From Polychytrium aggregatum (lineage: Eukaryota > Chytridiomycota > Chytridiomycetes > Polychytriales): DNA of 64,000 nt. Positions 1 to 64,000 of the stretch are shown piece after piece. The notes under the pieces are model-generated. The model saw nothing but the letters and a program-made list of their open reading frames with translations, made no database searches and was not told the origin of the DNA. The stretch is from the NCBI RefSeq assembly GCF_025602895.1, contig NW_026516264.1:1-64000 (forward strand), given 5' to 3'. The position numbers and the translations under genes were made by a program. Every line of letters begins with the position of its first letter. Positions within the stretch are counted from its first letter, which is position 1.

Positions 1-492
1 TTATTATTATATTATTATTATTATATTATTTTTTTTTTTCTTCGCTTTTATTTTATATGGCTTATAAACCTAACCATGGGTTTCCAGTCCTCCCAGTCCC
101 CCCGGCTCGAGTCGAACAGATCATGCTGCAAATTACCCAACAAACCTCGAAAGAAAGGTTCGAAAAGTTGTAACGACAATCCTTTTTGCATCCAATCTAT
201 ATTATTGAAGAATTGATAGTGATATATGATATAGTGTGGTATTATTAATCCAATATTGCTGGGACGAGGCTTCGCTATTGTCCATATTCTCCAGTCAACC
301 AAACGGACCAATACACCGCCTGGCAACAGTATCAACAACACAGGACGGCGCCGGACAGCAGCTCGTTGCGGATAAAGAGAAGGCTCGAAGCGAGGGACAT
401 GATCCACAGAAGAGCTAGCACACTGGGATGAGAGTACAAATGACGGACCACGGGAAGGAGAGTGGGAAGCGGGAAATGGAAGCAAAAAAGGC
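1..492. repeat. Inverted copy of the sequence beside the tRNA pair
   Basis: The first 40 bases are a TTA/T-rich simple repeat. From about 300 to 492, read on the minus strand, the sequence matches the sequence downstream of the tRNA pair at 7749-7950, apart from substitutions and a T-rich insertion of about 20 bases in the latter. The two regions are therefore inverted copies that include their tRNA genes. No gene is supported here; the open frames are shadows in both copies. Confidence 0.7.
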
Positions 493-564
493 TAGCATCG
501 GGAGGTTTCGATCCTCCGACCTCAGGGTTATGAGCCCCGCGCGCTTCCACTGCGCTACGATGCT
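493..564 (-). tRNA. Initiator tRNA-Met (CAT), copy A
   Basis: A 72-base cloverleaf on the minus strand, with a perfect seven-pair acceptor stem (AGCATCG with CGATGCT) and discriminator A. The D arm is GCGC/GCGC, the anticodon loop is CTCATAA and the T loop is GATCGAAAC. The A1:T72 first pair and the A-type T loop mark the eukaryotic initiator rather than the elongator. A T-run follows on the minus strand, as expected for a Pol III terminator. It is identical to the copies at 4501-4572 and 7677-7748. Confidence 0.95.
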
Positions 565-572
565 GAAGTAAT

Positions 573-655
573 TGACGAGAGTGGGATTCGAACCCACGCC
601 TCCGGAGAGATCACGGCCTTAACGTGACGCCTTAGACCAACTCGGCCATCTCGCC
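573..655 (-). tRNA. tRNA-Leu (AAG), copy A
   Basis: A class II tRNA of 83 bases including the discriminator. The acceptor stem is GGCGAGA with TCTCGTC (one G:T pair), the anticodon stem is TCACG/CGTGA with loop TTAAGGC (anticodon AAG), a long variable arm follows, and the T arm is GTGGG/CCCAC with loop TTCGAAT. It lies eight bases upstream of the initiator tRNA in the same orientation, so the two may be co-transcribed. Confidence 0.95.
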
Positions 656-949
656 TTGTTTGCTATTACAGTAAAATAAATATATAAACATTATAAAATC
701 TACAGAAGACCGCCACCATCACCCCAGTGCTCACCGCGCGTGACTTTCTATTTTCAAGCTCTCGTGCATCACACTTTCATCTTTCATTTTTCACCCTGTG
801 TTTCTTTGGACAGCACCCCCCCCCAAGTTCAAATCCTTTGAGCTTCCGTATATGCTGAAGCGTATCCGCAACATCCCAAACAATTCAGCCCAATCAATAT
901 ATAATAAGTGTCGATCCAAATGCCTTTCCAGGCACTGGCACTGGCACTG

Positions 950-1473
950 GCCTTACTAACCAGGACAGTTTATAATCATCACTGCAGCTCCCTGTCTCTT
1001 GGGGAGCTGTTTGCGGAGGGGCGGCGATGTCAAGCTTTGCCTAACTCATCCGTCCAGTGAGAGTTTGGAATCTGCAACTCTAACTTCCATGTGCTGACAT
1101 GTGCTGACATATGCCTGTGAAACTGTTTCCTCAGGCCCCTATTGTCGTGCATGGCTCATACGACCGATTGGCGCATACGAATGATTGGCGTCCACAACAG
1201 ACACTGAGCTGCGATGTCACCCAACACCGCCACGACATTCAGCCAGATCGCTGGTCTGTTGTTGAGGATTCGTTCGCGACTGGCACACCATTTGCTCAGT
1301 TTTCCTGGTCGATGGTGACTGGTCTTGCGGGCACTCGAGCCAGCTTGGGGGGTGTGCCGGTTGCAAGCCCGATGTACGTGATGCCTTCGCGAATCGTCGT
1401 GGGGTGTACGTACTTGTCAAGACGGTCGTCGGCTCGGACATATTCCGACGCATGTTTCCTGTTCACGGGTATT
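950..1473. repeat. Dispersed repeat, copy 1
   Basis: This segment matches 3007-3532 in direct orientation, offset by about 2059 bp, with long identical blocks (for example the interior around 1111-1350) and more divergent flanks. A perfect 12-base tandem, TGTGCTGACATG-like, lies at about 1090. Open frames run through both strands but differ in length between the copies, so no intact protein is supported. The class of repeat is not recognised. Confidence 0.8.
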
Positions 1474-3006
1474 TGAGGGAAGACTCGCCTGTAGTCGTCA
1501 TATACCTGCCTCATCTCGAGCGCCTGTATGCCTCACGACCCCATCCAGGCTCAGCTTTTGATATCTGTCTTCCTGCCGTTTGCACCAGTTAGGACTGGCA
1601 ACAAAGATCACCCATCACCTCGTCGCCTCTTGCGTTATTAATAAACACTCTGTTGTTCCCAATGACGATTTCGACGCAATTGGTAATATACCCTCTGTTC
1701 AAGTCGATTTTCATTCACCAAAATTTATCGGACACATTCTATCCCATTTGAAACATCGTCTACTCAGAACAATATCCCCATACTGTTACGTGGACTCTGG
1801 CGGAGGGGAGGGGTAACCTAAGGCCTGTAGTCACCGTGAAGATACGTATATTGGCGAGAACAACAAGATAACGAAGGACAGGGGAGACAAGGGGCTCGGA
1901 GGGTCGAAGGCTATATAGGAGAGGCAAGCAAGGAGAACACATGGCCTGGGTTCCAGGCAGGTGTGGCTTAGGGTTGTAACACATACAGTCGCAAATCAAA
2001 TATATTATTACACTCTTCCGTGTCCAGTTTCTAGCTTTCGTATCGATTTATCAAAAAGATATTTCCGCCAAGGTCAATGGAATACCACTCAGTCGCAGTC
2101 CGAGTCCTTGCACAAGACACATTGTGGGTGAACTAATTTTTGGTGGGATACCACCATTTAAAACTGATCTGCGTAGCTGCGACGATGATCATTCAAGCGG
2201 GGATCGGCTTATGATCTTCAGTAATTACCAATTTATATAAGCCTCGAACATTCGGCGTCCTATGGTTATCAGTATACTGCATATCATATTGAGATCTGTA
2301 AAGCTGCAGTATGTTCAGTACATAAATAAATGCAATACAACACAATACACATGTAAATACGATTTTACACAAAATCAGAAGTGTATGAATAAATATTGAC
2401 ACGCAAAAAGGGCACATATCAATGTTAAAACCGACCTTCAAACACTCCTGACTCAGAGCTCACAAACTGCACTTTGGCTTCTTATGGTGGAATATTGCGC
2501 TTAATTTTAATTTTAATTTTCTGAACTGCTTCTATACCGATACTGACAAAGTATCGATTTATGACTGCTTTTTACTAATGCATAAATACCCAAGGCTTCG
2601 ATCAAATATCTACTTAAGGTAGTACTACTCCTTGATTTAGGCAAACTACTTGGGTTTGAAAGAATGGTGAAGAGAGAGGCTTATCGGGAAGCTTATGTAA
2701 TATAACTCACCAGGCTGGATAGTGAAACAGCGACTTTCCACACATTGCCCAAAATTATTACAATTTACCCGCATTTCTCCACACCAATCGAGTTCCTCTT
2801 TCATGGTCAGCTTGTATCTTTTATTTTACTTTTCAAATTAACTAGCCAATTAACGCTTGGCGAGGACGTTTAAACTACTTTTGGCATTACTACATTTCGA
2901 CCCTGCTTGAGAAATTAGATTCGGAATCTGATGCTGAGAATAGTCAATGGGTGGGTCTTTATTAAGACTTGCCTTAGCGTCCCTGGCGGGCTCTGGCACT
3001 GGGTGT

Positions 3007-3532
3007 TGGTCTTACTAACCAGGACATTTTACAACCACCACTGCAGCTCCCTGTCTCTTGGGGAGCTGTTTGCGGAGGGGCGGCGATGTCAAGCTTTGCC
3101 TAACTCATCCATCCAGTGACAGTTTGGAATCTGCAGCTCCGACCTCCATGTGCTGACATGTGCTGACATATGCCTGTGAAACTGTTTCCTCAGGCCCCTA
3201 TTGTCGTGCATGGCTCATACGACCGATTGGCGCATACGAATGATTGGCGTCCACAACAGACACTGAGCTGCGATGTCACCCAACACCGCCACGACATTCA
3301 GCCAGATCGCTGGTCTGTTGTTGAGGATTCGTTCGCGACTGGCACACCATTTGCTCAGTTTTCCTGGTCGATGGTGACTGGTCTTGCGGGCACTTGAGCC
3401 AGTTTGGGGAGTGCGCCGGTTGCAAGCCCGATGTAAGTGACGCCTTCGGAGATCCTCGCAGGGTGTACATACTGCTCGAGACGGTTCTTGGCTCGGACAC
3501 ATTCCGACGCATGTTTCCTGTTCACGGGGACT
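3007..3532. repeat. Dispersed repeat, copy 2
   Basis: Direct repeat of 950-1473. A minus-strand open frame of 181 codons crosses its right edge (3355-3900) but is not conserved in the other copy, so it is probably a remnant or chance frame. A transposon fragment is the likeliest origin, but I see no terminal repeats or diagnostic domain. Confidence 0.75.
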
Positions 3533-4409
3533 TTGGGACTATTGGGTCCAGGCTTTATGCGCGCTCCACCAGGTTTGGGAGGGAAACCTCTGACCCGCCA
3601 GAGGAACATTCTTCGGGCTTGAGCGGCTGATATCACTGGCATCCGCGCGGTCAGGACAGGGTCTCCATCCCATTTGTAGGTGCCTGCGATCGACATTACC
3701 TTGCTTGATTTCCTTCCTTTTCGTAGAGGCGCATAGTCATTGCCTTTTTGATGGGAACGCCTGTTCTTGTCCTGATGCTGAGAATAGTATGTACAGGAGG
3801 AATACAGAAACAATGTGTGCTCTATGTATGTACTTTCTGTTGGTATATTTTTTATTATGCGAGAGATTCTTTTTATCCGCATAAAAACTTCTATACACAC
3901 ACACGTAATAGGGATTAAGCCACACCCACCCAGTAGCGAAAGCTCTGGGAACCAAGTTCAATTCTTTGTTCAGAATAACTCAGCTGAATCTGGCGTGAGC
4001 CAGAAACCTTCCTGTGGAGATGCCTGTAAGCTCTCTATGTGGCTACCGAAGTTAGTTCCATCGAAAAATTGATTTCTCAAGTGTCACGTAGACATTGATG
4101 GCTTGCATACTTGCTTCCGCCCTTTGGGAATATGAAAATAAATATACTATTAATAAATTACGTAATATGGATGCAGAAGCCTCATCACAGCAACATCGGT
4201 TCTATGTAAGCCATAGAAAACACTCTGAGGAATTTGCTGCGATAATCTGTAACATTTTATAATATTTGCTTAGAATGAAATACTGGGGTCTACAGTTTGT
4301 GAGACCCCAACGACTTGTGCACGACAGCGAAAGCAAATGTGTGATCGGGGGAGGCTTGATCTGGTATTATCAAATAGTTTATATTTTTAATTTTTTTAAA
4401 CGATCTCAA

Positions 4410-4492
4410 GGCGAGATGGCCGAGTTGGTCTAAGGCGTCACGTTAAGGCCGTGATCTCTCCGGAGGCGTGGGTTCGAATCCCACTCTCGTCA
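4410..4492 (+). tRNA. tRNA-Leu (AAG), copy B
   Basis: Identical in sequence and fold to the tRNA-Leu at 573-655, on the plus strand: acceptor GGCGAGA/TCTCGTC, anticodon AAG, long variable arm and T loop TTCGAAT. It is the upstream member of a Leu/iMet pair. The sequence immediately beyond this pair does not resemble that beside copies A and C. Confidence 0.95.
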
Positions 4493-4500
4493 CTTGCTTC

Positions 4501-4572
4501 AGCATCGTAGCGCAGTGGAAGCGCGCGGGGCTCATAACCCTGAGGTCGGAGGATCGAAACCTCCCGATGCTA
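4501..4572 (+). tRNA. Initiator tRNA-Met (CAT), copy B
   Basis: A 72-base initiator tRNA starting eight bases after tRNA-Leu. The A1:T72 pair, CAT anticodon and GATCGAAAC T loop are the same as in copies A and C. A TTTTTT terminator follows at about 4576. Confidence 0.95.
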
Positions 4573-7500
4573 GCCTTTTTTGCTATTTTTCTCTTCCACT
4601 ACTCGATTGCATCAATTTTATCGATACTTTTGCTGTCCTGGGATGGGTTTAATAAAAATCCTCATTCAGACACCCCATATTGTAATTATTCAGAATTTGA
4701 CGACTGGACGATGAAGTACGCTTCCGAACCGAACAGCAAATCATATGTTTTTGAATATGGACATCGACATATTCTGACTATCTCATCATTCATCAGATAT
4801 TTTATAGATGCTTTATCTAATCATATTTTCGTTTTGATTCCGTTTGCTGACCGCGAACTCCACCGGGGCAGATGAGCAGCCGGGAAAATATTCGCAGCAA
4901 TACCTTCATGAAAACAAAAAATAGTTCCCGAACTATCAATATGGCTTAAAAATCGGTCAGTCGAGCTGACAGTGAATGAAATGACTTGCCCAGTTATTCA
5001 TTAGATTTTTGACATCAAAAAATTGATAGACTCGATAAATATCGAAGTTGTGGAGGCTCAAGATTGCGATCGCGCGATCGAATTAGTTCCTAATCAGAAT
5101 ACGTAGAGAATCAGCCTAGCAAGCACATCGTACCTCTGTTTTTAATGCGTTCGGCCTATGTCTATAATCTGGCAATCACTACTCCTACATTATATTTTTT
5201 CAGTGCCCTACACAATCATTTAACCACGCGCTGTTGTGTTATCTAGGCTAGTGACAGGCTGCTTTGGGAGTAAGGCTTCGACCAAAGTCGTCAAAGCTTG
5301 AGCTGAATGTCGACTGGTTCAGCACTCGGTCCAATCTCAATATGTTTTATATATCAATCTGTTGTTCAGGTTACTTGGGTTTTCCATATTCGACAGAATA
5401 GTCTTCTATGAACAGGTGTCGCATCAACCCATCGGAGCGATGATGCTCGAGCTAGACAAGATATTGCCAGCCGATCTTTGATCAACCCGTGACCCAAGAA
5501 ATACCCAGTCAGGCTGATCAAGCGTGGGAGAATCGCAGACTCAAACGCATCTTCAGTTTGTAGTATCGGTGGTATTTTAAGGTACTCTGGTACCAGATTG
5601 CTATGAGATTGAGTGGACTCGTCAGGATGATGGGACTATGCTCGAGGCGCATTACTCCACCGCGCACGGCTCATGAAGCTTCAAAGTACAACTTCAAGGT
5701 ATTCACGCGTAACCCGATCCTTTAATTGTCATTTTATATTGGGAACCACTCAGGATAATCCAGATCAACAGGGTAACGTCCCCCCAGCATGGTTAATGGC
5801 TTTAAAAACGCGAAAGGATTACGGTACTTCTGTGTTATTTTGGCGCGAATAGGCTTAAGCTATATTATCAAATTAAATTTGAACGCGGAATCGAGGGCGC
5901 TGCGCGCCAGCTTCCAGATATTGATTTAGTCCAAGTAAACATTACCTGAAAATTATGGAGGCTGCTAGTAAGCATATTTGGGGCACATGGTCACCGGAAC
6001 AAATCCGAGTTTCCGCCCCCCCCCCTAATGGGAGGTCTATATTCTTTTTCTTTTCCGGACCACCACGCCGACAAGCAAACGGACCTGCATTCATACAGCC
6101 CTAAACCCATAAAATTGGGTTCCTCGAGTATTTTGGCGCTATTATTGATGTCACCGTATTTTTGCATCGATGGAAAATGTGACGGCCGGCACGCCGCCAC
6201 ATGTGCGCGGCAGGCTGACACTGCCCCGTCCTCTTGCTGGGCTGGGCCTATAAAAGGGCACTCCGCCCTCCCCGGGACAGGCCCAGCAAGAGGAGTCTTC
6301 TGTTTTCATCCGTCTGAATATACTTCTCGCTCCAAGGCACCGTCCCCGTCCCAGCTCCGTACCCGTCCGTTACAGAAAACCCCGAACGAATGGTGGTCAG
6401 GACGAAGAGAGCAGCGCCCAGCATGTCCAAGCTGGCTTGGCCATCGGAAACCTTCGGTCAAGTCCCCAACAATCACATATCGCATGTTCCCGTGATTCAT
6501 GACGGGATCTGGCTTTGCCCTCGATGCCATCCCGGAAATGAAACGGGATGGCTCCACAGGACACAGACATTCTGCCTGAGCCAGCTGTCTCGCATAGTCC
6601 GCGCGACATCACACGAAGCACCATACCACTACTGTGGACTGCCCATAACAACAGGAAGATTGCATTTATTACCTGTTTCATCAGCAGCAATCAAGGACCA
6701 ACCATACTTTGAAAAGTTCCACTACAGTGACGTTAAGTGAGGCCTGGCCTGTTCATGTAAGTACAGGAGCGCCGCATTTTTGATGATCATAACCTTCGAC
6801 AAGGACAGTGATTCGACCACGGGATCCACAAATCCGATCGGTCAAACCATTCATGCTGACCCCTAATGCACAGTCATTATCCAAGCACGGAAATCAGTCG
6901 ATGTACTCATTCGCGCTGAGAACAAAAACGGAGAGAATCTGAATCAAGTTCGGACCAAACCATTCCACGCAGACTATACATCGGAACAGTATGGTCGAGG
7001 ACAGAGGTTTTCTCGGATATTCACAGTTTATATCATATCTGCACTAAAACAGAGATACAACGGCAAAATCGAGGTAGAAATCGGCCGATAACACGCACCG
7101 GCTTGCATAGATGAGGATGAAGCCTTGAACGCCCAAGCGGGAGCCATAGAAATATTATTTGACGGATCAAGTTCGAGACCGAAGGTGTCAGGCCCATTGT
7201 TCTGATACACACCAGGAAAGATTTACAAGCTAGAAAGCGAGAAACTCATCATGTAGCAGGCCCTAATAGTCCTGCCAACTAATATGAAACATATTTTTCA
7301 CGACCTGAAATAGGGACTCGCTGAATGGACAGTCCGACCCAGCAAATCTTCCGGGGTGGGACCCGTGGGCCACTCAAATAGTCCAAAATGTGTCGAAATG
7401 CGGAAAACCCACGGGGAACTGATAAATATAATACGGCCGCAGAGACAGAATACAATATATTGATAAAAACAGGTTCGGAGCGGCCATAGGGCTGAGCTGT

Positions 7501-7585
7501 TATATGAGTGACAGAGCCTATGGTTCTATGGAAACTGGATCGATAGAATTGGGATGATATTGTATATATTGTTGATCGAAATCAA
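4573..7585. other. AT-rich region without a recognisable gene
   Basis: Short open frames only, none with a recognisable domain. A C-run at about 6017-6025 and a TATA-containing inverted repeat at 6230-6293 (listed separately) are the only structured elements I could identify. Confidence 0.5.
6230..6293. promoter_or_regulatory. TATA box between arms of a perfect 13-bp inverted repeat
   Basis: CCTCTTGCTGGGC at 6230-6242 is the exact reverse complement of GCCCAGCAAGAGG at 6281-6293. Between the arms, at 6249-6256, is TATAAAAG. The arrangement resembles a promoter or long terminal repeat with a regulatory palindrome. No convincing downstream coding region follows, so it may be the relic promoter of a transposable element. 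Confidence 0.45.
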
Positions 7586-7668
7586 GGCGAGATGGCCGAG
7601 TTGGTCTAAGGCGTCACGTTAAGGCCGTGATCTCTCCGGAGGCGTGGGTTCGAATCCCACTCTCGTCA
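7586..7668 (+). tRNA. tRNA-Leu (AAG), copy C
   Basis: Third identical copy of the tRNA-Leu(AAG), on the plus strand, with the same class II fold. The internal A and B box regions are intact, so it should be transcribed by Pol III. Confidence 0.95.
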
Positions 7669-7676
7669 ATTACTTC

Positions 7677-7748
7677 AGCATCGTAGCGCAGTGGAAGCGC
7701 GCGGGGCTCATAACCCTGAGGTCGGAGGATCGAAACCTCCCGATGCTA
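7677..7748 (+). tRNA. Initiator tRNA-Met (CAT), copy C
   Basis: Third identical initiator tRNA, eight bases after tRNA-Leu and followed by a TTTTTTT terminator. Its downstream flank to about 7950 is shared with copy A in inverted orientation, showing that A and C belong to one segmental duplication larger than the tRNAs. Confidence 0.95.
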
Positions 7749-8738
7749 GCCTTTTTTTGCTTCCATTTCCCGCTTCCCACTCTCCTTCCCGTGGTCCGTC
7801 ATTTGTACTCTCATCCCAGTGTGCTGGCTCTTCTGTGGATCATCGTCATTTTTTGTTTTTGTTTTTGTCCCCTCGCTTCGAGCCTTCTCTATCCACAACG
7901 AGCTGCTGTCCGGCGCCGTCCTGTGATGTTGGTACTGTCGTCTGCTGGTGTGCTTGTGGCCTCAATCTCGGCAAACTGCTCCGTCACCGCTTCGATCGTC
8001 AGCCTTCGAGTATTTCTCGATCTGCTCTCTACATCTCGTCGGCTTCATACCAACATCACGTCTATGCTTCACTCTTGGCAATTTTGATCCTGTCAGTTTG
8101 TTGGTCTGAGCTGCATGGCCCACGCGGCCCACTACGGCCTCGGGCAAGCAGCCGTGGATTCTGCGCCGTTGGGCTCTGTGCTCCGTCTCATCCCTTGCCT
8201 GTTTGGGCTGACCTGTCGGTGCTCCAATCCGCCTGTCGATCTTTGCCCTTCGTCGCTCTCCTCTGGCTGCCGTTGCTCGTCCCTCCGACACCCGCTCCAG
8301 CCTGCTGGCCTTTCAATCTGAAGCAGATTTGGTCGGTACGCAATCGCTTTTGGCCCATTGGATCGACCCTTTGTCTTAGCCAGATCGGCTGCCGTTGCCA
8401 ACTTTCACTGTCCAAATCCCCGGCCTTGCCCAGTTTATTCGAGCCGGCATCTCCGACATGGAGTCGCTCTCGCATCGACCCATTCTCTCTGGTTTGGCCT
8501 TTACACTTGCATATCTGTATCCTTGTGGTCATATCCTCTCGTCTTTATTCAACCGCGACCATGTCGATTGAGTCCCAATCTCACCCAAACATCATCGGTC
8601 TGGTGGCTATCCTGTAGCAATCACCTCGCCGTGTGCCGAGCTCTTCGGTCATCCCTGTCCTGCTTTCTCTGACCGCTTCTCCTGCCAAAGACTTGTCCCT
8701 GTGTCTCAGCGCTCTCATCTGCACTTCCAAAATCGATC
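7749..8738 (+). other. Pyrimidine-rich region between the tRNA pair and the RING gene
   Basis: The first 200 bp belong to the duplication shared with 300-492. The rest is CT-rich. A 308-codon open frame (7691-8617) starts inside the initiator tRNA, lacks any recognisable domain and has no support as a gene. The stretch probably contains the promoter and 5' leader of the RING gene at 8739. Confidence 0.4.
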
Positions 8739-10119
8739 TTGCTCCCAACAGTGGTCATAATGTCGGGCTCGCCATCCATATCTCCATCTCCATCTCCATC
8801 TCCATCTCCATCCATATCTCCATCTCCATCTCCATCCATATCTCCATCCATATCTCCATCTCCGTCTGCATCTCCGTCGTCAGAGTCGAGGCCCTTGTAT
8901 CCCAGCACCTCTCCTCCGATTCCCTTGCTCCACACCCTTCCCCGACAGTATGCCTCCCTGCTGCCCTCCCTTGATTCGTCCGACTCCTCCGCTCACACAG
9001 CGGAAATTCCAATGATCGAAGTCCCCAATGCCTCACCTTCATTTCCTGCCGAATGTCCCATTTGTCTTCATCCGGTTGACAATTTGGCCTTTGTCGATCC
9101 CTGCTTTCGTAAGTGTTTTTCCGTCTCATTCATGACTGTCTTTTGGCTTCATCTGTTTAACCCTCCGTGTTCTCAGATTCATTCTGCTATTTCTGCATCG
9201 TCACTTGGGCCCGACGAACGCCGCGCTGTTGCCCCCTCTGCAAGCAGAGTATTGTGGCTATTCTCTACAACATCCAGTCCTCTAGTTCCTATCTTCGGGT
9301 GCGTCAACTCGCAACTTCTGTGGATCAGTCATATCTGTGTTCTTTCGTGTGCTTCATTTCTCACAACTCTCTCCCCACTTCAGCAAGTCTTTCCGGATCT
9401 GGAACGTCCACGCATTCGATCTTCTCCTTATCGGCCACGACGTCCTCCTATTGGCCGTTCGCATGCATTCCCTCCGACCCTCATCAATGGCCAGTCGTCC
9501 ATCAACGACCCGTCATGCTATCGACGACGCATATATGACGATAAAGAGATGGCTCCACCCGACATCATATCCGCGACGGGTCGCAAGCTTCGCGACTCGA
9601 GTATGTGCTCATCACCCTGTCCTCGTCGCTGTCTTCCGCCGATGTTCTTATTGTTGGAAACATTCTCCGATTTTATGACTCATTTAGCCCCCAAGGCTTT
9701 GGAGAAGTCGCCTCCGCTCCTTGCCCGACTCAGACCGTGGATTCGGCGGGACTTGAAGATTCTCCTCGAATCGGAAAGCGTCGATTTTGTTACCGAGCTT
9801 GTGCTTGGAATAATCAAAGCGTAGGTTCCGTGTGAGCATGACGCTCTACCATCGTCGTTTTCCTCGGAACAAATCATTCAATTCTTCTGTGTCCAGGCAT
9901 TCCATCGAATCATCTGCATCGCTCGACGCCCTTCGTCCCTTTCTCCATGATGCCGCTCCAATCTTTATGCGCGAGCTCCAGCTCTTCGCGAGCTCACCCT
10001 TTGACATGAAGGCTCACGACGATTTGCGCAAAGCGATTCGACAAGCCAGTTGCTCCTCAGACCAGTCTGTAAGTGCCGCCTCGCCGCTCGGTTTCAGAGT
10101 CCGTGTTGCTTCGGACTGA
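8739..10119 (+). CDS. Topors-like RING E3 ubiquitin ligase
   Basis: Start at 8739, or the second Met at 8760. An N-terminal Ser/Pro run is encoded by a CATCTC-type simple repeat. Intron 1 (GTAAGT at about 9110 to CAG at about 9176) joins CPICLHP...DPCF to HSFCYFCIVTW...CCPLCKQ, completing a C3HC4 RING of the Topors/ICP0 type. Further introns are read at about 9300-9390 (GTGCGT..CAG), 9602-9690 (GTATGT..TAG) and 9822-9897 (GTAGGT..CAG), each keeping frame. After them the motifs YRRRIYDD, PWIRRDLKILLESE and FMRELQLFASSPFD follow, resembling the C-terminal region of Topors-like RING proteins. The last exon may end at 10119 or splice again at GTAAGT at about 10069. The expected role is ubiquitin transfer, probably nuclear. 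Confidence 0.75.
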
Positions 10120-10466
10120 AGATGATGCCCCTCTCATCCAACTGATCCTGTCCCACTTTCTAGTCCCGTCTCGAGAACCTTGGTGTCCCGTCGAGTTCTC
10201 CGAGTTGACCAGCGAAGGCCACAGCCATCGTCGTCCATAGATCCTTGGGGCCCTTGCCTCCAATGACTCCGGCTCTCATCTCCAGATCACCAACTTGCAC
10301 CCGCCGCCTTGTCACACGTAGATTTTTTTTTTCTGGCTGCCCCAACCCGCCTCTGTCCTGGCGGTTTTCGCCCTCATCGCGCTGCTATATCAGGCCGTCT
10401 TCGTCGTTGCCCCCCCTCGAGTCTGCGTCGCTCGCTGCTTGTAACCGGCTTCGTAAAATATCTCAC

Positions 10467-12081
10467 ATGGAAGCTTACCTCGTCGATGCCCAGGAGTGGG
10501 CCCATCAATCTGTCCGCTACTTGACCAGCAAGGCTCCCGTTGATCTCTTCATCGATCTGGGCAGGGCGGTCGACCGTATCGCGCTTCCGGCACTCAAACC
10601 TGTCGATGACTGGCTCAACAGGGCCGGATCAGCCATTGCACCCCAGGGACTCCCCTATTTCCTGAAGTTGTTTCGATCCCGTTTCTCCGTCCATGCCAAG
10701 TACCTTCCTCTCAAGAGCGCCTCGCTCGTCCTGGTCGCCGTGCTCCTCTACTTCCTTATCGTCATGATCGGTGTCCTTGTGATGAAGCTGCTGCCAAAAT
10801 TCCAGGCTCAATCGTTGATGCTCGCCCATAACCTGTTCTTGCTCACTCTGAGCGCATACATGGGCTACGGTATCATCACCGAGGCCTTCAAGCATGGTTA
10901 CAGCCTGTTTTACAATGCCCCTGATGAATCTTCGGCTGGCCGACAGGTATGTGCGCCACTTGCCAAGCGGTGTACTTTTGGGAACTTGTATCCAACCGCC
11001 GGCCCTTGAATCTGTAGGCATCCGGAGTTTGATGGATCACATTCGGCGATCTTGATACGATCGAATCTAACACGAGCGCACCCACTCTCGACAGATGGCC
11101 AAGTTCATTTGGCTGTAGGTATCTTTGGTGGCTGTCCCGACTTTTTGTGGCGTGCTCCCCCGGCTAACAGCGTGTGCTCCCCAGGTTCTATTTCTCCAAA
11201 GTATTCGAGTTTATCGACACAGTAAGGGCAACATCGGTCTGCGCTGTAGCCGTGTGCCAAGAGAATCCCTTTGCTGCTTAGCTAACTGCCTGCCTGCTGT
11301 CATTGGCTCGGAATTTGCGCTAGTTCATCATGGTCCTCAAGAAGAACAATCGCCAAATCTCCTTTCTGCATGTCTATCACCATTCCACCATCTTTATCAT
11401 CTGGTGGCTTGCCGTTCTCCTCCAGCCAACGGGGTCATGTAAGCCCGCTCTCAGTTGTTCTCTTTGCGCCTGTCCTGTCGGGCAGAACTTGCATGGTCTA
11501 TGGATCGCTATCATGGGCTATCGTGATCTGCAGCGGCGTCTCACTGATCGGTTACTTGCATTTTTTTGACAGCGTACTTCTCGGCCGCCTACAACTCCCT
11601 GATCCATGTTGTGATGTTGGTCGACGTTCCTCGCCTGTTGATGCTCCGTCCGACTCGCTGACTGCCTATGTACATCTGTCTACGTCCGAGTTACTGATAC
11701 GATGAGCACTCACCTTTCCGACTTAGGTACGGATACTACTTCCTCTCCGGAATCGGCGTCAAGTCAGTCTCGCTTATCAAACGATACATCACCGTGATGC
11801 AGATGACTCAGTTCACCCTGATGATGATCCAGTCGATTGTTATCATGTACCACACTTTCCCTCAAATCGTGGATCTGGCCAGCTGGACCATCCGCCACAC
11901 CCGGGACCAGTTCAAAGCCGATCCTCGAGTCGACATCAGCTTCTGGCTGGCGGCCCTGTTGTGCGTGTACATGTGGTCGATGCTGGGCCTGTTTGGCAAC
12001 TTTTTCATCCAAGAAGGCAAACGCCAACGAGCTCTTCGTGGTCAGGCCAAACATCAGGCAAAGACCAAGAAGACCAAGTAA
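10467..12081 (+). CDS. ELO-family very-long-chain fatty acid elongase
   Basis: Six exons: 10467-10946, 11097-11116, 11185-11221, 11324-11438, 11573-11615 and 11727-12081. They sum to 350 codons with all phases closing. After splicing the protein has the ELO signature FYFSKVFEFIDT, then HVYHHSTIF (the HXXHH metal-binding box) and YNSLIHVVMYGYYF, with several hydrophobic segments and a Lys-rich C-terminus typical of ER retention. ELO enzymes condense malonyl-CoA with long acyl-CoAs in the ER membrane to supply fatty acids for sphingolipids. A ceramide synthase lies 10 kb away but the two are not adjacent. I chose ATG 10467 because translation from the upstream in-frame ATG at 10245 gives a low-complexity leader unlike the family. 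Substrate chain length cannot be read from sequence. Confidence 0.9.
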
Positions 12082-12484
12082 GCACTGGCGATAGACGGCT
12101 CCTCCAAGCTCTACCAAAGCCTTTCGTCTGGGAGCTTCGCCTTGCTGAAGGCCAAGAAAAATATCAATCCGCTGGCGTCTAATGGCCAGCCGTATGACTG
12201 CTTTCGGCTGCGGCTCGAATCTGTTTTGTGAACGGCGGCGCTATTGAATACACTGGCAATCACGGACCACCCTGAGATCATATTTCTCCGATGGCGTTCC
12301 ATCACAGCGCCGTGCCATGCCCGCCTGTGCGGTGGAGTATGGTGGGTATGTTGCGTAGAGGCGACTGAGCCCCCGATCCCCCTCAGTGGTGCCCTCAATG
12401 CGCTGATTGCTGGCACGTTGTCGGGTATTGTCGGGTATTGTTGGTATTGCCGGTCTTTGGTGGTAAGTTCTGGAGCAGCGCGGG

Positions 12485-13464
12485 ATGGATTTGCCAGCTG
12501 CGGATGACGGTGTGCTCTTCGAGTCCGCCGAATGGGTTTTGTCCGCGAGCGGCCCCGGATTAAGGCGGCCTCGGGTTGGATGCCCTGCGGTTTCGGCTTG
12601 CACAATGTACACCCTGGTCCAGGAAACGGTTGGCCCATCGGCAGCGCAATACATCCTTTCATCGAAGCCAAGCCTGGTGTTTGCCGATGTACTGTGGGCT
12701 TGCTTGACAGTCGCCGCATGTGGCATGGTGTCGGTCCGATCGATATTGGTATGGGCAACTCACGAATCCGCTGCAGGTTCGGCTGGCAAAGCGATTGGGC
12801 CCTTGCGTTTGTTGGTCGTCTGTATGGTCCTTGGTCAGCTGTCCTAACCAGCGGCCCACAGCCATCGGTCCTGGGTACTTGGATGCTCGTCGTTGCCTCT
12901 GCGTCGTTGTGGGTTCTTCGTCAATGTTTTTTCTCCAAGGGAGCAGGCAAGTGTCGCCCGAAACCGAAACTGAACCTGAACCTGAACCGAGTCGAGCCGA
13001 GCCGAGCCGTCGCTCGTGAGTCCGTGGTGCTGATGCCACCAAATAACCGGCGATTTGAAACAATCCGACTGCCCGGCAGAGGTTGTCGTCATCCTCGAGG
13101 ATATGGGCCTGCAGATCAGCTCGTATTCGGCTGTGGGGTTCCTCAAGAGATCGCGATTCATCCCGCTCGCAAGCCTCCAGTCCTGCTTCATCAACGAAGG
13201 TATTCATCTCTTCGCCGTGAGGCATTACCTCACCTTGGGAGTTCGCAGCCCAAGAAGCGGCACCGACCTGGTGCTCCTGCTCGACCTGGTACGTTTTGGC
13301 CCTGCTCCCGCTGCCCAAGATATCGCGAAACTGGCTGTTTGCAGATTGCCGCTGACAGATCTGGCTGACTGCCGACACACCGACAGCATCCGCCTTGCCC
13401 CCTCGGATATCTGCGCCAAGTGCGCTCGGGTATCCTCGCCCTGATGGCGAAGGCGCCTTCCTGA
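12485..13464 (+). CDS. GPI15: PIG-H/GPI15-like subunit of GPI-GlcNAc transferase
   Basis: The diagnostic exon at about 13080-13290 encodes VVVILEDMGLQISSYSAVG, then RFIPLASLQSCFINEGI and RHYLTLGV, matching the PIG-H domain (rfiPl..I.d..INE.i....v.yYL). Splicing GTACGT at about 13290 to CAG at about 13386 gives a short tail ending at TGA 13462-13464. Upstream frames contain hydrophobic stretches (WACLTVAACGM and TWMLVVASASLW) that fit the two membrane segments of PIG-H, interrupted by at least one more intron (GTGAGT at about 13016). The start is uncertain: ATG 12485 or 12605, in one frame. PIG-H works in the ER complex that adds GlcNAc to phosphatidylinositol, the first step of GPI anchor synthesis. 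Confidence 0.65.
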
Positions 13465-13907
13465 GGCTGCAGCAGCTCTGGCCGGCGATGGAGACTCCGC
13501 CTAGCCCACTCTTCTATCGGCTTCAGTGCTTGAAGTTGGCCAGCACTCGGCGGTTTCCGCAGTATATCAATACTACTCATCCCGACACCCATAATCTGAT
13601 CACGAATGAACAAAGGACCGCCCTTGCAGCCACTGGCCGAGCGGAGAGCATCGTTCCCACTCGTAGTAACTTGCAAGTGTCCACGGTATGCTGATATTCA
13701 GGTGCTTGGAGAGACTTGTGGAGATACGAGGGAAACCCGCGTCGTGGTCATTCACAGCACAGGGGGGGGGGAGGAGATGCCTCGGCTGTTTCGAACAGCT
13801 GTATATTTGTCCACGTTGAACATACGATTCGGAAATGACTCTGTTCCTCTTATGTAGATGCGGGTTATGAGTGCAGAAGCGGTGTTCAGCGGCCTGTAGA
13901 ATCTCGC
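13465..13907. other. Convergent intergenic region
   Basis: Lies between the 3' ends of the PIG-H gene (plus) and the ATP-synthase-k-like gene (minus). A G-run sits at about 13762. No open frame with a recognisable domain, so probably just 3' untranslated sequence of both genes. Confidence 0.5.
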
Positions 13908-14898
13908 TTAGAGGACAGCGGGTCCGCCATAGGGGACACGGGCCAGCTCAGGCTTCTTGGCCTCCTGCTGCTTGTGGTGAATGTAGCGGCGAATGTAGTT
14001 CTCCTCATCCTTGTCCAGCTTGAGAGGGGGGGCGGGCTGAGCCTTCTTGTACAGGATCACTCCAGTGGCCAGAGCAGTGTAGCCCAGAATGAAGTACAGG
14101 GAGAGCTGGTTGGGAGAGACAGAGTCGGGGTTGAGTCAATATGCGTGCATTCACAAGTGTCACCACTGGGAGGCTCGCTCTGTCATCGCTGCCGCATCAT
14201 TTCGCTGTTTGTCGCGATCCTCCAAAGCTTAGACAGACACGACCATGATCGGCCATGATCCATTAGGTTGAAGTTGACACTGGTTGGTGGGGCCGAGCCT
14301 CGATCGCAACGAAAATGAATTGCCGCACAGGCATACATTCGAGGCTGGCGGCATCGCCCAGTATTGCGCAGGTATCCAGCAAAGCGCAGTGGCCAAACGA
14401 ACGCAGCGCAAAGAGCGCCTCGGCCGGAGCAAGATTGGCTTGTGGATAGAAGTCTTGTCGTTGCACATCTGCATCGTCATATCCAACGAGCATCCGCTGG
14501 ACCTCCCTAGTGCACGTCGCATGTGTTTGCTCGCATGCCAAAACAGATGTGCTCGGAGGCACCTGGATCCACGATGCTTGCCGACTCCGGAGTGTGTTTA
14601 TCGCATGCCGCTGCTGGCTGTCCCGGTTCATATTTGGCGTCGAGGATCGCGGATTTCATCTTGCAGCATACACACAGGGACTTCCGATGGAATCGCCTTG
14701 GAATATTGCCGAGCGGGAATGGGCAGCGACGGCGGTGATGGCAGCAGCGACGGCGGGTCAGGGGCGCTCGCCACCATCGGCCAGGGCGGGGGAATCGCCA
14801 GTGGCCGAGGGCACAGGGGCTGGGCGGCGTCCTACCTTGTACTTGGGGACCTGGAAAGGACCGATTTGGTAGGGTTCAAAGGGACTTCCTCCGGCCAT
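13908..14898 (-). CDS. Small mitochondrial ATP synthase subunit k-like protein
   Basis: Two exons, 14836-14898 and 13908-14105, separated by a 730-bp GTAGG..CAG intron, encode 86 residues. The protein opens MAGGSPFEPYQIGPF, has one hydrophobic segment (LSLYFILGYTALATGVILY), then a charged tail with KDEENYIRRYI. The order of a short FG-like leader, one membrane helix and a D/E-E-x-F/Y-I tail is that of fungal Atp19 (subunit k), a small inner-membrane subunit of the F1Fo ATP synthase dimer. Similarity is short, so another small mitochondrial membrane protein is possible. The long intron contains open frames that are not genes. The gene is head-to-head with VMA12, with Fanzor element 1 inserted between them. 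Confidence 0.55.
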
Positions 14899-15003
14899 TG
14901 TGATGGATTCGACGATGATACTCCGGACTGCAAGCGACGAAGGCTGGATGCTTTGCGCGGATGGACGAGAGCTTTTGCGTTTGCGCTTTTTTTCGGGCTC
15001 TCG

Positions 15004-15196
15004 TCTCGGGGTGCTCTCGGGGTGCTCTCGGGGTGCTCTCGGGGTGCTCTCGGGGTGCTCTCGGGGTGCTCTCGGGGTGCTCTCGGGGTGCTCTCGGGGT
15101 GCTCTCGGGGTGCTCTCGGGGTGCTCTCGAGGTGCTCTCGGGGTACTCTCGGGGTGCTCTCGGGGTGCTCTCGTAGTGCTCTCGGGGTGCTCTCGG
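15004..15196. repeat. 11-bp minisatellite (CTCTCGGGGTG)n
   Basis: About 17.5 tandem copies of an 11-base unit, nearly perfect, with a few one-base variants near the right end. It lies between the 5' end of the ATP-synthase-k-like gene and Fanzor element 1, about 100 bp from the element's left terminus. Because 11 is not a multiple of three, all frames are open through it, which generates long artefactual open frames. Confidence 0.95.
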
Positions 15197-15294
15197 CACT
15201 CCTCGCCCGTGCAACTGTGTCGCGACAGAACGTGACTTCATTAGCTTCATTAAGCGCAATAAAGAAAGAAAAAATTAGATTCATTAATATAGAT

Positions 15295-15310
15295 CACTAT
15301 GAAAAAATTC
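15295..15310. repeat. Left terminal inverted repeat, element 1
   Basis: CACTATGAAAAAATTC pairs with the right terminus CACTATCAATTTTTTC, matching at 11 of 16 positions including the first six and the last three. It is also the 3' end with respect to the Fanzor gene. Confidence 0.85.
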
Positions 15311-15609
15311 TTGTTAATAAAATGAGCGAGAACGAAAAAGCGCGCTCTCGGAGCCACCTCGGTCGGCGAGAAGAGCAGTCTCTGGCGAGAGACCCCCGAG
15401 GGAAGGCGAGAAGCCTCTCGCCGGCACACACACACACTTTGCACAAGGGAGTCAAACACCTCCCATCACCATCCCAAGAGGGATGGCAACCCCGAAGTGG
15501 ACTGCCCAGAATATGGGCGACCCGGCATCTACTGTCGAAATACTCAAGGAACAGTGCGAGATACTTACAGTCTATCCAGAAAGAAACGGGACACTTCCCC
15601 TTTCTGGCT
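15301..15609 (-). ncRNA. Candidate Fanzor guide-RNA scaffold (fRNA), copy 1
   Basis: In TnpB and Fanzor loci the guide RNA is transcribed from the 3' end of the nuclease gene to the element terminus, and the guide is the flanking DNA. The equivalent region here runs from the stop codon to the left terminus. It has three perfect stem-loops: GTCTCT/AGAGAC with loop GGCG (15378-15393), GGCGAGA/TCTCGCC with loop AGCC (15405-15422) and CCATCCC/GGGATGG with loop AAGA (15469-15486). All three are unchanged in copy 2. There is also a (CA)n run. Transcription, exact ends and guide length cannot be seen; this is inference from position and structure. Confidence 0.6.
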
Positions 15610-18255
15610 TCAGATATCTGAACCCCGCTGACTGACTGTAGGCCCCAGTGAGCAAGCCGTGAAATTGTTTCCCGTCTTGGTTGGCAATCTCTTTGTTTGG
15701 GTTGGTTTCGGGAGCACAGTCTTGAATACACCCGGTCGATCTCCTGTGACGATGATCGACTGGCATACCGAGATCATATTCCTGGCTGCATTGATGTCTC
15801 GATCCCACAGCGTATGGCAGCTTGTACAGCTCCGGACAAAGTGTGGTTTCTCGATATCAAGATACTCGGGTGACTCGAGTCGCTTGGCTTCCCGACAATG
15901 TGAGCACACCTGAGATGTGTTGAACTCGTTCACCGAGCACACACGGATCTTGGAGACGGATCGGTCTGGTGGGCGTCTCTGGTGGTGGGTGAACTGCTCA
16001 AAGTACTTGGCGAACCTGAGTCTCCGTGGGCTGGATGCGTATCCCTTCCCCTGTTTCCAGGATGCATTCCCAAAGGCAATCACCACTTCGGTCTCCTTTG
16101 GTGCCTGGTCAATGACTTGTTTGCACATCTCGTGGACGGTGCGCTGTCGCTTGCCGTGGAGATCGAGTCGCTTGAATCGCCGTCGCCGGGTCAGGCTGAA
16201 GTACAGCTGTTTGTCCAGCATGTCTCCATCGAACACATGGCGAATGTATCGCAGGAAGGAAGCCAACCCAGGGATCTTGGGACTTGGTGTGGTGCTCATC
16301 CATTCCTGCAGACCAAGGATCTTGTGGGTGCTCTGGATCCACTTGGTCGCTTGGGTGGTGCCACATCGATGCTGGTACTCCTTGTTGGAGAACGACACGA
16401 TCTTCTCGTTGGCACGCTGTGCCTTGGTCACCTTGACACCGTCTCGCTCCTGGATGGATGGTTGACCGGGTGCTCGAATGACAGCAGTGAAGATTGATCC
16501 CACACCAGGGTCGATCCCGATCCAAGTGGTCCGAGAGTCGTCGATGGGACCGACCCTGGCCTGGATCTTCTTCTCGGGAGTGAGCTTGAGTGTCTTGTCG
16601 TCCTTGTCTGTGGATTCTGGTTTGACATTAGGATCCTTCTTCTCCAGGATCTTGTATCTGAGCGTGGTGATCGAGCACCCGACCCCATCGGTGGTGATCT
16701 CGCAACCAAAGAGCTGCTTTCCCTCCTCCCTGGCACCAAAGAGTCTCGGATCCAGCTTGAAGTTGGTCTGCCAGAAGGTCTCTTGCTTTGTGGTGTCATT
16801 GACCTTGGTCTTCAGGTCGTCCCACTTGAGCCCAGTGCCAGTCTGGTATCCAAGGATTTCCCACAGTGCTTTGGTGTCGAGCTTGACATACTTGGCTCGG
16901 GCATCGCAGAGTGGGACCAAGGTGCACTGTGCTCGAGGGATGTTGAGTCTCTTCTTGGTCTGGGCAAGTCGGTCGGCCAGTCGCTTGATCCGCTTCGTGT
17001 TCACAGCGATCTGCTTGCACACCTCCTCGTGCTGGGTCTGGAGTGCGTTGTGCTTGTCAGGCAGCCTTCGTTCGATAGAGCGACACATTTCCTCGTTCAG
17101 TCGCCCACGCTCTCCTTTCAGATCATCGGTTCCCCTCACGAGCCTGGGAATGATCATCTTCTGAAAGACCACCATGAAGAGGGCCTCCTTCAGGTGGGTC
17201 AGTCGAGAGACTTCACTGGCCAGAACTGGTACGACTTTGTATAGGTCCTGGTGGCTTTCGTACCGAAACTCATACAACTGGTCGGCATGGTGGGCGAAGG
17301 ATTTCCTCAGATCACCGAGAAGTGTCTTGGAGAGGGGGTTCTCCATCAGCTTCATGCACTCCTCGACGTGTGTGTGCCGTTTCACACCCTTGGGAGCAAT
17401 CAGGGCCAGATTGCAGAATCGGCGTAGAAGGGACCAGTATCGATCGAGAACGTGGGTCTCGCAGTTGACAGCATAGGTCTTGACAGCCAATGTGAGGATC
17501 TGCGAGCCAGTACCCTTTGGGAGGGACACAGAAGGCAGGATACACGACTTTCCCCATGCACGTCGATACAGGTCATATGTGTCGAGGATGTGCCTGTCAT
17601 CTTCTGGGGTGTTTGTCCTGACACCCACTGTTCCTGTCTGCACCATGTTGAAGCATTTTCGAACAAACGCGGGTTCACTCGACGACACAGTGGGGAGAGT
17701 GATGCCCTCGTCCAAGCATCGCCTGAGATGCAGCTCCAGGAGACGAGATGCTTCGTACTGCACTTGAGTCATGGCCCGAACAGTCTCCTCGATCTTGTCG
17801 TGCAAGGCATCGTTCTTGATGATGGCGTCGAGGGTGCACTTGATGATCGAGTACTCGGCCTTGGCATACTCGTTTGGGCCACAGTCAGGCAAGGTAGAGC
17901 TCCAGAGTGGGTTCTTCTTGGTACACAATGAACTGCTGCTTTTGGCATGACCCTCTTCCCCGCACGTGGCACATACAGGGACCTTGGGTGCGGGCATCTC
18001 GACCACGAGGGCTGGGAAGGCAGTGTCGTCACTGGACTCGTCTGGAGGGGGTGCTTGGCTGACCATTTCAGCGACCGAGGCAGAGCCAGCGGCAGGGCTG
18101 CTGTCGACTCTGGCTGTGCACTTCTTGGTGAAGGGTCTGACATGGTTGGTCAGTCCACAGGAGGGACATGATTTGATGACGGGTTTCTTGGCCACAGGAG
18201 AGTCACTGGGTGATCCTGGGTCGGGGTCGGGGGGTGTCTTTCTCTTGGGAGCCAT
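15610..18255 (-). CDS. Fanzor RNA-guided DNA endonuclease (intact)
   Basis: An uninterrupted 881-codon gene from ATG 18255; an upstream in-frame ATG at 18351 would add 32 residues. The N-terminus has a basic patch (PKRK) suited to nuclear import, then two CX2CX4HX7C zinc-knuckle-like motifs (C30/C33/H38/C46 and C95/C98/H103/C111). The central part is helical and basic. The C-terminal RuvC/TnpB domain shows WIGIDPGVG (Asp582), VNEFNTSQVCSHC (Glu777, Cys784, Cys787), then C810/C813 and WDRDINAARN (Asp820). The position of the usual RuvC-II Glu reads VVIAFGNASW and lacks it; Glu777 just before the zinc ribbon is the alternative glutamate known from Fanzor proteins. Fanzors cut DNA using an RNA made from the 3' end of their own locus. 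No intron is needed to keep the frame. Catalytic competence is predicted, not shown. Confidence 0.93.
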   Translation of the reverse strand: MAPKRKTPPDPDPGSPSDSPVAKKPVIKSCPSCGLTNHVRPFTKKCTARVDSSPAAGSASVAEMVSQAPPPDESSDDTAFPALVVEMPAPKVPVCATCGEEGHAKSSSSLCTKKNPLWSSTLPDCGPNEYAKAEYSIIKCTLDAIIKNDALHDKIEETVRAMTQVQYEASRLLELHLRRCLDEGITLPTVSSSEPAFVRKCFNMVQTGTVGVRTNTPEDDRHILDTYDLYRRAWGKSCILPSVSLPKGTGSQILTLAVKTYAVNCETHVLDRYWSLLRRFCNLALIAPKGVKRHTHVEECMKLMENPLSKTLLGDLRKSFAHHADQLYEFRYESHQDLYKVVPVLASEVSRLTHLKEALFMVVFQKMIIPRLVRGTDDLKGERGRLNEEMCRSIERRLPDKHNALQTQHEEVCKQIAVNTKRIKRLADRLAQTKKRLNIPRAQCTLVPLCDARAKYVKLDTKALWEILGYQTGTGLKWDDLKTKVNDTTKQETFWQTNFKLDPRLFGAREEGKQLFGCEITTDGVGCSITTLRYKILEKKDPNVKPESTDKDDKTLKLTPEKKIQARVGPIDDSRTTWIGIDPGVGSIFTAVIRAPGQPSIQERDGVKVTKAQRANEKIVSFSNKEYQHRCGTTQATKWIQSTHKILGLQEWMSTTPSPKIPGLASFLRYIRHVFDGDMLDKQLYFSLTRRRRFKRLDLHGKRQRTVHEMCKQVIDQAPKETEVVIAFGNASWKQGKGYASSPRRLRFAKYFEQFTHHQRRPPDRSVSKIRVCSVNEFNTSQVCSHCREAKRLESPEYLDIEKPHFVRSCTSCHTLWDRDINAARNMISVCQSIIVTGDRPGVFKTVLPKPTQTKRLPTKTGNNFTACSLGPTVSQRGSDI

Positions 18256-18731
18256 CTGGCGAGAAAATAGCGACGATGGCTGGTTCTGCCCTCGGGGAAG
18301 AAAGAGTCTCCTCAAAACCAGCGCATTTTTGGGCTGGCAGAGATACTGCACAGTGGCGTCCTTGATTCAGATCCAGAAACGCATCGCTCGCTCAATCAGT
18401 CGTGGGAAGACATCTTGTCAAGGTGAGTCTTGCCTGATAGCCAAACGATCATGTCACCTCGCTGACACACAGCCACGCTTGACTAGGTTTCCAACCAGAG
18501 AGATTCAGATGGTGGTGGTTCTTGTCCGCAATCGGAGTGGAGCTTCCAACAATGATACAATTGGTCATTCCTCCACACCAATTGCCCACCACCACCGTCA
18601 ATCGGCTCAAGACGATACCAAATGCCGTCAACCGACCATGGCCGGATTCCAACTTTTGCTGCATCTTGGTCTCCAGCGTGTATTCATATTCGAGATGAGC
18701 AGCCGCGAGGGGCCGGAAAAAATTGATAGTG
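18256..18731 (-). promoter_or_regulatory. 5' region of the Fanzor gene and right end, copy 1
   Basis: About 475 bp from the Fanzor ATG to the right terminus, conserved in copy 2. It should hold the promoter and leader of the nuclease gene. The right terminus, read inward, is CACTATCAATTTTTTC at 18716-18731. No other coding region is recognisable. Confidence 0.6.
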
Positions 18732-19054
18732 GGTGCGCAGCCGGTCGAAATCCGTCCCGGGCAATGCCGTCCGTCCCGGCTTTGCGTCTCGTGGCTGTGA
18801 GCGAGGAATGGGTTGGCCGCGCACTTGAGCTCACTTCCTTGACCAGGGTCCTCTCCCAGCACCCGCCAGAGGACGCTACACGATCATCCAGCCAGATCGC
18901 TCAAGCCCGCACGCCGACCACTCTCGAGCAGGACACAACAGAACACAACAGACCAGTCCATTGATAGTGCCCGGAATCGTCCATACGCCAATTGCTCTGC
19001 AATCCGAGCCACAGCCCCATCGGATCGCTCCATTCACATCCCCGAGCCCGTCCA
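18732..19054 (+). promoter_or_regulatory. VMA12 upstream region
   Basis: 323 bp between element 1 and the VMA12 start. A second copy of ATTGATAGTG, the motif at the element's right end, occurs at 18960-18969. No gene is seen. Before insertion, this stretch and 14899-15294 would have formed a divergent promoter of roughly 720 bp. Confidence 0.5.
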
Positions 19055-20051
19055 ATGGTCGTCCTCATTGCAACACCGGCCATCTCGAGTGCCGTTAATG
19101 AAGCCTACACCCGCCTCAACACATCACCTTGTCATGACCCTGCTCTGCTTGCCAGCATTCTGGCTCTCGACCACCAGAACGATCCAAGCTTTGCCATTCC
19201 TCACGCGCTCCTCAACGAAATCTCTCGGTTTTTGGGCCAAGCTGTTCCGGAGCGGCGGCAAGAATATCGATTTCGCACTCTTCTGAAAGGCACGCGCTTC
19301 TATAAGCCCCCTACTCCGGTTCGCGAGCGGGTGAGTTTTCTCCAGAGCCGCAACACGCCAGTTGGTGAGCCGTGTGCTATGGTTTCTCCAGCTGGACTCG
19401 TGGCTTCTTGGGGAAGAGCTGACAAATGTTTGTCCCCATTGGCATATCAACGGCGGGACTTGATCTTTGGTAGAGTCCAGAGCTCACCGCTATCCTGGAG
19501 AAGATCAAGACCGATCTCGACAACAAAGCCTACGCCGACATGGTCCGTGATGTCACCTCCGATGCTGACAAGAGCAAGATCCAAGGCGAGGATGCTCGTG
19601 CTCTGCGGGATGGCTTCAGACAGATGGCGAGCATCACCAACGTCCTGTTTTCGGTGGCCAGCGTCTTTGTTGCCATCTACTTTGCCGCCAGCCATGTCTC
19701 CAATGATCCTGGAATGGTAGGACCTATGGCATTGATGTCCGGCAGATCAGCGGCCCGCGGCATCGATCCCGTTGCGTCTATGGCCCTGGACTCACGTCCT
19801 TTCTTCCTCATATTCCTCCTCTTTGGTTCTCTGCTCCGCGCGGCCCCCAGAAAACCCTGATAGCTCTTGGCTTCAGCTTGATTGTACTCCTTGCCGAGGG
19901 CTATTTTTTCGCCAGGGACTGGCTCGTGGACAGCGATAGCGAAGGCCCGCGGCTGTTTGGCCAGCCTGGCTCTGTTAGCCTGGACTCGGCGAAACAATCG
20001 GATGGCAGCTCGGCAATCAGCAAGCCCGCCCGAGAGAAAAAGAACGATTAG
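19055..20051 (+). CDS. VMA12: VMA12/TMEM199-like V-ATPase assembly factor
   Basis: Exons 19055-19330, 19474-19716 and 19851-20051 give 239 residues with all phases closing. The conserved block FRTLLKGTRFYKPPTPVRE is followed, across intron 1, by SPELTAILEKIKTDLDNK and YADMVRDVT, as in the Vma12 family. Two C-terminal hydrophobic segments follow (ITNVLFSVASVFVAIYFA and TLIALGFSLIVLLAEGYFF), and the tail ends in basic REKKND, consistent with ER residence. Vma12 with Vma21/Vma22 assembles the V0 sector of the vacuolar H+-ATPase in the ER. Start 19055 is preferred over the in-frame ATG at 18992 because the family starts close to this point. It is transcribed divergently from the ATP-synthase-k-like gene across Fanzor element 1. 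Confidence 0.88.
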
Positions 20052-20828
20052 CACGTTCCATGACGAGCGCTGGTTCTCACCGCGAGCCCATTGCATCTTG
20101 TCCAAAGCTGTCTGACAAACCGTGTGTAGCATTGTCCCTCCGCGGAGTGAGGCGAATCATCGTAAGCGCTCAAGCGCAACTGCTCGATAATTTCTTCTGC
20201 ATCTATCGTTTATGCCGTTGTTGGCACCGGTCGCAAGTGGCAAGTTCCTGAGCAGCGTGGTTCATGGATACTCAGCGTCGAGCTCTCCCGCGAGTGATGA
20301 TCAAAATGCATGCTGAAGCCTCGTTCCTGGTTGTGTTGACGGCACTTGAAATAGCTACTACTGTCTCTGCACTTGTAAAACTCGGCGAATGGTGGAGGAA
20401 CATATCCTGGCAATCCAGAATGATCCACGGCAATACAGGAAGGCTCGGCTCATGTGTGTACGCTGTGTCCTGGTCATTACCGCATGGTCCACGGCCCTGG
20501 CGGATGGGTGCAGGCAGGTTGTGGACTGCCGCTCGATCGCCATGACTTCATGACTGTGGCTCACGTGCAATCAGAAGTGAGGGCGGCTTGTCTCGGCCCT
20601 CTGGCGCTGGCCTTCGACGGTCCCGCCCTGGCTTTCCAAGCATCGCTTCTGCGTTTCCAAGCCAGAGCAACAGCCACCGGCTCTGGTCGTGTCGTCTTGG
20701 CTTGAATTTGGCTCGCTCGCTCGCTCGCTCGGTGTTCGTGTGTTTTCACATATTGGGATTCCTCGCCAGACCTCTTCGACTGCCAACGACACCACCACCT
20801 GGCATTCTGCTGACAGCATACGTTCGAA
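20052..20828. other. Intergenic region between VMA12 and the Qc-SNARE
   Basis: No open frame with a recognisable domain. A short (GCTC)n run lies at about 20712-20730, just upstream of the SNARE gene, whose promoter is probably here. Confidence 0.45.
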
Positions 20829-22379
20829 ATGGCCAGCATGCGGGACGCCATGAAGCGTCTTCAAATCATCTACGAGGCGTGCGCACCAGAGGCCATCGAG
20901 GAAGCTGCCATCGAGAACGCGATGGACGAGTTTAGCAAAATGCGGAAGAAGATCCACAAAGGCGTCAAGGAAGTCCGGGTGGTATGGCTTTATCGCTTGT
21001 GCTTTCCCAGAGCAGGGCGAACGCGACTCATATTTCCGGTTGTGGTCGTGTGTCGTGAGAGCATGGACATTGCTCCCGCTCGGTGAATGATAGGCTGGGC
21101 CTCGCACTTGCTGTGGTATTGATTTTGTGGGAACCACGCAGGCTCTCAAAGAACGCGAATCGCTGATGGCTCAGTCCGGAGGAACTTCCAATGAAGTTGC
21201 CGAAGCGTCATACCGCATCCGCGTCATGATCCGCAATCTGAAAGAGGATTCGACCAAGCTCCAGAATATCGCAGCCAAAGATGAAAAGAAGGTAATCCCG
21301 ATGCAGACCACCACCGCGCTGTCCGATGCGTGTCGAATGCATCTGCAGCCAAAGGAGTGTCAGAGTCGAGGCCCTGGCGCCAAAGTAACGACCGGAACTT
21401 GGCGTAGGATATCTCTGACAGCATGATATTTTCGTCCAATGGCGTCAGAAACGCATCAAAGATCAGGAACAGCTTCAGGAGCGTAAAGAAATCGTCACGC
21501 TGTGCCAACAGCACATCGAGGAGTGCGAGAATCTCGAGAAGAAACGGTTTAACGAGGGACACGGCGTCGAGCGTGTAGCGCTCCTGACAAGCAACAACAA
21601 GGCAAAGCCCGAGGATGACTCTCGAGGTGGGTGCACCAATGGCACAGCGGCGCACCCTCCCGATTGCAGCCATGGATGCGATTTGTTGGACCGGGCCATG
21701 TCTCGCGGGGCGACTTGTGGAAGTGTGCCGTACATTGCAATCGAGTCCTGAGAGGCCAGTGGCTCACACGAATGCTCTCTCCGGACAACGCAGCGCAACT
21801 CTTTGCCAAGAAGGGGGGCGAGCCGGACCCGTATCTCGACTCGGAGCTGAACGATATCGACGTGGACGAGGACATGCAGAAGATTAAAGAGAAAAACAAG
21901 GCGATTGTGGGTAGCTGCATTCGATGAGGAGCAGGGCTTGTGGCCGGCCAGTGTCGGGCATACAGGGGATAAGTCTCTCTCTGCCTTCACATCGGCCTCC
22001 GCCGTATATCCGGACTGGTTCGTTTCGACCCATCGCACGGCGTGCATGCAAGGCACTAACCGATCGTTTGTACGCGCCGACCAATGACAATGCGCTCTGC
22101 CAGGACACCGATCTCGAGGGGATAAGTGTCGGTGTCGGCAAGCTCAAACAGATTGCCTTGGACATGGATCAAGAACTCACCAACCAGAACGAAAAGCTCG
22201 ACGAGGTCGACAAAAAGGTCGAGAACGCCCTGGACCACGTCGACAACCTCAACATCAAGATGAAAAAGTCGCTCGAGGGCGTCATGAAGGGCGACCGCTT
22301 CATGGTCAACTGCGTGCTGCTGTGCATCCTGCTGGCAATCGTGGCCTTCATATCGAGTATCTTCTCGACATCCAAGTGA
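20829..22379 (+). CDS. Qc-SNARE, SYP7 (syntaxin-71)-like
   Basis: Exons 20829-20981, 21142-21291, 21449-21626, 21755-21906 and 22104-22379 give 302 residues with phases closing. The N-terminal half is helical and charged. The SNARE motif lies in the last exon: GISVGVGKLKQIALDMDQEL, then TNQNEKLDEVDKKVENAL, where the Gln of TNQNE sits at the ionic zero layer. A single C-terminal anchor (FMVNCVLLCILLAIVAFIS) ends the protein, as in tail-anchored SNAREs. The layout and the LD.I..G...L...A..M..E pattern match the plant-type SYP7 group, also found in some early-diverging fungi but absent from yeast. The likely role is fusion at the ER or plasma membrane. Confidence 0.85.
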
Positions 22380-22789
22380 GCGGAGCGTCGACCGGCCCGC
22401 TGACTGAGCGGCCGGCGGTTCTCCCGGATTTTACTCGCCGCTTCTCCTGCCTTCCTGGCAGACATGCACTTCGTGCACCAGGCGAACACGAGCGTTCTCA
22501 CCGGACCATGTGCCTCCGGGTGGGCCGTGTGCCTCCCCGCCTGTCATCGCGGGCTTCTCATGGGCCGGCGTCGCTCTCGGCTGCTCCTGCTCCTGGTGGT
22601 GGGTTTGGATTGGGTTCGTGCGGCCGGGGCCCACGCTCGCGTGGCGATTGGCGGCGGGCCTTGCGTCACATGCACTTGCCGAATCAGGAAGCGCCCCAGA
22701 CCCCGCCGCCTGTTTTCTCGCCTGTCTGCGCTCTGTTCTTTCGCTCTTCCCGCTTCTCCCGCTTCGCCTCTGTGCCCGACTCCATCGCC
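22380..22789 (+). promoter_or_regulatory. Ceramide synthase upstream region
   Basis: About 410 bp, open in the frame of the ceramide synthase from 22322 but without conserved features, so treated as 3' UTR of the SNARE gene plus promoter and leader of the next gene. Confidence 0.45.
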
Positions 22790-24419
22790 ATGATCCGCCC
22801 TCCGGAAATCGGCGTCCAAGCCTCGGACCTCTACGCCATGGCCCTCTCCTCGGTTCTCTGGGGCGTGGGCTGTCGCTTCGGCCAGGCCTACGTTCTCCGT
22901 CCGCTTGCTCGCTACCTTCTGCCGGCAACCGCTGATTCCAAGCCCGAGGCCTCCCTGCAGCCCAACGACAGCGGCACCGATCTCACCCGTGCCTCGGAGG
23001 CTTCGACCCTCCGCCAGCGCAAGAAGACCGAGGCGCAAGATGCGGTGGCCGATGCTCCGACCGATGCTCCGGCCGATACTCCATCCAAGGGCAAGGCAAA
23101 GCATGCTGGCATTTCCAAGCAGGAGCGCTTCGTTGCATCTGCCTGGACCTGCTTCATGTACATCCTGTGCTCGGTCGTCGGCCTCTTCATCATGTACCAG
23201 GAGCGCGAGTGGTTCCTGGATCCCACCAAGTACTTTGAGCTGCATATTCCCCCGAGGTAGGCTGAACCAGGCGACTTCTGCCGCCTCTGCGGCTTCGTCG
23301 TCGTCGTTGCAGCTTCGTTGCTGCGTCCGCACTGCCCGGACCACTCTATTTTGCTTACCCACCGAATGCATCTGCCACAGCAACTATGTCCGGTTCTACT
23401 ATGCCTTCTCCTCGGGATACTACATCTTTGCCATGTTCAGCGAGCTGTACTTCGAGCCCTGGCGATCGGACACCCCCGTCTTGATTATCCACCACGTCGT
23501 CACACTTCTCCTGCTGCTGGGCTCGGCCTGGTTCGATTTCTGGCGGATCGGCTGCCCGATTATCCTGATCCACGACATTTCGGATCCGCTGCTGCATGTT
23601 GCCAAGCTTTTCTTGTACTGTGGGCACCAGCTGGTAGGAGTTGCTGCAGCTTTCCGAGCAGCTTTCCGAGCAGCTTTCCGAGCAGCTTTCTGAGCAGCTT
23701 TCCGAGCAGGAGCGGCTGATGTGCGATCCATTCAGGGATCGAGCGGCTCTCTGCTCAGCACATGGCCACCGATGCTTTCTGACAGCTATGTGTCCCTCTC
23801 GTATTCCGCCGTGTTTCCACAGATTGCCGACATTGTGTTCCCCATGTTTGCGGTTGTGTTCATCGTCTCGAGAGTCATTATCTTCCCTCGCTTCATCATC
23901 TGGCCCATCCCGTAGGTGTTCTGTTGCCATTTGTCTGCATTGTACTCGTGAGCTGCCTGGTGGCTTATTCGTCGTCTATAGACGCCACGCTGACCATCAC
24001 CTTGTCCGGCTACTTGCTGGCTTGTGCAGGTACAATGCCTATCACCCTGATGGCCAACGCACTCCTTGGGGCCGCGAGGATATCCTGTTTGGTTTCATCG
24101 GCTTGCTCTGGTCGCTCGAGTGTCTCCATGTGTACTGGACGTATCTGGTACGTAGAAGTGGCGAAAGCATTGGCGCTAACAAGCTCGGCGGAGGACCCTG
24201 TTGAAGAGTTCTGCTCTCTGGTGCTTGAAGCGGTCCTCTGGTCAAGCTCTTTGATGCTCATGATGAAATGTGCCCCCACTGCCCACTGCCCTGATCGTGG
24301 CGTGCCTTTCTTTTCCTTTCTCCTGGTGCCTCTGTCAGATCCTCAAGGTGGCTGTCCAGCAGATCCTCCTCGGCAAAATCGAGAAGGACATTCGCGAGGA
24401 GAGTGATGATGACATCTGA
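22790..24419 (+). CDS. LAG1: Ceramide synthase (LAG1/TLC domain)
   Basis: Exons 22790-23256, 23381-23633, 23823-23911, 24030-24147 and 24339-24419 give 335 residues with all phases closing. The TLC/Lag domain shows VRFYYAFSSGYYIFAMFSEL, then RSDTPVLIIHHVVTLLL and RIGCPIILIHDISDPLLHVAK, including the paired His and the D..D motif that define the Lag1 active site. At least six hydrophobic segments are present and the tail is acidic (EESDDD). Ceramide synthases acylate long-chain bases with fatty acyl-CoA in the ER. A linker of about 70 residues after the first membrane segment is low in complexity. Intron 2 contains a tandem GCAGCTTTCCGA repeat just after the donor (about 23645-23710). Confidence 0.9.
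23645..23710. repeat. 12-bp tandem repeat inside a ceramide synthase intron
   Basis: About five copies of GCAGCTTTCCGA, one with a single substitution, begin about 11 bases after the intron 2 donor. The unit is a multiple of three and open in all forward frames, so retention of this part would add a Leu/Ser/Glu/Gln- or Ala/Phe/Arg-rich peptide. Confidence 0.85.
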
Positions 24420-24815
24420 ACAGACCCAGCACTCCGCCTGCTGCCCAATTTTCCCAGGACTCGAACAAAGCATCCTGCACTGCTGCTCTGCCCTGCCCAT
24501 TCACAAGCGGATCTGACTGCCACGATCTTTTTTGATTACGGGATTTCTTTCCGCAACTTTACACGCGGAGCCCCGGCAAGGATAAGTTCAGACCACAAAA
24601 TCAATACAACAATGCAAAGGAGGAAACAAAGGAGGTACTAATTACAAACTGATATCATTTTTGATGGGATTTGGAGGGGAGGGAGCGATGGGATGACGAA
24701 GGGCATCTGGGGCTGATTCCCAGCCGCCAACAACAAGAGGAAATGGTGGAGACAATGAATGGGGTTGGCTTGAGGCAAGCCTCGGCCGGTTGTGCTTGGC
24801 TAAGTGGAGGGTGCT
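24420..24815. other. Convergent intergenic region
   Basis: Between the 3' ends of the ceramide synthase (plus) and the DUF599 gene (minus). No gene seen; AT-rich around 24590-24660, as expected for 3' ends. Confidence 0.5.
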
Positions 24816-26242
24816 TCAGACCGACTCCATATTCCGATCTTGAGTCAGGGCGTGAGACGACACGGACGGCGGTGCGGGCCGAAGGACGGGAGAGGGCCAG
24901 GCATAGGGGCCGCGGCGTTTGGTGCGGACATAGTCGATGCCGGTGTAGTCGAGAACGGCAAGGATGGTGAGCAGAGCAACCATGCCGCCAAACAGGGCCC
25001 AGTGACCAAAGAACCAAAGAATGATAGGGAATGTGCAGTAGTAGCAGCGCATCTGTGGCGGTTCACACCGAGGATGGTACAGATTGCGATAGGCAGCATA
25101 GTGGTTAGTCGCGCAATTGGACGGGCGGCAAGGTTCGCTGAAATGCAGATATCCGGGACGCTGTCAAAGCGGAAACACCGACAGATCGGCAGGGGAGCTT
25201 GCAAACATCGGCTGCGGGGTATCTTACCCCGATCGTGTGGAACATGGCGCCGCGGTTGAAGAGACTTGCAGCAAACTTCTGGATCGCCACGGGGTTGTCG
25301 TCGACCCAGTATTCAAGAGGGGTCTGGGGAGGATCTGCAGGAGGGATGGATCCCGCAGCCAGAAGTACCGAGACATGATTGAAGTAGCGCATGGACTGGG
25401 TGAAGGCAAAGAAGGCCACCATGAAGGAGACACAGAGCATGGCTGGATATCCGAGGCGGCGGCAATGAGGTTAGCTGCTGTTGCTGTCGCTGTGTCGTGC
25501 GGCAGCATCTGCCTTGCAATGGTTGCCATCTCGCCCAAGTCACGGCTCAGACGATGCCGAATGGACATACCCATTTTGATGATCAGCGTGGGGTCGTCGG
25601 TCGGAGCGGCCAGCAGCGATTGGCCGCTCCTGCCTGGAATGGGGATGAATGCCGTGAGGGCCAACAAGATCACGACCGCCGTTGAAGCGAGCTGCGACGA
25701 GCTCATGACCCTGGGGCGGATTCAGGCCGGAGACCAAGTGTGTTAATGCGCTGCAAATAGTGCTGTATCTGCCTCTGGCACAGATCCCAGACCACCTGCA
25801 CCAAGCCCAGTTTCGGCTTTGACTGGTCTTGGTTGTGAGCCAGCCGGCTGGTGCGCCTGGCCCCAGCAGGGTCACGAATGTTGCTGATTGCCATGCCGAG
25901 TCTGTTGCAACCATGGACACATCCGCAGCACCCAGCCAGCTCCCAGCCAGCTCCCTCGGCCATAGTCGCTCGGGTGCCATGTGCATCGGCGCTCTCAGCT
26001 TCTCTTGGACGAGCGGCCCGCCTCCTTCCAATGTCTTACCAGTTGCGCAGGGTTTGGACGCCCAGGATCGAGTCTGGCTTCTCCATGATCTTCATCACCC
26101 ACACCCGACGGGCATCGCGGGTCAGGCCGATGACGGTTACAAGGGTGTGCCTCCAGATCAGATAGACCAGGATAGCGTGATAGCCGAGTAGCAGAGTGCC
26201 GGAGATGCTGGCAACCACGATGCCTTCAGTGAACGGGTCCAT
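24816..26242 (-). CDS. DUF599 family membrane protein
   Basis: Start at 26242: MDPFTEGIVVASISGTLL begins a membrane segment, followed by YHAILVYLIWRHTLVTVIG and NPDSILGVQTLRNW-type sequence. Later exons encode SSQLASTAVVILLALTAFIP (about 25650-25706), SFMVAFFAFTQSMRYFNHV (about 25380-25440, the most diagnostic DUF599 block) and a last membrane pair YYCTFPIILWFFGHWALFGG with VALLTILAVLDYTG, ending at 24816. At least three introns separate the exons; exact borders are not all resolved. DUF599 proteins are four-helix membrane proteins of unknown function known from plants, bacteria and some fungi. No functional partner is evident. Confidence 0.82.
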
Positions 26243-27837
26243 GAGGAACGATGCTTTGTAGTTTTCTTCTTTTTGGAGGAGGGAGTGCTGCTTCAGAACA
26301 CGCCGTGCAGCCGGGTTGAACAGGGAAACGGAATGGGGTCGAGAGATGGCAGATGGGCAAAGACAGACCCGGGCTGAGGCCGAGACCAAAGGGCATTTAT
26401 AGGTGATGGATGGGACTGTTGTCAAAGGGACACTGATTGGAGCTGCACGGGATCTGCTCGCAACACAAGCAGCAACATATGGTGCTATCGCGCAGCCAGG
26501 AGATGCGCTGCTGCAGCACTCCGGCACTGCATTTGCTTGCACTGGCTTGCTCGATCCAGCACAGCAAGGGGCGCCTGGTTGCTCGCTCCGCGGCGCGAGC
26601 GCTCCATGGCTGTGCGGCTTGCTGGGCCAGTGCCTGCAGGCAAGGTCGGACGATACCGGGTGATTCCAAGGGGACAGACACCCACGCACCAGTGCTCGAT
26701 GTCTCGCCATCGACTGCCGTCGGTCGTCATTGGGCGCCGTCATGAACATGACCACAGGGCCTCCCCCAGCAACCATGGCGGCTGCCAATGGCCGATTACC
26801 TGCTGCCCGGGTTGCTGGTCTGCCAGGCGGTTCCTGGGTTACTCCTCGTCGGTGTCGTCACTGAGTTGGTCGCCTTCAGCCGCCATTTGGTCGCCTTTGA
26901 GCAGCTCGCCGAGTGGCTAGCCAGGCGGGGGGCGTGTGGGGGGTGTGGGGCCCATTCCCCGACACGTGGCCGATGGTGCAATCGACGCGTCGCCATGTGT
27001 CGTCGGAAGGCTGGCTTGCACTGGTCCTGTGCGGCGGTCCTGAAACATGGCCTTGGGCAAGCACTAGGCAAGCACCAGGCAAGCACCAGGCAAGCACCAG
27101 GCAAGCACCAGGCAAGCACCAGGCAAGCACCAGGCAAGCACCAGGCAAGCACCAGGCAAGCACCAGGCAAGCACCAGGCAAGCACCAGGCAAGCACCAGG
27201 CAAGCACCAGGCAAGCACCAGGCAAGCACCAGGCAAGCACCAGGCAGACATCGGCTTCATGGCGATCTTGTTGCTTCAGCTTGTTGGCCAGCCGAGAGCC
27301 GAAGGAGGCTGCCGACCGCCACCCAGTTGGCTGCAAAGGGCTGACGGGAATCGTGTCAGCCTTTCGCACTTCGTATCTCGGTTGTACGCACCCAGGCCAA
27401 GAGCCGACTGTCCACTGTGCTCCGTGTGCAAGCGCCCGGTTCTCTCTGTTCGCCCTCTGTGACGCCCTCGACCCCACCCGTTGCCACTGTGGGAATCCAG
27501 GCGGGACAGAGCGGACATTGCGGCAGAAATATGTTGTATTTGTCGGCACTCGGCTTGGATGAGGTGTGTCTGGCCGCCGAGAATGCACAGCGCATGCATA
27601 TGAGATATGTATCAAGTTCGTTTTCGGTGGGCCGGACGACCCGCCGATGCACCAGGCGGATGATTGCTGAGTACTCGCTGGCCATGGCTGGATATCCGTC
27701 GGCTGCGGATGCATATGTCTGATGGCTCGTTTGAACATAACAGAGGGAGCGCAGACAACTGCCGTAGCGACCACAACACAGCGCTGGCACCGACCACATG
27801 AATCCAAGCGATCATTTCAAGACCTGAGTCGGGACGG
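26243..27837. other. Intergenic region with minisatellite
   Basis: No gene is supported. Open frames up to 250 codons arise from the 11-base minisatellite at 27054-27246 and from GC-rich sequence. The promoter of the DUF599 gene is presumably at the left, and the 3' flank of the kinase gene at the right. Confidence 0.5.
27054..27246. repeat. 11-bp minisatellite (GGCAAGCACCA)n
   Basis: About 17.5 near-perfect tandem copies of an 11-base unit, with one early variant (CACTAGG). It is unrelated in sequence to the 11-base minisatellite at 15004-15196 but has the same unit length and the same total length. Confidence 0.95.
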
Positions 27838-30800
27838 CTACTCGTCCACGTCGCTCTCGTGGATGTAGTCAATGTCGATGCACGGCGCAAAGTCAAAGTG
27901 ACGATACTCTTTCTTGAGGCTCTCGATCGGTTTCTTGAGCCAGGGATGCCCGATGACGTCCCTAATGCTGTACCGCCGTGCCGAGTCGTAGGTCAGCATG
28001 CCGTCGAGCAGATCCATGAGCGCTATAGCGTCCGAGACAGCAGCAGCAACCGCAGTGTCGATGATGGCGTGAGAAAAATAGGGTGAGTTGATCGCTGTCC
28101 GTGGCTGCTCTTGGCTTCGCCCAGCCAAGACCGCTAACAGTCCCATACGATGAAGGCGGGTGCTTGGACCCTGCCCGTCCAGCGTCGGGCTCAGAACCCG
28201 CTATTCTCGCCACATTGCTCCCTTATCACCCTACCCCCACCTGTCCCTCTGCCTTCCTGCCCCTCTGTCTCCACATCGGCAGGCCACTTACGTTCGTCAA
28301 CCTTGAACGGAAATCTGTATTCGCCCTTAATGATGTCGGCCCGGGTCTGGAAAGGGTTCTCTCCGAATATGATCGTGAACAGCAGAACCCCCAGCGACCT
28401 AAGACGAAGGGTGTCAACTGATTCAGTCGGGTACGGGCACCTACCATCAGGCTATGCTGCCCCCTCGACTCGACACCAATCCGTGCCCAATCGCTCCAAC
28501 ACCCCTTCGCTGTCTCGGTCGTCGACTTAGCGACACACACGAAAGCCTTACCATACTTCGGCTTCTGGGCCACGATACGGATTGCCATGGGCAATCTCTG
28601 GCGAAGCAAAGTGGGCGGTCCCGTTAAACTTTGTAAAGAATTCGTCCTCTCTCCGAGGAATACGCGAAGCCGATCCAAAGTCGATCAGCTTGATGAAGTA
28701 GTCGTCGCCGATCACAATATTCTTGTTGCGAGATCGAGGTCCGTTGCCAGAGAAGGAGGAGGTGGGCCGCGAAGGACGTCGGAACAATCGTCAGTGCTGG
28801 TCCGAAGAGCGACTTGGATGGCTCAGGTCTGCGACGGTATTCGGGGCTCGACTTGTACCCTACCTCATCCTTGAGATCGCGATGAACAATATTGTTGACG
28901 TGCATGTATTGGACGGCGAGGGCTATCTGCGCAAAGATCTTGGCGCCGATGTGCTCGGGGATATGGGTGTCTATCGATCCAGGCCATCGTGGGCATCGTA
29001 GCCAGCGTGGCCGTGTTGGCGAGGGCAGACAGTTTTGAGGACGGAGCATTGGATGGTGTTAGGGCTGAGGCCGAAAGCTACTTGATGCTGCTTCCTCGCC
29101 AGATAATTTCCGACAGAGCCTTGCACAGCGCCGCCGAGCCGCCAAGTTAATTACTTACGAGCGTCTGCGGGATACATGCAGTATACGGGGTGTACATTCG
29201 AATGGCCGAGGCGAAAGACAGATGGTTAGATACCAAATCGAGGCAACGGCATATGGCGGCAGGGAGCGGGGTGTGCGGCAGATCCCATTGATAGATACGT
29301 CTGCAAACGGTGGCGCTTGTTGACCCTCAGTGCTACAGCCCACCTATGCATTCAAACAGATCGCATGAGGTCCGGCGCCTGATCGATTTTTCCTGCTCCT
29401 TGGTCAGTCGGAAGAGCGGGCTCGCTTCGTAATTGCCGTCCGCGGGATCAGTCTCGACCTTTGGCCGAGGCGCCTTTCTCAAGCCGGGGTTCTTGGCGGG
29501 GTTGAGCGAGGGGTTCTCACACGACCACTGAACGCCATGCAGTTCCGTGATCAGAATCACATAGGGTCCTTCATAAAAATGATCAATGTACTTTATGACG
29601 TTCGGGTGGTCGAGGCATGAGAGAATATGGATCTCGTAAGGAATCAGTCCAAAACGACTCGATTCGATCCAGTGCTCCTTGGGAATCTTGTCCTTTATGA
29701 TGAACTTGGCGGCGGCCTGGGAATGTGTGATATGGAGTGGCGATACCAAACAGCAATCAGCACTTGGGCTCATGCTCCACACGTCAAAGTCGAATGGTGT
29801 TCCGGGATGAGCCCGCCCTTGCCGTTCTTTCAGCCAGAACAGGGCTTGTCACGGACAGTCGATCGTTCCCACCGGGTACAGCCATTGCACATCTGCACAT
29901 CTGCACATCTGCACATCTGCACATCTGCACATCTGCACATCTGCACATAGACTCATCAGCCTCGCCATCAACGTATCCCACCGGCTTGCTTCATACCTCC
30001 ACGTTCGTTGAGATCTGGGTCACCGTCAGGACAAACCCAAATGCTCCATCGCCAACCAAGTCCCCAATCTTGTACTGCGAGTGGAAACGGCTCGACAAAA
30101 CCGTTGTACCGGACATGAGCGCAACGACTTCGCTGTGTCGCGTGTTTCTCTCGATGTCGTCGGCGTTACTCTTGGGCTTCTCCGAGTCCGTGATCTTGGA
30201 CAGCTTGGAGGACTCGGAGGTAAGGGCCTTTTTCGACTCGCGCACGTCGGTCAGCGACTTGCTCGGCTTGTTGTGGCTTTCGTCGGGCTTTGGCTTCTTC
30301 CTAAAGAATGACAGCGTCGACGTCTGGGGCTTTGGCAGCACTACTGGCGGCAGTTGGACCGGGCTCGAGGCGGGGGCATAGTCGTCGGCCATGCCAATGT
30401 TGGGCTTGCTCTTAGGAACCGGCAGCCCCGATCCTATGATCGACGCGGCAGGGCCCTTGCCGACGCTGTTGCGGGAAAACAGGCCGGGCTTCTTCTGGGA
30501 GTCAGCTCGCGAGACGGTACTTGCCGGCGAGGCAAAGTCATTGGCGTTATACTCTGCTACCTGCTTGCCTCTGGTGGGATTCGAGTCTGGGCGTGGGGCA
30601 GCCCGGCTGGACCTGCCCGCCAGCGTGGCTGCCGAATTGCGGACGCCCGAGCTCGCCGAAACGACAGAAGCAGACGGCAGCTCGGTGGAATCCCCGTGCG
30701 GATGGGAGCCTGCTGAGAGCGACGCACGTTCGGCGACGGGTGTGTCTTTCGAGGGCCGTGAGCTTTTGCCGCGCCGGAGGAGCTTGGCAAACCAGCTTGT

Positions 30801-31151
30801 CTTGATCTGGGGCTGCGGCGTGGCCAAGGTTGCGGCCGATGCTTCGATCTCGAGCAGGCCCGCTGCGGCACCGGCATCCTGCGCCATGAGCCTGGGCTCG
30901 CTCTTGGACTCGATTTTGAGCTTGAGGCGTGTGATGCTGTCGGCCCGGTCGGCCAGCGGCGTCTCCGACGGGTCATGGAGAGGGCCTTTTGAACCAAACG
31001 CGTTTCCTGATGCAGGGGAGCGATCCGAGGCCAGGAGCCTGAGCTGCTGGCTGAGGTACTGATCCGACTGGTCCGAGCCGACAACGGTGCCCGACGAGCC
31101 GATTCGGTCAAACTGAATATGCTGGTGCGGAAGAGCCACGGACGAGCTCAT
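27838..31151 (-). CDS. PAS-kinase-type (PASK/PSK) serine/threonine protein kinase
   Basis: Start at 31151. The first exon encodes about 380 residues of Ser/Pro/Lys-rich disordered sequence, then the kinase domain: GDGAFGFV (glycine loop); after an intron AAKFIIKDKIPKEHW with the ATP-binding Lys and HPNVIKYIDHFYEGPYVIL plus TELHG; then TSCDLFECI; VQYMHVNNIVHRDLKDE; IKLIDFGSAS; FNGTAHFASPEIAHG and YRGPEAEVW; and SLGVLLFTIIFGENPFQ. TELHG, TSCDLFECI and NGTAHFASPEI are specific to the PAS-kinase group (yeast Psk1/Psk2, human PASK). No PAS domain is evident in the long N-terminus. The tail is acidic and ends at TAG 27838. Family members couple nutrient status to carbohydrate partitioning. At least five introns split the kinase region. 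Confidence 0.88.
29886..29948. repeat. (CACATCTG)n short tandem repeat in a kinase intron
   Basis: An 8-9-base CACATCTG(CA) unit repeated about seven times, inside the intron between the glycine-loop exon and the AAKFIIKDK exon of the PAS-kinase-type gene. It is not translated in the spliced product. Confidence 0.85.
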
Positions 31152-32241
31152 GATGGCGGTCCGGCGATGCGCAGAGCACCGTAATAGAAGTGTGGGGAGT
31201 AGTGGAGGCGACGGCTGGCGCCAGATTCGACAGTTTGGCTGCTGGGAACGGGCAGGCACAGATAGGCCGACACCCGACGGACCAGACACGAGCAAGCGAG
31301 AACAGAAGGGCTGGCTGTAAGCGGGGCGGGAGCCGAGCTTGGCGGAGGATGGAGAACCAGAGCCAGAGCCAGAATCAGAACTAAATGCGAATGCAGGGCC
31401 AGGACGGATCGGAGGAGGAAAAGTCCGTGGCCCCAGAGAAGACTGCCAGCAACATCCCTCGCCCTTCTGCCAGGCCGACAAACAAAATTTGGCGCGCCAG
31501 CCGGCCCGCTAACGACGAGAGCGGCGACCATGGGATGGTCACAAGATGGGCCAATCTGCACGGCGGCCCGAAGCAGCAGCAATCGCAGGGCAGCGGCGCC
31601 ATGCAAAGGCAATATGGTCATGGCCATGGTCGACGGTGGAGCCTTGGGGCCGCAGCGACCCACGCGGCTTCGATCCGAGACATGCACAAGGCCAAGCGGC
31701 CAGGGATAGGGAGGGGGACAGCAAAGGAGAAAGACTGTCGCTGCAACTGCTACTCCAGGTGCAGGTTTCTGGCTGGTGCTCCTCTTCGCACAGTTGGATC
31801 TGCGCTTGCCGCGAGTGCGGCTGGATTCTTGATTGCCGAGGATACTCATGGTCCAGACAATGTTGCTGGCTTCTGTTGCCGCTGGATTCCCATAGACATC
31901 ATCGCTCGTTGCTCGTCCTGCAAGTGCGCAGACCAGCCTGCTGCTCAGCAACTGTTCGCCAAGAGCAAGTCTGTCCAGGATCCCGAGCTCCGCGGTGGCT
32001 GCGAGCCGTTAGCGTCCCTGAAACCGTCGCCCTGGACGACAAACGCAGAGCAATGCCATTTTCGAAGGCTGAACACTGCGGGATCCTGGTCGCCATGGCT
32101 GGCCGCAGCAGTAACGCATAGATTTGGATGAATCAGATTGGTCAGGGCATTGGGCGCGGCTCGATCGGATGTGTATATTCGGGGAGGAGTGTGAGTCTGG
32201 GCGATGCAGCTTGAGGTGTTCCACCGGTGGATGCCGTCGGC
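31152..32241. other. Region upstream of the PAS-kinase-type gene
   Basis: About 1.1 kb between the start of the kinase gene and the stop of PBDC1, both on the minus strand. A plus-strand frame of 248 codons (31385-32131) has no recognisable domain and no intron-exon logic, so I do not call it. It probably holds the kinase promoter and PBDC1 3' UTR. Confidence 0.45.
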
Positions 32242-33362
32242 TCACTTTTTCTTCAGGTGAACCGAGTTCAGACCAGCCCGGTTGCGAGCAATCTCGATAG
32301 CGAAGAACTGGATGCGGGTGACTGCAGGGTCCGAGGGGATAGGCAGTCCATAGAGCCAGCACGATTAGCGGACAGTAGGAATGTGCTCGCCGGCCAAACC
32401 CATGCAGTGCAGACTCCATTCAAGTCACGGACACAGGCGATGGGTCCATATTCCCAAGATCACACCAGCATTCGCACACACCGTCCCAGCTCTGCCGAGC
32501 CCAATCCAACCAGCACAGGGGCCAAGGCCGGTTACTTGCTTACCAAAAAACGCATTGTCCGGTCCGTAGTCCTCTGCTGCCCGCACTCTCAGCAGGGTGC
32601 CAAAGTTGAAGTCCTCGACCCGACTCTCGTATCTGGATGACACAAATCAAACAACGTATCCACGCCGTTACGGTCAGCCGCCAAATCCATGCCCGTCGAT
32701 CGCTGGCTCTTGCCCCGGGGCTGATCGCCGCACTTACTTCTTTATAAAGTCTCGCCAGGCAGCCTTGGCCTTTTCGCTCTTGAAGTCGGCCATCTCGTCT
32801 ATGCTGGCAAGGTTGATGCTGGGGAACATTGTCAGGAAATCGGCGTGGAGCTCGTCATCGATCCTGAAGGCAGCAAACAGCGGCAATGTTGCAATCCCCC
32901 ACCCAAACGAAAGTTAGTGATCCATATCGATCTCGCAGTGTACGTGGGCTGCATCGGCCGATGTGCTGTGGATGAGACCTTCGTCCCAGCAAGATCGAGC
33001 CGGCATCTGTCTGCGATGCTTTCTCAGGGCTGCTCAATCCGGCATCGTCGCTTGGTGCTGACTTACTTGGTCAGTCGGAGTCTCGAGGCATCGACGGCGG
33101 AGATGAGCTTGAAGAAGGTTTCGGCATGGTGGAAGGCCTTCACCGCCCACTGCTTCTCAATGTCTGCATTGCGAACACACCCGCAGTTGCAGGATGCAGC
33201 CCCAGGGATGCGTTGGTCAGTGGCAGTAAGCAACAGACAGGGGGATCCGCCCGCCATCGGCAGTCCTCTGCACCCTTATGCCCGGACCCATCCAGCGTCT
33301 CCTCGCCCACGGCACCTTCATGGTTGACGGCGTTTTCGGCAGTGACTCCAGCGATGGACATG
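32242..33362 (-). CDS. PBDC1: PBDC1 family protein (yeast YPL225W homologue)
   Basis: Five or so exons on the minus strand. Exon 1 from 33362 encodes MSIAGVTAENAVNHEGAV; next come NADIEKQWAVKAFHHAETFF and KLISAVDASRLRLTK (about 33066-33167), DDELHADFLTMFPSINLASI with KAAWRDFIKK (about 32740-32865), YESRVEDFNFGTLLRVRA (about 32550-32640) and VTRIQFFAIEIARNRAGLN with a Lys-rich end at TGA 32242. This is the full PBDC1 core: WA.KA..HAE, LRLTK.D, DFNFGTLLR and QFFAIEIARNR. Family members are small soluble proteins; the yeast protein has been linked to chaperoning of translation elongation factor 1A. All recognisable family blocks are present. Confidence 0.88.
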
Positions 33363-33674
33363 GCGGCGGATTCGAGATGAAGTGTGAGGAGCGGCTTCGG
33401 GGTTGGCGGTCTGGGCAAAAGAAAAACTGTGCGCTCGCAGCGTCGCACATGTGCGACAGAGTCGGAGTCTGCGTCCGTCCCCGTTTTGCAGGGCTCGTTG
33501 TTGGTGGTCCCTGCGGGTTCAGGCCGGGGCATGTGTATTGTTGCCAGGGACCGACAGGGGCGCCGGCAGGGGGGGGGATGCACTGAGACAGGATATATTA
33601 TCCATGAGGGGCACTGGAGGTCTTGTGTCCAGCATCATCGACCCTTCCAGACAGAGCCGATCGCTTCTTCACCC
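33363..33674. promoter_or_regulatory. Divergent promoter between PBDC1 and the secreted protein gene
   Basis: 312 bp between two divergently transcribed start codons, with a G-run at about 33570. No gene inside. Confidence 0.45.
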
Positions 33675-35043
33675 ATGAACTCGCCAGTCGCCGTCTTTGT
33701 CGTCGTCTTGGTCGCTGTGCTGCATATCCAAGTGTAGGTACCGAGTCTGATCGCGAGGATGCAGTACGCACTTTCGACCGCAACCGGTCTTATCCAATAC
33801 TCACATCTTCGTGGTCTGCCGCTCCCTGGCACCAACACTCACCAGGGCATTGTCGCTGCCAAGCGCCAGAATTGCATCGAGGTCTCTCATCACCTGCGGA
33901 GTGGTTCCGGATGTGACAGCGTTCTGCCAAAACTACCAGCTCGGCTGCGAGTCCCTGTGCGGCAGCGCTTCGATCCGGGAAGTTTGTGGCCCGACCACCA
34001 CCAGCTCGCCGTTGGGCGTGGACTTTTCATGCCTTTGCGGCCCGAGCAATCAGACACTTGCCGCTCTGGAAGCCGTTTTGCCCGGAGCCTCGGTCTGCCT
34101 CTCTTCCAGCACGCCAACGACGAGCACCATCACCAGCGGCACCACAAAAAGCAGCTCCAGCAGCACATCGTCGACATCGCCTAGCCCCTCTCCCATCTGC
34201 AACCAAATCCAGCCGGGCACGCGATGCAACCCGAATGTCATCACCAATCTGTGCTCGGACAGGTTGCTCGCCTACTGCACCTCGGGTTTGTACAGCGCAT
34301 ATCGATATTGCGGCACATCCATCGGTTCGATAGCTCGGGTTGCGCCGGCTTGAGCAGACGCCTCGGGCCGACAGCACTCAACGGTTGGTGCAGCATTTAG
34401 CGATTTGACCGCTGCAGACACTAACTGCGATTCAATGTGCTTGCGTTTCCGCTATGATTTAGGCGGCTATTATAACTTTACATCCTGTGGCCCTGGAAGC
34501 TCCTGCCGCATTGTTCTTCCTGGCTTTGCAATCTGCGACCTTGACTCCAACTATCCATGTGGCAGCACAACCACCACCGGCACGATAACTACGACCACGA
34601 CCACAACCACGACCTCCACATCATCCAAAACATCAACCACTTTGTCGACCAAAACATCGTCGGCATCATCCACATCCAAAACATCATCTACATCCTCCAA
34701 AACATCATCTACATCCTCCATTACATCATCCACATCATCCACATCCAGAACCACTACACCATCTACATCCAGAACCACTGCATCATCCACATCCAGAACC
34801 ACTACTGCCTCCAGTCTCCCTGCATGTCCGTCGCCGATTGTCCCTGGATCCGCCTGCAGCGTCTTCAACTCGGCCCTTGCATGTTCGGGACGCTTCAACT
34901 ATGCCCAGTGCGGAGCAGGTATGTCGTTCCAGCAGTCGGCGCTCATTATTCTCGCTGTGGTGACAAACGAGTGCATCGATGAATGTTGCCTCTGTTGGAT
35001 GATGCCCTCACTGATGCCGGTGCTTCTAAATACCAGACGGTAG
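33675..35043 (+). CDS. Secreted Cys-rich, Ser/Thr-rich surface protein
   Basis: Exon 1 (33675-33733) encodes a clear signal peptide, MNSPVAVFVVVLVAVLHIQ; splicing to 33846 keeps frame. A Cys-rich module follows (CGVVPDVTAFCQNYQLGC, CGSASIREVC, DFSCLCG), then a Ser/Thr linker, a second module (CNQIQPGTRCNPNVITNLC and CTSGLYSAYRYC), a further intron ending at CAG at about 34418, a third module (NCDSMCLRFRYDLGG, SCGPGSSC), a long Thr/Ser-Lys repeat and a last module (CPSPIVPGSACSV, CSGRFNYAQCG). The design is that of an O-glycosylated wall or adhesion protein. The modules recur (P-G-x-x-C spacing) but I cannot assign them to a named family. The 3' end is uncertain. Confidence 0.6.
34573..34815 (+). 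repeat. Thr/Ser-rich coding repeat
   Basis: Degenerate ACC/ACA/TCC/TCA codons with repeated CATC(C)ACATCC blocks encode runs of Thr and Ser broken by Lys or Arg. It lies inside the coding region of the secreted protein and is probably a site of heavy O-mannosylation and length polymorphism. Confidence 0.75.
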
Positions 35044-35550
35044 ATACGTCGTCAGGGCTTGTCCTCTCGGCACTGCTTGCCATTCGCTCGGCTCCTTGGT
35101 CTACTGCGATTTTGAATCAGCTGTACAGTGCCAGTGAGATTTGCTCGTCGATTTGGCGATGTGGAAATCGGCATACCGTCCGAGAAGATCAACTTGCTGC
35201 TGCTGCCTACTCTTCCGCCCCTGAATGTTATTGCCGCCGGGATTTTCTTGATCCCTGCACCCTCCATCCCTGAAAATGAGCCATCTCGAGCGTCTTGTGT
35301 GGCGCTCACGAACCACACCCTCGACCTTCCACACAAAGCTGCTCCTGCAATACACTCATCCATCCTATTCGATGGCCACCGTGACCCATTGGCAAGCGTC
35401 GCTCCTATATGTGACAGGTGATGCACCCTAAAGCAGGAGTGTGATGACCTCTATGGGTGGTTCTATTTGGCTCAGCAACGACGAGTGGGCGATCTGATAC
35501 TGAGGCGAAGACGTGGAGGCAACTTTTCATCTCGGTGGCACGGTCTTCAC
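35044..35550. other. Convergent intergenic region
   Basis: Between the 3' end of the secreted-protein gene and the stop codon of ALG6. No supported gene. Confidence 0.5.
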
Positions 35551-38428
35551 TCAGGCCGCCTTCTGCTTTCGACTGTCGCGATCCAATGCACCACTCAGGA
35601 TTTGTCTGTAGTTGTAGTATCCAAAGAACACGACAAACATGGATGTGCTGAAGAGCACGTTCAGGACCACATAAATATCGGGATACCGAGGAGGCGGAGG
35701 GACGACGGCTTCCATGGCGTGCAACCCGAAGATGACAGCGTATGAAATCTAGGCGCAGAAAGGGCGAGTTAATTGGGAACTCGTCAAGGAACGTAGACTG
35801 GGGGGGGGGCATGAGCCAACAAGCAGCACAGGTGTGCTCGAATCAAAGTTGGAGGAGATGCACGACTGACAAACGGGCGCTGCATCAACCACTAAACTGT
35901 CAAATCAATGGCAAGTCAAATGTCACAACAACACAGACAACACAACAGCACAGACAACATACCGCTTTGGCCAGCTTGACCAATCCAGAGGCTCGCTTCC
36001 ATCCAAACGAAAACAGCCAGTTCCAGAGCACAACCGCCAGAATGTACGGCATGACAAGGCCGTCCTTCTTCAGCAGCGGGAACATGCTGCGTGGGGCGCC
36101 AGAGGGACACACAAAGTCAAACTTGTCAATGCCACGATCTAACCCGGTGTAAGAAGCCTCGATAGAAGCGGCAGTGCAATCAGTCGGGATTTGGCTGAAG
36201 TACAGGCGGCTCACCTGAACATGGCAACGTTGTTGAACCATACACCGACCACAGGCTCGTCCAGCAGCAGGATCGTGGCAGGCAAGAGGGGCAGCAGTAT
36301 CGACTTTTCGTGAACCATGAATGAGCACAGGAAGAAGCCAAGGGATCCGTTCAACAATCCGTACAGAAGGCGCTTCGGAGAGGGCTTGAGTAGCAAATTG
36401 ATTCCGGAAGGCAGGACGGCCAACAGAGTCAATGCCGCACTGATAGTGTGGGCTCAAATGAGTGAGTAAGCGAGCGAGAGGGTGGGAGCTGGTCGCCGGA
36501 CTTGATCGGTGCCGCTAGGTCCGGATCCTTTGGTGCATCCGCTTGATGCATACCTCAGATACACGAGCTGCTGGACTTCAAACAGATTGCGCAACTTGAC
36601 AAGTACGCTCAGCGAACACCAGACATTGGCCACCTTGTCTTCATAGAGCCCTCGCTCGACTGGAAAGACTCGCCGGAATACTTGCAGGAGGCTCTCGACA
36701 GAGCCGAGGAACGGCACCAAAAGCACTCCGAAGCAGCAGACGACCGTGGCTCCGAGCGAGACGAAGGTGAGAAGCCTGGACGACGACGACGACGACGGCG
36801 ACGACAGGTGTTCCAAAACAGCAGGAATTAGCAGCACATCGTGATTTGACCACTGCGGATGCGTGCGGCCATTTTCGTCCACAATTGGCACCGACATGGC
36901 CCAATCCATTTCAACATACCCATTTGGACCCTTAATACATCTCCCGAGAAGATAAAAGAACACCGGCAGAGCGTAATAGAGCGACATTTGCTTGAAGAAC
37001 AGCGCGCAGCAGAATGTGATGGCAGCCAGAACATTCTGGTCAAATCCCACGAGCGCCGCAGTCCAGGCTACAAAACCGAGCATGGCGGAGTTGTATCTGC
37101 GAATAAACGTTTGGGCGAACCTTGGTCAGGATTGCCTCCATTCGAGAACACGGGACGCTGGCCAGGGAGCAGGAAGAGAAAGAGCCAAAGGCGACGCTGG
37201 GCTGGGCTGGCGCAATGCTTACTGGAAGTGTCCGTGATCGACGAGGATCAAGGCAGGCTGAAGCAGAACGGCCAAGACCAAAAGTTGCTGATGAATCAGC
37301 GACAAGAAGGGAGTCGGATGTGAGCGCTCTACAAGAACTCAGTCTTGGGTAATAGTCTGGCCTCCATGATGCGGATGCACTGTCGGTTCAGTACCAGCTC
37401 GCCCATACCTGCTCGAGGCCGGAGCGGCCTTTGGCCCATACAGACTTGATTCCGACGATGATCGCCGGTAGATAGATGGCACACTCCGTGGCCAGAGCCG
37501 TGGCCCGCATGAACACCTGAAGCGCCGTGCTCTCGTATCCTCGGGACGTGAAGAGGGCAACCCATTCCGGGTGGATCCGATGGGCGCTGGATTCAGGAGC
37601 GTCGCACCATCAGAGCCGAACGAAGCATGGGCATGCAGAGATCCGCACGAAGCGTTTGATCGAAGCAGGTTGAGATGCCGAGCCGTCGCAAACTGCAATT
37701 GGGCCCGGCTGGACAGGAACGGAAGCCCAGAGCCAAGCACGACGAGGCAGGGCATCGCCGAACTGCGGATGCCAGACAAGGCGCAAACTTACATCCAGCC
37801 CAGGAGCCAGGAGTGGTAGGCAGTCAGCGGAGGATAGTCAAGACCCCAATACTGGAGATCGTACTTGTACCAGTAGGCCGTCGGGAGATGCAAGGTGATT
37901 TCGAGCCAGTGCCGCTGTGCTTCAAAATCGCCGTGCATGGGCTCGATCCCCTTGCCTTGGAGCGTCCGTTTGGGTGCAGGTTGAGTGGGTGTCAGTACGT
38001 TCAATAACAGAGCGATTCACACAGCAGGGATCCGTTGGCAGATCGGAAGGAAGAGCCCCGTCATTGCGTTTGGCGGATGAATCCAGCACGCGGCGAGCGA
38101 CTGGTCCGGATCCCAGTGCTCATCAGGCAGGTCTGGCCAGAGTTGTCGATCCAGACGGTTGGCGAAGACTCGGACATCTTCTGCAGCTCTATCTCTCTTG
38201 TTGGGCACGGTCCTCACCAGAGTATCCGTTGAGGCCCACGGCCCACTTGCACAGAAGGGCGAAGAGGATGGAGCTGATCAGGGCGAGTTTGCAGAAGCGG
38301 CTCTTGGTGGTATGCTGCAGCAGAGACAGCCAGCCTGCAGCAGGCGACCCAAAGACTGCGGCCGGTTCGTGCGCGGTGGCCTGGGCTGCTTCTTTGGACG
38401 GGGATCCGAGCGTCGTTCCTTTGGCCAT
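35551..38428 (-). CDS. ALG6: ALG6 alpha-1,3-glucosyltransferase
   Basis: Start at 38428, [15 protein letters not shown], then a first membrane segment ([21 protein letters not shown]). A later exon encodes [20 protein letters not shown], the signature of the ALG6/ALG8 family. The central exon (36454-37083) holds [20 protein letters not shown] and [10 protein letters not shown] with more membrane helices, and the C-terminal exons end [20 protein letters not shown] and [10 protein letters not shown] before TGA 35551. ALG6 adds the first glucose to Man9GlcNAc2-PP-dolichol from dolichyl-phosphate-glucose in the ER lumen. At least six introns. Fanzor element 2 starts only 57 bp upstream of the start codon, and the GH47 mannosidase lies head-to-head beyond it. 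Confidence 0.92.
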
Positions 38429-38482
38429 GGCGATTGGGTTGTGGGATGGAAGCCAATGCCGGATCTGGGAGGCGGCAGATGG

Positions 38483-38485
38483 ATG
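38483..38485. repeat. Left target-site duplication (ATG), element 2
   Basis: ATG immediately left of the left terminus. The same three bases follow the right terminus at 41922-41924. A 3-bp duplication is the size made by CACTA-type transposases. Three bases can match by chance (1 in 64). Confidence 0.7.
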
Positions 38486-38491
38486 CACTAT

Positions 38492-38800
38492 GAAAAAATT
38501 CTTGTTAATAAAATGAGCGAGAACGAAAAAACGCGCTCTCGGAGCCACCTCGGTCGGCGAGAAGAGCAGTCTCTGGCGAGAGACCCCCGAGGGAAGGCGA
38601 GAAGCCTCTCGCCGGCACACACACACACTTTGCACAAGGGAGTCAAACACCTCCCATCACCATCCCAAGAGGGATGGCAACCCCGAAGTGGACTGCCCAG
38701 AATATGGGCGACCCGGCATCCACTGTCGAAATACTCAAGGAACAGTGCGAGATACTTACAGTCTATCCAGAAAGAAACGGGACACTTCCCCTTTCTGGCT
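38492..38800 (-). ncRNA. Candidate Fanzor guide-RNA scaffold (fRNA), copy 2
   Basis: Equivalent to 15301-15609, with the three stem-loops conserved at 38569-38584, 38596-38613 and 38660-38677. Because the nuclease frame is broken in this copy, this RNA could still act in trans with the intact protein from copy 1. A guide taken from the flank would read CATCCATCTGCCGCCTCCCA, which is ALG6 5' leader sequence. Transcription is not shown. Confidence 0.55.
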
Positions 38801-41447
38801 TCAGATATCTGAACCCCGCTGACTGACTGTAGGCCCCAGTGAGCAAGCCGTGAAATTGTTTCCCGTCTTGGTTGGCAATCTCTTTGTTTGGGTTGGTTTC
38901 GGGAGCACAGTCTTGAATACACCCGGTCGATCTCCTGTGACGATGATCGACTGGCATACCGAGATCATATTCCTGGCTGCATTGATGTCTCGATCCCACA
39001 GCGTATGGCAGCTTGTACAGCTCCGGACAAAGTGTGGTTTCTCGATATCAAGATGCTCGACCTTCTCGAGTCGCTTGGCTTCCCGACAATGTGAGCACAC
39101 CTGAGATGTGTTGAACTCGTTCACCGAGCACACACGGATCTTGGAGACGGATCGGTCTGGTGGGCGTCTCTGGTGGTGGGTGAACTGCTCAAAGTACTTG
39201 GCGAACCTGAGTCTCCGTGGGCTGGATGCGTATCCCTTCCCCTGTTTCCAGGATGCATTCCCAAAGGCAATCACCACTTCGGTCTCCTTTGGTGCCTGGT
39301 CAATGACTTGTTTGCACATCTCGTGGACGGTGCGCTGTCGCTTGCCGTGGAGATCGAGTCGCTTGAATCGCCGTCGCCGGGTCAAGCTGAAGTACAGCTG
39401 TTTGTCCAGCATGTCTCCATCGAACACATGGCGAATGTATCGCAGGAAGGAAGCCAACCCAGGGATCTTGGGACTTGGTGTGGTGCTCATCCATTCCTGC
39501 AGACCAAGGATCTTGTGGGTGCTCTGGATCCACTTGGTCGCTTGGGTGGTGCCACATCGATGCTGGTACTCCTTGTTGGAGAACGACACGATCTTCTCGT
39601 TGGCACGCTGTGCCTTGGTCACCTTGACACCGTCTCGCTCCTGGATGGATGGTTGACCGGGTGCTCGAATGACAGCAGTGAAGATTGATCCCACACCAGG
39701 GTCGATCCCGATCCAAGTGGTCCGAGAGTCGTCGATGGGACCGACCCTGGCCTGGATCTTCTTCTCGGGAGTGAGCTTGAGTGTCTTGTCGTCCTTGTCT
39801 GTGGATTCTGGTTTGACATTAGGATCCTTCTTCTCCAGGATCTTGTATCTGAGCGTGGTGATCGAGCACCCGACCCCATCGGTGGTGATCTCGCAACCAA
39901 AGAGCTGCTTTCCCTCCTCCCTGGCACCAAAGAGTCTCGGATCCAGCTTGAAGTTGGTCTGCCAGAAGGTCTCTTGCTTTGTGGTGTCATTGACCTTGGT
40001 CTTCAGGTCGTCCCACTTGAGCCCAGTGCCAGTCTGGTATCCAAGGATTTCCCACAGTGCTTTGGTGTCGAGCTTGACATACTTGGCTCGGGCATCGCAG
40101 AGTGGGACCAAGGTGCACTGTGCTCGAGGGATGTTGAGTCTCTTCTTGGTCTGGGCAAGTCGGTCGGCCAGTCGCTTGATCCGCTTCGTGTTCACAGCGA
40201 TCTGCTTGCACACCTCCTCGTGCTGGGTCTGGAGTGCGTTGTGCTTGTCAGGCAGCCTTCGTTCGATAGAGCGACACATTTCCTCGTTCAGTCGCCCACG
40301 CTCTCCTTTCAGATCATCGGTTCCCCTCACGAGCCTGGGAATGATCATCTTCTGAAAGACCACCATGAAGAGGGCCTCCTTCAGGTGGGTCAGTCGAGAG
40401 ACTTCACTGGCCAGAACTGGTACGACTTTGTATAGGTCCTGGTGGCTTTCGTACCGAAACTCATACAACTGGTCGGCATGGTGGGCGAAGGATTTCCTCA
40501 GATCACCGAGAAGTGTCTTGGAGAGGGGGTTCTCCATCAGCTTCATGCACTCCTCGACGTGTGTGTGCCGTTTCACACCCTTGGGAGCAATCAGGGCCAG
40601 ATTGCAGAATCGGCGTAGAAGGGACCAGTATCGATCGAGAACGTGGGTCTCGCAGTTGACAGCATAGGTCTTGACAGCCAATGTGAGGATCTGCGAGCCA
40701 GTACCCTTTGGGAGGGACACAGAAGGCAGGATACACGACTTTCCCCATGCACGTCGATACAGGTCATATGTGTCGAGGATGTGCCTGTCATCTTCTGGGG
40801 TGTTTGTCCTGACACCCACTGTTCCTGTCTGCACCATGTTGAAGCATTTTCGAACAAACGCGGGTTCACTCGACGACACGGCGGGGAGAGTGATACCCTT
40901 GTCCAAGCACCGCCTGAGATGCAGCTCCAGGAGACGAGATGCTTCGTACTGGACTTGAGTCATGGCTCGGACAGTCTCCTCGATCTTGTCGTGCAAGGCA
41001 TCGTTCTTGATGATGGCGTCGAGGGTGCACTTGATGATTGAGTACTCGGCCTTGACTTGCTCGTTGGGGCCACAGTCAGGCAAGGTAGAGCTCCAGAGTG
41101 GGTTCTTCTTGGTACACAATGAACTGCTGCTTTTGGCATGACCCTCTTCCCCGCACGTGGCACATACAGGGACCTTGGGTGCGGGCATCTCGACCACGAG
41201 GGCTGGGAAGGCAGTGTCGTCACTGGACTCGTCTGGAGGGGGTGCTTGGCTGACCATTTCAGCGACCGAGGCAGAGCCAGCGGCAGGGCTGCTGTCGACT
41301 CTGGCTGTGCACTTCTTGGTGAAGGGTCTGACATGGTTGGTCAGGCCACAGGAGGGACACGATTTGATGGCGGGCTTCTTGGCCACATGAGAGTCATTGG
41401 GTGATCCTGGGTCGGGGTCGGGGGGGTGTTTTTCGCTTGGGAGCCAT
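38801..41447 (-). pseudogene. Fanzor gene, copy 2, frameshifted near the start
   Basis: Equivalent to the intact gene at 15610-18255. The start codon lies at about 41445-41447, but a run of six C (coding strand) in copy 1 is seven C here, shifting the frame after MAPKRKTPP and reaching a TGA about eight codons later. Downstream the original frame is open from at least codon GTG 41386 to the stop at 38801. All RuvC and zinc-ribbon residues are retained (IGIDPGVG, VNEFNTSQVCSHC, WDRDINAARN). The first in-frame ATG after the shift is the Met at about residue 64 of the intact protein, so re-initiation would lose the basic patch and the first zinc knuckle. A sequencing error in the homopolymer is possible. 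Confidence 0.8.
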
Positions 41448-41921
41448 CTGGCGAGAAAATAGCGACGATGGCTGGTTCTGCCCTCGGGGAAGAAAGAATC
41501 TCCTCAAAACCAGCGCATTTTTGGGCTGGCAGAGATACTGTGCAGTGGCGTCCTTGATTTAGATCCAGAAACGCATCGCTCGCTCAATCAGTCGTGGGAA
41601 AACATCTTGTCAAGGTGAGTCTTGCCTGATAGTCAAACGATCATGTCATCTCGCTGACACAGCCACGCTTGACTAGGTTTCCAACCAGAGAGATTCAGAT
41701 GGTGGTGGTTCTTGTCCGCAATCGGAGTGGAGCTTCCAACAATGATACAATTGGTCATTCCTCCACACCAATTGCCCACCACCACCGTCAATCGGCTCAA
41801 GGTGATACCAAATGCCGTCAACCGACCATGGCCGGATTCCAACTTTTGCTGCATCTTGGTCTCCAGCGTGTATTCATATTCGAGATGAGCAGCCGCGAGG
41901 TGCCGGAAAAAATTGATAGTG

Positions 41922-42675
41922 ATGGTTGCGAGGGAGGGCGGTCTCTCTGCCTCTCGACCGTTCTCGGCCGTTCTCGGTCGTTCTCGGCTGCTCTCGCTCG
42001 TGCCAGGGAGACGCTGGATTGGCACACATTCAGACAACCCAAAAGCCGATCGGCACGTCTCATCAACTGCCTGCACTCTGCACTCTGCACCATGGAGGAG
42101 CATGGTCGCTTGCAGTGCCTCCGTCTCGCTAGAGCAAGGGCAAGCTTGGTATCTGCAAGGACATGCCCGAGGTCCCGCTGATGCTCAATCTGCAGACACA
42201 AAACACCCCCATGAGACACCGATGCCTGCGATGGGATGCAAAGCGATGCGAGATGCACGCTCGCCAGGACATGCAAACGGGCTCCGAGGCTGTGTCGGCG
42301 GGAATATCTGGGCGGTTGGTCTGGCTGGGCGCCGCCGACAGGGCAGGCGGCGACAGGGTTTGTTCGGGGTCGCCGGTCCGATGGCGCAAAATGGCGGTTG
42401 CATCCCAGCACTGCTCCCGTTGGACAGGGTCGGCTGGACGAGAGGGGATCGACATGCCCGGCATCCCGTCTCCGCTCTGGTGGTGTATTGCGTGCGGTGG
42501 GCCATCGGCGACAGACCATGCCCTCGGGCTTTGAGGGCGTGCGGCCCTTCAAACAAAAGGGCTTGCCTGATCGCCCGCCACCTCCTGTTCTGGCTGCTGG
42601 CACCCTCCGGCTCTCGCTCGTCCATCTCAACCAGCTCTTCCCCAACTGTATCTGCCGGCCCGATCACCTGTCGAC
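41922..42675 (+). promoter_or_regulatory. GH47 mannosidase upstream region
   Basis: 754 bp between element 2 and the mannosidase start, beginning with the second ATG of the target-site duplication. Runs of CTCTCGGCCGTT-like sequence (41950-42000) and repeated CACTCTGCA lie here. No gene seen. Confidence 0.5.
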
Positions 42676-45434
42676 ATGAAGTGGTTCCCGGCATTCTCCT
42701 TCCGGAGATCCTGGCAGGCACGGGTGGTGCTGGTGCTCTTGCTTTTGGTGGGGACGGCGACCTTTCTGATGCACGACTGGGACGGCCAGCAGTTGCTCCT
42801 CTTCCGCACCCCGCTGCCCGAACAAAAGGAGATGGGACAGAGGGCTCTGTCGGTGCTCGTCGACAACAGCGACCAGCAAGAGCTTTCAATCCCGTGGAAA
42901 TACACCGATGCTTCCAAACCAAGGAGAGATTTCATCAAAAAGGTAGCTTGGCTGCCCTGGCTGGGATCGTATCCTGCTGTCGTCCTGTCCTGCTGTCGTT
43001 TGATCGCCCTGCATTGCTGTATCCCGCTGTGTCCTACTGCACGGCCCTGCTCACTCGATTGTGTCCCTGCAGATGGCCCAGTTTGCCTGGAAGGGCTACT
43101 ACGATCTCGCCCGCGGCGCTGACGAGCTCAGGCCGGTGAGCGGAGAGCCCTACAACTGGTATCTCAACCACTCGCTGCTGTCGACGCCCATCGACTCGCT
43201 GGATACCCTGCTGCTGATGGGCCTCAAGGAGGAGTACCTTCAAGCCAAGCAGTTGGTGCTGGAGACTTTTGATCCGTTCATCGACGAGGAAGTCAGCCTC
43301 TTTGAGACCAACATCCGCATCGTCGGCGGCCTGTTGAGCGCCTATGACCTCGAGGGCGATGTGGCTTTCCTCAGTATGGCAAAGAAGGTGGCCGATTCAC
43401 TGCTCCCAGCCTTCGAGACACCCACGGGCATCCCGGTCAACTGGGTCAATCCCAAAACGTAAGTGTGTCGTGGACCACCGTGCGGTCGTGGGGGTTGAGC
43501 AGCGTTGTCAGCAAGAGCCCAGAGGGAGGTTCGGGCAGACGGCTGTGGCTCTCCGACCTCGAAGCACCCGTCCTTGCATTGGTCCGATCGGATCTGAATC
43601 CCGCTCACCCTCTTCCGTTTCCTTTTGTTCAGCGGCAAGATTCGCAGCAAAGATGACTGGGTCTTTCTTTCCCAGGCTGGAACGCTCTCGCTCGAGTTCC
43701 AGTACCTTTCTGATATCACGGGCGACCGGAAATACGCCGATCGGGTCAGTGCTCTGCCAGGGCGGTGCTTGCGTGGCTTCCCCGTGGGGGACGTACTGCA
43801 GATTCGATTAGAGTTCTGGCGTCGTTGCTGACTTGGGTCGTCATGTGTCGGATACACTGTTCTATTCTCCTCCATCAGGCGTTGTTTGCCATGGAGCAAG
43901 TGTATGCTGCCAAGCGGCCGTATGCTGATCTGCACTCGATGGTGGTTGGCACGACCAAACTTGAGTACAAGAGTGGTAAGGCTGTATTTGAGCATGAGGT
44001 GCATCCCAAGCCAAGCTCAGATCCATAGATACATGATCGAGCGTTGGATGTGAAGCAGACACTGGGTCTCGCATCAGCATTGAACGGCAGTCTCACAATG
44101 GACCGGCGTGGGCGGACCTTGTGCATGTATGTGTGCATCGATAGATACCTATGGAATCGGCGCCAGTCTGGACTCTTTCTACGAATACCTTTTGAAGTTC
44201 TGGGTGTCGACCGGCGACAAGTCGTACCGGCAAAGATACGATCGATGGGTCTTGGAGCTCAAGCGGGTGATCATGAAGGTGTCTTCGAATCAAAAGTATG
44301 TCTACTTTCCCTCCGCCAATCTCATCAGCGGCCGGTGGACACACGAGAGCTCCTTCCATCATCTGGTAGGCAAACAGGATCTGGCAAAGTGTCGAAGGGC
44401 CCAAGGGTATTGCCGCCTGTGTGTCCTGGACACTGATTAGTCCGCGTTGGCGGCATGCCACACAGTCATGCTTTATCGGCGGCCTCTTGTCGCTGGGGGC
44501 CGTTACCCAGCACGATGCAAGTACCAAGGACGATTTCAACGTTGGCCGACGAGCTACCAACACGTGCTTCCAAGCCTATGCATCGACGGCGACGGGCCTC
44601 GGGGCCGAAATAGTTTATGGAGAGAATTTGTATATTGAAGACCCGTCCTACTATCAGCGGTAAGTCGGAAGGGGGCGCCGACTGGGCACTGGGGTGAGTG
44701 GGGCTGCCAGCTGGCACATGCTGCGAAACACCGGATCGATGCCGTGTGCTCGAGCTGTGCAGGTGGCCCTTAGCCAAATCTGCCTGCTGACCGACTTTAC
44801 GGCTCTACCAACGCTGTGCAGACCCGAAACGGTCGAGTCGATCTTTTACATGTGGCGGTTTACCCACGATCCAATCTACCGCGAGTGGGGATGGAATATC
44901 ACTCAGGTAGGCTCGAACACAGACTCGCTTGGTGGAAGTGCAACACGTCTGCCCTCGACTATCGGCATTGGGAGCAAAGGCATCGATGGCGCGGCTCTGA
45001 TTTGCCATATGCCCGGTCCTTAACCGGTGGGACGGCGTGGGCGTTCACCACAACGGCAGAGCATCGAGAAGCACCTCAAGGTCGAGAACGGATACGCGGG
45101 GCTTCAGCACGTGCAGCATCCGGGCGGCTACAACGACATGCAGCAATCGTTCTTCCTGGCCGAGACGCTCAAGTATCTGTTTTTGCTGTTCTCGGACGAC
45201 AGCGTGCTGCCGCTGAGCCACTACGTGTTCAACACCGAGGCGCACCCGCTCTCGGTTCGAGGACAAGGCCGTCGGCGCAACCCCCAGCGGTTCGTCCCGC
45301 TGCCGAGCGACCAGGATTTTCCAGGCTGGGAGCGGGGACGCAAAGTGGGCGAGCTATGGCCACCACCTCCGCCGCCGCCGCCGCCATCACAAATCCCCAC
45401 CCCGCAGAGCAACGCAACGCTGGGCGAGGATTGA
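42676..45434 (+). CDS. GH47 class I alpha-1,2-mannosidase
   Basis: Type II membrane topology: MKWFPAFSFRRSWQA then a signal anchor (VVLVLLLLVGTATFL). Exon 1 ends at 42942; exon 2 is 43073-43458 and encodes MAQFAWKGYYDLARGADEL, TPIDSLDTLLLMGLKEEY and FETNIRIVGGLLSAYDLEGD, the GH47 core. Later exons give SLEFQYLSDITGD, IGASLDSFYEYLLK, PETVESIFYMWRFTHD and GYNDMQQSFFLAETLKYLF, then the family terminal block VFNTEAHPL. It trims alpha-1,2-mannose from N-glycans in the ER or Golgi, or marks misfolded glycoproteins for disposal. Beyond VFNTEAHPL there is a tail of about 60 residues with nine consecutive Pro. It is head-to-head with ALG6, an N-glycan assembly gene. Confidence 0.92.
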
Positions 45435-47113
45435 GCCGAGCCGTGCGCAGGGTGCAGTGGGGGGAATGCACACCAAGCACCGCTGAGAACGAGTGCGGCG
45501 AGTTAGAGCGAGACCAAGAGTCCACAGGATGCCCTGAGCAACCTTGCGCAGAGGACAGAATGCCCTCATTGAAAACGAGACTGCTGATACAGCGTACCCA
45601 TTTTGAAACGGGACACCCTGTTTTGAGTCAGGACTGTCGTTGATTCCCGGGCCTGAATATACTCCTACCGTGACCAAACAGCGTGCTCATGGTGCCTGGA
45701 GGCCAGAGGATCGAATGCATGCACCGTACTCCCACATCAAGACATCGACGCAGCCAAGAGCATGATCTCGGTTGGATATTGGATATTGGATATTGGATAT
45801 TGGATATTGAATATTGGATATTGGATATTGGATATTGGATATTGGATATTGGATATTGGATATTGGATATTGGATATTGGATATTGGATATTGGATATTG
45901 GATATTGGATATTGGATATTGGATATTGGATATCGCACCATTGGATATCGCACCATTCGATATCGTACCATTCGATATCGCACCAGAGCTTCGGTGTCCA
46001 TCCGCCACGCCAATGCCGCCAGCGGATCGTCGCCCATGGGAATCAGCGGGCTGTGTCCATGAGTGCGCCCAGGAAGAACGCGGGCTCGTCCGGCCTGCGC
46101 GACAGCCATGTGATCGTCACGCCCGCGGAGTGCAGCTGCCACGTGAAAGCCCGCGGGGCCTTGTCCACGTGCGCGCTGTGTGCTGTGTGGTGTCTTGCTG
46201 GCGGCACGTGGCTGCTCCGCGGGCACTGGCTGGGAAGCGCGCCCCAACGGACACACACGCGGACACGGCGCAACCACAGTGGCACAGTGCGGAGAGGCAG
46301 CACAGCGACAGTGGGGGGATAGCTGTTGGCCGAGGAGCATAGTCGCCTGACCAGCGGGGTGCACACAATCAACGGAGTGCGTGTATCCAAAGCGGCACTG
46401 GCGCAGACAATCGCGAGGGCCACAGGCACAGAGGTGTGTGGAGCACAGCACAACAGAATACAACACAACACCACACAACACCACACCACACAACACAACA
46501 CTACACAACGCAGCAAGACCGCGTTCGGTCTGCGTGCGGCTTTGACTCCATCTCGCCTTGGCCTTTTGGGGGAAGGGACTGTGGTCTGCTCTGGGACAAA
46601 ACCCGCAAGCACGCTTGTCTTCTGCCGTCAACTTGCTTTCGTCGCCGGCGATCATCCTGCCTGCCTGGCCTCTGGCATCGACTGCATCGACTGCATCGGC
46701 TGCATCCATCGCACCATCGCACCATCGCACCATCGCCCGCCGTGCTCTCCGGCAGTTCTCCCCAGCATTGCTCGCCGGATCCGCGGATCGTCCTGGACTG
46801 AATTCTATTGCCGTCGCGCCCGTCTCGTCTCATCTGGTCTCATCTGGTCTTGCTTCGACTCGACTCGTCTTGCCTCGCTGCATCTTTCTCGCCATCGTCT
46901 CCAGCGAACTGCCTCTGCCAAGTCGCGCCCGAATCGTCCCATCCTCCCCCCACAAGGCGTTGCCTGATTGACACCAATCCGTCATTTGTCCGCATCCGCA
47001 TCCCGCAAGTCCGTTCAACTCCCACACCCCACATTGCCAATCCTCCCGATTCTCGGACCTTTCTCTCTCTCCCTCTCTCCCCCCACTAACCCAGCCGCCG
47101 TCCCTTCGCAGTC
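45435..47113. other. Repeat-rich intergenic region
   Basis: Contains the (GGATATT)n array (listed separately), short degenerate CACAACAC repeats at about 46440-46510, and repeated CATCGCACCAT blocks at about 46700-46735. No supported gene; long open frames here follow from the repeats. The right end is CT-rich and probably holds the promoter of the ORF at 47114. Confidence 0.5.
45774..45935. repeat. (GGATATT)n 7-bp tandem array
   Basis: About 23 almost perfect copies of GGATATT, with a single GAATATT variant near the left end, followed by variant TGGATATCGCACCATT and TCGATATCGCACCA units to about 45990. The array is AT-rich within GC-rich DNA. Confidence 0.95.
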
Positions 47114-49645
47114 ATGTTCAAGGGCGAGCCTGGTGAAAATAACATGTTCGTGGGGACCTGCTTCCTCCTGGCCTTTGGACTGTACTACTGCTACCGCCAT
47201 CCCATCACCACCCAGCAGCAGCAGCAGCCCAACGGAAAGACCTTCCTGTATCCGTCACGGGCATGGCTCTCGTCCCGCCCCTCGTATCTGTGGAACCAGG
47301 CAAAGTCCGTCTACTACCTGTCGGCCAATCCCGGCTCCATCATCAACTGGCCCAAGCTGTCGGCCTATTCCCCGTCGTTCCTCTACTCGACCTACATCCC
47401 GCAGTTCAACGACCCCTTCCCGTCCTCGCTTCTGTCATACCCAAAGTTTCTCTCGGATGCCTACCATTCGCACACATGGAGCCCCCATGAGGCCCTCGCC
47501 AAGCTGTGGGCCTTCCCCGAGTCGCTGGCCTCGCTCACGTCGCAGCTCAGCACAGACTTTTCCTTGAGCGAGGTCATGCCCGACATCTTTGCCTCCTTCC
47601 CGCTGATCGACGTCTCGGATCCATTGGTCGCCATCTCGCCCTTCTCTCCCTACGGACCCGCTACTGTCTATGACGACGACTCGGATCTCGCGTCGGTTTT
47701 TTCCGAGTCCCTGTCGCTGGCGCTTTCGCGCACGCCTTCCTCCTGCTCCCTCTCGGCCATGCCGGCCGAGCTCGCGCCTGAACGCCGGAGTCTGCGCACC
47801 GACACTCTTTCCCGATCGGTCCGTCGCCCGTCGCTGTTGGCGACCCGGATGGCCCTCTCCAATCATGTTATCGTGTACACCATCTTCTCGTTCCTCCGAC
47901 CGTCGTATGTCCGCGACGACCTCTCCCGGGTCTCGCGTCTATGGTATCGGATTGCCCAGGACTACATCGACGACTCGTTCCTGAACCTCAAGCTCCAGAT
48001 CTCGCTCTTCCGCATCGAGTCGCAGGTGCTCTCGGTTCCGATCTCGGGCCCTGTCACCCTCGTCTGCTGCGACTATGCCTGCGACTCGGACGGTACCACC
48101 GTCATGCAGTTCAAGCCCGCAAGATCGTCTGCTCCCTTGACCATGATCGACACTGGCCGCCGCGACCGCCACGTCCTTGAGTTTCGGAACGAATCCGGAA
48201 GCAGCTCTGGAACTGATGCAAAGGCGCCAGGTAAGATCATGAGCTCGCACGAGGGCAGTGGCGGTGCTCGGACTGCCATGCTCGGACTGCCATGCATGGC
48301 ATACGCAGCCACTTCCCACCGCAGTATGTCGCCTGTCCATGACCAGCGCTTTGTTGCGACATTGCCGAACAGCATCCCCCTTCGGGTTGCACCTCCATAC
48401 GCACAGCTGACGCCCGCATTCTCGCGCCTGTATTTTTCAGATAACGACAAGACCAACGTGCATCTGCGCTTTGCGCCGGACTCTGGATATTTCATGCGTG
48501 GTGGCCGCTTCAGCCGCGGCAGCCCTCCTGACAGCACGGACGAGTGCATTGCGTACTTCCAGCAGCCCGATTCGCCGAGCGAGTGGTGCGGCAGTGGAAT
48601 CTACCGGCTTCACACTCTTTGGATGACTGCCAACCTCGCCTCACAGTGCTTTGCCAACCTCGGGCTGGACCGCGTTGGGCGCATCCGCCGTAAGCACACC
48701 TCGCTCCTTTCGCTCTCGCAGCCCAAGCTCCTGATCGCTCCGGACGAATCCTCCGCCAACCCCCCGCCGTTCTCGATCGTGCCCAAGCATCGCCTCGACC
48801 ACATCTGCAGCGTCGTCGCCACCCGGGTCTACAAGCTGCAGAGTGCTCCCTGCGCAGGAACGCACCACTACAAGTGCGGCCTCGACTGGCTCGGCTGGAA
48901 GGCCATTTTCCTGGCCAAAGACCTGCATCCGTCGCTGCTTCTGGATGCCCTTGCCAACGGATCGTTCTGCACCGGTTCTGGTGGTCAGGGCCAGCTGCAG
49001 GCTGCCTGCAAGAGCGCCCGCCAGTTCCTCTCGATCCACGTTCCAGCGGCGCAGCGAGCCATTGAGATGGCTCGGGATCTCGAGGCGGTGCACCACGTCT
49101 CCTTCGACATCAACCACTTTGAGAACGAATCGTCGCTGACGATGGGGCCCGACATGGTCTTCAAGGCCAAGACACAGGCATCGCTGCTGCAGCTTGTGCA
49201 AGAGTTTGGCATTCAGTCCGTTGGCCTGCCCGGGCCCATCACCACGACGTCTCTGGCCCTCTCGTTCCTGCAGGCCATGTCGACCAAGATGTCGCTGTTT
49301 ATGCTGTCCTCAGCCGAGCGATTCTGGACGCGCCTGGTCTTTTCGAACCTGTCGTCGACCTGGATCCAAACCTTGGCCGTCAAGACGTTTAGCTCACTGG
49401 AGCTGGCTCCGCTGCTGCTGTCTGAGGCCCATTTCCAGGACGACGACAACAGTCTGCTGGAGCTCCAGTATCTCCACGGGGAAACGGACGTCTCGCTCCT
49501 GTGGAATCAGATCGTGGATCTCTCGGACCGGTTCCAGAAGGGACCCATCGACGACGATCTGCTGTTCCTCTGGCCGGCCGCCGGGCGCGCTGCCGACGAC
49601 GGACCCCAGTGCGATGAGTGTGGCCAGCTGCACGGTCCTTCGTAG
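47114..49645 (+). CDS. Large protein with an N-terminal membrane segment and F-box-like motif; function unknown
   Basis: One open frame of 843 codons. MFKGEPGENN precedes a hydrophobic segment (MFVGTCFLLAFGLYYCY) that could be a signal anchor, followed by a Gln run. Residues around 245-290 (NHVIVYTIFSFLRPSYVRDD and LSRVSRLWYRIAQDYI) have the spacing of an F-box. The remainder is globular with no motif I recognise; it ends in CDECGQLHGPS. A 210-bp segment at 48231-48440 starts GTAAGA and ends TTTTTCAG, is exactly 70 codons long and reads as low-complexity sequence, so it is probably an intron that leaves the frame open when retained. The spliced product would be 773 residues. Codon use fits a real gene. 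Confidence 0.75.
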   Translation: MFKGEPGENNMFVGTCFLLAFGLYYCYRHPITTQQQQQPNGKTFLYPSRAWLSSRPSYLWNQAKSVYYLSANPGSIINWPKLSAYSPSFLYSTYIPQFNDPFPSSLLSYPKFLSDAYHSHTWSPHEALAKLWAFPESLASLTSQLSTDFSLSEVMPDIFASFPLIDVSDPLVAISPFSPYGPATVYDDDSDLASVFSESLSLALSRTPSSCSLSAMPAELAPERRSLRTDTLSRSVRRPSLLATRMALSNHVIVYTIFSFLRPSYVRDDLSRVSRLWYRIAQDYIDDSFLNLKLQISLFRIESQVLSVPISGPVTLVCCDYACDSDGTTVMQFKPARSSAPLTMIDTGRRDRHVLEFRNESGSSSGTDAKAPGKIMSSHEGSGGARTAMLGLPCMAYAATSHRSMSPVHDQRFVATLPNSIPLRVAPPYAQLTPAFSRLYFSDNDKTNVHLRFAPDSGYFMRGGRFSRGSPPDSTDECIAYFQQPDSPSEWCGSGIYRLHTLWMTANLASQCFANLGLDRVGRIRRKHTSLLSLSQPKLLIAPDESSANPPPFSIVPKHRLDHICSVVATRVYKLQSAPCAGTHHYKCGLDWLGWKAIFLAKDLHPSLLLDALANGSFCTGSGGQGQLQAACKSARQFLSIHVPAAQRAIEMARDLEAVHHVSFDINHFENESSLTMGPDMVFKAKTQASLLQLVQEFGIQSVGLPGPITTTSLALSFLQAMSTKMSLFMLSSAERFWTRLVFSNLSSTWIQTLAVKTFSSLELAPLLLSEAHFQDDDNSLLELQYLHGETDVSLLWNQIVDLSDRFQKGPIDDDLLFLWPAAGRAADDGPQCDECGQLHGPS

Positions 49646-50006
49646 ACATGCATGTTCTGGCTGCACTTTGCCTGTCGACTGGTCAGCCCCAAGGACCTGC
49701 TGTGAAGCTGCTGGAGCCCGCTACCACCAAGTCGTATTGCCATCTGCAAGGGCGTCCGAGCGACCTTGAGCGAATCAAGTCTCTGCGCCAACCAACCCTG
49801 CCTTGCACTGCCATGTCTTGTCTTGTCCTCTCTTCTCCTCTCGTCACATCTACGCTCCATCACATCTACGCTCCATCACCCATCGGGTTTGTTACAAAGC
49901 TCCCCCGCCCTCCACCTTCCTGCGCATGCGCTCCGCTCCATTTTGTCGTGATGCCATTTTGTGGAGCTGCTCTTTGTACTTGCTGTCGTCGACCTGCATT
50001 CTTTGT

Positions 50007-50037
<31 letters not shown>

Positions 50038-51156
50038 CATTGCGCATGCGATTTTGCCGTCCGGGGCTTGAGATGAGTGCTGTGGGTTTGAGCTCGCGGC
50101 TGCGGCCAAGAGGCTCGTATTTGATTGTACTTGGTTATTGCGCAAGTCGTGCTTTTGTATGTATCATCGGTGCACTCATTCCCGCCATGTCCGGCGCTGG
50201 ATGGATCGTGGATGATCAGCAGGTCGTGTCGGAGACGAGCCCCATGTTCCTCGCTCTCCCGTCCTGCTCAGTGCTGCACTTTCTCCTTTCTCGATCCCAC
50301 CCCTCCACAGCGGATTCTGGCGTGGGGAGGGAGATTCGACGCTGCTCTTTTTCGTCCTCTGTTTTTGTTGTTCTCTTCCAACCACACACCCGCATGTTCC
50401 CTCGCCGATGGCCGAGAGCCACGCAACCTCACGCAACTTCACGAACCACCGCAATCCCCTCACCCAGCCACCCACCATTCGACTCCAATGTCCCCTCCAA
50501 CTCACAATACATCCATTCGCGACCACATCTGCATCGTCGTTATCAGTGACTGTTCGCCTTGGCCCGTGCTTTCTCCTGCAACCATGCCCGCTCGCGTTCG
50601 ACCATGCCTGTCCTTCCGGCCCATCAGCCCATCCATCTCGCTGCTCTGTCCATGGCCGGAGCTTCTTTTCCCTTTCCGCCCGCTTCCTTCTCCCAGGCCC
50701 GATGCAAAATGGCTTAATAACACCGATGCAGACGAGGGCAGGCATCTCCCCCGTGCGGGCTGTGCGGGCTGTTGTGGCTGCCGAGAAGCCGAGCCAGATC
50801 CCGGCCATGGGCCGCAGAAGCACCATTGGCCCCCTTCCCCATGACCATGCCATGTTGTGGTCCTGCGGGTCCTGCCGTCGCTCTTGGTTCTCGAACAAGC
50901 TGCGTCTCGCCACTTATTACCGTCCAGCGAGGCATGCATCTTGCTCCGGCGTCATCACCACCACCACCACCACCACCACCACCACCGTCTCAGCCGCTCC
51001 TTCGCCGAGATCTCGGCAGCCGTTTGGATGCCCAGCTCCCGCTCTTGCCCCCTTCAAGACCAGCGCTTTGACTGGCTTTCGCCCTCCTCCAGACAAGCCA
51101 CAGGCAATCTCGGCTTGCCTCTATACCCCCACAACTTCTCTCCTCCTCCTCTGACA
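49646..51156. other. Intergenic region upstream of the LRR gene
   Basis: CT-rich sequence with a (TTTTG)n run at about 50003-50035 and a (CAC)n run at about 50953-50990. Overlapping open frames up to about 250 codons differ in all frames and carry no recognisable domain. It probably holds the LRR promoter and leader. Confidence 0.45.
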
Positions 51157-52374
51157 ATGACTGATCGCGAGTCCGTCGCCGAAACCATCGCCCTGGTGCT
51201 GGACCTCTATGTCTTCAGCAGCTTTGTTACCCTGCCTGAGCTGCTCAAGATCATCATGCTCAATCGAAGCTTTCGCCATCGCTACGAAACCAACCGGCCG
51301 TGCTGGCGACATCTCCTGACCTGCCTGACGCAAGTCCACACAGAAGGACCTTCGATCGATACGGCTATCGAGTTGGATCTCCGGCTTGTGGTGCTGGGGG
51401 CCGATTCGTATCTTCATAGGGTCGGCCCCGCACCACACAAGACCGAGGCGTACCTGTGGGCCTCGGCTGCCGAGGATGCCGATCTGTTCCGAACCGTCAT
51501 GGCTGCCGGCGAGCGCCACTCACAGCTGCTCTATCAGCGATGGGCGCAAAACGAACCCCATGGATATCTCGCCCGTCGAGTCGAGCGGCTTGTGTGCGGG
51601 CCGAACCGGCTGGGATGCTCCGAGCTTGCGCTGTGCTCGCTCGGACTGACGAGTCTGCCCGAGTCGATCGGCGTCATGGCTGCGATGCAGACCATCATGC
51701 TCTATGGGAACAGGCTCCGGGAGCTCCCACAGTCGATCGGAGCCCTCCGGCATCTCTCGGCGCTGCTGGTGGGATGCAATCAGCTCGAGAGCATCCCCGA
51801 ATGCATCGGCCACCTGGCCGTGCTGACGACCCTGGATCTCTCCAGCAACCAGCTGCAAGCCTTGCCCGACTCCATCGTGCGGCTGCGCCGGCTGACGAAT
51901 CTCATCGTCTCGGGCAACCAACTCAAGCGACTACCGGAGCAGATCGGCCAGCTCGCGAGCCTGCAGATCCTGCGAGTCGACTACAACTGCCTCGAGAATC
52001 TACCTGATTCGCTGGGGCAGCTCTCGCGGCTCACAGACCTCTTTGTGGACAACAACCGGCTCTCGGCCCTTCCCGACACCGTCGGGGAGCTGCGGCAGCT
52101 CCGTCGGCTGGGTGCTGCGGGCAACCAACTGGCGATGCTGCCCGAGTCGCTGGGTGGGCTGGTGGGTCTGGAGCTGCTGGACATTACCGGCAACCAACTG
52201 GCGTCCCTGCCAAAGCCGATGGATGCCCTGACGGCGACCGTTGTCCTGGGCATGGACGACCAGTTGCTGGAGCGAGACCCCATCGACATTCTGCGCGGCT
52301 TCTGCGAGCGGATCGGTGTGGGCATGAGCAATCGAGCCCGGTCGCTGTTTGCATTTGCGCGACATGGGCCATGA
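51157..52374 (+). CDS. Leucine-rich repeat protein (Ras-suppressor-like LRRs)
   Basis: A single-exon gene of 405 residues. The first 150 residues are helical, with an F-box-like beginning (LPELLKIIMLNRSFRHRYET). They are followed by about nine 23-residue repeats of the form L..LPESIG.L..L..L....N.L, the SHOC2/Rsu1-type LRR (for example LTTLDLSSNQLQALPDSIV). The C-terminus is short, with SNRARSLFAFARHGP. LRRs of this type are binding scaffolds; the partner is unknown. I prefer start 51157 to the in-frame ATG at 50857, because the extra sequence would translate a CAC repeat into poly-His. Confidence 0.85.
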   Translation: MTDRESVAETIALVLDLYVFSSFVTLPELLKIIMLNRSFRHRYETNRPCWRHLLTCLTQVHTEGPSIDTAIELDLRLVVLGADSYLHRVGPAPHKTEAYLWASAAEDADLFRTVMAAGERHSQLLYQRWAQNEPHGYLARRVERLVCGPNRLGCSELALCSLGLTSLPESIGVMAAMQTIMLYGNRLRELPQSIGALRHLSALLVGCNQLESIPECIGHLAVLTTLDLSSNQLQALPDSIVRLRRLTNLIVSGNQLKRLPEQIGQLASLQILRVDYNCLENLPDSLGQLSRLTDLFVDNNRLSALPDTVGELRQLRRLGAAGNQLAMLPESLGGLVGLELLDITGNQLASLPKPMDALTATVVLGMDDQLLERDPIDILRGFCERIGVGMSNRARSLFAFARHGP

Positions 52375-53301
52375 GGCGGCCTCGTCATTCTCCACCGAGG
52401 CATGTCGAGGCGCTGCGAGTGGCTGTTCTTGTTTGTCTTCACGATCCGATAATACAAAGTGTGCAGCAGCAGCAGCAGTAGCGATTGCCTCGGCTATACA
52501 TCGACTGGTTGGTGCCGAGCCTGCACCAGACCGCCGTTGCCGACCACGCCAACGGGATCCTATTGTTCGAGGGCATGGTGTGTGGGAATCGTGCACGCCA
52601 GGCTGACAAATTGATGCAGGCGCTTGCAAAGAACGACGACGCTGCCCGAACCGACGAGAGCGCGCGGGGCGTGGCGGGCGACGAGGACCACCGACTGCCG
52701 CATTGCAACGACGCAGCGATCTCGCCATCGCCGAACGGGTTGGCTCGCCGCGGGCCTGTGATTCTGGCGGTCAGCTCCCGCCTGGAAGGCTGTCTGGCCA
52801 GTATGCGGCGGCCTCTTTGCACCCAGCGTCCTCGCATTCGGTTCACATCCCCGTTCGCATCTCCTCGATCCACATCTCCGTTGACATCTCCTTGGTCCAG
52901 GCTCCGTATCCTGGCAGTCCCCGCTCAAGCCCCTGGTGACAAATGGGTCAGGCCACCTTGCTGGCGCAAGACCCGCCCGTGCTTTGAAATCCGCCAGGCG
53001 GTCGCGCAATCGCCAGTGACAAATCTGGTCTGTGCGACCAGCGACGGCTGATTTCGCGGCGCGGTGGTGCCGGACTGGGCCAAACCGAACCCGCCGTCGC
53101 CCGCTCGGATCGGCCAACCAGGGTGGCCGCATGGGTCGTCGCACACCAGCCGATGGCGATATAAAACGAGGCGCCCCCCCCCGGTTGATCCCTTTCGTTC
53201 GGTACCCCAGCAACCGAGTCTTCAGCCTTTCCCACCCTCGCTCCTCAGCATCGCGCCTTCCCACTCCTCCCCCTGCTCAAGCCCCGTACTTCCTATCCAA
53301 C
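52375..53301. other. Intergenic region between the LRR and nitroreductase genes
   Basis: About 930 bp with a short (GCA)n run at about 52462 and repeated CATCTCC blocks at about 52850-52900. A TATAAAA box lies at 53159-53165, about 140 bp upstream of the nitroreductase ATG, and is a plausible core promoter. No gene otherwise. Confidence 0.45.
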
Positions 53302-54063
53302 ATGAGCCAGCCCTTCTTGGACGCCGTTCGCGCTCGCCGCTCCATCTACGCCATTGGCAAGGAGTCTCCTCTCCCAGTCGCCCAGATCGAGGAGATCATC
53401 AAGCAGGCCGTGCTGCATGCTCCCAGCTCCTTCAACAGCCAGGCCGGTCGCGTCGTTCTCCTCATCGGCAAGGAGCACGACGACCTCTGGGAGCTGATCC
53501 GATCGACTCTCCGCGAGGTCCAGTCGCCCGAGCACTTTGAAAACACCAACGGCCGCCTGACCGGCTTCCAGAAGGGCTACGGCACCATCCTCTTCTTTGA
53601 GGACCAAGCCGCCCTCAACCAGTTCAAGGACAAGTATGCCAGCTACAAGGACGACTTTGATAGCTTCTCGCTCCAGTCCTCGGGCATCCTCCAGTACATT
53701 GTCTGGACTGCTTTGGAGAAGGAGGGCTATGGCGCCACTCTCCAGGTAAGCAATCTGCCATCTGTCTTGATCCGGCACGGCTCGCTCGGCGGAGATGATG
53801 CAGCTCCTACAAGGCTGTCTGTGTCGGCCTGGAGATCGCGTCTGCCCACGCGTGCCCATTATGCACTTGTGCTGATCTGATGATTTTCGGTTGGTGGCCT
53901 CCAGCACTACTACAAGGATGGTGTCGCCGAGAAGATCCGTGCTCGATGGAACCTCCCGGACTCTTGGAAGCTCATTTCCGAGGTCCCCTTTGGCAAGCCC
54001 ACTGGCGAGCCCTACCCGAAGCAGTTTCAGCCTGTCGAGGAGCGCTTCAAGAGCTTCCACTAA
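53302..54063 (+). CDS. Fungal nitroreductase, HBN1/FRM2 type
   Basis: Two exons, 53302-53745 and 53905-54063, give 200 residues. Features are AVRARRSIYAIGKESPL (FMN phosphate-binding arginines), HAPSSFNSQAGRVVLLIGKE, GYGATLQ across the splice, then HYYKDGVAEKIRARWNLPDS and VPFGKPTGEPYPKQF, all typical of the small FMN-dependent Frm2/Hbn1 group. Length agrees with the family. Members reduce nitro compounds or quinones and are linked to lipid and oxidative stress signalling in yeast. The substrate cannot be predicted. Confidence 0.9.
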
Positions 54064-54553
54064 ACCAATCGGTCGCTCATTCCCCATCTCGGCATTTTCT
54101 TTTTGGCCTATGCTCCTGATCACCCTTTCGCAAATGCGAGCCGACATGTATCCACAGCGTCCGTGAGGCAACTTGCTTTTCATTGCCAGGGACTGCTGCG
54201 TGTTGGATTTATGAATACACATACATTCACCTGACTTGCCCGGGAGCGCTATCCACGGCAGACTCGATCGGTATGTCCCTGGCGGTGGTCTCGGTGCCCC
54301 ACAGAGCCACGGCACGGAGTGACTCGCCGCCCAAAGTGCGAATCGTGGATGTCGGCAGCCATCGCCTCTCGAATCGCGATCGACATGTTCGCGGTCGCCA
54401 GATGCGCAGCGCAGCGCAGCAGGTCACGTTGCGTTTTTTCTTTTTGGCGGCTGGCCAGCTCCTGTCTGGGCGCATCCAAGGCTCCTGCCACCAGCATCAC
54501 CCTCCCCCAGGCACCTCGCCGCTCTCATCGTCCAGGATCGCACAGTATTCAGC

Positions 54554-57500
54554 ATGTAAGGCGCCATGCAGTGCGGGGGGCGCTGCAACCGTACCAGCTG
54601 TATCCGTGGACCTGGTCTGGCCCGGGCTCTACGCTTCCGTCTCAAGCAACGGGGATGCCGGCGATGGACTGATCCTTGTTGGGCCCTGAGCGCATATTGT
54701 CGGATGCGCCGATCGACGCATGTGGTTCGCAGCATTAACGCCGTGCATCCACAGGTCTCGTCTAATTGTCAAGAACCTGCCCAAGCACATCACCCAAGAG
54801 CGCTTCCGCGAGCACTTTGCGGCCAAGGGAGAGGTGACTGATGCCAAGCTCATGTACACAAGGTGAGTCCTGAGGAAGGAGCAAGCAAAGGAACATGCTG
54901 TGTGATGGAAATACACTCTGCATTTGATTTCAGCTGTGTGACGATAGTAAGAATCAGATTGCGCTGTGTGTCTGACGATTCCCATCACCATCACCATCAC
55001 CATCACCATCACCATCACCATCACCATCACCATCACCATCACCATCACCATCACCATCACCATCACCATCACCAGAGAGGGCCGGTTTCGCCAGTTCGGT
55101 TATATCGGTTACAAGAACGAGAAGGACGCCAAGAAAGCCGCCCAATATTTCAATGACACATTCATCGATACCTCAAAGCTGCAAGTCGAGATTGCGAAAA
55201 CGGTGCGCACCTACCTCCCCATTCTCACCGCTGTTTCAGAATGTGGTTCCCGCCGGTCACTCACTCATCCGCCTTTGGCTCTCCTGGATTCCCCCCTTGG
55301 ATACCCGACCCTCGGCCCTTCCCTCAGATCGGAGATGCCACTCTCGAGCGGCCATGGAGTCGATATTCTCAGGGCTCCTCCGCCAACGAGAAGAAGAAGA
55401 ACGAAGAGCTGCTCGCCCAGAAGCGGAAGGAGGAGCGCGAGATCCGCATTGCCGCGCAACGGCAGCAGGCCGAGCAAGATCTGGTGAAGAAGAAGGCCCT
55501 CATCCAGGACCTCTATGCCGACCAAGAGGACGACAAGCTCCGGGAGTTCCTGCAGGTGATGCAGCCCCGAGCCACATCCAAGACCTGGGCGAACGACGAC
55601 ATTGTGGGTGCCGCGGCCGAGAAACAGGCCAAGAAGCAGCAAAAGAAAGAAAAGATCCAAGCCATGGTCGGCATTGTCGCTAATCGAAAAGCTGGCGGTG
55701 AAGGCATGGTCTTGACCAAGACTCATGTCAAATTCGGCAACGATTCGGATGACGAGTACGAGGATCTGCCAGCTCAAGAGGACGAGCCAAAGCCAACCCC
55801 CGCCGTCCAAAACGACGATGCCAAGCTGGAGGAGGACGAGCCGATACAGGAAAAGACCGTCGCGCACGATACCGGGGTCTCGGATATGGACTACTTCAAA
55901 TCTAAGATGAGGTGCTTCGACGACGATGACGACATGGACGACGACGGGTTTGGAAAGCAGAATGATGATCCTGGGAACGCCGAGGCCGAGTCCCCACCCA
56001 AATCACAGAGCTCGGCTCTCAACGAGGCAGCCACCTCCTCCAGCTCCTCAAAATCGGTGCCGGCCACCGGCTTTACTCCAGCACCGCCATCGATGGCAGC
56101 CAGGCTTCCGCCTGTAGCGGAGCCGCTGATATCGGAGTCTGTGTCGTCGTCGATGGAAATCATCGCCGACACCGGTCGCCTGTTTATCCGCAACCTCGCC
56201 TATACATGCACACAGGATGACGTTCAGAAGTTGTTTGAAAAGTTCGGGCCCCTGTCCGAGGTATGTCCTCGCTGCACTTGGCGAATGACGGATGATTTTG
56301 GATCGAGCGACACCAAAAGCGCTGCGTGCGATGCAATGCGATGCGGGCAAGTGCAGCCCAGCAATGCCTCATTCCTGGCGCCAGCTGATCGTGCCCTCCC
56401 ACCTCCCGCAATCCAGGTTCACATTTCCATGGACAAGCAGACCAACAAATCCAAAGGATATGGCTTTGTGCTCTATCTGATTCCAGAGCACGGCATCCGG
56501 GCATACGAGTCGCTGAACGGCAAGATCTTCCAGGGCCGCATTCTGGAAATTGTCGGCGGCAAAGAGAAGCCGCAGGCCAAGGACGAGCAGATCGACATGT
56601 CTGCCCCCGGCGCCTTCAAGAAGAAGCGTGAGCTCGAGAAGAAGAAAGCCGCCGGCAGCGACTTTAGCTGGAACAGCCTGTTTATGAATGTGCGTATCGG
56701 GGCGTGGCGGCAAGTCTCGCTTGGCCTCCAACATTGCGGGTTGTGCTTGTGGCGAACGGCGAGGCTCTCCATTCCGTCGCGCTTCCAAATCTAACCCGTC
56801 CAAATCGCTTTGGCATCTTTTCGATGAATCTCCAGACGGACGCAGTAATCGAGTCGATGGCCAACAAGCTCAACATCAAAAAGTCCGAGATTCTCGATCC
56901 CCAGTCCGAGAACATGGCTGTACGCGTGGCGCTTGCGGAAACGAACGTCATCAACGACACCAAGCAGTATCTGGAGGACGAAGGCGTGTCGCTGGACGCC
57001 TTTGAGCGCGGACGCAAGGTCCGCAGCGACGCTATCATTCTCGTCAAGAACATCCCAGCGTCGACTGAGCGGGCCGAGCTCGTGGAGCTTTTTGGACGGT
57101 TCGGCAGTCTGGGCCGCGTGGTGCTGCCGCCGGCCAAGACAATTGCCCTCGTCGAGTTCCTGGAGCAGAACGAGGCCAAGGCTGCCTTCCGTCACCTGGC
57201 CTATACCAAGTTCAAGAACTTGCCGCTGTACCTTGAGTGGGCGCCGATGGGGTCGTTCACAAAGGCATACGATCCGCAGGAGGCGGCGGAGCGCCAGAAG
57301 GCCGCCCAGGCGTCCAAAACGGCCAAGGGAGAGGCCAAGGTGGCCATCATGGAGGAACTCACGACCTCGAAGCAGGAGAAGGAGGACGTCGAGGCGGACG
57401 CAGGCATGCCCGTGACGACGCTCTTTGTCAAGAACCTGAACTTTGAGACCACCGAGGCGAAGCTCGAGGAGGCCTTCCGGGGAGTCGGCGGCCTCGCCAA

Positions 57501-58301
57501 GGTGCGGGTTGCGACCAAGCCCGATCCAAAGAACCCCAAGGGGACACGGCTGTCGATGGGCTTTGGCTTTGTCGAGTTTTACAACAAGAACGATGCCCTC
57601 CGGGCGATCAAGTCGATGCAGGGCTTCACACTCGATGGCCATGCGCTGCAGCTCAAGGTCTCGAATGCCGCCAGCCGCGGACAGTCCGACTCGAGCGGCA
57701 AGCGACGCGGCGACGATGCCAATCTCGAGGCGAACGGCACCAAACTTGTGGTCCGCAACATCCCGTTCGAGGCCACCAAGAAGGAGATCCAGGCGCTGTT
57801 TACGTGAGTGTTCTATCCAGAGCGATCGTGCGGAATGCCCAGCGCACCCGGCCGAGCCGTGTGGTACCATACCATGCCATGGCGGACGAGCTGGTGGGCC
57901 AATCTGACCAGGACAGCCATCTAATCCCGGTTGTGCTCTACCACATGCCCTTCCCTCTCCTCAGCAACTTTGGCTCGGTCAAGTCGGTGCGGATCCCCAA
58001 AAAGTTTGACGGCAGCCACCGCGGTTTTGGCTTTGTCGACTTCTTGACCAAGCAGGAAGCGCGGGCGGCCTTCGAGGCCCTCTCGGCGACGCATTTGTAC
58101 GGCCGCCATCTGGTGATCGAATGGGCCGACAAGGATGCCGAGGACGTCGAGGAGCTGCGGACCAAGACCAAGAAGGGCTTTACCAAAGACAGCGGCAAGA
58201 ACAAGCGGCGGCGCATCGAGGTCGATGAGGAGGGCAACATGGTCCGGAGCCAGGGGGCGGGTGACAGCGACGACGACGATGAGGCCCCCGGATTTCTCTA
58301 A
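54554..58301 (+). CDS. MRD1: MRD1/RBM19 multi-RRM ribosome biogenesis factor
   Basis: Exons 54554-54555, 54755-54862, 55076-55202, 55328-56260, 56417-56689, 56836-57803 and 57965-58301 give 915 residues with every phase closing. The start codon is split: AT ends exon 1 and G opens exon 2, giving [19 protein letters not shown], as expected for Mrd1. RRMs with RNP motifs follow: [12 protein letters not shown] (RRM1), [14 protein letters not shown] and [10 protein letters not shown] (RRM2), [12 protein letters not shown] (RRM3), [14 protein letters not shown] with [10 protein letters not shown] (RRM4), and [17 protein letters not shown] with [10 protein letters not shown] (RRM5). The acidic linkers and the basic tail ([13 protein letters not shown]) match the family. 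Mrd1 binds pre-18S rRNA in the small-subunit processome in the nucleolus. Confidence 0.93.
54980..55075 (+). repeat. (CATCAC)n hexanucleotide at the 3' end of MRD1 intron 2
   Basis: About 15 perfect copies of CCATCA/CATCAC run directly into the 3' splice site, CATCACCAG. If the intron were retained, the repeat would translate as poly-His or Ile-Thr, depending on frame. Confidence 0.9.
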
Positions 58302-58828
58302 GTCAGAGCTTGTCCATGCTGTCTCGAGCATCAGCGGATCCGAATAGAGATGAGTGCTGACCGAGTGCTGACCGAGTGCTGACTGAGAGCCGGTGTCGGC
58401 GACAGGAGCGGGAGGATCATGACGCGAATGAGCTTGCCGGCGCAAACGGGGAATCGCATCAAGTCGAGATATGGGCGATGACGACACCTTCGTCCCTGAG
58501 CAGGATCATCCTGGAGCAAGGCCATCCTGGAGCAAGATCGCCACACCGCGTCGTCTCACACGAGCGCACATTGCACATTGCACATCGCGTCTGTGGTCAT
58601 GTATGTCGGCGTGGGAAATGCCCATGGCGTGTCCGTCTGGTGCCTGATGACCGCTCGTACCCGTTGCCACCAGTCCACGAACTCTGCCAGAGCGAGCGCT
58701 GGCGCAAGGGTGGCTCCCGCTGGCGGTAGTCGCATGGGCCGTGTGAAAGGCGGCGCCGCCAGCTCCGGGCGACCATTCCCGGACCGACAGGGGAAGGCGG
58801 TCGCGCCGGTCGCGAGGACAGCACGCCA

Positions 58829-58882
58829 GACCAGCAAGACCAGCAAGACCAGCAAGACCAGCAAGACCAGCAAGACCAGCAA
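58829..58882. repeat. 10-bp tandem repeat (CAGCAAGACC)n
   Basis: Five to six perfect copies of CAGCAAGACC in non-coding sequence downstream of MRD1. Confidence 0.9.
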
Positions 58883-59726
58883 GCCAGCCGGCAACAGGCC
58901 AGGTGGCGCTCGGTACAGGACAGCTCGGGGGATGCCCGCGACAGGAAAGACAAACAAACGACAAAAGGAAAGGCTCGGGGTGGCAATGGTGCGCAACGGC
59001 GCTCGACTGCAAACCCAACACATCCCAGGATGTGGCGCGGCGGTCTGCACACGCAAAGGCTATTTGTGGGTGTGGTTGCTGTTGCCGTCAGCTGCCGGCT
59101 CGGCCCACTCTCATGTGGCAGCCGGCGTTTCCATGGTGCGGCTCTGCTGGGAGTCTGGTGATCGGCGGTGGCCACTGTTCCTGGCGACGACTGGCGGCGA
59201 CTGGCGACGACCTGGACCTGGTGCGGCAGCGCCGGCTACCACCGCCCGTGTACATGCACGCAGCAGAGCAGAGCAGACCCCTCCGGCCCAGCCAGGCATA
59301 CGAAGCCCGGTACTGCTGCACTGCAGCCGCGCGCTGACCACCCTGTCTGGGCTGATGGTGACTCTTCACAGCCGCAAGGCCGTCGGCGGCGTTGTACAAG
59401 ATCCGGGCGGATACGGCTCGATCTCATCAGCTGCCCCGGGCAAGGAGCGCCTTGCTGGTCGGGCCGGCGACAAGGCCCGGGCCGGAGGCAGCCGCAAGCA
59501 AGCCCTCGGCAGGCAAGTAAGCAAGCAGGCAAGCGGGCAAGCGGGCGAGAGTTTGCACCACAGGCGCCCTCATGTTGCATCCGCTCGGCGTTTGTTTGTC
59601 GTGCCAGCGCCGCCGATTAAAATCAGTTCTCTGCCCCCGAGCCTTGCCGGCGCTGTTGTTTCTGATTCTGCTTCTGCTGATTGTTTGGTTACGCTTTGCT
59701 GTGGCTGGCTGCATCGCTTGCATCAA

Positions 59727-59840
59727 TTGCATCAGTTACATCAGTTACATCAGTTACATCAGTTACATCGCTTGCATTCGTTACATCAGTTACATCGCTT
59801 GCATTCGTTACATCAGTTACATCAGTTACAGCGCTTGCAT
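59727..59840. repeat. Compound 9-bp tandem repeat, CATCAGTTA and variants
   Basis: Roughly a dozen 9-base units alternate between CATCAGTTA, CATCGCTTG and CATTCGTTA, forming a higher-order pattern in non-coding sequence. Confidence 0.85.
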
Positions 59841-60375
59841 TCGTTGCATTTGCCGGATGAACTCCCGCTACTGCCGGCCTCGCTATCGACATGCGCTGTA
59901 CTCGGCCAACGCTATCTGCCGCTCGCTTTGGACGGCTGGCGGTTCGTTACGCCCCCCGCGCCTTGACTGCTTATCGCCTCCCTTCCACAAGCACAGGGGG
60001 CAGCAAGGCCCCCGAACAGCCCCATTCAACAGCCCTGTTCAGCGACCCATTCGGCGGCCGCTCCCACAGGCGAGGCGCCTGCCCAACAAGAGCCCCTCGC
60101 CCACGGCGCACAAATGCAAGAGCCCCACAAGCAGTTGGTGCGCGACCGCCTTTGGGGCTGGCACGCGCGGCGCTCCACCCGCCCGGGCGTGTTGGGCCGT
60201 CGCTCTATCGTGTGATCCCGACAAGGACGAGTCTCGCTCCCCGCTCTCCTCCCCACTCCATCCGGCACTCGTCGTCGCCTCGGCCACATAAAAATCCTGC
60301 CGATCGCCAATCTCTCTGGCCCTGTTCGCCCCCGCCCTCTCCTGGACGTGCTCCCAATCTCTGTGCCGCCCAGCC

Positions 60376-62615
60376 ATGTCCAAGACCGAAGAACACTACA
60401 CCGTTGAAAGCGAAGGCGAGATGCAACACGGCCTCAAGCGTGGTCTTGAGGCCCGCCATCTGCAGATGATTTCCCTTGGTGGGTTGCTGTCGGCGCTGTC
60501 TGCTCGACCGGCGTATTGTACTGTCTGCTTGCAGCCGTGCATCTCATGGTTGTGCAGCTCGCAATTGTGCAGCTCGCAGTTGTGCAGCTCGCAGTTGTGC
60601 AGCTCGCAGTTGTGCATCTCCCTTCCCACTCGCACTCGCACTCGCACTCGCACTCTGATGGCGCGGCCGCTGACCGATCACCGGCTTTTTTTTTTGTCTG
60701 CAGGTGGAACCATCGGCACTGGTCTCTTCCTCACCACCGGCACCAGCATTGCCTCGTGCGGCCCCACCGGCGCCCTGATCGCTTATATCGTCGTCGGCTT
60801 CCTGGTCTTCTGCATGATGACTTGCCTCGGCGAGATGACCACCTATCTCCCCGTCAGCGGTGGTTTCAACCACTACGCCGGTCGCTTCGTCGACCCTGCT
60901 CTCGGCTTTGCCCTCGGCTGGAACTACTGGTTCTCGTGGGTAGGTTTCCGTGCCGAGTGGTTGTTCCTGTCTGTCTGTCTCCCGAGCTGGGTCTAAACGT
61001 CCCCGGGCTGGGTCTAAACGTCTCCCGCCGCCACCACCCGGAATCCTCGGCTGTTTCTGCATTGTCCGACCGCGCTCCCACCGCATCCGTGTTTCCGTGC
61101 TCCTCGTGCCGGCGCTAATGCATCGCCCGCCTCACCTCTCATTCTCCAGGTCGTCACCATCGCCATCGAGCTGTCCGCCGCCGGTATCATCATCGCCTAC
61201 TGGAATCCCAACATCTATGTTCTGGTCATGCCCTTGACGTTCTACGTCATCATCTTCCTGTTCAACTGCGTCGGTGTCAAGTTCTATGGTGAAATGGAGT
61301 ACTGGTTCGCCATCATCAAGATCCTGACCTGCCTTGTCTTCATCATCGTTTCGATTCTCGTCAATGGTCAGTGCCTTGCAACCACAGCACCGCACATTGC
61401 TCGCTCGAATTATAGACCCTCTGCGTTCGTGCTTGCATGCTCTTCTCACGCTTCCTCGCATTCTGTATCCGCGCACGCTCCAGTCGGCGCTGTCGGTGGA
61501 GGCCGCCAGTACATCGGCTTCAAGTACTGGACCGACCCCGGCATGTTCACCGGCAACACCGTGTCGTTCCTGTCGCTGCTCGCCACCGCTGCCTTCTCGT
61601 TCCAGGGAACCGAGCTCGTCGCCATCGCTGCCGGTGAGGCCGCCAACCCGCGCCGCAACATTCCCAAGGCAATCAACAATGGTACGTTGGCTCGCCGTGG
61701 CACTTGCACGCCATATCACGCCTTTTGTATTATCGCACCCAACCCTGCTGTTCTCGGCCGCATGCTTGCCGTCCTCGCTAACGCGCCCCTCTCGCCTCCT
61801 CAGTCTTCTGGAGAATCCTGTTCTTCTACGTCACCGTCATTCTCATGATCGGCCTCGACATCCCCTACACCGATCCCGATCTCTCTCAGGGCTCCTCCTC
61901 GACCGATCCCACCTACGCCTCCTTCACCCTCGTCTTCCGAAAGGCCGGCTGGGGCGTTGCCACCGACATTGTCAACGGCGTCATCCTGACTGCTGTGCTC
62001 TCGGCTTGCAACTCGGACATGTACTCGTCCTCGCGAATCCTCTGCGCCCTCGCTCGTGAGGGCAAGGCTCCTTCGATCTTTGGCCGGGTCACTCGCCAGG
62101 GTGTCCCCTTCTACGCCCTCTGCCTGTCCAACTTCATTGCCCTGATCTGCCTGCTCTCGGCCGTCTTTGATGCCGCCGGCTCCTTTGTCTGGCTCATCAA
62201 CCTCACCACCGTCGTCGGCCTGATTTCCTGGGCCGGTATCGGTCTGACGGCCTTCCGCTTCCGCCGCGCCTATGTCGCTCAGGACCGCCGCATCAGCGAT
62301 CTCCCCTACAAGAGTCTGCTGTTCCCCTTCGCTCCCCTCTTTGTCTTTGTCGGCTCGACTGTCATCATCATCCTCCAGGGCCTGTACGCCTTCACCCCCG
62401 TCAACGCTCTCTCGATCGTCGGCGCCTACTGCGGTATTATTCCCTTCCTCCTGGCCTATGTCATTTACAAGATCACCACCCGCAGCCGCGTTATTCCCCT
62501 CACCATGGTTGACCTCGATACCGGCCGCGTCGACCACTACGAGGGCGAGGACCAGGCCAAAGCCAATGACGCCAAGCGCGGAATTCTCGGCAAGATCATC
62601 GATCTTGTTGCCTAA
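60376..62615 (+). CDS. Amino acid permease (YAT/APC family), copy 1
   Basis: Exons 60376-60478, 60704-60939, 61150-61366, 61484-61681 and 61804-62615 give 521 residues with phases closing. The motif LKRGLEARHLQMISLGGTIG then TGLFLTTGTSIASCGPTGAL is the fungal permease signature at helix 1; GEMTTYLPVSGGFNHYAGRF and DPALGFALGWNYWFSW cover helices 2-3; FSFQGTELVAIAAGEAANPR precedes helix 7. About 12 membrane segments are readable. The protein imports amino acids by proton symport at the plasma membrane; specificity is not evident. It has a tandem relative starting at 63250 with the same first intron phase and the same 236-bp second exon. Confidence 0.93.
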
Positions 62616-63249
62616 AGCAGGCGGACTCTCTTCCCCTCAGCACAAACCAAGAGCCCTGTTCTCACACTCTATGCTACTGCGTGTGCGCACCTCGCGCTCT
62701 TGTCTCTATCGCAATCTTAGATATTTCTATTCGATATATTTTTTTGTTTTGTTTTGTTTTGTTTTATTCCTGCCAAAGCATCGCTTCAGCCTGTATCGCT
62801 CCTGTGATTGTGCCAACAATGGTTGACGGGCGACAGCCGCCGTCGATATCTATGCGCTCACCTAGTTCCTCTACTTGTGGCCTCGAGCTTTCGCCGCTGT
62901 CGCTTGCTTCGTCCCTCCCGGCCAAGCCTGCTTGGCCGGGAGGGACAATACGCTATGGCGCTCATCAGCAACATTGTTTGTCCACCGCCGATTTCTGGAT
63001 CCGAGGCATTGTTCGAGTGCGGTTCATGATTGGGAACAGGTCCTGATTCCGGAGACTCGCCTTCCATCCTTAGCTTGGCAGACCTGCCTCGCACTCCCTG
63101 TCTCTTGACACTGCTGCCCAACAGTTCGTCCTTCAATCTCTCGCTGTGTGTCCTCCAGACCATCAAGACATCCCCTCTTGATCTTGGAGCTACCTTTCGC
63201 GATATACACATCGCTTGCTCATCCATTGTGACCCTCCATCTTCTTGGAC
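62616..63249. other. Region between tandem permease genes
   Basis: Contains a (TTTTG)n run at about 62743-62764, just 3' of the first permease, and a strong hairpin at 62911-62946 (listed separately). The promoter of the second permease is probably within the last 250 bp. Confidence 0.5.
62911..62946. repeat. Perfect 16-bp inverted repeat with 4-base loop
   Basis: GTCCCTCCCGGCCAAG at 62911-62926 and its exact reverse complement at 62931-62946 flank CCTG. This is by far the strongest simple hairpin I noticed in the window. It lies about 300 bp after one permease and 300 bp before the next. Confidence 0.85.
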
Positions 63250-64000
63250 ATGGCAGAGACCGACGCTGACACTGATACCGACACCATCGTCGGGGACGCC
63301 GACGCCACTCTCCGCCGAGATCTCAAGTCGCACCATCTCCAAATGATTGTCATAGGTCTATGGGCGTTCCTGTCAGTTCCCTTTCGAACACAGGCTTGTT
63401 CCAGCGGCAAGCCCCCATATCGATATCCTGCAATCTGTGCTATCGGCATCGCCATCGGCAACTTGGCTGACCCTCAGCGCCTATCTTTGTTCCGCTCCCC
63501 TGCCCTCGGGCACTCGGGCTCTGCTATGCGATACATCTTCCACCAGGCGGCACGGTTGGGACAGGCTTGTTTCTCGCTTCCGGAGGCAACATCGCCTCGG
63601 CCGGCCCGCTCGGGGCACTCGCTGCCTATCTACTGGTGGGATTGCTGGTGTATTGCACCACCTCATGCCTGGGAGAAATGTCGACCTACATTCCCATCAG
63701 CGGCGGTCTCAGCCACTTTGCCGGCCGCTTTGTGGATCCGGCCCTGGCTTTTGCACTCGGCTGGAACTACTGGCTTTCATGGGTAAATGGACATGCATAC
63801 GCACGCCCCCATTGTTTGAAGTGTCTCGCTGTGCTCCCCCCCCTCCATGTGCCCAAGGATGTCTTGTCCGCCTCTACAACTCTTGACTTGTCGGATTCTC
63901 TGTGCTTGACATGCTGCCTGGTCTGACTCGACCTTGTCCCTTCGATACCGCCTTGGACATCCTCGAAACAGATCGTGACAATCGGCGTTGAAATGGCGGC
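63250..64000 (+). CDS. Amino acid permease, copy 2 (partial, cut by the window end)
   Basis: Exons 63250-63355, 63547-63782 and 63972 to beyond 64000. The N-terminus (MAETDADTDTDTIVGDADAT) is acidic; LRRDLKSHHLQMIVIGGTVG then TGLFLASGGNIASAGPLGAL and GEMSTYIPISGGLSHFAGRF with ALAFALGWNYWLSW match permease copy 1 block by block. Intron positions and the 236-bp second exon are conserved, so the two genes are a tandem duplication. About 110 residues are within the window and the third exon begins IVTIGVEMA. Confidence 0.9.

Follow-up and report, generated by a model that had tools for sequence, protein, structure and literature searches.

Fanzor1 genes are carried as passengers by eukaryotic DNA transposons, several of which lack a transposase, and the parts of PMC3627910 drawn on here name Helitron, Mariner, IS4, Sola, and MuDr as carriers, with CACTA/EnSpm not among the superfamilies named there. 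One described system, the Fanzor1 element SPu-1/SpuFz1 (PMC3627910, PMC10432273), resides in the chytrid Spizellomyces punctatus; as far as the sections of these reports used here describe it, SPu-1 has TIRs with TA, occurs as many intact-ORF copies along with many Fanzor-less short relatives ('ghosts'), has no reported transposase, and encodes the 633-aa protein SPu-1-1p. Another parallel is Fanzor2*: PMC10711439 describes how, in Chloropicon primus and in molluscs, transposons of the cut-and-paste kind captured it, as inferred there from TIRs, duplications, and phylogeny.

The stretch analyzed here, hereafter the window, comprises positions 1–64,000 of contig NW_026516264.1 from the chytrid Polychytrium aggregatum (GCF_025602895.1). 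Compared with SPu-1 as portrayed in those sections, its Fanzor has the same type of host and the same kind of catalytic signature, the TIRs with TA recur in a mariner donor form elsewhere in the genome, and intact copies are again accompanied by short relatives; by contrast, the mariner donor retains a transposase gene, the window copies are carried by a CACTA element that makes 3-bp duplications, and the protein is 881 aa long. Like the Fanzor1 genes outlined in PMC3627910, it is a passenger of DNA transposons, but here donor and recipient superfamilies occur in one genome, and, relative to the Fanzor2* cases as presented in PMC10711439, the same genome displays both carriers along with the relic junctions and what looks like later exchange. 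Our overall account, in which a Fanzor1-type nuclease would have arisen in a mariner element, been captured and multiplied by CACTA, and continued to exchange alleles, with a proposed use of RNA, is given a probability of about two in three.

The Fanzor ORF (15,610–18,255, minus strand) runs from an ATG at 18,255 to its stop through 881 codons with no internal stop, bearing out the uninterrupted gene described in the first-pass annotation; the plus-strand reading of the same interval contains several stops. That annotation gave no strand and overlooked the carrier transposon, the chimeric nature of that carrier, how many copies there are, and a frameshift in the sister. The hallmarks named there, D582 (IGIDPG), C784/C787/C810/C813, and D820 (WDRDINAARN), were each checked in the translation and are all correct; the protein additionally has E777, an N-terminal KRK stretch, and a pair of zinc-knuckle-like motifs (C30/C33/H38/C46 and C95/C98/H103/C111). 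A profile search matched Pfam Cas12f1-like_TNB (PF07282) at 6.8e-10 and 39.4 bits, above the cut-off of 26.3. In coordinates q, which follow the Fanzor sense in the carrier element A (window position = 18,732 − q), dN/dS is about 0.33 over q477–2369 and 0.23 over q2373–3023 (253 pairs, 23 copies), indicating purifying selection on the family, part of which reflects constraint acting within the mariner donor pool. Because of the PF07282 match and this selection, the ORF is not a product of chance.

Membership in the Fanzor family, also claimed at the outset, is supported by published fingerprints. According to the pertinent portion of PMC10711439, these are a DPG in RuvC1, seen here as IGIDPG at D582, and an alternative glutamate six residues ahead of the zinc finger, seen here as E777, followed by six residues and then C784; the canonical glutamate is absent, with G729 of VVIAFGN near its expected place (position by eye). 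The motif of Bao & Jurka, D-X(125,275)-[TS][TS]XX-[C4 zinc finger]-X(5,50)-RD, as given in the excerpted PMC3627910, is present as D582, T780-S781, the four cysteines, five residues, and R819-D820. In 16 aligned sequences there is no variation at D582, P583, G584, E777, S781, or any of the four cysteines, and D820 reaches at least 90% conservation. A protein search with residues 440–860 yielded 22 relatives, and an earlier search with words from the first 500 residues yielded none; alignment A2 includes 12 of the 22, excluding five partial P. aggregatum Fanzors (P0123, P0127–P0130) as well as P0135, P0139, P0140, P0143, and P0144. Sequence searches of solved structures gave weak matches, the best being Cas12m (E 0.019) and the TnpB-like L79 (E 0.035), with another search weaker, and profile A1 found no match among solved structures. 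In viral contigs, none of 97 pattern-matching stretches was related by tblastn, a weak test in that both patterns were N-terminal, and Rfam gave no match within element A. The carriers, CACTA and Tc1/mariner, are eukaryotic transposons other than IS607, and in size and carrier the protein agrees with Fanzor1. The gene thus probably encodes a Fanzor1-type RNA-guided DNA nuclease, the fingerprints being present and the activity extrapolated from characterized Fanzors.

The protein could instead be a functionless passenger, merely carried by CACTA ends, as the decay of many copies might indicate: 10 of 25 CACTA-type long loci are without a canonical start or a hallmark, and 26 of 56 sized copies are short (1.56 kb) and have no Fanzor ORF. 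The other 15 of the 25 long loci, however, retain the start and all hallmarks, and the dN/dS of 0.23–0.33 also speaks against loss of function, even with the contribution of the donor pool, so that this explanation appears rather unlikely. The short derivatives themselves give a dN/dS of 0.29 (55 pairs), although eight short loci with a located start encode no Fanzor; this value probably reflects alleles common to long copies and is therefore not used as independent evidence. Inserts of about 650 bp in L003, L021, and L052 showed no long open frame by eye in six-frame translation.

The carrier of this gene, element A (15,295–18,731, minus strand), is a 3437-bp non-autonomous CACTA (EnSpm-type) element, and element B (38,486–41,921, minus strand) is a second copy flanked by the 3-bp duplication ATG at 38,483–38,485 and 41,922–41,924. 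The two are 98.7% identical over 3438 aligned columns, with abrupt ends, CACTATCAATTTTTTCC...AATTTTTTCATAGTG, that recur in other copies. The near-identical sister that had been noted in the window therefore exists, but it is not strictly intact: its Fanzor frame is open over 38,801–41,440 (minus strand), and one extra C in a C-run (+1) shifts the canonical ATG (41,447) into another frame, which reaches a stop after 17 codons. The 5′ terminus of A (18,715–18,731, minus strand; CACTATCAATTTTTTCC) has 126 genomic occurrences when up to one mismatch is allowed, against 0 for a reversed-pattern control. The last 13 bases of its 3′ terminus (15,295–15,310, minus strand) also form the terminus of L061 and L062, 5.7-kb elements that both match Transposase_21; taken by itself, this 13-base agreement has an E of 1.0, and its weight comes from its exact position at both termini. 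CACTAT stands at both ends of A, B, and most other copies mapped at both ends, with one change in L018, and the ends of A agree over these first six bases only before they diverge (CACTATCAATT vs CACTATGAAAA). Of 21 copies mapped at both ends, 17 have an exact 3-bp target-site duplication, corresponding to 13 of 17 distinct sites; that of A is imperfect (ACC/ATC). Subterminally, A contains TCTCGCC repeats and their complement (motif positions within 15,365–15,422, minus strand; q3310–3367), which we take to be of the kind bound by CACTA transposases.

No transposase was found inside the Fanzor-bearing CACTA element; PF02992 occurs at 29 places in the genome, 28 of them above the cut-off, and two of these places are in the 5.7-kb elements that share the 13 terminal bases. 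With its CACTAT ends, 3-bp duplications, and a terminus in common with the Transposase_21 elements, the carrier is a non-autonomous CACTA (EnSpm) element; it resembles CACTA transposons in these features and in its subterminal repeats, and it differs from them in its cargo of Fanzor and mariner relics, in the absence of a detected transposase, and in ends alike over six bases only. The CACTA-derived 3′ part also contains a hairpin-rich, nearly invariant block (15,470–15,532, minus strand; q3200–3262), with a pi of 0.004–0.008 against 0.123 at four-fold sites, and RNAalifold gave a z of −6.6 for q3171–3295 (40 column shuffles). Private changes in the block number 4 against 7.8–10.7 expected, a weak deficit (P 0.11 and 0.019 under two background rates).

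The same Fanzor, about 84% identical to the CACTA-borne form, occurs in mariner elements of the genome (L027, L029, L030, and L065–L067). L027, the sole element scanned, has a DDE_3 transposase (7.1e-24) and imperfect 28-bp TIRs, with 23 of 28 positions matching by eye and TA at beginning and end; left and right TIR motifs were also found in L065–L067. In these elements, the transposase gene, Fanzor, and right TIR follow one another within a single element. Two relics of this arrangement persist inside element A: a piece from the 3′ terminus of a Tc1/mariner transposase gene (18,363–18,415, minus strand; q317–369), 89–91% identical over 53 bp to where that gene ends in L065–L067, and a mariner right TIR (15,566–15,593, minus strand; q3139–3166; TGTCCCGTTTCTTTCTGGATAGACTGTA), in which 26 of 28 bases are as in L027 by eye. 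The 3′ capture junction is identical in all 34 aligned CACTA-type loci. Capture by CACTA is documented by the two mariner relics together with the CACTA ends and duplications, and the presence of Tc1/mariner relics inside CACTA alongside mariner elements with the same Fanzor means that the gene moved from mariner to CACTA. Fanzor thus originated as a passenger of a Tc1/mariner element, a 5′-truncated mariner-Fanzor piece came to lie within the termini of a non-autonomous CACTA element, and the chimera then multiplied, presumably mobilized in trans by the CACTA transposase of the genome. An 84% protein match had suggested that locus L063 combined CACTA ends with a Fanzor of the mariner type through recombination; this was set aside, the DNA of L063 being 96% identical to A and without a canonical open start. 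The genome contains a third Fanzor family as well, represented by L068.

Polymorphism suggests that capture did not end contact between the two carriers. CACTA copies are fine mosaics of alleles that recur in other copies, LD drops to background within about 100 bp, and when multi-base allele blocks are taken in pairs, 115 of 136 combinations fail the four-gamete test. At 95 of the 186 sites segregating in four mariner copies, both alleles are also present in at least two CACTA copies. Differentiation between mariner and CACTA copies is high at the edges of the segment and lower and irregular inside: Fst is 0.88 at the 5′ edge, falls to its lowest value of 0.03 in q2717–2916, and reaches 0.69 in q2917–3116, and it is not low throughout the interior, with values of 0.17–0.64 across q917–2716 and ten fixed differences in q1517–1716. 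An unsampled donor is needed at the 5′ edge, because CACTA copies are diverse there and show many fixed differences to the sampled mariner copies. Same-site pairs tell a similar story, in a comparison that leaves out L001/L002 (flanks unrelated): four of six differ by 3–6% in Fanzor, with flanks 99.8–100% identical. In these four pairs, most differences over q317–3172 lie at alleles present in other copies (138 of 162, 86 of 98, 61 of 75, and 140 of 162). On the other side, the two remaining pairs show no Fanzor differences, and the CACTA-derived parts of same-site pairs are themselves only 96.2–99.7% identical.

From these patterns, ongoing gene conversion between two transposon superfamilies is inferred, such that the Fanzor genes in both carriers may still exchange alleles. 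We lean slightly toward a pool of recombining Fanzor genes common to Tc1/mariner and CACTA, spread by capture and then continually rewritten across superfamilies by gene conversion in tracts tens to hundreds of bases long, possibly provoked by nuclease or transposase breaks. Four-gamete violations in the mariner copies also occur within the transposase gene, so the exchange may extend beyond Fanzor. Among the papers listed by a literature search for gene conversion between copies of chytrid transposons, none was pertinent.

An assembly artefact would account for the same signals without biology if a consensus had mixed reads of similar copies, producing the mosaics, the loss of LD, and the loss of interior differentiation, while Fanzor, its CACTA carrier, and the capture would still stand. 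More than 100 similar copies are present (126 5′ ends; 118 junction matches vs 5 in a reversed control), Fst is highest near the edges, and mixing too would leave unique flanks in agreement and the repeated interior different. Against it, the two remaining same-site pairs agree on separate contigs, with 0 differences in 2578 Fanzor bases for L019/L020 and 99.98% identity over 4574 bases for L027/L028, although the members of such a pair might go back to one set of reads; Fanzor retains private variants at a density of 5.4 per kb per copy; and A and B show no difference over 1.5 kb (q1044–2537), next to tracts in which they carry different common alleles. The decay of LD below 40 bp falls short of ruling out assembly chimeras. 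On balance, we regard the artefact as unlikely. Ordinary old polymorphism, in which several mariner-Fanzor variants date from an ancient capture or divergence and recombined only modestly afterwards, would explain the alleles common to both pools, but common variants are roughly tenfold denser in Fanzor than in the CACTA flanks of the same copies (about 130 vs 12–17 per kb, 19 loci), a single 3′ junction is common to the 34 loci, and the four same-site pairs differ within the element and hardly in their flanks, which makes it improbable. Local hypermutation of the gene, suggested by the concentration of diversity in the Fanzor segment of both carriers, is very improbable, since private mutations in Fanzor are at most slightly denser than in CACTA parts (5.4 vs 3.6–5.0 per kb per copy, 19 loci), with no clear excess seen, and the differing alleles are mostly found in other copies, in multi-base blocks.

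The two carriers would also differ in how the nuclease is guided. By analogy, the nuclease of the mariner form most likely works with an omega-RNA that ends with the right TIR and has the neighbouring host DNA as its guide, and it would cut empty sites, into which the element would be copied back. The corresponding RNA of the CACTA form would hold fixed internal CACTA sequence in place of the host flank, so that the captured nuclease may have a shifted RNA boundary, may serve the RNAs of other copies in trans, or may have lost homing. Homing into empty CACTA elements, guided by the sequence beside the relic TIR, was not supported: the 100 listed of 118 junction matches (at most three mismatches; reversed control 5) keep the TIR side, and no empty CACTA site with the presumed guide is among them. 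Nor does the relic TIR give evidence of selection as an RNA scaffold: common variants are few there (pi 0.03 vs about 0.2 beside it), but in CACTA copies private mutations accumulate at the normal rate (4 vs 3.8–5.3 expected), so there is no sign of selection on an omega-RNA ending at the relic TIR.

These observations bear on how Fanzors switch transposon families and what the nuclease contributes to its carrier. In P. aggregatum, donor, recipient, and relic junctions lie side by side in about 100 copies or more, which makes the steps of capture directly readable. The genome also offers a natural experiment, in which the mariner form would take its guide from host flank and the CACTA form from a fixed internal sequence, and a comparison of RNA from both forms would tell a moved RNA boundary from nuclease action in trans. 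The exchange, if true, would mean that two transposon superfamilies have one common evolving nuclease gene.

The first-pass annotation had described an uninterrupted 881-codon Fanzor gene, and the frame does run on the minus strand from an ATG at 18255 to 15610 with zero internal stops, carrying the residues it had named: D582 (DPG, RuvC1), the zinc-ribbon cysteines C784/C787/C810/C813, and D820. PF07282, the TnpB/Cas12f zinc-ribbon domain, is the single Pfam family above cut-off in the 881-aa ORF (6.8e-10), and the NCBIfam Cas12f2 and TnpB models match below threshold, inside residues 691-840. Two Fanzor fingerprints are described in the accessible part of PMC10711439, a DPG in RuvC1 and a glutamate six residues ahead of the zinc finger; the window Fanzor has both, DPG at D582 and E777 six residues before C784, with R819 and D820 located downstream of C787, C810, and C813. 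In a 16-sequence alignment (three window-family copies, one sequence of a third Fanzor family from the same genome, and 12 of 22 database relatives), D582, P583, G584, E777, S781, and all four zinc-ribbon cysteines are invariant, and D820 is conserved at ≥90%. The N-terminal part contains two zinc-knuckle-like motifs and begins with MAPKRK, which, by its appearance, we take to be a putative nuclear localisation signal. Across the last ~30 codons (q3024-3122, where q is the position in the element read in the Fanzor sense and the window position is 18732 - q), the frame shifts between copies and dN/dS is raised (0.51), which places the probable end of the functional protein around residue 850.

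The element carrying this gene, copy A (15295-18731), has the near-identical sister reported at first pass, copy B (38486-41921), at 98.7% identity; both are on the minus strand. Their abrupt ends, CACTATCAATTTTTTCC and AATTTTTTCATAGTG, match one another over the first six bases only. Both ends were mapped in 21 of 30 fetched loci (L-numbers), and an exact 3-bp duplication was found in 17 of these 21, or at 13 of 17 distinct sites once same-site duplicates (L010, L014, L020, L024) were removed; it is inexact at L001 (copy A itself), L005, L009, and L013. PF02992, the CACTA-type Transposase_21, occurs at 29 places in the genome (28 above cut-off), two of which sit in 5.7-kb elements that are mutually 99.3% identical across 5697 columns. 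The last 13 bases at one end of these elements are the same as those at the 3′ end of A (E 1.0 for this match by itself), and an ATC duplication is exact at one of them and not at the other. Because of its ends, the 3-bp duplications, and the terminus matching the Transposase_21-bearing elements, the window element is classed as a non-autonomous CACTA element, which would be mobilised in trans. The words EnSpm and CACTA are absent from the accessible part of PMC3627910. PMC12633428 is the one work found that has both Fanzor and EnSpm, and its accessible part treats the EnSpm family separately from the Fanzor element. A literature search that covered few subscription papers found no work on Fanzor with CACTA and five papers on Fanzor with gene conversion, so priority cannot be claimed. 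The host, the chytrid fungus Polychytrium aggregatum, appeared together with Fanzor in none of the 15 papers listed out of 87 matches, and together with "transposable element" in no paper.

A different element, found in five of the 30 fetched loci (L011 and L027-L030, where L027 and L028 share one site), encloses a Fanzor ~84-86% identical to that of A and has imperfect 28-bp terminal inverted repeats (TIRs; 23/28 in L027, by eye), TA at its ends, and a transposase gene upstream of Fanzor (DDE_3, 7.1e-24, in L027). Additional copies of this mariner-Fanzor element are L065-L067, along with L064, which is without a left end. The CACTA element holds two mariner relics, 53 bp from the end of the transposase gene at q317-369 (89-91% identity) and the right TIR at q3139-3166 (26/28 bases, by eye); both donor and recipient therefore exist in this genome, and the direction of transfer is from mariner to CACTA.

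The 5′-terminal 17-mer of A occurs at 126 genome places at ≤1 mismatch (reversed control, 0), and Fanzor is not present in all of them, some loci matching the first 27-41 bases only. Of 100 listed 5′ ends, 56 pair with one of 100 listed relic-TIR matches and 44 are unpaired; among these 56 pairs, spacings are ~1.28 kb in 26 (1.56-kb elements), 3.0-3.5 kb in 27, 1.8-1.9 kb in two, and 2.3 kb in one. In the short form, q1-503 is fused to q2372-3437. Eleven short loci were examined, and in the 8 whose start was located the form does not encode Fanzor; these elements resemble the S. punctatus "ghost" loci described in the accessible part of PMC10432273. A canonical start and all hallmarks are retained in 15 of 25 CACTA-type long loci (L063 and L001-L026 except L011 and L020, each same-site pair contributing two). 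Some copies (L003, L021, L052, L057; q143-220 region) have ~650 bp extra near the 5′ end with no obvious long frame, two element 5′ ends face one another at L050, and L031 and L042 are very short relatives (~240-295 bp) retaining hardly more than both ends and apparently formed at a microhomology.

Beyond this family, PF07282 occurs at no fewer than 150 places in the 64.7-Mb genome, in several families (150 of 663 candidates scored). The third Fanzor family is 40% identical to the window family; its copies, exemplified by L068, are many, with frames of ~809-861 aa. Better-scoring PF07282 families have 447- and 477-aa frames, some as inverted pairs ~5 kb apart. Five P. aggregatum proteins align with part of the residue range 440-860, at 88-94% identity. 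In the predicted proteins P0123, P0127, and P0129, F-box, male-sterility-type reductase, or kinase domains accompany a Fanzor C-terminal stretch of 92-146 residues (88-91% identity), representing either exonised short derivatives or gene-model errors. Elsewhere in the window, other repeats cluster in the lower-GC sequence of positions 1-8000, including direct copies at 931-1469/2989-3528 (93%) and 4381-4581/7557-7757 and inverted repeats at 313-661/7580-7951 and 481-689/4377-4584; two likely host genes on the plus strand encode a leucine-rich-repeat protein (50857-52374) and an RRM protein (55241-56794).

In a set of 23 long CACTA loci, common variants occur throughout q365-3193, few fall in q69-364 and q3194-3437, both derived from CACTA, and q27-68 is another variable patch. 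The Fanzor part contains 332 common sites in 2547 bp, compared with 5 in 296 bp and 3 in 244 bp of the CACTA flanks. Moving from the 5′ flank to the 3′ flank, the density of private variants is 3.6, 4.3, 5.4, 7.3, and 5.0 per kb per copy. Across 342 biallelic sites in the 23 copies, r2 declines from 0.51 for sites ≤5 bp apart to 0.05 for those separated by >100 bp, close to the no-association value of 0.043, and four-gamete violations climb from 13% to 81% with distance. To exclude repeated point mutation, the four-gamete test was also applied to 17 blocks, each combining three or more perfectly linked variants in a span of 12 bp; it is violated by 115 of the 136 pairs of blocks. Between copies A and B there are 40 aligned differences, 32 of them involving alleles that are both found in a set of 22 further loci; the two copies have no difference in q1044-2537, and q857-1043 and q2859-2868 are runs of differing common alleles.

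Comparing 24 CACTA loci with 8 mariner loci gives an Fst of 0.88, 0.78, and 0.51 (44, 36, and 9 fixed differences) for the first three windows of 200 bp, after which it drops irregularly to 0.17-0.64 in q917-2716, peaking at q1517-1716, and reaches 0.03 at q2717-2916 and 0.69 at q2917-3116 (13 fixed differences); q917-2916 holds 14 fixed differences, ten within q1517-1716. In seven mariner copies, pi is higher in the Fanzor part (0.03-0.09) than in the transposase part (~0.02). Four-gamete violations at sites >40 bp apart amount to 19-21% in the Fanzor part (195 sites) and also occur in the transposase part (51-62%, 24 sites), and exchange may therefore not be confined to Fanzor.

Six locus pairs on different contigs have a common insertion site and flanks. 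L019/L020 are identical and L027/L028 are 99.98% identical over 4574 bp. In L004/L010, L006/L014, L012/L024, and L003/L021, flanks are 99.8-100% identical on comparable sides (for L003/L021, the 3′ side only, with some gaps), and the Fanzor segments are 93.9, 96.2, 97.1, and 93.8% identical, respectively. Their CACTA-derived parts are intermediate: the 5′ part, compared in three pairs, is 99.1, 99.7, and 96.2% identical, and the stretch from relic TIR to 3′ end is 96.5, 99.6, 98.8, and 96.2% identical. Of the q317-3172 differences, 138/162, 86/98, 61/75, and 140/162 have both alleles in other copies. Taken with the densities of private variants and common sites given above, this pattern is better accounted for by copying between copies than by hypermutation. 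An assembly mixing reads of similar copies could imitate part of it, an explanation we consider improbable. We infer that the copies exchange sequence by gene conversion.

The encoded protein would act as a nuclease. According to the accessible part of PMC10432273, the S. punctatus RNA lies 3′ of the Fanzor gene, and flanking sequence at the RNA 3′ end serves as guide. CACTA-internal sequence, variable in length among copies, begins immediately after the relic TIR in the CACTA form. Since TnpB relatives can move the RNA boundary to suit a new transposase, as stated in the accessible part of PMC10711439, a moved RNA boundary in the CACTA form is possible.
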